Virus record (IMG/VR): IMGVR_UViG_3300029893_000062 | Span: 1-26,907 of that record | Strand: one strand, 5' to 3' | DNA: 26,907 bases | DNA from: a virus | Shown here: positions 1-26,907 of the stretch, one piece after another | Position numbering within the stretch: position 1 is the first letter of the stretch | How the letters are laid out: each line of letters starts with the position of its first letter | Made by a program: the position numbers and the translations under genes | Notes under the pieces: model-generated | What the model saw: only the letters and a program-made list of their open reading frames with translations | Databases searched by the model: none | What the model was told of the DNA's origin: nothing

Positions 1-136
1 CAAGATAATGATTATATCTTTGAGGAAAAAGAGGAGAATATTGTCTGATCAGCTGAGATTTGCCACCAACCCATTTGAGAAAGGGTTGCACTCCAATTTT
101 CCGACCAATTTTTTTTTGAGAAAATAACTTTTCCAC
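1..136 (-). CDS. D12-class DNA adenine methyltransferase, N-terminal part (cut by window edge)
   Basis: Reading the minus strand from a GTG at 136 gives 45 codons that run off the left edge. They include PFLKWVGGK, the hallmark N-terminal motif of Dam/D12-class adenine-N6 methyltransferases (the S-adenosylmethionine-binding Gly-Lys segment), followed by QLIRQY and a Phe-Pro-x-Arg-Tyr segment that in this family leads into the EPF motif. The enzyme would methylate adenine in a short DNA target. The start is uncertain. The same frame stays open upstream to about 177 without ATG, and no clear ribosome binding site precedes the GTG. An ATG at 167-165 sits in another frame, separated by a run of eight A (minus strand); one more A would put it in frame. 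So the gene may start at the GTG, use slippage, or be frameshifted. It is the last visible gene of the leftward operon. The family call is firm despite the short length. Confidence 0.8.
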   Translation of the reverse strand, partial: MEKLFSQKKIGRKIGVQPFLKWVGGKSQLIRQYSPLFPQRYNHYL

Positions 137-187
137 GTATGCTAAAGTAAGTGATTTTTTTTCAGCATTTGAATTTTTTCATTTACT

Positions 188-346
188 TTATTTCATATAT
201 TCAGGAAGTTTAGTTAATATTTTTTTAATAATTTCGAGCATTAATTTTTTTTCGATACAATATTCTTCTGATAATATTTCAGATAGTTTATGTAGTTTAT
301 GTGCGAGGTAATTAGCTTTAATTTTCAATTCAAGTTTTTCATCCAC
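188..346 (-). CDS. possible 52-residue Lys/Leu/Glu-rich protein
   Basis: A 53-codon minus-strand frame starts at GTG 346 and ends at TAA 188-190. It fills most of the gap between the sliding clamp and the adenine methyltransferase. The translation is hydrophilic and predicted helical, beginning MDEKLELKIKANYLAHKLHK, with one cysteine. I recognise no family. An in-frame stop lies a few codons upstream, so GTG is the only usable start, and no good ribosome binding site is visible before it. Against it are the weak start and the short length in AT-rich DNA. For it are the sensible amino-acid composition and the tight packing of the other genes on this strand. If it is not real, 137-414 holds only AT-rich spacer. 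Confidence 0.35.
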   Translation of the reverse strand: MDEKLELKIKANYLAHKLHKLSEILSEEYCIEKKLMLEIIKKILTKLPEYMK

Positions 347-414
347 TTTTAAATTTTATATAATATTATCGTTTTGAGGCGGAATTTTTTTGATTTTAAA
401 AGACTATCTTTAAT

Positions 415-1566
415 TTATTCTGGTATATTGGCGAAATCGAGTTCTGGAGGTTCTTCGACTATTTCTTGTAGAATTTCTTCTTCCAGGTCAACTATTGGCA
501 TAATCATAAATAAAAAGCTTTCTTCCCATTTTAGGGTTGGGGTAAATATTATTGGTTTTTCTTTTCCGAAGAATTCAAAATTTACTTCATTTTCGTTGAT
601 TGCTTCAACTATATCGATTAATCTATCTGAAGTAAATTGTATTTCAATTTGGAGTGGAATTTCTCCCTTTTCGATTGATTCAGTTCCTTCTCCTAGGTTT
701 GGTGATCCAGATTTTAGAATCAAATTTTTTTTATCATTTGTAATTAGACGAACAGAAGATGAAATTAGTTTTGTTCTTTTCAATTTAGTTAGAAATTCTT
801 CTTTATTGAATTTAAAGAATTTATTTTCGCTAGTTGGGATAAAATCTTTATAATTTGGAAATTCTCGATTAAGAAGGGAGGAATAAAATAGGAAGTTTTC
901 GCACTGAAAGAATATTTTGGATTTATCGATATAGATTTTGATTTCTTCTTTTGATTCTTTTAGGAGTTTTTCGAGTTCTGAAACTGTAGTGAAATCCAAA
1001 TTTATTTTCATTTGTGAATTTTTAGGTAAAGATTTTGTTATAGTTTTTTCGGCTAGGACGATTCCATCAGTTGTTACGAATTTAATAGAATTTGGTTCTA
1101 GTTTGATTAATATTCCATATTCTGATTCTTTTCCAGCTCGTAATATCATTTTCAAAGTTCTTTTAAGTTGTTCTTCTGGGAGGATGATTGGTTTAATTTC
1201 TGGGATTTTTGGCAGAATTGGGTATTCTTCTGGGTCTGAGATATTCAGTTTATAGATTGAGCTATTACTAGTAATTTCAGCTTGATTTTTGATATGAAAG
1301 GAAATTTCTTCAGAGTCGAAGTTATCGATCAATTTACTTAGGATTTTAGCAGGTAAACAGACTTTTCCTTTTTTGATTGTTTTGATTTTTAAATTTGTTT
1401 CGATTCCAAATTCTAGATTAGTTGCTGATAATTTTAATAAGTTAGAATTTTCTTTAATTTCGAGCAGTAAATTTTCGAGGATAGATATAGCTCCTTTTTC
1501 AGTTGTTGCTTTTGATACTAATTTCAGTTTTTCGTTTAATTCTTTTTGGTTACAGATGAATTGCAT
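415..1566 (-). CDS. dnaN: DNA polymerase III beta subunit (sliding clamp)
   Basis: This 383-residue protein has the layout of bacterial beta clamps. The N-terminus has an early Phe and the ISILENLLLEI helix (family pattern: piL.nilLe), then LSATNLEFGIE (aTdlei), VCLPAKILSKLID (pAk.l.divd) and EEYPILPKIPE (eyP.lP). The C-terminus has the IMPI segment matching the family's conserved MPvR/MPmR end. The clamp encircles DNA and tethers polymerase and other DNA enzymes. About 25 residues follow the usual end, rich in Glu and Pro, and form an acidic tail not typical of DnaN. The start is fixed by CCTCCT on the plus strand at 1572-1577 (AGGAGG on the coding strand) a few bases before ATG. It is the third gene from the minus-strand promoter. 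A phage-borne clamp may pair with a phage polymerase or replace the host clamp; no polymerase is visible here. Confidence 0.93.
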   Translation of the reverse strand: MQFICNQKELNEKLKLVSKATTEKGAISILENLLLEIKENSNLLKLSATNLEFGIETNLKIKTIKKGKVCLPAKILSKLIDNFDSEEISFHIKNQAEITSNSSIYKLNISDPEEYPILPKIPEIKPIILPEEQLKRTLKMILRAGKESEYGILIKLEPNSIKFVTTDGIVLAEKTITKSLPKNSQMKINLDFTTVSELEKLLKESKEEIKIYIDKSKIFFQCENFLFYSSLLNREFPNYKDFIPTSENKFFKFNKEEFLTKLKRTKLISSSVRLITNDKKNLILKSGSPNLGEGTESIEKGEIPLQIEIQFTSDRLIDIVEAINENEVNFEFFGKEKPIIFTPTLKWEESFLFMIMPIVDLEEEILQEIVEEPPELDFANIPE

Positions 1567-1596
1567 ATTAACCTCCTGTTAATTTTATTGAAATAA

Positions 1597-1734
1597 TTAT
1601 TCATAGTTTTCCTCTTTCTTTAGGTCTGCTAAGATTTCTTCCAACCAAAGTTCATAAGCTCCTTTAATTGGAATCTGTTCCATAGTATTAATGCAAATTT
1701 CAATTTTATTTAAAATTTCTTCCAATTTATTCAT
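1597..1734 (-). CDS. small protein of 45 residues between regulator and clamp
   Basis: A 46-codon minus-strand frame from ATG 1732-1734 to TAA 1597-1599. Its ATG overlaps the last codons of the ribbon-helix-helix gene (shared bases 1727-1734), the usual sign of translational coupling. It ends about 30 bases before the clamp start, so it fills the gap exactly. The translation begins MNKLEEILNKIEICINTMEQ and continues with an acidic, Trp-containing helix. I recognise no family. Its size and position would suit a small accessory protein or partner of the regulator, but that is inference only. The overlapping start and good fit in the operon make it more likely real than the 188-346 frame. Confidence 0.6.
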   Translation of the reverse strand: MNKLEEILNKIEICINTMEQIPIKGAYELWLEEILADLKKEENYE

Positions 1735-1921
1735 TTTCTTCAATTGGGAAATAGTGAAATCTCCTTCGACCTATTTCTCTTCTTAATTTAATTCCTTGTT
1801 TCTCCAAGTATTCAACTACTAATTTTTCTATTAAGATAGAGATATGTATTCCTTCTTCTTTTGAGATTTCCAATAGATAGTTATAAAGTATTTTATCTAG
1901 GGAGATAACGAAACTTACCAT
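1727..1921 (-). CDS. ribbon-helix-helix (CopG/Arc-like) transcriptional regulator
   Basis: A 64-residue protein starting MVSFVISLDKILYNYLLEIS. An N-terminal beta strand is followed by a helix (about residues 8-20), a short turn with Glu-Gly, and a second helix SILIEKLVVEYLEKQG. This is the classic RHH fold of CopG/Arc/MetJ-type dimeric DNA-binding proteins. The C-terminus is basic then acidic (RREIGRRRF ... EENE). The start is supported by an AGAGGTGA ribosome binding site about 7 bases upstream and a consensus promoter at 1942-1970. It is the first gene of the leftward operon and sits beside a divergent promoter pair with an inverted repeat, so autoregulation and control of the late promoter are plausible. 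An antitoxin role is possible for this fold, but no toxin is adjacent. Confidence 0.8.
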   Translation of the reverse strand: MVSFVISLDKILYNYLLEISKEEGIHISILIEKLVVEYLEKQGIKLRREIGRRRFHYFPIEENE

Positions 1922-1941
1922 TCAAATTCACCTCTATTCTT

Positions 1942-1970
1942 ATTATATCTTGAAATTTACAAAAAGTCAA
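1942..1970 (-). promoter_or_regulatory. sigma-70-type promoter for the leftward operon
   Basis: On the minus strand TTGACT (plus-strand 1965-1970) and TATAAT (1942-1947) are separated by exactly 17 bp. Transcription would start near 1935, leaving about 14 nt of leader that contains the AGAGGTGA ribosome binding site of the RHH gene. Confidence 0.85.
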
Positions 1971-1982
1971 TAGTCCAAATGC

Positions 1983-2017
1983 TACTAAATGGTATTAATT
2001 TTCAATATTATTTAGTA
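1983..2017. promoter_or_regulatory. imperfect 14-bp inverted repeat between divergent promoters (candidate operator)
   Basis: The arm TACTAAATGGTATT (1983-1996) and the arm AATATTATTTAGTA (2004-2017) are inverted copies matching at 12 of 14 positions, with a 7-base spacer. The repeat lies upstream of both -35 boxes (1965-1970 minus; 2043-2048 plus). Its central position and the adjacent ribbon-helix-helix gene suggest an operator. Binding is inference. Confidence 0.55.
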
Positions 2018-2042
2018 TTATTTTAAAATGAAGAATGTTTTC

Positions 2043-2071
2043 TTGACAATTTTCAATTTTTATCTTATAAT
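2043..2071 (+). promoter_or_regulatory. consensus sigma-70-type promoter for the head operon
   Basis: TTGACA (2043-2048), a 17-bp spacer and TATAAT (2066-2071) match the bacterial consensus at every box position. The start point predicted from the -10 box is about 2078-2080, directly next to the ATG of the first head gene at 2081. The transcript would therefore carry almost no leader. Confidence 0.85.
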
Positions 2072-2080
2072 ATTAAGGAA

Positions 2081-2545
2081 ATGGAGATTGAGTTATTTAG
2101 GGAAGGTTTAGTAGTTAATTCTCTTGAAGATGAGATAGCTTTCGATATTGCGTTTAATGGGTTTATATTTGGTGATTCGAAGGTTGAGTTAAAGTCGGAT
2201 GGAGTTTCGAGGGAGCGAATTCATTATTATTATGATTTAATTAAAGAGATTATTCGTGGTTATTCTTCGAGAGATGTAGAAGTTTTTCGTTCTTTTAAGT
2301 TATATTCTTTAGTTATGAAGAAGGCTTTCAGTGAAGTAAAGAAGTTAGATTTAGTTAGTTCGGAAGCTAGAAGTTCGTTAGCTATGGCAAAGCATTTAAA
2401 TATTATTTCTGAAGCTAGACAGCGGATAGATGAAGTTTTAGGTTTGAGGGTTCAGAAGAGTCTTTCGATGCAAGTTCCAGTTCCCCCTATAAATATTAGT
2501 CCAGAGGATATGGAGATTATAAGGAAGTATGTTGAATCAGCTTGA
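2081..2545 (+). CDS. putative terminase small subunit
   Basis: A 154-residue protein just before the large terminase, overlapping it by 17 bases. The sequence is mostly helical with charged residues. A central region (about 45-130) could form the DNA-binding and oligomerising helices of a TerS, and a short Pro-rich stretch PVPPINISPEDM precedes a last helix. I see no diagnostic motif; the call rests on size, position and helical nature. TerS recognises phage DNA and regulates TerL during packaging. The start is odd: no in-frame ATG, GTG or TTG exists upstream or for many codons downstream, so ATG 2081 is forced. The only ribosome-binding-like bases (AAGGA, 2075-2079) are one base from the ATG, too close to work. 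With the promoter at 2043-2071 this suggests a leaderless mRNA. Confidence 0.6.
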   Translation: MEIELFREGLVVNSLEDEIAFDIAFNGFIFGDSKVELKSDGVSRERIHYYYDLIKEIIRGYSSRDVEVFRSFKLYSLVMKKAFSEVKKLDLVSSEARSSLAMAKHLNIISEARQRIDEVLGLRVQKSLSMQVPVPPINISPEDMEIIRKYVESA

Positions 2546-3998
2546 TTTGAAGCGAATAGTATTAGCGAATGATATAAAGTTATTTGCCAAGGAAATTTTT
2601 GAAAATAATTTACCTTCTCATACGGATATTTATTTCAGTTCAGTTTTAAATAATAAGAGAAGTTTAATTTTAGCTCCTAGATGTTCGATTAAATCTACTT
2701 GTCTATCGATTATTTATCCAGTTTGGCGGATTGTTAGGGATAGAAACATAAGGATTTTGTTAATATCGAATTCGTTTAGTTTAGCGAGTCAATATATTCA
2801 ATTAATAGAAAGAGTTTTAGAAAGTGAGAAGTTAGTTTCGGTTTTCGGTTTATTCAAGCCGATTGATGCTTGGGATTTTAAGGACTCTTCGTTTACGGTT
2901 TTTCGGCCAAGAGATATGAAGGATTCTACTATGAGTTGCGCTGGGATTCTCTCTTCTGTGGTTGGGAAGAGGGTTGATTTAATAATTTTAGATGATGCCA
3001 TATCTTTTGAGGATTCCCAATCTTCTGAGTATTGTGATAAGATTAACAATTGGATTTTATCGGAAGTCTTCAATACTTTAGAACCGAAAGGCGAAATAGT
3101 GGTGATTGGAACGCCACAGTCAAGGTTTGATATTTATGGGATTTTGAGAGAGCTTCCTGGCTGGCATCTTGTTCATCTTAAGGCTATAGAAGGTGATAAA
3201 TTACTTTGGCCTGAAAAGTGGAGTAAAGAAGTTTTGGAGGAGAAAAGGCGTGAGATTGGTTCGGTTTTATTTGCGAGAAATTTTCTTTGTGAGCTCTTAT
3301 CTGAGGATGAAAGATATTTTCCTAGGTCGTTATTAAATAGTTGTTTATTGGAGAAGAGAAGATTTTTTTCCGAACAGTCTTATTATGTAATTGGTTGTGA
3401 TTTTTCTATCTTAACTGGTCACACTGCTAAAAAGAAACAAGGTGATTATACAGTTTATTTAGTGATGGAGTATGATCCTCTATTCGAGGAACGGCAAGTG
3501 ATTCATATTTTCAGGAAAAGAGGTTTGACGGTCTTTCAGCAGATTGAAGCTTTGAAAAATTTAGCAAGGAAATATAGACCAAGAAAGATTTTACTTGAGA
3601 ATAATGTTTTCCAAGATCTATATCATCAAATTTTAACTAAGATTACTGATTTACCTGTTAGGGGCTTTAAGATGACCAAGAAGAAGTGGCATCCAGTTGA
3701 GGGAATACCATATCTGAAGGAATTATTAATTCAGCAGAAGATTTTTTTCATAAAGGAGGAAATTGGTGAAGAATTAGTTAATATATTTTTAGACGAATTG
3801 GAAGTATTTCCGCAAGGAAAGCATGATGATATGGTAATTGCTTTATTTTTGGCGGATAAAGCCTTGAAGGGTTCTGGAGTTCGACCATTTGTTGATAGAA
3901 TGTCGGAGGGATTACAAACGAGTGATTTTCTTTATAATGAGGCGTTATCGGAAGAATTTTCTGGTGTTACTTTTACTGGTCAAAGTTTTCCGATTTAA
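2529..3998 (+). CDS. terL: terminase large subunit (packaging ATPase and nuclease)
   Basis: A 489-residue TerL that cuts concatemeric DNA and drives it into proheads through the portal. The ATPase half has a Walker A-like segment APRCSIKST (residues 49-57), Walker B LIILDD (151-156) and the coupling segment VVIGTPQSRFD (191-201). The nuclease half has an RNase H-like set of acidic residues: D291 (GCDFS), E357 (LLENN) and D433/D434 (KHDDMV). Residues 385-489 form the C-terminal tail. The Walker A departs from the usual GxGKS/T: the position before the Lys is Ile, not Gly. All other motifs look intact, so an active enzyme is likely. The start ATG is preceded by AAGGAAGT inside the end of the upstream gene, so translation is probably coupled. 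Confidence 0.93.
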   Translation: MLNQLDLKRIVLANDIKLFAKEIFENNLPSHTDIYFSSVLNNKRSLILAPRCSIKSTCLSIIYPVWRIVRDRNIRILLISNSFSLASQYIQLIERVLESEKLVSVFGLFKPIDAWDFKDSSFTVFRPRDMKDSTMSCAGILSSVVGKRVDLIILDDAISFEDSQSSEYCDKINNWILSEVFNTLEPKGEIVVIGTPQSRFDIYGILRELPGWHLVHLKAIEGDKLLWPEKWSKEVLEEKRREIGSVLFARNFLCELLSEDERYFPRSLLNSCLLEKRRFFSEQSYYVIGCDFSILTGHTAKKKQGDYTVYLVMEYDPLFEERQVIHIFRKRGLTVFQQIEALKNLARKYRPRKILLENNVFQDLYHQILTKITDLPVRGFKMTKKKWHPVEGIPYLKELLIQQKIFFIKEEIGEELVNIFLDELEVFPQGKHDDMVIALFLADKALKGSGVRPFVDRMSEGLQTSDFLYNEALSEEFSGVTFTGQSFPI

Positions 3999-4010
3999 GG
4001 AAAAGAAAAA

Positions 4011-5441
4011 GTGAAATCTTTAGATTTGAAGGAAAAGAATAGTTTTTCATTAACTAAATATTTTCCATTTAATTTAGTAAAACTGGAAAAAAAGAGAAAA
4101 GAAGAGCGGGAAGCAGAGAAAGCTGCGAAACAGTTATTATTAGAGTATGGTGCTACTGGAACTAGAATTTTAGCTGGTATAATTCAAGAGGAATATGAGA
4201 CCAAGTTGGCGGCTCTTCCGAATCGGATAGAACAGTTTGACCAAATGCGAAAATCTGATCCAACGGTGGCAGCTTGTCTATTAGTTTTTGAGTTACCGAT
4301 ATTAGCTGCTACTTGGTTTATTCAAGCTGCTTCGGAGCAGGAAGAAGACAAAACGATTGCTAAATTCATTTCAAATAATCTATTTGAAGAGGTTAGTATT
4401 ACTTGGAATGATTTTTTGAGACATGTTCTATTAATACTTCCATTTGGATTTAATATTTTCGAGAAAGTCTTCAAACTTGATGAAGAAACAGGGTTAATCA
4501 AATGGAAAAAATTTGCACCTCGTTTACCTCAAACTTTAAATCAATGGTTATTAGATGAAGAAGGTGGCTTAGCAGGAATAGTTCAAGAAGTTTATATTGC
4601 AAATGAATACAGACTTGTTGAAATACCAGTTGAGAAATTATTAGTTTTTACTTATCGAAGAGAAGGATCAAATTTCGAAGGTGTTTCTCTCTTACGAGCG
4701 GCTTATCGAAGCTGGTGGACTAAAGATAAATTACTGAAAATTCAAGCAATAGGATTGGAACGAAATGCAATTGGAACTCCAACTATTGGTTTACCTGATG
4801 AATATACTAGTCGGGACTTAGAAATGGCAAAAGACATTGTTAGGGCTTGGAGAGCTCATGAACAGATGGGATTTATTAGACCCCCCGGATTTGTCTTTGA
4901 ATCTTCTAATGTCGAAATGAAAGCAGAAGCCTTACAAAATGCAATATCCTATTATGACCATCAAATTGAGAAGTCTATGCTATCTAATTTTCTAGGGCTA
5001 GGTGAGGCAAGAAAAGGTTCTTATGCTTTATCAAAAACTCTTAAGGAAATTTATATGCTAGCTCTTCAAGCTATAGGAAAAGATATTTGCGATACTTTTA
5101 ATAAATATGCTATACAAAAGTTAGTAGATTTAAATTGGCCTGATCGAAAGAGATACCCTAAGTTAACCGTAAAAGGATTAGGCGAATTAGATCGAGAAAC
5201 AATGAGTGAAATAGTTGAGCGATTACAGAGATCGGGATTTCTAACAGCAGATGAAGGATTAGAAGATTTTTTCAGGAAGAGTTTAGATTTGCCTGAGAAA
5301 AAGATGGAGGAAACGAAAATAGGAGTAAAAGAAACAACTTTCGAAGAAGAGTTACAAGTTCTTTGTGAAAAGTATAATATCAAGAAAGAACAATTATATA
5401 AGAAAGATAATAAAACAACAATGAGGTTTTTAGGAAGATGA
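4011..5441 (+). CDS. portal protein, Mu gp29/DUF935-like
   Basis: A 476-residue protein in the portal position right after TerL. The pattern matches the DUF935/Mu gp29 family. After a basic helical N-terminus comes a segment with QFDQMRKSDPTVAACLL, then LPFGFNIFEKVF, a Trp-rich stretch, FTYRREGSNFEGVSLLRAAY (about residues 215-235) and QIEKSMLSNFLG near 320. In this family these elements form the clip, stem and wing around the DNA channel. The portal is a dodecameric ring at one capsid vertex that binds TerL and the connectors. The start is GTG at 4011 with AAGG ten bases upstream. The 3' end overlaps the next gene by ATGA (5438-5441), so the large fused enzyme is translationally coupled to the portal. 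The C-terminal 40 residues are very charged. Confidence 0.88.
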   Translation: MKSLDLKEKNSFSLTKYFPFNLVKLEKKRKEEREAEKAAKQLLLEYGATGTRILAGIIQEEYETKLAALPNRIEQFDQMRKSDPTVAACLLVFELPILAATWFIQAASEQEEDKTIAKFISNNLFEEVSITWNDFLRHVLLILPFGFNIFEKVFKLDEETGLIKWKKFAPRLPQTLNQWLLDEEGGLAGIVQEVYIANEYRLVEIPVEKLLVFTYRREGSNFEGVSLLRAAYRSWWTKDKLLKIQAIGLERNAIGTPTIGLPDEYTSRDLEMAKDIVRAWRAHEQMGFIRPPGFVFESSNVEMKAEALQNAISYYDHQIEKSMLSNFLGLGEARKGSYALSKTLKEIYMLALQAIGKDICDTFNKYAIQKLVDLNWPDRKRYPKLTVKGLGELDRETMSEIVERLQRSGFLTADEGLEDFFRKSLDLPEKKMEETKIGVKETTFEEELQVLCEKYNIKKEQLYKKDNKTTMRFLGR

Positions 5442-8400
5442 TTTATGAAAAGTGGACTGATTCACAGTTATTACAAGAGGAGAGAAGATTAAGAGGAATT
5501 TTTGAAGCTTGGTTGGCTGGAAGCAAGAAGGGCAGCATTGAAGCGGTAGTTAATGCACACGAACTAGTAAAAGATGAAATCTTAAGAAGAAAACTACCTT
5601 ATAAAAGGAGTGCAATAGACGAGTATCTAGACATAATAAGGAAGCAGGAAATTAACGAGATAATTGAATTTGAAGAAGCAAAACACGGATTAATACTTGT
5701 TAAACCTCATGGTGAAATGATTATGACAGGAGAGAAAACACTAATTATTAAGAGAAGGCATTTCGGCAAGTATATTGGAGAACCTCTTTATTTAATAGAA
5801 GGTAACCAAGCACTAGGAATCATTGTATTAAAGTCTCCTAAACCGATTAGCATTAAAGAGTTTTTTGACCTACAGCCACGACATAGAATTTCTGAATCTG
5901 AATTACATGAATGGTGGCCAGGAGCTTATTCATTTTACGCTTATGAATTTGACATTATTGAAAAATTTAAAGAACCAAAACCAATTGAAAGACCAGTTGG
6001 CCCACAAGTTTTCATAACAGATGTAAAATTTTTAGAAAATTATTTAGCTGAAATAGATTTTCTGAAACCTGTAGATACTATTACTGAAAGAGAAATAAAA
6101 GAAGCTTCTACTAAAATATTATGGGGAGATCTCTATTATTTAGAGATTGGCTGGAATCGTTTAAAAGATGGTAAATGGGGCAATTGGACAAAAGATGATA
6201 TAATTAAAACCACAGCTTTTATAATGAAAGAACTAAGAGAAAGAGGTTATGAAGTTCCAGCTTTAACTGAATTAAAACGAAAAGCAGAAAAATACTTACA
6301 AAAGGAATTATACGAAGATATAAACATTTTCACTGAAGATTTAATAGAAATGGATGTGCCAATTGGTCATCCAGAAGGTAAACTTTATTTGGCAAAAAGA
6401 ATTGTTCCCTTATTACCAGAACATAAAATTTATTGTGAACCGTTTTGTTTAGTAAAAGATTCGGAAGTTTTATCTGAAAGTGGATGGAAACCTATCCAAG
6501 AAATGCGAGTGGGGGAGAGAGTTTTCTCTTCGCTTGAATTTAAAACTATTTGTCAGACTTATGAAAGAGAATATCAAGGTCAAATTTTAAAGATTAAAGT
6601 GAAAGGTTATTTTGATTCAGTATCATTTACTGAGAATCATCCGATTCTTTGTATCAAAAGAGAGTTATTATCTTTGGTTAAACAGGAATGGCGGAAATCT
6701 TTTCCTTATCCAGTTCCAAAAATTAAATTTAGTCCGATAAAGTCTAGTCAAACAGAAAAGCAAGTTAAATTGAAAAAATTAACTGTTCAAAGAGCTCGAG
6801 AACTATTGAAATACGCTGAATACATCAAAGCCTCTGAAATAAAGAAGGGAGATCTATTGGTTTATCACTTTGATAATCTAAGAACTAATTGTTTCAAACA
6901 TCCAAGAATTTCGCTTCCTATAGCAAGGCATGGAGGAAGGCGAAGGAATAGACGAATCTCTGTATGTTTAAGCCGAAGTTTTTGCAGATTAATTGGTTTG
7001 TATTTAGCCGAAGGTTGTTATAGTAATAGCAGCGTTCTTTTTACCTTTAACAAGAAAGAAGTAGATTTGATTGATTTTGTTAGAAAAGAAATGAAACGCA
7101 TATTCGATTGTAATGGGTTCAATATGAAGAAAAGTATAAATTCAAATGTAGTAGCACTTCGCTTTAGTTCTGTCCAAGCGTCGAGGTTTTTCCAACAGTT
7201 TGGAAGAAGAGCAAGAAATAAATTTATACCCGAAAATTTAAAGAGATTATCAAATAGCAGACTTCTAATGCTACTTCGAGGTTTGTTTGAAGGTGATGGG
7301 CATTTTGCAAAAAAGGATAAATCCTTCTCTATTACTACTACTTCAAAGAAATTAGCAGATGATATTTTCCTATTGTTGTTAAGACTTGGATTTTGTCCTA
7401 CTCTAACTTTCGGGAAACAAACGACTGCTCTTCCTTTTACGAAGAGAAAGATTGATTGTGTTTATTTTACTCTTAGAGTTGGTTCTGATGGAGCTAAAAG
7501 ATTTGCGAAGCTAATGGGTAAAGATTTTATTTTTGGCTCACCCTCGCATTTGAGTCGGAGAAATGGAATTAACCTATTGAGATATTACCAAAATAAGGAA
7601 AAAATTGGATTTCTTTTAAGACGAGTTGAATCGATTATTTACTCGAATTATAATGGTAAAGTTTATAATTTACAAGTAGTAGATAGCCATTCGTTTATAA
7701 CTAGAATAGCAACAGTTCATAATTGCGGATCAGGAGCGGTTTTCTTTTCTAAACCGAAATCTGAAGTTGAAATTCTAAATGATATAGATGAAAATATTAC
7801 TTTTTTCCTTAAATTTTTGCAACGATGTAATGAAGAAGATATTAACTGGTTGAAACGGAAAGATTGGACTCCTAGTAAAAAGAAATATGAAAAATTTTTA
7901 AATAGTGATTGGAAATCTTTAGAGGATAAAGAAAGAATTTATAGATATTTCTATGCTAAAAGATATTCATTTAATAGGAATCTGAAAGAAGGGATAAGCG
8001 AATATTATAACAAAGTGGGAAAGGGGGATAGACCGCTCATTCCAGTTCTTTTTCAATCCAAATGGAAAAAATTTCACGATAGATTACAAAGAGTGAAGAT
8101 ATATAACAAAGATTATGAGGAAATTTTATTTAAATATGATAGTCAAGATACTTTGTTCTATATTGATCCCCCCTATCCTTCAGCTAGAACTTCTCGAATT
8201 TTTCCGTTTACTCAAGAGGATTTGGAAAAGTTGAAAGAAAATTTGGAAAAATTGAAAGGTAAGTTTATTTTATCAATTTCTTCGGATTATCAAAATTTTT
8301 TCGAAGACTTTGAAGTTAAGCAAATTTATACTCGGCATATATATCCTGATGATCCTAAATTACGAGGTAAACGAAGAGAATTATTAGTTTCTAACTTTAA

Positions 8401-9007
8401 ATTAAAAGAAATTGAAATGGAAACAGCTCCTATTTACCCTGGATATACTACTCCTAGACAAGAGCCTATTCTTTTAGATGAAATGTTAAGCTACTTTGAT
8501 AATGATGGCTTCGAAGTGATTCATCCTGTAGCTTATTTATGCGGAAATATTTGTAACTGGGGATTCAGCGATGGAGATATTGATTTAGTAATTAACCTAC
8601 CAGAAAATTTACCTGAAGAAATAAAGATTCCTATTATATTTAGAATTTTTAGAATGATACCTTTATCTGAAAGAGCAAAAATATGGCCAAGGCTACATAT
8701 TACTTGGAAAAATTATGTAACGAGTTTTACTAATCATATTCCACTTTGGAGTTTAAAATTTCAATCTATTAAACCCTTTGAATTAATAGAGATGGAAGAA
8801 CCAAAGTGGATGCTTCGTTATCCGAAAGAATCTTTAAGGCAAGCTGAAGAAGCGAAAGAAAAAGATAAAGTTGTATTATTCGAATTTTTCTATCCCTTGA
8901 AAAGTGGACAACCTGCTTTTCCTTTATCTAGAGAAAACAACAGATGGGATACGAAGTTTATCATCAACTATTTTCTCGAAAAAGAATTATTGAAAGAAAG
9001 TAGGTGA
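5438..9007 (+). CDS. fused ASCH-like / intein-split D12 adenine methyltransferase / nucleotidyltransferase-like protein
   Basis: A 1189-codon gene. Residues 1-75 are helical. Residues about 84-176 look like an ASCH domain (GEKTLIIKRRHFG, then a WWPGAYSFYAYEF end), a fold that binds RNA or modified nucleotides. Residues about 320-980 are a D12 DNA adenine methyltransferase: GKLYLAKRIVPLLPEHKIYC leads to EPF, then an intein (337-762), then CGSGAVFF, the catalytic DPPY at 910-913, and the closing RRELLVSNF typical of the family. Residues about 1000-1189 resemble a Pol-beta-type nucleotidyltransferase, with G1036-N followed by D1047-x-D1049 (SDGDIDLVI). After splicing the mature protein would be about 763 residues. 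It overlaps the portal gene by ATGA and is followed by a small gene after 4 bases. The methyltransferase call is strong; the ASCH and nucleotidyltransferase calls are moderate. The biological role is unknown: protecting packaged DNA is one inference. Confidence 0.85.
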   Translation: MIYEKWTDSQLLQEERRLRGIFEAWLAGSKKGSIEAVVNAHELVKDEILRRKLPYKRSAIDEYLDIIRKQEINEIIEFEEAKHGLILVKPHGEMIMTGEKTLIIKRRHFGKYIGEPLYLIEGNQALGIIVLKSPKPISIKEFFDLQPRHRISESELHEWWPGAYSFYAYEFDIIEKFKEPKPIERPVGPQVFITDVKFLENYLAEIDFLKPVDTITEREIKEASTKILWGDLYYLEIGWNRLKDGKWGNWTKDDIIKTTAFIMKELRERGYEVPALTELKRKAEKYLQKELYEDINIFTEDLIEMDVPIGHPEGKLYLAKRIVPLLPEHKIYCEPFCLVKDSEVLSESGWKPIQEMRVGERVFSSLEFKTICQTYEREYQGQILKIKVKGYFDSVSFTENHPILCIKRELLSLVKQEWRKSFPYPVPKIKFSPIKSSQTEKQVKLKKLTVQRARELLKYAEYIKASEIKKGDLLVYHFDNLRTNCFKHPRISLPIARHGGRRRNRRISVCLSRSFCRLIGLYLAEGCYSNSSVLFTFNKKEVDLIDFVRKEMKRIFDCNGFNMKKSINSNVVALRFSSVQASRFFQQFGRRARNKFIPENLKRLSNSRLLMLLRGLFEGDGHFAKKDKSFSITTTSKKLADDIFLLLLRLGFCPTLTFGKQTTALPFTKRKIDCVYFTLRVGSDGAKRFAKLMGKDFIFGSPSHLSRRNGINLLRYYQNKEKIGFLLRRVESIIYSNYNGKVYNLQVVDSHSFITRIATVHNCGSGAVFFSKPKSEVEILNDIDENITFFLKFLQRCNEEDINWLKRKDWTPSKKKYEKFLNSDWKSLEDKERIYRYFYAKRYSFNRNLKEGISEYYNKVGKGDRPLIPVLFQSKWKKFHDRLQRVKIYNKDYEEILFKYDSQDTLFYIDPPYPSARTSRIFPFTQEDLEKLKENLEKLKGKFILSISSDYQNFFEDFEVKQIYTRHIYPDDPKLRGKRRELLVSNFKLKEIEMETAPIYPGYTTPRQEPILLDEMLSYFDNDGFEVIHPVAYLCGNICNWGFSDGDIDLVINLPENLPEEIKIPIIFRIFRMIPLSERAKIWPRLHITWKNYVTSFTNHIPLWSLKFQSIKPFELIEMEEPKWMLRYPKESLRQAEEAKEKDKVVLFEFFYPLKSGQPAFPLSRENNRWDTKFIINYFLEKELLKESR
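6446..7723 (+). mobile_element. intein with LAGLIDADG homing endonuclease inside methyltransferase motif I
   Basis: A 426-residue in-frame insertion between EPF and CGSG of the methyltransferase. The N-terminal splice residue is Cys337 (start of CLVKDSEVLSESGWKPIQ). Block B is present as FTENHPIL with the TxxH pattern. The C-terminal end is VDSHSFI ... VHN with penultimate His761, Asn762 and the +1 Cys763, so all residues needed for class 1 splicing are visible. The two LAGLIDADG endonuclease motifs are LIGLYLAEG (518-526) and LLRGLFEGDG (612-621), each with its acidic residue, so the homing endonuclease looks intact. Spliced exteins restore EPFCGSGAVFF. Inteins typically sit in conserved active-site motifs, as here. 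The methyltransferase is inactive until splicing. Confidence 0.95.
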
Positions 9008-9011
9008 AATA

Positions 9012-9365
9012 ATGGCTATTATAACCAAGAAACGAGGCGGAAGATATTTAAGGAATTTCAGCTTCTTCCCAACTACTTCACGAACTCCCGCAACTTATAA
9101 CTCAGATTGGATAGAAGTTGGAGATTTAGATGAATTTATAATTTTTGTTGATGTAACTGCTGTAGAAGCAACTGCTACTCTTGATGTTTCTGCTATCTAT
9201 TCGCCAGATAAAACAACAGAATATGTCCATTCCTCATTAGCTCAAATATCAGCAGTCGGAAAATACTCACTCAGGATCCTGAATTTTGGAAGATATTTAA
9301 GAGTTAAAGCGATAGTAGGAACAGCTTCGGTAACTTTCGGAGGTTTAGGGATAGGCAAAGGATAA
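9012..9365 (+). CDS. small beta-rich protein, possible virion decoration protein
   Basis: A 117-residue protein with a basic N-terminus (MAIITKKRGGRYLRNFSFFP) followed by alternating hydrophobic and polar residues typical of a beta sandwich, ending in Gly-rich GGLGIGKG. No enzyme motif and no cysteines. GTAGGTGA before the ATG provides a ribosome binding site. It starts 4 bases after the fused methyltransferase gene, and its stop shares a base with the next start (TAATG at 9363-9367). Proteins of this size and composition are often capsid or tail decoration proteins, but I do not recognise a family. Its place between two large enzymes is odd for a structural gene; a small accessory subunit of those enzymes is an alternative. 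Confidence 0.75.
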   Translation: MAIITKKRGGRYLRNFSFFPTTSRTPATYNSDWIEVGDLDEFIIFVDVTAVEATATLDVSAIYSPDKTTEYVHSSLAQISAVGKYSLRILNFGRYLRVKAIVGTASVTFGGLGIGKG

Positions 9366-12300
9366 TGATGAAGATTAATGTAATTGGTATAAGAGGCGAA
9401 GTTCCTGAAATTGGTGAGCTGAAAGATACTGCTTACGCATCTCTTGAACTAGTAATTGGAGAATACTCGGTTATTTTCGATTTGGCAGATGAAAGAAGTT
9501 TAGAGTTAATTAAAGCAGTTCCATTAGCGTTATTCATAACACATTTACATAAAGACCATTTCGCTAAAGAGGTAATAAATGCTTTCCAACAAAGATTTCC
9601 AAAGGCTGAAATCTACATACCCCATCGTGTCCTTAAATCGAAATGGAAAGAAGAAACTGCACAAATCAAATTTAAGAAAATTGCGATTGAGGAAACAGTT
9701 GAGATTGCGAGCTTGAAAATTACCGCTTTCCCAGTAGTCCATTCGATTCTTGCTCCGACTGTCGGATATCGAATCGAAAATGAACAAAACTTACTTTATT
9801 TACCAGACTTTCTCTGGGTCGATAGAGAATACACTAAATATCTTGAAAATGTTGATATAGCCATTGTAGGAGCATCATCATTTGCTAAAAATATAGTGAG
9901 AATACCCAAAAATTTTCCCAATCTAAGAATTGGACATATTTCAATGAAGTCAGCTTTAAAATTGGCAAAGAAAAATGAATGGAAACAGGTTTACTTCACT
10001 CATTACGGTCGATTAGAAGGTCGAAAATTCAATGACATCGAAACGGACTTAAGAAAGGAGTTTCCGAATTTGAAATTGTTAAGACAAAATGAAGAGATAA
10101 AATTGAAAGAAATTGACACGATAATTCTGCAGAAAAAGTTTGACGGCGCTCTTTTGGCTTTACATAAGTCTGAGAAGAAGGTTCTAGCTTATACCGAACG
10201 AGGATTTGAAGTATCTCATAGATTACCATTTCTCACGAAAGAACTTTTAGCTTTCAAAAATCCGAAACGATTTGTTGTAATGATTGAAATGGAAAATTGG
10301 AAAGGCGGAGTGCATCGAGGGAGAGAGTTCGCTGGCTCGTATTTGATGGAAAAAGGAGCACCCGACGACCGATTCTTTGCGTTTCACGTTTGGGATATTG
10401 TATATTTTTGGGATGACGAACTCGTTCATCATGAACTACAGTTGACTCGAGGAGATATTCACGATCTACCTCTTATTGATAGACTGCGGTATTTAAGGTT
10501 AATCCCGTTTAAACAATCAACTAATGGAGTTCCCGATTTGAAAAAGAGTTTATTGAATTTAGTTCCAAGTCAAATGATCGAAACAAGCGAAGAACTAGAT
10601 GAAGCCATTCAAAATATGATGAAACAACCTGCTTGTGAAGGAATCATGATTAAAGATCCCAATCATAAGTTCCAACTCGACATGGTTTCCAACGAGATTT
10701 GGAAAGCCAAAGTTTACGTAGAAATTCACGCTATAGTTTATGACCGATACGAGACAAAGGTAAAGGGAGTTTATAATTATGGAATCGCTCTAAGATTTGA
10801 ACCAGATGACAAAATCGACGAACAAACGATTATAAAAATTAAAGATAAGGAATATACTAAAATCGGCAGAAGTTATGCTACGAAAGAAAAACTAGAACCA
10901 GGAACTATAGTCGAAATCCACGCTCATAATTTCGGCTACTACATCACAAAAGAAGATAAAAGACGAATTAACCTTTATGAACCAGTTTTCGCTGGTTCCA
11001 GACCAGAACAGAATATTCCAGATTCAGTTAAAGAAGCGTATAAAATAGCAGAGAGAGGTTTAGCTCTTAAAATTAAAGAAGAACAAGTAGAGTTTCAACA
11101 GTTCGTAAGTGCAGAAGAAATTGATATGGAAGATCCTTACTTGCTAGTCCCATATAGAGAGGAAGGTGGAGTGGAATATGTAGTGCAACTTCACATTAGA
11201 GGCCGTTCTTCGCATAAAGATTTGCGAATTGAGTTAACCAAAGACGTGCTTGTCGGTTGGACTCTCACCGATGCTATCAGAGGAGCTATCAAACAACCAA
11301 TTACTACTCTAGAGGAAGCTGAAAATATAGCTTACGATCCAAAACTTTTCAAAATTGATTGGAATACTGGACTACCTCATTTCAGAAGAAGAATAGTTAA
11401 AGGTAAACTAACTGCTCCAGTCTTTGCAGAAATTACTGCTATCAAAAAAGCTGTCGAACCACCTGAATGGAAAGATTTTCAAGGGGTTACTCCAGTTGGT
11501 GCGGTAGGAGCTACCGCTACACATCCCGGAGTATTTTATATAGTCGATGGAACTCCGAAATTTCGGAAAGCTAAAGCTTGGCATGGATCGAAAAAACCTT
11601 ATTTCTCGGAATGGTTCTTCAGGGGTGGTAAATTAAAAGGTCGTTATTTCGTTCGAAGATTGCGGTTTCCCGAGAGAAGACCAGCTGAAGCTTCAGATGA
11701 ATTCGATACCTATATCCAAGAAGCTCTGAATTCAATCGATACCGAACGAGAAACGGAGTTTTTTCTGCCCATCGATGGAACGGATTTCGAAAGAATAATT
11801 CTCCCACCACCAACTATCGGTGAAGAAGAAACTGGCTATTTATTTATCAAACCTCTCGACGAAACTTGTTACACATTATCAAAGGCTGCTGTAGACAAAG
11901 ATTATTTACCCACTCTTGGTTTTTCAGCTTTACCAGATTGGGTCAGAGAACAAATCCCTACTGAATTCCACTATTGGAAGAAAACTGCTACAAGCGAGGC
12001 TGTAGCTGTCAGGAATAAGTTGGTGGATTTAATTAGAAAAGGGGAAATAAAAATTGAATTTGAATTCCCTGAACTTAAAGAACTAAAGAAAAAATTAGGA
12101 CTAACCTTAACTGAAGAATTTTATAAATTTGAAGAAGAAAAATTCGAACCATTTAAAGCGGAATTAACCTTCCAATGGCAATGGTTCAAGGGAAGAAAAT
12201 TAATTAGACCTGGTGTAAGTAGAGAGCATTGGGATTTGAGAATAGATTTCGGTTCCGAAAAGAAAGACCGTTACTTTCATCTAGTTCTTGAATTAGATCC

Positions 12301-12646
12301 CCGCTTTAATCCAGTTGTCCACGGATATATGAAAAAAATGAAGAATCCAGAAGAAGCGATGGTTAAAGGTGGAACCGAAAAAGAACCTGAGTATCTACCG
12401 CCTAGCACTATCTGGAACCCAACTAAAGCTACGCCATCATTTATAGTTATATATCTAAAACGACATCCAATAACCGTTTTCATAAGACGACCAGACTTTA
12501 TAAAATTTGAAATCGATAGTAAAGAATTAAAGGGACTTTTCACTATTACCCGAGAAAATATGACAGATTTTTGGATTTTGGAAAGAACTAAAACTATTGG
12601 TCAGGAAAATTTTACCAAAACAGAGGAATTACTATTGACAAAATAG
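9365..12646 (+). CDS. fused metallo-beta-lactamase-fold / ATP-dependent DNA ligase / LigD-type phosphoesterase protein
   Basis: A 1093-codon gene, standing alone as one frame. Residues about 1-245 are a metallo-beta-lactamase-fold domain with H60-x-H62-x-D64-H65 and later His and Asp positions (FPVVHS, YLPDFLW, YFTHYG). Residues about 250-560 are an ATP-dependent DNA ligase core: nucleotide-binding K258-F-D260-G261, FHVWDIVYF (motif III-like), E425-GIMIK (motif IV) and K447-A-K449 (motif V), followed by an OB-fold-like region. Residues about 605-775 resemble the 3'-phosphoesterase of bacterial LigD: H610, H617, D619, R621 and FQGVTPVG. A second such module at about 930-1093 has H955-W-D957-L-R959 and the closing LKGLFTITRE pattern. 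The set fits DNA end cleaning and sealing. The overlap with the upstream gene suggests coupled translation. Substrates and the activity of each domain are inferred. Confidence 0.85.
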   Translation: MMKINVIGIRGEVPEIGELKDTAYASLELVIGEYSVIFDLADERSLELIKAVPLALFITHLHKDHFAKEVINAFQQRFPKAEIYIPHRVLKSKWKEETAQIKFKKIAIEETVEIASLKITAFPVVHSILAPTVGYRIENEQNLLYLPDFLWVDREYTKYLENVDIAIVGASSFAKNIVRIPKNFPNLRIGHISMKSALKLAKKNEWKQVYFTHYGRLEGRKFNDIETDLRKEFPNLKLLRQNEEIKLKEIDTIILQKKFDGALLALHKSEKKVLAYTERGFEVSHRLPFLTKELLAFKNPKRFVVMIEMENWKGGVHRGREFAGSYLMEKGAPDDRFFAFHVWDIVYFWDDELVHHELQLTRGDIHDLPLIDRLRYLRLIPFKQSTNGVPDLKKSLLNLVPSQMIETSEELDEAIQNMMKQPACEGIMIKDPNHKFQLDMVSNEIWKAKVYVEIHAIVYDRYETKVKGVYNYGIALRFEPDDKIDEQTIIKIKDKEYTKIGRSYATKEKLEPGTIVEIHAHNFGYYITKEDKRRINLYEPVFAGSRPEQNIPDSVKEAYKIAERGLALKIKEEQVEFQQFVSAEEIDMEDPYLLVPYREEGGVEYVVQLHIRGRSSHKDLRIELTKDVLVGWTLTDAIRGAIKQPITTLEEAENIAYDPKLFKIDWNTGLPHFRRRIVKGKLTAPVFAEITAIKKAVEPPEWKDFQGVTPVGAVGATATHPGVFYIVDGTPKFRKAKAWHGSKKPYFSEWFFRGGKLKGRYFVRRLRFPERRPAEASDEFDTYIQEALNSIDTERETEFFLPIDGTDFERIILPPPTIGEEETGYLFIKPLDETCYTLSKAAVDKDYLPTLGFSALPDWVREQIPTEFHYWKKTATSEAVAVRNKLVDLIRKGEIKIEFEFPELKELKKKLGLTLTEEFYKFEEEKFEPFKAELTFQWQWFKGRKLIRPGVSREHWDLRIDFGSEKKDRYFHLVLELDPRFNPVVHGYMKKMKNPEEAMVKGGTEKEPEYLPPSTIWNPTKATPSFIVIYLKRHPITVFIRRPDFIKFEIDSKELKGLFTITRENMTDFWILERTKTIGQENFTKTEELLLTK

Positions 12647-12663
12647 AAAATATATTTTATAAT
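12635..12663 (+). promoter_or_regulatory. internal consensus sigma-70-type promoter for the capsid genes
   Basis: TTGACA (12635-12640), a 17-bp spacer and TATAAT (12658-12663) match the consensus fully. The -35 box lies within the last codons of the ligase gene and its stop TAG is in the spacer. The predicted start near 12670 gives a leader of about 98 nt before the protease/scaffold gene. Confidence 0.85.
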
Positions 12664-12680
12664 ATAAAACGAAATCAAAG

Positions 12681-12745
12681 AAGGGCGTTTTCTTATTAAA
12701 TTGTTGGGCAAGACGCTCTTCTCTGATTGTAAAGAAGACGCCCTT
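12681..12745 (+). promoter_or_regulatory. structured 5' leader: long hairpin before the capsid assembly gene
   Basis: AAGGGCGTTTTCTT (12681-12694) can pair over all 14 positions with AAGAAGACGCCCTT (12732-12745), one pair being U-G in RNA. The loop contains a near-direct copy of the 3' arm, AGACGCTCTT at 12711-12720. A smaller competing hairpin, TCTTCT (12717-12722) with AGAAGA (12733-12738), uses part of the same arm. No U-run follows, so it is not an intrinsic terminator. The AAAGGAG ribosome binding site follows at 12754-12760, so the structure could affect mRNA stability or translation of the capsid genes. Confidence 0.6.
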
Positions 12746-12767
12746 ACCCAATTAAAGGAGTGATATA

Positions 12768-14405
12768 ATGAATGTAACAGATGAAACATTAGAAGAGTTA
12801 GAAGAGTTGGAAAAACGAAGAGTTCTTCCAGCTTACTATTATCCCACTTGGGTGAGTCCGTATTACCCTCGACCCGAAATCTATCCACCAATAAGACGAA
12901 GAGTTCCTCGAAACTACTATCCAGTTCCATTCTACCCCCGATTTCCAAGAGGTTATTATCCTGCGATTTATCCAGCCTTTCCACATATAGCAGTTCTAAA
13001 AGGAGAATTTGAAGAAATCGTCTCTTTACTCGATAAATTAATAGCTGCAGAAAAAAACGAAAAGACGAAAGAAATGTATCAAGAAGTTAGAACAAAAATT
13101 TTGGATCTTTTAAAGGTTCGAAAAGCGGAATATCAATTTGTAAATGATGAAGATGAAGAAATTGCTTTAGAAGTAATTGAATTGATCGAACCGCAGGAAA
13201 TAACTGAAATAATGACTTTACTTGATAAACTTATAGCAAATGCAGAAACCAATCAAGAGCGAAACATGGTAAGGGAAATTAAAGCTAAAATTTCTAGATT
13301 AGTTGGTGGAATTTATCCATATCCATACCCTTATCCAAGACCCTGTTCTTGTAGTGAAGAGAGAGGATTTAATATGATTACAGAGTTAACTAATGAATTA
13401 ATCTTTGACGAAAAAGGTCGTCAACAAATTGAAATTTTAAGAGTGGGAGAATGGGATCATCCTGTCCACGGTAGAATAAGTATTACTTTAGAAGATTTAC
13501 AAAATATGGTGGAAAACTTCGAATCTGGAGTTATAGCTAAAGAACTGCCCGTCAATTGTGCTCACGAAACGAAGCCTGGAGCCGTAGGTTGGATCAAGGA
13601 AATCTTTTTACAAGATAAAATATTAAACGGCTGGGTTGAATGGACTCCTGAAGGTAAAGAAAAATTAGAAAATAAAACCTATAAATATATTTCAGCTGAA
13701 TTTGAAAAAAACTACATAGATCCTGAAACTAAAGCTGAGCATGGAGCGACCTTAGTTGGAGCTGCTTTAACTATTAGACCTATGGTGAAAGACTTAGCTC
13801 CAGTAGCTATGTCTCAAGACGCAGTAGCTGATCTGGAGACTTTATGGAATTCTCTAATTCAACTAGAAGAAAAAATTACTGAAGTGCTTAAAGGACAACC
13901 GGGGAAAAAGTCTTTACTTGAAATGGCAAAACAAATGAAAGAATTAATCGGTAAAAAAATTGGCAAAAAAATAGAAAAATGCGAAGAAACTGCCGAAACT
14001 AAATCTTTAAAAGAACGAATACAAAATTTAGAAACAGAACTAAGAGAATCAAAAATCAAAGAAAAAGTAGCTAAATTGGAAGGGAAAATTCCAATGAATT
14101 TAATGAAAGAGTTAGAAACGCTCTATCTATCAATAGATGCTACAATTGAGCCTCAAATAGATAGCTTTTTGGAGAAGTTACCAAATTACTCTAAACTATT
14201 TACCGAGATTGGATTTTCAGGAAATTCAGAAGAAGTTACAGATTTGGATTCAATTGCTAAAAAAATTATGAAAACTGAAAATAAAAACTATCGAGAAGCT
14301 ATTCAAATGGCAATTGAGCGAAATCCGAATCTATATGAAGATTATAGAAACAAATTCAAAAAACTTTCTTTAGATGAAGAAAATTTGCAGTTAGGAGGTC
14401 GATAA
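12768..14405 (+). CDS. prohead protease/scaffold, Mu I-like, with repeated Tyr/Pro-rich N-terminal extension
   Basis: A 545-residue protein. Residues about 215-350 match Mu I-type prohead proteases: GEWDHPVHGRISIT, then NCAHE with H266, AVGWIKEI, GWVEWTPEG, YKYISAEF with S309, and LVGAALTIRPMV. His and Ser are the likely catalytic pair. Residues 350-545 are Lys/Glu-rich coiled coil, as expected for a fused scaffold cleaved on maturation. The first 202 residues are unusual: a Tyr/Pro-rich stretch (22-70), two related helical repeats (80-115 and 144-179, sharing LLDKLIA), then YPYPYPYPRP and CSC. An internal ATG at 13374 with its own ribosome binding site starts exactly where a normal I-type protein would begin. 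AAAGGAG precedes the long start. It lies first behind the internal promoter and structured leader, and before the cement and major capsid genes. Confidence 0.85.
   Translation: MNVTDETLEELEELEKRRVLPAYYYPTWVSPYYPRPEIYPPIRRRVPRNYYPVPFYPRFPRGYYPAIYPAFPHIAVLKGEFEEIVSLLDKLIAAEKNEKTKEMYQEVRTKILDLLKVRKAEYQFVNDEDEEIALEVIELIEPQEITEIMTLLDKLIANAETNQERNMVREIKAKISRLVGGIYPYPYPYPRPCSCSEERGFNMITELTNELIFDEKGRQQIEILRVGEWDHPVHGRISITLEDLQNMVENFESGVIAKELPVNCAHETKPGAVGWIKEIFLQDKILNGWVEWTPEGKEKLENKTYKYISAEFEKNYIDPETKAEHGATLVGAALTIRPMVKDLAPVAMSQDAVADLETLWNSLIQLEEKITEVLKGQPGKKSLLEMAKQMKELIGKKIGKKIEKCEETAETKSLKERIQNLETELRESKIKEKVAKLEGKIPMNLMKELETLYLSIDATIEPQIDSFLEKLPNYSKLFTEIGFSGNSEEVTDLDSIAKKIMKTENKNYREAIQMAIERNPNLYEDYRNKFKKLSLDEENLQLGGR
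13374..14405 (+). CDS. possible short form of the protease/scaffold from an internal start
   Basis: An in-frame ATG (codon 203 of the long form) is preceded by GAGAGG at 13361-13366 with 7 bases of spacing, as good as the sites of separate genes here. The product of 343 residues, starting MITELTNELIFDEKGRQQIE, would contain the whole protease and scaffold regions without the Tyr/Pro-rich extension. Nested in-frame starts are known in capsid assembly genes, such as lambda C/Nu3 and Mu I/Z. Use of this start is inferred. Confidence 0.4.
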   Translation: MITELTNELIFDEKGRQQIEILRVGEWDHPVHGRISITLEDLQNMVENFESGVIAKELPVNCAHETKPGAVGWIKEIFLQDKILNGWVEWTPEGKEKLENKTYKYISAEFEKNYIDPETKAEHGATLVGAALTIRPMVKDLAPVAMSQDAVADLETLWNSLIQLEEKITEVLKGQPGKKSLLEMAKQMKELIGKKIGKKIEKCEETAETKSLKERIQNLETELRESKIKEKVAKLEGKIPMNLMKELETLYLSIDATIEPQIDSFLEKLPNYSKLFTEIGFSGNSEEVTDLDSIAKKIMKTENKNYREAIQMAIERNPNLYEDYRNKFKKLSLDEENLQLGGR

Positions 14406-14408
14406 ATT

Positions 14409-14780
14409 ATGGCACAATCTCATTATGTCTTAGATAAATCTTTTAAGGCTGCCACAGATTTATCAGCAAATCAATACTGTTTCGTTAAACTTGGAGCTAA
14501 TGAAGGAGAAGTTACTCTCTGTGATACCCTTGGTGAATTTGCTGTAGGTGTTTTACAAAATAAACCTAAAGCAGGTCAACAAGCTGCCGTCAGACTACTC
14601 GGAACTTCAAAAGTAGTTGCTAATGCGGCTATCACTCGAGGAGCCTTCATTACTGCAGCTGCGACTGGCAAAGCTGTGGGGACTACTACAGCCGGCCATC
14701 ATATTCGAGCTCTAGCGTTAGAGGCAGCCACCGCAGTGAATGAAATTAAAGAATTTTATTTAGTTAATTTTAAATACTAA
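14409..14780 (+). CDS. capsid cement/decoration protein, DUF2190-like
   Basis: A 123-residue Ala/Gly-rich protein just upstream of the major capsid gene. It begins MAQSHYVLDKSFKAATDLSA, continues with YCFVKLGANEGEVTLC, a GVLQNKPKAGQQAAVRLLG stretch and an AITRGAFITAAATGKAV segment. This is the pattern of DUF2190-type capsid cement proteins, which trimerise at capsid three-fold sites and stabilise the shell. AGGAGG overlaps the end of the upstream gene, ahead of the ATG. The high Ala content and beta-rich pattern fit a virion surface protein. Family assignment is by pattern and position. Confidence 0.8.
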   Translation: MAQSHYVLDKSFKAATDLSANQYCFVKLGANEGEVTLCDTLGEFAVGVLQNKPKAGQQAAVRLLGTSKVVANAAITRGAFITAAATGKAVGTTTAGHHIRALALEAATAVNEIKEFYLVNFKY

Positions 14781-14800
14781 ATTAGAGGAGGTTAAACAGA

Positions 14801-15724
14801 ATGAAACCAACCTTAACAGATGTTCATGTAGATAAAATTTTAACAAACTTTTCAGTTGCTTGGAAAAATGAATTATTCATTGCTGAACAGATTTTTCCTC
14901 CAGTAATAGTCGAAAAGGAAAGCGATAAGTATTTTGTATATGGACAAGAAGCCTTTAAATTGGTTAAAGCTAAAAGAGCAGATGGTGCTCCAGCCGTTGA
15001 AGTAGATTGGTCAGTCTCTACTGATTCTTACTCAACCGATGTAAGAGCTCTGTCTAAACTTGTAACAGAGAGAATGAGAGCTAATGCCGATATTCCATTA
15101 AATATGGATAGAGATACGACCGAGTTTTTGACAGAGAAATTAGCGGTTGACCAAGAAGATGAAGCTGCTAGTATAGCATTTTCTACAGCATTTATAACCA
15201 ATTATGCTACTCTAGTGGGAACTGCTCAGTGGAATAACTACGATACTTCAGACCCTTTCTCGGATATTGAATTAGGAAAAGAATCTATTAGAACCAAAGC
15301 AGGTAAAGAGCCTAATTTAATTGCAGTTGGAGGAGCAGTCTTTGCTAAATTAAGACAACATCCAGATATTTTAGATAGACTAGGACACCATCGAAATAGA
15401 TTTGCTACTTCTGCGGATTTGGCTCAACTTTTTGAAGTAGAGAATTTCTTAGTCGGTAGAGCGCTGAAAGATACGGCTGCAGAAGGAGTTGCCGCAGTCA
15501 AAGCCTATATTTGGGGTAAACATTCCTTAATCGCTTATGTAGCTCCTAAGCCAGCTTTGAAAACTTTAACTTTAGGAATTACCTTTAGAGTTAGAGGTTA
15601 TAGAAAAACTAAACGATTTCCCCTAGCTCTCAGAGAGGGAGATTTAATAGAAGTTGATGACAATTATGCGATTAAAATTGTATCAACTGACTGTGGTTTC
15701 TTGATTGCAGATTGCATAGCATAA
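14801..15724 (+). CDS. major capsid protein
   Basis: A 307-residue protein in the major capsid position between the cement and connector genes, with the strongest ribosome binding site of the block (AGGAGG, 9 bases before ATG). It begins MKPTLTDVHVDKILTNFSVA, continues with AEQIFPPVIVEKESDKYFVY and a middle region rich in acidic residues and helices (FLTEKLAVDQEDEAA), and ends with a beta-rich part including LTLGITFRVRGYRKTKRFPL. The IFPPV ... DKYF segment recurs in HK97-fold capsid proteins of several siphovirus groups. No long N-terminal delta domain is present, in line with a separate scaffold. I cannot place it in one exact family. Confidence 0.82.
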   Translation: MKPTLTDVHVDKILTNFSVAWKNELFIAEQIFPPVIVEKESDKYFVYGQEAFKLVKAKRADGAPAVEVDWSVSTDSYSTDVRALSKLVTERMRANADIPLNMDRDTTEFLTEKLAVDQEDEAASIAFSTAFITNYATLVGTAQWNNYDTSDPFSDIELGKESIRTKAGKEPNLIAVGGAVFAKLRQHPDILDRLGHHRNRFATSADLAQLFEVENFLVGRALKDTAAEGVAAVKAYIWGKHSLIAYVAPKPALKTLTLGITFRVRGYRKTKRFPLALREGDLIEVDDNYAIKIVSTDCGFLIADCIA

Positions 15725-15730
15725 TGTGAA

Positions 15731-16201
15731 ATGGCTTATTGCACTATAGACGATGTTCAATCTTTAAACAAAAACCGAGTATATTCAGCTACTTCGGAGG
15801 TAACGATTAAGGATGTCAATAAATTTATTGACTTGATAGCAGCAGAAATAGATGGAAGGCTAAAACGAAAAGGATACATAGTCCCAGTGACTGGGGTTGA
15901 GAGTCTAAAAATACTTAAATTAGTTAATTCTCTTGGAGCAGCCTTCCTAGCTGAAGAAGCCCATTTCCATGGAACGGTCGAACCTGGAATTTCGAATCAT
16001 GCAGAAGTTCTAAAAACTGAATACAAAGAGCGATTAGAGGCAATTGAAGTAGGTTCCTTATTTCTAAGAGATGCTTTAACAGAAGAAACATTGAGTATAA
16101 GACCAGTAGGAACTGGCTTATGGAGCTTAAATCAAGAATACTTTGGCTTCCCAGAGATTACAGAATTCAATCCAATCTTTAAAATAGATAAGGAATGGTA
16201 A
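15731..16201 (+). CDS. head-tail connector, gp36/DUF1320-like
   Basis: A 156-residue protein beginning MAYCTIDDVQSLNKNRVYSA, with a following VNKFIDLIAAEIDGRLKRKG helix. This matches gp36/DUF1320 and gp6-type head completion proteins: an N-terminal YCTxDDV-like element followed by helices that pack in a 12-fold ring under the portal. The C-terminus (SLNQEYFGFPEITEFNP) is extended. It follows the capsid gene by 6 bases with a weak ribosome binding site, so translation probably continues from the capsid gene. The role is to extend the portal channel for tail joining. Confidence 0.78.
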   Translation: MAYCTIDDVQSLNKNRVYSATSEVTIKDVNKFIDLIAAEIDGRLKRKGYIVPVTGVESLKILKLVNSLGAAFLAEEAHFHGTVEPGISNHAEVLKTEYKERLEAIEVGSLFLRDALTEETLSIRPVGTGLWSLNQEYFGFPEITEFNPIFKIDKEW

Positions 16202-16220
16202 GAAATGGTGAGGTGATAAA

Positions 16221-16565
16221 ATGGGAGTGAGAAAAATTAGAGGGAATGTTTATATGCCTGGTCGATTAACAGTAGCAGGAGACCTAGATTCTGCAGCTTT
16301 AGCTATTGATACAGCTGAACTAGCCAATAAAGCAGTAATTGATGAGAAAATTAACTGGTCTCTATCTGCAGAACAAACTGGGACAGGAGCTGCTCAAAAT
16401 ATTGCACATAACCTTGGCAAAGTCCCGGCTAAAGTTATGATTTATCCAACAGGAAGCCCCGCTACTTATGCAGCTTTATCTATAACTGAAGGAACTCATT
16501 CAGTTACTGATGTAGTAGTTACAGTTACTTCTGGTTGGAAGTTTAAGGTTTTAGCTATAGCTTAA
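16221..16565 (+). CDS. small virion protein with a fibre-like C-terminal beta domain
   Basis: A 114-residue protein with a GGTGAGGTGA ribosome binding site. Residues 1-45 contain VYMPGRLTVAGDLDSAALAI, similar to collar or head-fibre leaders. The rest, with TGTGAAQNIAHNLGKVPAKV, follows a pattern frequent in phage fibres and decoration proteins (a Gly-Thr-Gly, Asn-x-x-His, Leu-Gly, Pro motif before beta strands). It lies in the connector region, so a head fibre, neck or decoration role is likely. I do not recognise a precise family. Its stop overlaps the next start (TAATG). Confidence 0.65.
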   Translation: MGVRKIRGNVYMPGRLTVAGDLDSAALAIDTAELANKAVIDEKINWSLSAEQTGTGAAQNIAHNLGKVPAKVMIYPTGSPATYAALSITEGTHSVTDVVVTVTSGWKFKVLAIA

Positions 16566-16987
16566 TGGGAACAACTAGAACAACTTTAGATAATACATTA
16601 AATGCAGTTAAAGATATCTTGACAGCTCAGGTGCCTGCTTTAAAGAAAATCTACATTGAGTTAAGAGATGTAATCAGTGAATATCCAGCTTGTTGCATTT
16701 CAGTTTCAGATTTTAGAACAGAAGTAATAGCTACAGGTAAAGAACTTGTTTCAATGACTTTTGATATTAGAACTTATACTTCTAGAATGGAAGAAGGCGA
16801 AAAATTATGTCGGCAATTATCTGCTGATATAGTTGATATTCTGAAAGCTAACGCAACTTTTAATAATACTGTTTACGATAATGGATATGTAACTGGTTAT
16901 ACCGTCTCTATAACTAGAGCAGGAGCTGATGTTCCTTTCGAAGGAATCATTGGATTTACTTGCTCAAAGAGAAACGACAAAGTATGA
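16565..16987 (+). CDS. tail completion/terminator protein, Mu gp37-like
   Basis: A 140-residue protein overlapping the previous stop by one base. It begins MGTTRTTLDNTLNAVKDILT, with a middle part containing ACCISVSDFRTEV and MTFDIRTYTSRMEEGEKLC, and a C-terminal GYTVSITRAGADVP strand pair. The layout of one long N-terminal helix, a four-strand sheet and a helix is typical of tail terminator/neck proteins that cap the tail tube. Position between connectors and tail tube supports this. The sequence match is by layout rather than by a diagnostic motif. Confidence 0.65.
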   Translation: MGTTRTTLDNTLNAVKDILTAQVPALKKIYIELRDVISEYPACCISVSDFRTEVIATGKELVSMTFDIRTYTSRMEEGEKLCRQLSADIVDILKANATFNNTVYDNGYVTGYTVSITRAGADVPFEGIIGFTCSKRNDKV

Positions 16988-16994
16988 GGTTGCT

Positions 16995-17183
16995 ATGAAA
17001 ATAATTTGTCAAAAATGTAAGAAAGAAATGAATTTAAAATTACCTGATAAGGGAAATGTGAAAGTTTCGTTTCTTTCTTATAAATGTCCCATCTGCTCTA
17101 ATTTAATTAACTTAAAGGAGGAAATATTTAAATATGAAGGTGAGATATCAGCCGCCAGAGGGAAACGAAAGAAGCAAGGTTAA
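16995..17183 (+). CDS. zinc-ribbon protein, Mu Com-like
   Basis: A 62-residue protein beginning MKIICQKCKKEMNLKLP with Cys5-x2-Cys8 and Cys31-x2-Cys34 (CPIC), a clear zinc ribbon. Mu Com, which controls translation of the mom modification gene, has a similar CxxC ... CxxC plan, so a Com-like role is possible but not shown. I chose ATG 16995 because GAGGT at 16986-16990 precedes it and it follows the upstream stop. The same frame has an earlier ATG at 16929, but that would overlap the upstream gene by 59 bases and adds no domain. It overlaps the next gene by 50 bases. Confidence 0.7.
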   Translation: MKIICQKCKKEMNLKLPDKGNVKVSFLSYKCPICSNLINLKEEIFKYEGEISAARGKRKKQG

Positions 17184-17328
17184 AATTCTTTCTTATGAAT
17201 TTGATTTTGGAGAAGAGAAGGAAGTCTCTGATGAAGATGCAAAGCTTATTTTAACTAACCAAAATTTTAAGAAAGTAGAATCTTCAATTTTCAGAAAGAA
17301 AAAAGAAAAGGAAGGAAGTGATAATTAA
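17134..17328 (+). CDS. small charged protein of unknown function
   Basis: A 64-residue protein with an AAGGAGG ribosome binding site at 17114-17120. It begins MKVRYQPPEGNERSKVKILS, with acidic EDAKLILTNQNF, and ends in a Lys/Glu-rich tail. Small proteins with a similar beta strand and a DAxLIL-like helix often sit between the neck and tube genes of siphoviruses, but I know no function. It starts inside the zinc-ribbon gene in another frame and its TAA shares its last base with the next ATG. The good ribosome binding site and tight junctions argue that it is real. Confidence 0.65.
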   Translation: MKVRYQPPEGNERSKVKILSYEFDFGEEKEVSDEDAKLILTNQNFKKVESSIFRKKKEKEGSDN

Positions 17329-18314
17329 TGCCTAGCAGAGGGTGGACTACTTATATTGGTTTAGGAAGGGAAACTACTTGGGCTACAGCTGTTAGTCCAA
17401 CAAGATTCACACCTTGTAGAAGCTGTGCTGTCGCAGGCGAAAATGTTTTGATTGATAGACCAGGCGTCAGAGCGAAACGAGGCAGGCCTATTCCGAATCT
17501 TGGACTTTACAATGTAACAGGTGATTTTCAAATTGAAGTTGATGCAGACAATATTGGAGGATTGCTAGCTAGTTTGTTAGGCGTTGATACCTCAGAAGCA
17601 CTGGCAACTGATGTTTATCGACATACATTTACTTTGAAAGATGCAGAAGGCCCATCTTTCACTCTACAAGTAGATAAAGATACAGAAGTTTATGACGTAG
17701 TTGGTTGTAGAGCTAATACTATTGACATAGCTGCTTCAATTGGAGAATTACTCCTACTTACAACTGGAGTAATTGCTCAAAAAGATGTATATCAAGCTAC
17801 GAAAGCTACTCCAAGTTACTCGACAATTAGACCTTTCGACTTTGTTGGAGCTAAAGTTGAAGTAGATAATGCAGTTAATGTTTGGGTAGATGATTTTACA
17901 GCTACATTAAATTCGAACCTCCAAGTTAGAAATGTTTTAGGTAGTAGATATACTAAAGAACCAATCTACGGAGGGTTTGAAGCTTCAGGAACTTTTACTT
18001 TATTTTTCGAAACTGCTACTGAATATAGAAGATTTTGGGGTTCTACTACTGCTACTGAACCTTTGTTAACTTATATCCCAGCTAAACTTAACTTGATTTT
18101 CGAGGGTGATACTATAGCTGGAACTATTTATAAATACAAACTTGTTTTCACTTTTTCGAAAGTAATTTATCCTACTGCTTCGGTAGATACCGGAGCAAGA
18201 GAGTCATTGAAACAATCTTGTGCTTTTACTTCTTATGAAGACATCGGGAAAGATGATGTAAAAGTAGAACTTATTAATACTAGAATTGCAGATTATGGAA
18301 CGGGAACTTGGTAA
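17328..18314 (+). CDS. major tail tube protein
   Basis: A 328-residue protein beginning MPSRGWTTYIGLGRETTWAT. The pattern of an early Gly-x-Glu-x-x-Trp-Gly/Ala segment, then RPGVRAKRGRP, VTGDFQIEVDADNIGGLLAS, and a beta-rich second half with FTLQVDKD and FEASGTFTLFF, is typical of two-barrel tail tube proteins of siphoviruses. Hexameric rings of it would form the tail tube, whose length the tape measure sets. No sheath gene lies next to it, which argues against a contractile tail. The start overlaps the upstream stop by one base. Confidence 0.82.
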   Translation: MPSRGWTTYIGLGRETTWATAVSPTRFTPCRSCAVAGENVLIDRPGVRAKRGRPIPNLGLYNVTGDFQIEVDADNIGGLLASLLGVDTSEALATDVYRHTFTLKDAEGPSFTLQVDKDTEVYDVVGCRANTIDIAASIGELLLLTTGVIAQKDVYQATKATPSYSTIRPFDFVGAKVEVDNAVNVWVDDFTATLNSNLQVRNVLGSRYTKEPIYGGFEASGTFTLFFETATEYRRFWGSTTATEPLLTYIPAKLNLIFEGDTIAGTIYKYKLVFTFSKVIYPTASVDTGARESLKQSCAFTSYEDIGKDDVKVELINTRIADYGTGTW

Positions 18315-18331
18315 ATTTAATATAAGTCTGA

Positions 18332-19435
18332 ATGAAGATTCGAGTATTAGGTGCTCTACTCAATGCAAGTGGTTATGGCGAAGCAGCTAGAAATTTAGTT
18401 CGTGCTTTGCGGTTAGCTGGATATTCAGTCTCTATAGGTTATTTCAATAATCCACTCTCAAAAATTTCCAAGGAAGAACTTAAAGAGTTTTCCTCTGATC
18501 ATACCGAACTTCCTGATCTAGAAATTCAAGTAATAATCCCAGAAGCATTTGCTGAAAGTAGAAATTCTTCTATTCCTACAATTCTTTACTCTGTCATGGA
18601 AGGTAGAGGAAAAATTTTACCTTCTTGGGCTGAAGCTAGTAACCTTGCCGATGAAGTTTGGCTTCCCTCTAGAGAGAGTCAAGAGACTTTCCTAAATGGA
18701 GGAGTAAATAAACCTACCCGAATAGTTCCTCACTTTATAAATACCGATATCTGGAAGCCTATTAAGAAAATCAAAAATAAATTCACCTTTTTGTCAGTTT
18801 TTGATTATCAAAGTAATTACCGCAAGGGAATAGAAATTTTAATAGGTGCTTATCTTTCTACTTTCCATTCTGAAGAGCGAGTAAGGCTAGTATTGAAATT
18901 TCAGAAAGGGTATGAATTAACTTTCAAAAATAGACTTGAAAGGGCATTAATCCAAGCTAGAATGAATAAAATACCAGAAATAGGAATTATTTCGGAAGAT
19001 TGGCCGGTAGAAAAGATGATTGAATTATATCAAAATTCTGATTGTTTTGTTTTGCCTAGTCGAGGTGAAGGTTTTCTTTATCCAGCTTTACAAGGGATGG
19101 CTAGTGGGTTACCCGCTATGGTTCCAGAATTTGGAGGTTTTAGAGATTATTGTAATGAAGAAAATTCCTTCCTGATTAAAGTTGAGAAATGGGTTGATCC
19201 ACCTGCAACGGAAAAATTTTATAAATATGTCAAATGGGTAGAACCTTCTTTACCTCATTTAAGAAGACTGTTGAGATTCACTTTTGATAATAGTCAATTA
19301 GTTTATTTGCGAGGATTAAAAGCTCGAGAAACTGCCTTAAATTATTCGTTGCAAGAGGGCTCTAAAATGTTAAAAAATCTTTTAAAAGATTTCGAAAGGA
19401 GAGTGATTTATAATGGCGAGATTAGATGCCATTGA
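18332..19435 (+). CDS. glycosyltransferase, GT-B fold (GT4-like)
   Basis: A 367-residue enzyme expected to transfer a sugar from a nucleotide-sugar donor. The N-terminal half has LNASGYGEAARNLVRALRLA, a common GT4 opening. The donor-binding half has FLSVFDYQSNYRKG (R164, K165) and LPSRGEGFLYPALQGMASG. In most GT4 enzymes the last motif is EGFGLPxLE, with two Glu eight residues apart. Here E246 is present but the second position is Gln254, which may change donor binding or activity. It sits between tail tube and tail chaperones and overlaps the chaperone gene by 23 bases. It could glycosylate a virion protein or the host surface; both are inference. It has no signal peptide or membrane segment. 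Confidence 0.83.
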   Translation: MKIRVLGALLNASGYGEAARNLVRALRLAGYSVSIGYFNNPLSKISKEELKEFSSDHTELPDLEIQVIIPEAFAESRNSSIPTILYSVMEGRGKILPSWAEASNLADEVWLPSRESQETFLNGGVNKPTRIVPHFINTDIWKPIKKIKNKFTFLSVFDYQSNYRKGIEILIGAYLSTFHSEERVRLVLKFQKGYELTFKNRLERALIQARMNKIPEIGIISEDWPVEKMIELYQNSDCFVLPSRGEGFLYPALQGMASGLPAMVPEFGGFRDYCNEENSFLIKVEKWVDPPATEKFYKYVKWVEPSLPHLRRLLRFTFDNSQLVYLRGLKARETALNYSLQEGSKMLKNLLKDFERRVIYNGEIRCH

Positions 19436-19979
19436 AGCTGCTCAGAAAGGGATAGTAGCACCTTTAACAGAAAAAGAACTTGAAAAAATCGAGAAAGAGG
19501 AAAATCCATTTTATGAAGAAGAGAAAAAGGAAGAAAATTTAATCAAGTCTTTAGTTCAAAATCCTACTACAGTTACAGAATATCGAACTAAATTCAAAGA
19601 AAAGAGAAAATTTTATTTTCTTGAAGCACCCTCAGGAGCTATTTTCAAACTTCAAACAATTAGTCCCGAAGATTTAATAGGATTACGAAGTAATATCCCA
19701 GTGAACTATACTAAACTGACTGAAGAACCTGAAGAAGGGAAATTTGATTTTGAGGTTTTAAAGGAAAGACTAAATTTTCTAGATAATTTGATCTGTATAA
19801 CCGTAGTAGAGCCTTCAATCACGGAAAATGGATCTGAAGATTCTCTTTCGTTGAAAGAACTAACACCTGAAGATAAATTAGCTTTAGTATCAAAAATTAA
19901 TGAAATTCACGGCTGGACTAGGGAGGAAAATGAAATAGTAAGACCCTTTCGTAGTGAAGAACGGGTATCTAATAGATAA
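19413..19979 (+). CDS. tail assembly chaperone, upstream part (G-like)
   Basis: A 188-residue protein with AAGGAGAG before its ATG, inside the end of the glycosyltransferase gene. After an acidic leader it has FYFLEAPSGAIFKLQTISPE, RLNFLDNLICITVVEPSI and LKELTPEDKLALVSKINEIH, the typical layout of siphovirus tail chaperones (a strand, LDNLIC..P and a final DKLAL...I helix). Such proteins (lambda G) coat the tape measure until the tube forms. The gene lies just before the tape measure. It stops at 19977-19979, but the segment before the stop is a likely +1 slip site joining it to the T-like frame. Confidence 0.82.
   Translation: MARLDAIEAAQKGIVAPLTEKELEKIEKEENPFYEEEKKEENLIKSLVQNPTTVTEYRTKFKEKRKFYFLEAPSGAIFKLQTISPEDLIGLRSNIPVNYTKLTEEPEEGKFDFEVLKERLNFLDNLICITVVEPSITENGSEDSLSLKELTPEDKLALVSKINEIHGWTREENEIVRPFRSEERVSNR
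19944..19950 (+). other. probable +1 programmed ribosomal frameshift site (CCCTTTC)
   Basis: Frame 0 reads CCC TTT CGT. A tRNA-Phe on TTT (19947-19949) can move +1 to TTC (19948-19950), keeping strong pairing, and continue at GTA 19951. The +1 frame is open only from 19942 to 20181, so a switch must occur between 19942 and the frame-0 stop at 19977. A -2 shift would reach the same frame. A small stem (19966-19970 with 19974-19978) follows; its role is doubtful. Confidence 0.7.
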
Positions 19980-20184
19980 AATAGCTAAGCGATACGGAAA
20001 ACTGCCAACCGAGATAATCAAACTGCCAATGAGAGATTTCTCCTTTAATGCAGCAGTCGCAATTGAAGGAGAGAAATACGATATTAAATATCCAATTGAT
20101 TCACTAATCTTAGTGAAACAATTGGGTAAAATGTTTTTCGGAAATGGTAAAATTAGAATTCCAAGTCAAAGAAAATTTAAATAA
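19951..20184 (+). CDS. tail assembly chaperone, downstream part (T-like), made by frameshifting
   Basis: This +1-frame segment encodes 77 residues after the slip, containing IAKRYGKLPTEIIKLPMRDF, the usual mark of the T part of G-T tail chaperones (a helix, then YG.LP.ei..LP...F). The fused protein would be about 256 residues: 179 from the upstream frame plus 77. The first possible start in this frame, GTG 19954, has no ribosome binding site, so independent translation is unlikely. In lambda and relatives, G-T recruits the tail tube protein to the tape measure. The 3' end overlaps the following gene by 41 bases. Confidence 0.75.
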   Translation, partial: VVKNGYLIDKIAKRYGKLPTEIIKLPMRDFSFNAAVAIEGEKYDIKYPIDSLILVKQLGKMFFGNGKIRIPSQRKFK

Positions 20185-20638
20185 AGTGTTAGTAGAATGC
20201 GAAAGGAAGATTAGAGCCTTTGCTATTGCTTCGGTTCGTAAAACTGCTCTTTTCGCCGACAGAGAATTTATTAAACTTTTAGCCGAGAAATATCCTCCCA
20301 AAAAATGGTGCTATCCACATTATATGAGAAGAATTGGAATATTTAAGCGAAAAACAAAGGATGCTTATTCAATATTTTTGGTTTATGGATTCTTTATTGA
20401 TAAGGTTCTGGAACTGTTGGGATTTCGAAAATGGGCTGATGAGAAGACGATAATAATTAAGAAAACCGCATTTAAACTAATTTCGACTCGAAAAGGTAAC
20501 AGAAAGATTCAAATTTTCTTTGCCTATCCAGGTCAACAGCTTTATTCATATTCTCTTCATTTTGTTAAACCTAAAGTAATTTTCATTTCAGCTGATTTGC
20601 TTTTGAGAGATTTAAAACTAGCGTTAAGGGGTGTTTAA
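20144..20638 (+). CDS. hypothetical protein before the tape measure
   Basis: A 164-residue basic protein beginning MVKLEFQVKENLNKVLVECE. It has a helical N-terminal half (RAFAIASVRKTALFADREFI), PPKKWCYPHYMRRIG, and a beta-rich C-terminal half. I recognise no family. Its start lies in the end of the T-like frame, and its stop shares a base with the tape measure start (TAATG), so it belongs to the tail operon. The ribosome binding site is weak (GGA close to ATG), suggesting coupling. Small proteins here can be extra chaperones or tail components, but function is unknown. Confidence 0.7.
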   Translation: MVKLEFQVKENLNKVLVECERKIRAFAIASVRKTALFADREFIKLLAEKYPPKKWCYPHYMRRIGIFKRKTKDAYSIFLVYGFFIDKVLELLGFRKWADEKTIIIKKTAFKLISTRKGNRKIQIFFAYPGQQLYSYSLHFVKPKVIFISADLLLRDLKLALRGV

Positions 20639-23600
20639 TGGCTGAAGCGAAAGTATCTATTGAAATTTCTGCTGAACTAGTAAGGGAGTTTGTTACAGCT
20701 TTCAAAGGAGCACAAAGATCCCTAGAGGAAGTAAATAAGATTCTCAAAACTCTATCGGCTACTTCTGCTAAAACTAGTTCAGCTATGACGACTCATTTGA
20801 GAAGAACAGCAGATGAAACTCATAAATTAAGCAAGGCTTTCACAGATTCTTGGCATCAAGTAAAGAAATTTGCCTTTGAAGTTAAATCTGCCATTTTCGT
20901 AATAGTAGGGCTAACAGTATTTTTCAAGAAAGCAGTTCCAGCTCTTTACGATTTCAATATGCAGCTAGAAATGCAATTGGGAACTTTGAAAGCTTTTCAA
21001 GGATCAACTAGAGTTGCTCAGCAAACTTTAGCATTTCTAGTATCTTATGCTGCCAAAACTCCATTTGAAATACCTGGTGTAATAGCTGCTGGAACTACCT
21101 TAGCTAAGTTTGGCTTGGAAGTAGAGAAAAATATGCCTCTTATTTCCGCTATGGCAGTAGTTGGCAAAAGAGCTGGAGAAACGATGGATGCAGCTTTAGA
21201 GAGGATGTCAATTGCTTTCAGTAAAGCAGCTAAAGGAGCCTATGGTGCTTTGAAAATATTAAGAGATAGTTTAGGACTAACTCGAAAAGACTTAGAAGCT
21301 TTGGGCGTAGAATTTACAAAAGCAGGCACTATTATACCAGAAACTCTAGTTCCTGCCTTGCACAAATGGGCTGAAATGACAGGTGCTATGAAGATGGTTG
21401 ATGAATGGACTTGGAAATTATCAACAGCTTGGGCAAATTTGAAAGATATTATAGTAATAGTATCAGGGCTAATAGGATACCCTTTATTTCAACCAACTAA
21501 AGAAGGTCTTTTAGCTATAATTGGTTTAATTAAAGCTATTCCAGTAGAAGTATTTCATCTTTTAGGAGCATCTATTCGTGCTTTAATCTTGCCCCTTGAA
21601 CTAACTTTGAAAGCTGCAGTTTCTTTGGTAGATATATTTTTTAAAACAGGTGATGTAACTAAGGCAGTAGGTAAAGAAACAAGTTTAGTTGTTACTGCTT
21701 TGGGAACTTTTGCAACTTCGATCGGAATAACGACTATAGCTGGAGGTTTTTTATTGAAAAAGATTGTCGGACTAGGGAGTGCATTGATTGACGCTAGTAT
21801 TACAGTAAAGGGAGCGGAAATATGGACGAAACGATTAGGTAATGCTTGGCTTACAGTTGGACCTAAAGTTGCAAAAGCGGGAGAAGCTCTATTTTCTTTC
21901 GCTACGGGGCCGATTCCGATAGTAATGGCTGCAGCTTGGGCATTATCTTCTACAATAATCGCTGTCTGGAATGAAATAAATAGAAGAACTAGTGCAGCTG
22001 TAAAACAAGAGGTAGAAAATCTAGTAGTATATGCCAAAGCTTGGAGGGTTGCAAGAGAATTAACTAAAGAAGCAAAAGATTTAACTGAAGCAGAAAAGGC
22101 ATTAGCAGAAGCTGAAAAAGCTGAAGCTTGGTCTCTCGAAATCCTTAAAAAAGCAAAAGAAGATAGTGCTAAAGCTACCAAAACTGTGACAATTTATGAT
22201 AAAAAACATGGCGAGACCGTTTCATATACTACTGAGCAAGTTAAAGCGGGAGCTATATCAGTTGAAGCAGCAACTAGAACTTGGGAAAAATCTAAAATTG
22301 CTACTGAAAAAGCTCGAAAAGCTCTGGAAGAAATGAAGAAATTGAATATTCCAGCAGTAACTGAAGAAACTAAAGGAGCTATAGATGAATTGGCAAAATC
22401 ACTAGCAATTGGAACTGAGAAAAAAGGAAAGTTTATTTTAGCGGGAAAAGGTGCTCATGACATATTAGCGAAAAATCAAATTCAATTGACTGGTTATACT
22501 AAAGAAATGTATGAATCAGGAAAAGTAGTGATTTTCACTAAAGACCAATGGGAAAAATGGATGAGAGATGCGAAGAAGGTTCCTGAAACTATTGATTTAT
22601 CTTCAGCATCATTGGGAAAATTTGATCGAGCTGGTTTCCGAGTAACGCAAACTACAAAGGGATTAGTTATAGCAGTATATGAAGGGAGAGAACTTACAGA
22701 TTTACTTACTGAATCTGTTAAGTTTTCAGAAAAAGCTTTAAAGGATTTTTCGAGAGCTGAAATTAAAGCTGGAAAAGAAGCTGAACGAGTTGCTAGAGAA
22801 AGAGCAATTATAGAAGGAAAGAAAGCAAAAGAAGCTGAACGAGCTGCTAGAGAAAAAGCAATTATGGAAGAAAAGGTAGCAAAAATGATTGAGAAACTCC
22901 AAAAAGAGAGAATAAAGGGGATTGAAGATGTCTATGTAAAAGAACTTTTGATGATTGAAATAGAACATGAAGCACGAGAAAGATATATTAGGACTTATAT
23001 TAAGAACGAGAAAGAAAAAAACAAATTACTAATTGAAAGTGAAAAAGTTAGAACTGATAAAGCTGCTAAATTAGAAAAAACCTTGAGTCTTGAAGTCGAA
23101 ACGAATATTAGAAAACGGGAGAAAATTTTAGCAGAATTGATCCCCGATGCAGAAGAACGAAACAGACGATTAATAGAAATTGAAATAGGAGCTATTGATA
23201 GAGAGTTAGAAGCTAGAAAAAGACAAATATCTCATTTAGAAACCTTAAACACTAGGGGAGTTCAACGAAGAATAGAAAGTTTAGTCGCTGAAGGGGAAGT
23301 CCTTAAAGCTCAACGAGCGAAATTGGCAAGAGATTTAGAAAGAATAGCTGAAGATGAAGTAGCGAAAATTTTAGCTCAACAATTTGAGCTTCTGAAAGAA
23401 GAGTTAAGGCTTGGAAAAATTAACGAAACAGAATTTAGGGAAAGAGCTCGAGCAATGATATTAGAAACTGAGAAAAGATGCGAAGGTATAATGTTATCTG
23501 AGAGTTCACTAGCGAAACTTTTAGATGCACTTTGGAAGGAAACTGAAGGAACCTTCAAATCTCACCAAAAGGAGAGAAGTGAAATACGAAGGGAATTTCA

Positions 23601-25443
23601 GAGAAGAGAAGAAAGTGATTATCTGAAATTTCTGTCATTTCTCGAGAAAAGCGATACAATTTCTTTAGAACAGAGACTTCAACTAGAAAAGGCTTTTTAT
23701 ACTGAAAGACTTGCAGAAATTGAAAAAGGAATTGACAAGGGATTATTAGCTGAGCTAAAAGCTGGGGATGTTGCAACTGCTGCCCTAGATGAAAATACTA
23801 AAGAAAAAATTAAGCTGTGGTTAGAAGCTTCAGATAAAATTAAAGAAATCAATTGGAGAGCTCAAGAAGAATCGTTGAAGGCTTGGGAAACATTTTCAAA
23901 TTATTTCCATAAATATTTAGAAGGTCTAATGATGGGAACGGCTAAATTAGGTGAATTTCTAGAAGGAATTTGGAAGGGAATAGCAGCTACTGCAGCTAAA
24001 GCAATGATAGATGGTTTAAGAGAAGTTTTTGAGCCATTGACTGCATTATTCGAAGAACTTGGAAGAGAAATTGGAACCAGATTAACGAAAATTTTAAGAC
24101 CATTTCTTGATCCATTGATGGATATAATAGAATCTATGATTCGAACCATATTAGGTATGCCAGCAAGAGTTCCACCAATAGCAGCTCCTGCTGTTCCATG
24201 GATGGGATTATTTGGATTTCCTGCCATTGCAGCTCCACCTATTGCGGCTCCACCATGGCAAAATTTGTTAGCAAATTGGAGTGATTTTGGAAAGCAAGTT
24301 CAACTTGGTGCTGCAGCAACTGGAAAGAGTTCTGGTTTAGCTGGAATAGCTGCTGGATTTTCAAAAACTATTGCAGGATTTCTTAAGCGAACAGCAGTTA
24401 AATTGGGGTTACTTAAATCACAATCTGGTATAGCTTTGACTTCACTAGGAGCTTGGGCGACAGGTATCGGCGCAGTAGTGGCGATACTGAGTAGTATCCG
24501 TAAGAAAAAGAAAGCTATTCATGAATATTATTACCCTGAAATTCCTAAAGCTTATGAAAGAATAGCTAAGTCTGTAGTTGAAGCTGTATGGAAAACTAGA
24601 ATAGTAGCGGAAAGTGTAGCTAGAAGAGTCTTATTCTTTAAAGTAAGTCAAAGTATTTACAAGCATTATCATTATATAGCAGATTATTATGCAACTGAGT
24701 TTGGTGAGAAACTTCCAGCTGAAATAGTTGAATATCTAGGAACTATGTATGCTGGGATGACAGTTGCCCACGCTGGAATGTCTGAAGAAATTCAAAAAGT
24801 TTATGAGCAAGCAGGAGAGGATTATGTCAAAATTTTGATAGATACTTGGAGAAAGACCTATTCAGATTTATATAAAGAATGGTTTTTAACTGCTAGAGAA
24901 ACTGGTAAAACTCTAATTGAATATATAATAGATTGGGGTAAAGCAAATGAAGATGCATTTGCTGGAATGTTAGAAACAGTAACGACAGAATGGGAAGAAA
25001 CCATGGGTTTTGGTGAAAGTGCCATGGCGATGTCAGTTTTAGAATTAAGAAGAGGATTTACTGGTTTAGTGAAAGTTTTTAAATTAGCTAGAGAAGAAGT
25101 TGAGGCTATCGCTTTAGGATTACCATTCCCAGCTCCGCCACCAGCCGTTGCTCCAGCCGTAGCTGAGGCAGTAGTTCCCGAACCTGCAAGAGTTCCAGTA
25201 TTACCAGCTGGATGGAGAGCATATCCTGAATATGGAATGGCAGTTGGCCCGATGGGAGCGAAAGTTCCATTAAGTTATTTTATGGGAGGGAGCTTACACT
25301 ACCGATCTGGACATAATCCTAATACTACTTTTCAAGTAACTATTTCTTCTGCTTTTGACGCTCAACGACTTGGAAGAGAAATAATTCGTGGAATGAATTA
25401 TTATAAAGATTATGGAAATAAAGGAAGAATTCGTCGTTACTAA
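20638..25443 (+). CDS. tape measure protein
   Basis: A 1601-residue protein that sets tail length, acts as a scaffold for the tube and passes into the host envelope on infection. The N-terminal 700 residues are Ala/Lys-rich with hydrophobic segments such as FVIVGLTVFF near 92-101, ALGTFATSIGITTIAGGFLL, and IVMAAAWALSSTIIAVW. A long charged coiled coil follows (about 690-1050), then Pro/Ala-rich stretches, a hydrophobic segment LGAWATGIGAVVAILSSI before KKKK, and a second Pro-rich stretch. The C-terminal 60 residues are basic, ending KDYGNKGRIRRY. At about 0.15 nm per residue the tail would be roughly 240 nm. It follows the chaperones, as in all long-tailed phages. A 54-bp tandem repeat lies in the coiled coil. 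Confidence 0.92.
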   Translation: MAEAKVSIEISAELVREFVTAFKGAQRSLEEVNKILKTLSATSAKTSSAMTTHLRRTADETHKLSKAFTDSWHQVKKFAFEVKSAIFVIVGLTVFFKKAVPALYDFNMQLEMQLGTLKAFQGSTRVAQQTLAFLVSYAAKTPFEIPGVIAAGTTLAKFGLEVEKNMPLISAMAVVGKRAGETMDAALERMSIAFSKAAKGAYGALKILRDSLGLTRKDLEALGVEFTKAGTIIPETLVPALHKWAEMTGAMKMVDEWTWKLSTAWANLKDIIVIVSGLIGYPLFQPTKEGLLAIIGLIKAIPVEVFHLLGASIRALILPLELTLKAAVSLVDIFFKTGDVTKAVGKETSLVVTALGTFATSIGITTIAGGFLLKKIVGLGSALIDASITVKGAEIWTKRLGNAWLTVGPKVAKAGEALFSFATGPIPIVMAAAWALSSTIIAVWNEINRRTSAAVKQEVENLVVYAKAWRVARELTKEAKDLTEAEKALAEAEKAEAWSLEILKKAKEDSAKATKTVTIYDKKHGETVSYTTEQVKAGAISVEAATRTWEKSKIATEKARKALEEMKKLNIPAVTEETKGAIDELAKSLAIGTEKKGKFILAGKGAHDILAKNQIQLTGYTKEMYESGKVVIFTKDQWEKWMRDAKKVPETIDLSSASLGKFDRAGFRVTQTTKGLVIAVYEGRELTDLLTESVKFSEKALKDFSRAEIKAGKEAERVARERAIIEGKKAKEAERAAREKAIMEEKVAKMIEKLQKERIKGIEDVYVKELLMIEIEHEARERYIRTYIKNEKEKNKLLIESEKVRTDKAAKLEKTLSLEVETNIRKREKILAELIPDAEERNRRLIEIEIGAIDRELEARKRQISHLETLNTRGVQRRIESLVAEGEVLKAQRAKLARDLERIAEDEVAKILAQQFELLKEELRLGKINETEFRERARAMILETEKRCEGIMLSESSLAKLLDALWKETEGTFKSHQKERSEIRREFQRREESDYLKFLSFLEKSDTISLEQRLQLEKAFYTERLAEIEKGIDKGLLAELKAGDVATAALDENTKEKIKLWLEASDKIKEINWRAQEESLKAWETFSNYFHKYLEGLMMGTAKLGEFLEGIWKGIAATAAKAMIDGLREVFEPLTALFEELGREIGTRLTKILRPFLDPLMDIIESMIRTILGMPARVPPIAAPAVPWMGLFGFPAIAAPPIAAPPWQNLLANWSDFGKQVQLGAAATGKSSGLAGIAAGFSKTIAGFLKRTAVKLGLLKSQSGIALTSLGAWATGIGAVVAILSSIRKKKKAIHEYYYPEIPKAYERIAKSVVEAVWKTRIVAESVARRVLFFKVSQSIYKHYHYIADYYATEFGEKLPAEIVEYLGTMYAGMTVAHAGMSEEIQKVYEQAGEDYVKILIDTWRKTYSDLYKEWFLTARETGKTLIEYIIDWGKANEDAFAGMLETVTTEWEETMGFGESAMAMSVLELRRGFTGLVKVFKLAREEVEAIALGLPFPAPPPAVAPAVAEAVVPEPARVPVLPAGWRAYPEYGMAVGPMGAKVPLSYFMGGSLHYRSGHNPNTTFQVTISSAFDAQRLGREIIRGMNYYKDYGNKGRIRRY
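22777..22884 (+). repeat. 54-bp tandem repeat (two copies) in the tape measure gene
   Basis: Copies at 22777-22830 and 22831-22884 match at about 48 of 54 positions by eye. Each encodes 18 residues: EAERVARERAIIEGKKAK, then EAERAAREKAIMEEKVAK. The unit is in frame and within the coiled coil, as for recent tape measure growth by duplication. Confidence 0.8.
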
Positions 25444-25463
25444 AAGAGTGAGAAAAGACTAAG

Positions 25464-26907
25464 ATGTCTGGAGGAGTTACCTTTCAAATAAGATTATATG
25501 ATCCATCCTTCGTTTTCAAAGAAAATCTCGAAGTAGTCGAAGGGACTTTGTCTTGGTCAGATACTAGATTAGGTGGCTCCCAAGAATGCAGCTTCGAGTT
25601 GCATAGAACTTACGAGAATCTTGGAAATATAAGAAATGGTGCAGTAATTGAAATTTTTTGGGTAGAAGGAAATAAAGTTTTATATAGTGGATTTATTGAA
25701 GATATTGAAAGAATCATTAGTAAATGGGAAGAGAGAATTAGGATTAGAGCTTTGGGCTGGGCAGCAAGAGCCGAAAGCACTATTATAGATCAGTTTAACA
25801 TTAACCAACCTTTAGCAATTGATACTATTTTAAAGACTTTATTGAAGTGTTTTCCAATTGATGATGTTATTATAGATTTTGCATTAATTCCATCTATGCC
25901 GAAGACAGCCACAGTTTCATTTTCATCAAGTTCCGTATCAAATGCTTTAACAGAGCTTTGTAATCTTCAGGAACAAACTTGGACTACTACCGAATCTATT
26001 TTTAATAAAACGACTGGATTGATTGAAACTGTTACTCGAACTCATCATCGTCCTTACTTGTGGCACATTGGAACTGACCGTAAACTTAGAATTTCTACTT
26101 GGTTGACTGCTACGAATCGAACTTATTCGCTTAAAGAAACAATTCAAAGTTTCGATGTAAAAAGAAGCACAACTGGAGTAATAAATCAAATATGGCTAAA
26201 AGGCGATGAAAAAGCTGATGGAAATCCAATTCAAATAATAGTAAATGATCTTGAATCTCAAAAACAATTTGGAATCAGGCAAGGATTTTTGGATGTTCCA
26301 ACTATAAAGGATGTTGAATCATTGGAAACTTATGGTGTAGTGATGGCTGATAAAGTTGCTTGGCCGGTTGATGAAGGAAGTATGACACTACTTAATGCTG
26401 ATTTAGATTTAACTGCTAGAGATTATATTAAAGTAACTGGTTTTACAGATTATGACAGAAACTTTTATCCTAATCAAGTAACTTTTTCTAGTTCAGATTG
26501 GGAAACCGTTGCTTGTGCTGTAACAATGGAAGCACCTCAGGCTAATTTCCAAGAATTGTTAAGTTATATGAACCAGCAAGCACAAAATCAGAATGTAATA
26601 GATCACGATGTTACTCTTCATTTTCTTTCTCAAAACGATAACTTCGTTATTGAAGGATTTGACGGATCAAGGGGGACTGGTATTGAATTTACTATTAGTC
26701 CTGGTAAAGCAAAAATAGATGGAGCTTTGATTGATAAACCAACTTCCACTACCTTTACCAAAACTTCAACTCCAGCTTTAATAGCTAATAAAGCTAACTA
26801 TATTTGTCTAAAAAAAGATGGAACCTGGACAATAGTTAATAGAGAAGTTGACATTCCAGCTTTATCTATTCCTATTTGGTATGTTATAACTCTAGAATAT
26901 GATACGG
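25464..26907 (+). CDS. tail tip/baseplate hub protein, N-terminal part (cut by window edge)
   Basis: An open frame from ATG 25464 to the end gives 481 residues without a stop. It starts MSGGVTFQIRLYDPSFVF, then LSWSDTRLGGSQECSFELHR, GAVIEIFWVEGNKVLYSGFI and IRALGWAARAES. These strands resemble the first domains of tail-tip hub proteins (gp27/Gp37-like), where a Gly-rich strand pair and YSGFIEDIE segment are common. The later part has an extended beta-rich region with PGKAKIDGALID, similar to fibre-attachment domains. It follows the tape measure by 20 bases; GAGTGAG is a weak ribosome binding site. It would join the tail tube to receptor-binding parts. Confidence 0.78.
   Translation, partial: MSGGVTFQIRLYDPSFVFKENLEVVEGTLSWSDTRLGGSQECSFELHRTYENLGNIRNGAVIEIFWVEGNKVLYSGFIEDIERIISKWEERIRIRALGWAARAESTIIDQFNINQPLAIDTILKTLLKCFPIDDVIIDFALIPSMPKTATVSFSSSSVSNALTELCNLQEQTWTTTESIFNKTTGLIETVTRTHHRPYLWHIGTDRKLRISTWLTATNRTYSLKETIQSFDVKRSTTGVINQIWLKGDEKADGNPIQIIVNDLESQKQFGIRQGFLDVPTIKDVESLETYGVVMADKVAWPVDEGSMTLLNADLDLTARDYIKVTGFTDYDRNFYPNQVTFSSSDWETVACAVTMEAPQANFQELLSYMNQQAQNQNVIDHDVTLHFLSQNDNFVIEGFDGSRGTGIEFTISPGKAKIDGALIDKPTSTTFTKTSTPALIANKANYICLKKDGTWTIVNREVDIPALSIPIWYVITLEYDT

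Follow-up and report, generated by a model that had tools for sequence, protein, structure and literature searches.

A ligase-centred multi-enzyme module linked to viral head genes suggests a DNA-repair cargo working at packaging or in the virus particle

Introduction

In bacterial NHEJ, LigD (POL-PE-LIG) is partnered by Ku, and in the DNA-ligase-associated damage-response operons (TIGR04120 ligase) an MBL exonuclease is associated with an ATP-dependent ligase. Phages of the portal/terminase type encode polyvalent proteins, very large multi-enzyme proteins for which packaging and injection have been predicted (Iyer et al. 2017, PMC5512222). Their assemblin-like peptidases are always C-terminal, and a role in virion assembly has been proposed for them (PMC5512222). 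In mycobacteriophage Corndog, four modification enzymes are encoded from portal to protease; they are expressed and absent from CsCl-purified virions (PMC4351075). The archaeal virus ANMV-1 encodes AJP62006.1, named 'ATP-dependent DNA ligase' (KP703175), a protein that the main text of the ANMV-1 source paper does not mention.

The locus described here lies in a window (the whole stretch of DNA that was analysed) of 26,907 bases, an IMG/VR virus record classed linear. Two genes of the window, ORF A (5438–9007, 1189 aa; 763 aa predicted post-splicing) and ORF B (9365–12646, 1093 aa), appear to encode together a modular machine of nucleotidyltransferase (NTase), ATP-dependent DNA ligase/OB and phosphoesterase (PE) domains, with MBL and ASCH accessories and an adenine methyltransferase. 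We regard this module as a ligase-centred variant of the phage polyvalent proteins. As in that class, disparate enzymatic domains are joined in one polypeptide and encoded with virion or late genes, Pol-beta-like NTases are predicted, and an assemblin-like peptidase is found at the C-terminus, here in six relatives of the module. However, 'DNA ligase', 'lactamase' and 'ASCH' are absent from the main text of PMC5512222 (term search), and the polyvalent hub domains zincin MPTase and ArdC-N, which are not obligatory, gave no Pfam match in the module proteins scanned. Moreover, polyvalent proteins are reported to be poorly represented in archaea (PMC5512222), yet an archaeal virus carries this core. 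The first-pass annotation knew of no described phage system with this set; we likewise found no paper describing it in the open-access literature, but the broader class is already known.

With LigD the module shares a ligase, a PE domain that retains its metal site (PE1) and a nucleotidyl-transferring domain. It differs in that the latter appears to be a Pol-beta-like NTase, the scanned module proteins having no Pfam match to a primase-type POL domain, in the loss of the His84/Tyr88 equivalents from PE1, in its two or three PE copies, in its MBL, ASCH and methyltransferase partners and in its location in a head operon. Ku was found in none of 25 records, many of them fragments, while the positive control, the B. 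subtilis genome, was detected. Unlike the MBL exonuclease of the TIGR04120 operons, the window MBL scores as RNase Z/PhnP-like, with no ligase-associated exonuclease model among the matches listed, and it is fused in one chain with PE domains in a phage head context. Corndog likewise has enzyme genes between portal and maturation protease, as well as a beta clamp and a Ku-like gene, but its slot holds an O-methyltransferase and glycosyltransferases instead of a ligase module (PMC4351075). The ANMV-1 protein comes closest in architecture, with NTase-ligase-OB-PE1-PE2 directly 3' of the portal gene (24% identity over 831 columns), but without MBL, ASCH and methyltransferase.

The findings suggest an undescribed kind of DNA-repair cargo, working at packaging or travelling in the virus particle. 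They reveal a viral protein family that is widespread but has hardly any members in cultured phages, and whose DNA end-repair enzymes are coupled to assembly of the capsid. This opens a direct test of whether phage particles bring along a ligase and end-healing enzymes of their own, and it bears on the sealing of linear phage genomes without host NHEJ and on prohead proteases as deliverers of enzymatic cargo. As multi-function DNA ligases, the proteins might also find applications.

Results and discussion

Organization of the locus

The genes are arranged in the order TerL, portal, ORF A, orphan, ORF B, protease, cement protein, major capsid protein and tail genes, and all features given below lie on the plus strand unless stated otherwise. 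A small ORF preceding the terminase large subunit gene (2081–2545) has no family match and is a TerS candidate by position. TerL (2529–3998; phrog_38, 5.7e-67) is followed by a portal gene of the Mu/P23-45 type (4011–5441; Pfam Portal_Mu, 5e-49; phrog_113, 7e-75). ORF A and ORF B both sit between this portal gene and the gene for a Mu I-like head maturation protease/scaffold (12768–14405; Pfam Mu-like_Pro, 6.9e-14; phrog_328, 5e-14), behind which the major capsid protein is encoded (14801–15724; phrog_1005, 2.5e-78). The start of ORF A is embedded in the final codons of the portal gene, with a 4-base ATGA overlap at 5438–5441; this overlap, like the coordinates and reading frames of the first-pass annotation, was borne out. 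Between the two large ORFs lies an orphan gene for a protein of 117 aa (9012–9365), which overlaps ORF B by one base (TAATG) and had no clear relative in family and homology searches.

A perfect (12/12) sigma70-like promoter match is located at 12635–12663, upstream of the protease and capsid genes, where a fresh promoter had been proposed. An equally good match lies at 2043–2071, upstream of the TerS candidate and the operon of packaging and enzyme genes; both are consensus matches only. They are the only two 12/12 matches within 1500–15000, while weaker matches are about as frequent as expected by chance (42 observed versus 46 expected). Taken at face value, the enzymes would be transcribed together with terminase and portal as a single unit, and a second promoter would serve the capsid genes. 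Since no terminator-like site is present between the enzyme genes and the capsid genes, read-through appears likely. Between the second perfect match and the protease start lies a leader hairpin (12673–12728, z -3.3), which has no Rfam match.

Three further genes of the window may be mentioned. On the minus strand, a phage-encoded bacterial-type sliding clamp DnaN with all three domains (415–1566) adjoins a ribbon-helix-helix regulator (1727–1921), and a GT4-type glycosyltransferase gene (18332–19435) is located among the tail genes.

Domains of ORF A

ORF A begins with a helical domain that recurs in the family (5453–5632; family HMM), followed by an ASCH domain (5687–5986) that shares 28–50% identity with its relatives. 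The ASCH region has no Pfam or NCBIfam match; its AlphaFold model (pLDDT 89), however, matches solved ASCH-like structures in Foldseek, namely 2dp9 (TMq 0.80, E 3e-8), ZmASCH and YqfB, and the modelled structure confirmed a PUA-like ASCH fold. An alignment of full-length ORF A was discarded for modelling because methyltransferase fragments were misplaced in it.

The methyltransferase is encoded in two parts. The first, recognized from the sequence, runs up to motif I and ends in CEPF (6356–6445), and the second contains CGSGAVFF and DPPY (7724–8410; Pfam, 2e-14; phrog_56, 2.5e-34). Between them lies an intein of 426 residues (6446–7723, residues 337–762 of ORF A), which interrupts motif I (EPF/CGSGAVFF); this motif is uninterrupted in the relatives. 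The element has Cys1, TxxH (TENH), a terminal HN (VHN), Cys+1 and LAGLIDADG endonuclease motifs (Pfam LAGLIDADG_3, 1.9e-13; Intein_splicing, 7e-6; TIGR01443 at cut-off). With the intein removed, the methyltransferase would have its motifs intact and is of the D12 class (Dam), with FxGxG in motif I and the catalytic DPPY at residue 910. The last domain is a putative minimal Pol-beta-like NTase (8474–8779) with a G..DxD motif. Whereas matches to Pol-beta-like profiles are weak, the G...DxD signature is invariant across 22 relatives; the third acidic residue, present in many relatives, is absent from the window copy. The ASCH, methyltransferase and NTase-like domains proposed for ORF A stand, and the intein and the N-terminal helical domain have to be added to them.

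Inteins or intein-sized insertions, with Pfam confirmation for some only, are also found in the same enzyme set of other contigs (L009, L016, L038, L039, L043, L053, L057, L058 and L060). Their insertion sites differ among viruses and comprise methyltransferase motif I, positions within or after the NTase, the ligase near motif V, PE1 and the MBL.

Domains of ORF B

The amino-terminal MBL domain of ORF B (9383–10012; Pfam Lactamase_B_2, 5e-17) is phosphodiesterase-like and has the expected Zn ligands, as HxHxDH, H, D and H are conserved. The full-length AlphaFold model was unreliable in this region (pLDDT about 45), and the MBL call is made from sequence. The catalytic domain of the ATP-dependent DNA ligase (10121–10678; Pfam DNA_ligase_A_M, 1.3e-9; Foldseek) contains KFDG, and the KFDG, E, D, EG and K of motifs I–V are conserved. 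It is followed by an OB domain (10730–11029), which is recognized by a family HMM, falls in a high-confidence region of the model and was missing from the earlier domain list of MBL, ATP ligase and two phosphoesterase-like domains, otherwise upheld here. Fold, Pfam and PDB profile all match DNA and not RNA ligases.

Family profiles of PE1 (11132–11671) and the degenerate PE2 (12179–12583) match the LigD-type PE structures 3p43/3p4h. The metal triad His/His/Asp of PE1 (His42/His48/Asp50 in LigD) is invariant in 20 aligned rows and is lost in PE2. In PE1, the Arg is retained in nearly all rows, whereas Tyr88 is replaced by Trp throughout the 20 rows and His is missing at the His84 position. Both His84 and Tyr88 are needed for phosphoesterase activity in P. 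aeruginosa LigD (PMC8656161). As PE1 lacks these two residues and PE2 is degenerate, healing of 3' ends by the PE domains is no more than plausible.

Distribution and variation of the module

Alignment-based scans of viral contigs detected the NTase/ligase/OB/PE core, whole or in part, in 46 distinct IMG/VR contigs and in ANMV-1. In total the core is present in 48 records, which form 24 clusters at 60% identity. Since the survey uses short peptide patterns, these figures represent a sample and not a census. Among 50,697 phage records, only ANMV-1 matches beyond the ligase domain itself. A single-sequence search with ORF B yielded no relatives, and alignment-based searches were needed. One scan of genome contigs returned an archaeal chromosomal ligase alone, without the module; a search with the portal for close relatives found none, and one with the major capsid protein found four contigs, all without the module. 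With the exception of ANMV-1, the relatives are metagenomic contigs, mostly incomplete, and their domain assignments come from profiles that started with the window sequences and were extended inside this set.

The core NTase-LIG-OB-PE1-PE2 changes little among the relatives, although domain order varies, and the module occupies one polypeptide in some relatives and two in others. In L035, a single polypeptide ASCH-helical-MBL-NTase-LIG-OB-PE1-PE2 is flanked by portal and protease genes. The accessories are variable and include MBL, ASCH, the helical domain, the D12 methyltransferase, HAD/PNK-phosphatase, 2H and a cytosine-methyltransferase-like part, the last called in L019 by its PPC motif only. 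Most of the varying domains are phosphoesterases or end-processing enzymes (PE, MBL); a 1632-aa relative (L031:8705–13603) combines ASCH-NTase-ligase-PE with HAD/PNK-3'-phosphatase-like and 2H phosphoesterase-like domains. Besides the window, six relatives belonging to one cluster have the adenine methyltransferase; most members lack it. Where close pairs were usable, dN/dS is about 0.06–0.16, indicating strong purifying selection. Hints at the hosts differ, with a bacterial-type clamp and sigma70-like promoters in the window and an archaeal TATA-binding protein in ANMV-1.

Linkage to portal and prohead protease

Gene neighbourhoods were counted in 44 of the 48 records, as the other four end at the 3' side of the module. 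The protease is fused to the module in six; in 24 its gene follows directly, no more than 122 bases away, and in one a single ORF intervenes. A distance of 2.4–8.4 kb, with intervening genes, was seen in nine, and the remaining four showed no protease. Counted by cluster, 18 of the 23 include a member with a fused or adjacent protease. If each cluster is given a chance of 0.15, which is deliberately generous, the probability of this count is about 2e-11, a rough figure because counting any member favours large clusters. According to Pfam, an XkdF protease and the ligase share a single ORF in L015 (6e-23), L034 (8e-33) and L025 (7e-14), and in L036 XkdF (3e-18) lies downstream of the NTase/PE part. 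The fused proteases of the six relatives are C-terminal, while the window protease is a separate gene behind its own promoter-like site. Directly upstream of the module, most records tested have a portal gene (L002, L015, L019, L023 (weak), L024, L025, L028 and L037); in L034 and L036 a MuF-type head gene takes this place.

The metagenome search proposed in the first-pass annotation thus recovered the portal-to-ligase neighbourhood, with the module beside portal or protease in many contigs. At the level of sequence, this conservation of the enzyme set and its tie to head genes in many unrelated viruses rules out that the set is found only here by chance insertion. On the other hand, the portal, protease and major capsid protein of L064 are similar to those of the window, yet the slot holds other genes, namely a calcineurin-like metallophosphoesterase and a MuF-like gene (L064:1530–2417). 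The portal-protease slot is therefore a variable cargo space and not a fixed part of the head.

Proposed function

The co-occurrence of a ligase, an NTase and several phosphoesterases follows a 'heal and seal' logic of end repair, which leads to a LigD-like end-healing reading. The link to the prohead protease, including direct fusion, favours, as our leading idea, that the module acts during packaging or within the virion. We tentatively propose a Ku-less, LigD-like 'heal-and-seal' polyprotein that is made with the head and acts on the ends of the genome, either during packaging or once it has been ejected; our confidence in this falls just short of even. The enzyme genes would be co-transcribed with terminase and portal, and only splicing of the intein would render the methyltransferase active. 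The proteins would then associate with the prohead, be released by the prohead protease in the fused versions and remain with the packaged DNA. Damaged or terminus-cut genome ends would be trimmed and sealed, and the DNA methylated, at packaging or soon after ejection into the next host. From the sequences we can read the predicted domains, the integrity of the motifs in ligase and methyltransferase, the layout of the operon and the repeated association with the protease, including fusion; virion carriage of the enzymes is what we infer from these.

Several observations count against this proposal: the separate protease of the window, the residue losses in PE1 and PE2, the missing third acid of the NTase, the different slot contents in L064 and the distant or missing protease in nine and four records, respectively. 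The packaging or virion role put forward in the first-pass annotation gains from the conserved set and its tie or fusion to head genes, but Corndog illustrates that a portal-to-protease slot alone is no proof of carriage. A broader version, in which bacterial and archaeal tailed viruses equip the prohead with a LigD-like polyprotein through genetic linkage or fusion to the prohead protease and eject it with the DNA for virion-borne, Ku-independent end joining that heals, circularises and marks the incoming genome, seems to us possible, if doubtful.

The main rival dispenses with virion carriage. Within the infected cell and close to portal and terminase, the enzymes would work on the replicated concatemer, sealing nicks, cleaning terminase-cut ends and methylating DNA before packaging. 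This would fit the window, where TerS, TerL and portal share the promoter-like site of the enzymes and protease and capsid genes follow another, as well as the portal as the usual upstream neighbour and the absence of the Corndog slot enzymes from virions (PMC4351075). The prohead-protease fusion in six contigs, however, puts the fused versions, at the least, inside or on the prohead, and we judge this rival somewhat unlikely. It is improbable, in our view, that the enzymes are primarily an injected counter-defence cargo, shielding incoming DNA from host restriction and nucleases by methylation and by repair of restriction cuts. The adenine methyltransferase of the window and its six relatives would suit such a task, and P1 Dar/Ddr and other polyvalent proteins provide a class precedent (PMC5512222), but the constant core consists of ligase and PE, the methyltransferase is confined to a minority, and the proteins scanned contain no known antirestriction or MPTase domain.

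Less probable still are ordinary DNA-metabolism genes parked in a permissive late-operon slot, without a role in packaging or the virion. Other contents of the slot in L064 and Corndog (glycosyltransferases) agree with such parking, and the module could serve replication in the 17 of 19 relatives searched in which no separate second DNA ligase was seen. In two large contigs (107 and 128 kb), however, a second, ordinary ligase is encoded elsewhere, which means that their head ligase is not just the one used in replication; the repeated finding, across clusters, of the protease next to or fused with the module also argues against parking. Finally, a module repairing tRNA or RNA ends is very unlikely, since the ligase, which has an OB domain, scores best as a DNA ligase, the module includes a DNA methyltransferase and PE is the DNA-end domain of LigD, even though NTase, 2H, PNK-phosphatase and RNase Z/PhnP-like MBL domains occur in RNA repair too.

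Two observations were made alongside. Short genes of 153–212 aa (L065:5977–6615 and L066:5923–6384), considered as precedents for a methylase-protease fusion, were rejected on account of their size; these XkdF-like protease genes are named 'DNA methyltransferase' in public records, probably through annotation carry-over. In L019, a 629-aa protein (L019:7409–9298) without Pfam or NCBIfam match is encoded between the portal and the cytosine-methyltransferase-like/NTase/ligase protein, and by eye it resembles DNA-modifying enzymes of the tRNA-guanine transglycosylase type.

Follow-up and report, generated by a model that had tools for sequence, protein, structure and literature searches.

Organization of the locus

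The window, by which we mean the whole stretch of 26,907 nucleotides of IMG/VR virus record IMGVR_UViG_3300029893_000062, encodes at 9365-12646 a single protein (P0001) in which a metallo-beta-lactamase (MBL) domain, an ATP-dependent ligase and two phosphoesterase (PE) modules of the LigD type follow one another. A companion ORF lies just upstream, and head genes lie on both sides:

2529-5441, + strand: upstream head genes, terminase large subunit (2529-3998) and portal (4011-5441)
5438-9007, + strand: companion ORF with ASCH, D12 adenine methylase (intein-split) and MNT-like nucleotidyltransferase (Pfam, family profiles)
5618-6037, + strand: ASCH-like domain, aa 61-200 (family profile, Pfam in relatives)
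6446-7723, + strand: intein, aa 337-762, with LAGLIDADG endonuclease, inside the Dam motif between EPF and CGSGAVFF
8468-9004, + strand: nucleotidyltransferase (NT) module, aa 1011-1189 (conservation, fold of homologue L014)
9365-12646, + strand: P0001, MBL-ligase-PE1-PE2 protein, 1,093 aa, ATG start
9365-10102, + strand: MBL domain, aa 1-246 (Pfam, PDB profile matches, ligand conservation)
10106-10711, + strand: ATP-dependent ligase adenylation domain, aa 248-449 (Pfam, PDB profile, residue conservation)
10712-11044, + strand: ligase OB-type region, about aa 450-560, limits inferred (family profile against 4eq5)
11171-11662, + strand: PE module 1, about aa 603-766 (profiles, alignment, fold of the L014 homologue)
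12155-12595, + strand: PE module 2, about aa 931-1077 (profiles, predicted fold, residue counts)
12768-15724, + strand: downstream head genes, Mu-like head protease (12768-14405), cement/decoration protein (14409-14780) and major head protein (14801-15724)

In P0001, Pfam recognized Lactamase_B_2 at aa 55-214 (5e-17) and DNA_ligase_A_M at aa 248-449 (1.3e-9), while a PrimPol domain was found by neither Pfam nor NCBIfam. Searched as a single sequence, P0001 gave no match to LigD_N (PF13298) at E<=1, and hence its PE modules lie below single-sequence detection. Family profiles do single out LigD PEs. The profile of module 1, run against the whole PDB at E<=10, matched only five distinct solved LigD or archaeal PE sequences, from 3p43 (2e-4) to 2lj6 (0.039), and that of module 2 ranked 3p43 first (1.7e-6), followed by 3p4h (4.3e-5). 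In profile-profile comparisons, modules 1 and 2 matched the LigD PE at E 5.9e-10 and 3e-7, respectively, and each other at E 1.4e-9.

The predicted folds concur. Six LigD PE entries matched the module 2 model at Z 14.8-10.9 (3p43: Z 14.8, rmsd 2.2, 119 aligned), and the next row dropped to 4.1. For module 1 the fold assignment rests on the relative L014, as the model built for the window's own copy was barely probed in the fold search; the L014 model matched the same six LigD PE entries on this part at Z 10.3-6.8 (10.3 for 3p43), and nothing else listed there above Z 3.2. Of the two predicted structures, the first has a pTM of 0.61 and the second one of 0.59. Chance resemblance of the PE motifs can therefore be ruled out and, as judged from profiles and predicted folds, both modules are genuine LigD-type PEs. 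This bears out the sequence-only reading, which had proposed a single chain with two such modules, a ligase and an MBL domain, and which had correctly placed H610, H617, D619, R621, H955, D957 and R959.

Metallo-beta-lactamase and ligase domains

The metal site of the MBL domain is complete and of the RNase Z type (HxHxDH, His, Asp, His), with H60, H62, D64, H65, H126, D148 and H213 conserved in all 11 rows of the alignment, except D64 (10/11). Its family profile matched RNase Z in the PDB at 2.7e-12, with PhnP also among the matches; Apyc1 (7u2r, E 7e-4) was among the weakest of 40 matches, far below the RNase Z-like proteins. Given the full metal site and this resemblance to RNase Z and PhnP, the domain may act as a nuclease or as another kind of phosphodiesterase.

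Ligase motifs I (KxDG), III, IV and V are all present, including the nucleophile K258 as well as D260, G261, E308, E425, K430 and K447. E308, E425 and K447 occur in 26/26 rows and K258 in 25/26, the sole gap being a truncated row. At the Arg of KxDGxR the window has Leu; Arg is found in 13 of the 26 rows. The closest solved relatives of the ligase profile are archaeal and eukaryotic DNA ligases (4eq5, 1.5e-25), and the profile extends into the C-terminal part of 4eq5.

Altered active site of phosphoesterase module 1

Conservation in module 1 was assessed over 29 viral rows. Of 38 profile matches, some with widened limits, 28 were retained and L003 was added by hand; near-copies (L008, L010, L012, L018, L019, L028), three third-module matches and the intein-cut L036 were dropped, and L034 and L041 were not among the listed matches. 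Near-copy status was a judgement, with identity to L007 measured for L008-L010 only (93-95%).

The metal triad H610/H617/D619, corresponding to His42/His48/Asp50 of LigD, is present in 29/29 rows once L040 is corrected, where intein residues occupy the position of the first His and the true one precedes the intein. R621 (LigD Arg52) is conserved in 28/29, with Met in ANMV-1, and K744, P745, E749 and R760 are invariant (29/29). In contrast, the second half of the LigD active site has been replaced. The segment EPPEWKDFQG, to which the sequence-only reading had already pointed, aligns without gaps with EDHPLxYxxFEG of LigD, so that His84 corresponds to E698 and Tyr88 to W702. The viral rows always have Gln, Glu or Lys at the former position and Trp at the latter (His or Tyr in 0/29), whereas 13 of 13 cellular PEs keep both. 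This excludes a His/Tyr pair hidden by misalignment, and equally a decay peculiar to the window. The extra residue claimed between the two His is also real: their spacing is 6 residues in 26/29 viral rows against 5 in 13/13 cellular PEs, and the value of 3 in a 27th row, L040, is due solely to an intein that splits the row.

Module 1 thus lacks the usual pair, as had been noticed, but it is not a decayed copy, because the loss is lineage-wide and the triad is untouched. From its residue pattern it reads as having a rebuilt phosphate pocket rather than a dying active site. Passages of PMC8656161 report that point mutants of His84 and Tyr88 in the LigD PE are inactive; hence, module 1 may be inactive or may act on another substrate.

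Broken triad of phosphoesterase module 2

Module 2 was counted over 31 of 47 matches, leaving out third modules and the near-copies named for module 1. The window retains H955, D957 and R959, as claimed, while the first His is replaced by Q939, which had been overlooked. The full triad occurs in only 5/31 rows and is incomplete in 26/31. By residue conservation, module 2 rather than module 1 is the decayed PE. The suggested division into a binder and a catalyst therefore holds in so far as one module is a likely catalyst and the other a likely non-catalyst, yet the worn module is the second.

A conserved viral cassette among head genes

The proposed end-repair system is not complete in 9365-12646. 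Sequence comparison shows that this ORF makes up one half of a cassette conserved among viruses, MBL-ASCH-(methylase)-nucleotidyltransferase-ligase-PE1-PE2(-PE3), for which the ORF just upstream supplies the ASCH, methylase and nucleotidyltransferase parts. In L006, L012, L024 and L029, ASCH and nucleotidyltransferase share one polypeptide with ligase and PEs; L029 also includes the methylase and L024 an embedded AAA ATPase. L014 consists of NT-PE1-PE2, in which no ligase was detected. The ASCH-like family profile matches 2dp9 (TTHA0113) at E 1e-5, and Pfam ASCH is found in 6/19 members. In the NT module, the Gly and both Asp of DxD are conserved in 22/22 members. A third acidic residue, judged by eye, is Asp in ANMV-1, L005, L007, L013 and L014, and none is obvious in the window. 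Pfam NTP_transf_2 was detected in one of 22 members (E 0.037), and the nearest listed folds to the L014 model are MNT proteins at Z 5.8 downwards, where Z<8 may mean a shared arrangement only.

Inteins usually settle in active sites. Besides the window's Dam motif, inteins or intein-like inserts interrupt the relatives' ligase motifs I and V, their NT module, and PE1 between HxRGR and SxHxD and between G and QKPYFHE; these positions support catalysis.

Cassettes sit among head genes in 30/39 loci, a setting that the sequence-only reading had left out of account, and the capsid proteins near them have eight different top PHROGs; a family not shown in a VIA family list may still be present. In L013, NT-LIG-PE1-PE2 is fused at its C-terminus to an XkdF head protease (PF14550, E 7.4e-14), a fusion absent from the five other cassette proteins scanned alongside it. 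Ku was found in 0/39 cassette records, many of them fragments, and Ku-dependent viral NHEJ was set aside, with the qualification that host Ku could serve.

The viruses carrying the cassette are tailed viruses of bacteria and archaea. Cassette matches occurred in one of 50,697 phage records (ANMV-1) at the sensitivity used, and in dozens of IMG/VR contigs. Searching viral contigs with P0001 alone gave no match because that search matches exact short peptides; alignments were required. A scan of genome contigs with one peptide pattern gave at least three matches, a lower bound since the pattern would not match the window itself. In the phylum of the Archaeoglobales MAG (G038) 11/392 genomes matched, and in that of the Omnitrophota MAG (G039) 4/384; most of the strong matches (E<1e-12) were long ORFs of the cassette type, and the eight weak matches proved to be stand-alone PEs. 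L047 and L026 are apparently one contig, each being 24,094 in length. Of the host markers searched for, DnaN turned up solely in the window, TBP solely in ANMV-1, and PCNA as one sub-threshold match in the L016 record. A known defence system was rejected: PADLOC found nothing in P0001, L006 or L012, and the companion ORF matches mainly type II methylases plus a homing endonuclease. Searches of the open-access literature, judged by listings and the beginnings of abstracts, turned up no description of this large and little-described family.

Possible role in end healing and sealing

Building on homology, predicted folds, residue conservation, synteny and one head-protease fusion, we infer the activities, packaging and substrate as follows. 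The cassette between the portal and head-protease genes would be a Ku-less, LigD-like system for end healing and sealing, probably packaged and acting on the incoming genome, a proposal that we regard as evenly poised. PE1 would bind divalent metal through H610/H617/D619 and strip 3'-blocking phosphate or ribonucleotide groups, with a rebuilt phosphate pocket in which E698/W702, and perhaps K744/E749, stand in for His84/Tyr88. Adenylation of the 5' phosphate and sealing would then fall to the ligase domain (K258), while PE2, its triad broken at Q939, would hold DNA or the fold, and the MBL domain would trim nucleic acid or hydrolyse a phosphodiester. Made with the head and packaged in it, the protein would operate without Ku on the incoming viral genome, either in circularisation or in repair of nicks and breaks.

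The PE homology, the invariant PE1 triad, the ligase catalytic residues, the inserts, the head-gene linkage, the L013 fusion and the lack of Ku in the records are all consistent with this proposal. Against it stand the missing His84/Tyr88 of module 1, the ligase-less L014, the Leu in KxDGxR, the Met at R621 in ANMV-1 and the pTM values of the models. Moreover, the head-gene linkage could reflect late expression only. A more elaborate version, for which we see a limited chance, is a packaged Ku-independent counterpart of LigD. Here, an MNT/Pol-beta-type NT would replace the LigD polymerase, the PE with Glu/Gln and Trp would heal 3' ends and the archaeal-type ligase would seal, all within one modular polyprotein that would arrive together with the viral DNA and close or repair it ahead of host nucleases.

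An alternative explanation, similarly limited in probability, might be that the cassette is an injected counter-defence polyvalent protein. Its NT would adenylylate a HEPN-type ribonuclease of the host, its MBL domain would destroy a signalling nucleotide and its methylase would mask DNA, while ligase and PEs would undo damage by host nucleases. The MNT-like predicted fold, the reach of the MBL profile to Apyc1 and PhnP, the D12 methylase in the companion ORF and in L029, and the ATPase in L024 would fit, as would the head-gene position, which parts of PMC5512222 and PMC9503650 report for polyvalent proteins and phage ARTs. However, the NT similarity may be one of arrangement only, the window's NT shows no obvious third acidic residue, Apyc1 ranks far behind RNase Z-like proteins, and the PADLOC searches of P0001, L006 and L012 were negative.

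It is slightly less likely that both PE modules are non-catalytic barrels binding DNA or capsid, leaving an enzyme with ligase and perhaps MBL activity only. This would account for the loss of His84/Tyr88, either of which inactivates the LigD PE when mutated, according to the same passages of PMC8656161, and for the incomplete triad of module 2. Yet, a module that merely binds would hardly be expected to keep H610/H617/D619 invariant, and inteins lie within and near the PE1 motifs. Least probable is an RNA repair cassette in which the MBL and ASCH-like domains, the nucleotidyltransferase and a ligase would serve to rejoin cut tRNA or mRNA. Although the MBL domain resembles RNase Z, the ASCH-like domain is a possible RNA binder and parts of PMC8656161 describe action of the LigD PE on ribonucleotides, the nearest neighbours of the ligase profile are replicative DNA ligases rather than RNA ligases, and a DNA methylase belongs to the same set.

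A viral multi-enzyme family tied to head genes, with capsid proteins from eight top PHROGs, is now defined. It offers a natural test of the 'essential' His/Tyr pair of the LigD PE, because a whole lineage replaced both residues and kept the metal triad. To our knowledge, delivery of a DNA-repair ligase with a viral genome is rare, and the cassette would be such an instance if packaged. Thermophilic members could double as end-repair reagents.

Comparison with known systems

Bacterial LigD (POL-PE-LIG) shares with the viral cassette the PE fold, the His-His-Asp triad with its Arg, and the joining of a PE to an ATP-dependent ligase. It differs in that the viral PE1 has replaced His84/Tyr88 and has a His-His loop longer by one residue, and in that the cassette has two or three PE copies and an archaeal/eukaryotic-like ligase core; PrimPol was not found in P0001 (Pfam), nor Ku in the 39 records. 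The nearest solved structures to both viral modules are archaeal stand-alone NHEJ phosphoesterases (3p43, 3p4h, 5dmp). These, however, are single domains with the canonical His/Tyr, which all eight of the cellular stand-alone PEs compared keep.

AJP62006.1 of ANMV-1, annotated as an ATP-dependent DNA ligase, belongs to the same family, with NT-LIG-PE1-PE2 beside a portal-like gene. It differs by the Met at R621 and the lost module 2 motif, and MBL and ASCH were not found in it; a word search of the main text of the ANMV-1 paper (PMC4372165) gave no word starting with 'ligase'. Among the listed structures, the minimal nucleotidyltransferases of HEPN-MNT systems come closest in fold to the NT module, with Pfam similarity barely detected. 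The XkdF head protease is joined to the cassette C-terminus in L013 alone among six proteins scanned.

Phage polyvalent proteins, as described in parts of PMC5512222, are likewise large multidomain phage proteins with nucleotidyltransferase domains. They differ in that a word search of that source gave neither 'metallo-beta-lactamase' nor 'ASCH', and the 'ligase' passages that the search brought up concern RNA ligases. Like the polyvalent proteins, the cassette proteins combine several enzyme domains per chain and are encoded with head genes.

ORF 9365-12646 and its relatives

The features considered here are:

418-1566, minus strand: virus-encoded bacterial-type sliding clamp, DnaN
5438-9007: companion ORF with ASCH, D12 methylase and nucleotidyltransferase (NT) modules
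6446-7723: intein with LAGLIDADG endonuclease
9365-12646, plus strand: ORF with metallo-beta-lactamase (MBL) domain, ligase and two LigD-type phosphoesterase modules (PE1, PE2)
18332-19435: group 1 glycosyltransferase gene amid tail genes

ORF 9365-12646 starts with ATG and is open throughout its 1,093 residues. Pfam places a metallo-beta-lactamase domain at 55-214 and an ATP-dependent DNA ligase at 248-449, while the single-sequence Pfam scan found no domain in the C-terminal half. The sequence-only reading had assigned two phosphoesterase modules, and each residue it named is found in the protein at the number given. The window comprises a viral record of 26,907 bases, in which the genes flanking this ORF encode terminase, portal, Mu-like protease, decoration protein, major head protein and tail proteins.

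Among 50,697 phage records, the sole match was ANMV-1, the virus of an uncultured archaeon. Scanning viral contigs under profile guidance yielded first 3 and then 36 loci, although two of the 36 (L037 and L038) are repeats of contigs recovered before. Counting the window and ANMV-1, the total is 39 loci. In most of these, iterative HMM searches recovered the order MBL, ASCH, variable part, NT, ligase, PE1, PE2, often with a third PE, distributed across one to several ORFs; in many loci a contig end truncates the set and the left part is missing. Unlike this usual order, NT lies 3' of the ligase in L007-L010, where ligase homology is also divided between two consecutive ORFs. ASCH precedes MBL in L006 and L031, and NT-ligase precedes MBL and ASCH in L015. 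L014:4252-8091 has NT, PE1 and PE2, with no ligase detectable by iterative HMM search; this locus carries long ORFs on both strands. In the window the cassette is split between 5438-9007 and 9365-12646. Since L029 has MBL, D12 methylase, ASCH, NT, ligase and PEs in a single chain, the two ORFs of the window are best seen as one putative system.

Several relatives carry additional parts. The 1,814-aa protein L024:361-5802 has an AAA ATPase inserted between PE1 and PE2, with PADLOC IetA matches. The N-terminus of L005:4735-6147 resembles a cytosine-5 methylase by eye, followed by NT and ligase, and L018:2449-7260 has an internal PEGA domain match. The left end of L004 bears an apparent glycosyltransferase, again by eye. 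An Archaeoglobales MAG (G038) that holds the L047 cassette has a second, diverged ligase-PE cassette on contig C3 (L053, L067, L068).

Phosphoesterase modules

Three tests support, by homology and predicted fold, that both modules are phosphoesterases. Against all PDB sequences (E<=10), the PE1 HMM matched five distinct LigD/archaeal PE sequences and no others, and the PE2 HMM ranked 3p43 and 3p4h first. In profile-profile comparison with five plasmid LigDs, PE1 scored 5.9e-10 and PE2 3e-7; the two modules matched each other at 1.4e-9. The AlphaFold model of PE1+PE2 from the window (pLDDT 79, pTM 0.61) matched, through PE2, six LigD PE entries at Z 14.8-10.9, the next row being 4.1. Because module 1 was barely covered in these matches, NT+PE1 of L014 was folded as well (pLDDT 86, pTM 0.59). 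The PE1 part of this model again found those six LigD PE entries, at Z 10.3-6.8.

Every viral PE1 row has the full metal site. The complete PE2 pattern (first His, then HxDxR) occurs in only 5 of 31 rows (L006, L007, L009, L020, L024); PE2 of the window retains HWDLR with Gln939 at the first-His position, and the pattern is further eroded in the remaining rows. The best division is PE1 as putative catalyst and PE2 as putative binder.

According to a review (PMC8656161), P. aeruginosa LigD holds Mn by His42, His48 and Asp50, and a sulfate mimicking the scissile phosphate by Arg52, His84 and Tyr88; triad, His84 and Tyr88 mutants were all inactive. In viral PE1, the metal triad is present in 29/29 rows and the Arg in 28/29. 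The His84 position, however, is Gln in 17 rows, Glu in 11 and Lys in one, and all 29 rows have Trp in place of Tyr88. K744, P745, E749 and R760 are invariant too. In contrast, His and Tyr are kept in all 13 cellular PEs, of which five are LigDs and eight are stand-alone PEs encoded in the genomes of two phyla. In a maximum-likelihood tree, one branch each sets apart PE1 (29 rows, 99/95), PE2 (31, 100/98) and cellular PEs (13, 99/99); with such short PE domains and two long PE2 branches, the deeper order is unsure. This separation indicates that the His/Tyr swap is ancient and common to the viral PE1 lineage, and that the tandem modules are older than the spread of cassette viruses.

The intein of the window splits the D12 methylase at EPF|CGSGAVFF, leaving the DPPY catalytic motif intact downstream. 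In the relatives, insert sites were placed by visual inspection of the termini; L036 and L040 also gave LAGLIDADG or splicing matches. Intein-like inserts occur in ligase motif I (L023) and motif V (L040, L041), in NT (L021, L033), and in PE1 at HIRGR|SVHIDFR, between two metal-binding His (L040:4831-7839), and before QKPYFHE (L036:3176-6265). Inteins tend toward active sites, so the PE1 motifs HxRGRSxHxD and QKPYFHE would be independently marked as important. L041:4561-7692 and L053 also carry inserts inside PE1; the sites in L036, L040, L041 and L053 differ.

Accompanying modules

Ligase residues K258, D260, G261, E308, E425, K430 and K447 are present as in the family; the Arg of KxDGxR is replaced by Leu in the window and present in 13/26 rows. 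Among solved ligases, the DNA ligases of archaea and eukaryotes come closest (4eq5, 1.5e-25), whereas LigD ligase 1vs0 is a weaker match (8.6e-8). The MBL domain has a complete ligand set and a profile resembling 1zkp, RNase Z and PhnP, with Apyc1 among the weakest matches. ASCH matches TTHA0113 (1e-5). The NT profile matched solely terminal transferase (or TdT-chimera) chains, weakly (E about 0.3), and the L014 NT fold was closest, also weakly, to MNT antitoxins (Z 5.8); we tentatively place NT in the Pol-beta superfamily.

Head genes, Ku and hosts

The cassette lies near homologues of head genes (terminase, portal, protease, capsid) in 30/39 loci, several others being short or ending nearby. 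For the largest group, the assignment as protease rests on a single weak PHROG match (4.5e-4). Direct PHROG scans covered 30 neighbouring ORFs, part of which had no match or matched just families without a known function. In L013:4519-8598, the NT-LIG-PE1-PE2 chain itself ends in an XkdF-type head serine protease (7.4e-14). The top capsid PHROGs differ among the window, L003, L007, L013, L016, L023, L024 and L029. That the cassette persists beside head genes from different families argues for a function connected with the particle or with late expression. A search for Ku, with B. subtilis as control, found none in the 39 records. DnaN points to a probably bacterial host for the window; ANMV-1 encodes TBP and is archaeal, so hosts differ.

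Possible function

The best-supported explanation is that ends of viral DNA would be healed and then sealed without Ku, by a protein that probably enters alongside the genome. Its chief rival, a polyvalent counter-defence protein, overlaps with this reading. Inactive PE modules appear less likely. PE1 activity is inferred, and the absent His/Tyr pair is a real objection to it. A role in RNA repair, for a chain whose ligase is closest to DNA ligases, also appears less likely. In the parts of the literature searched, we found no description of the module combination, the lineage-wide pocket swap or the head-gene linkage; LigD phosphoesterases, viral ligases and polyvalent proteins are each already known.
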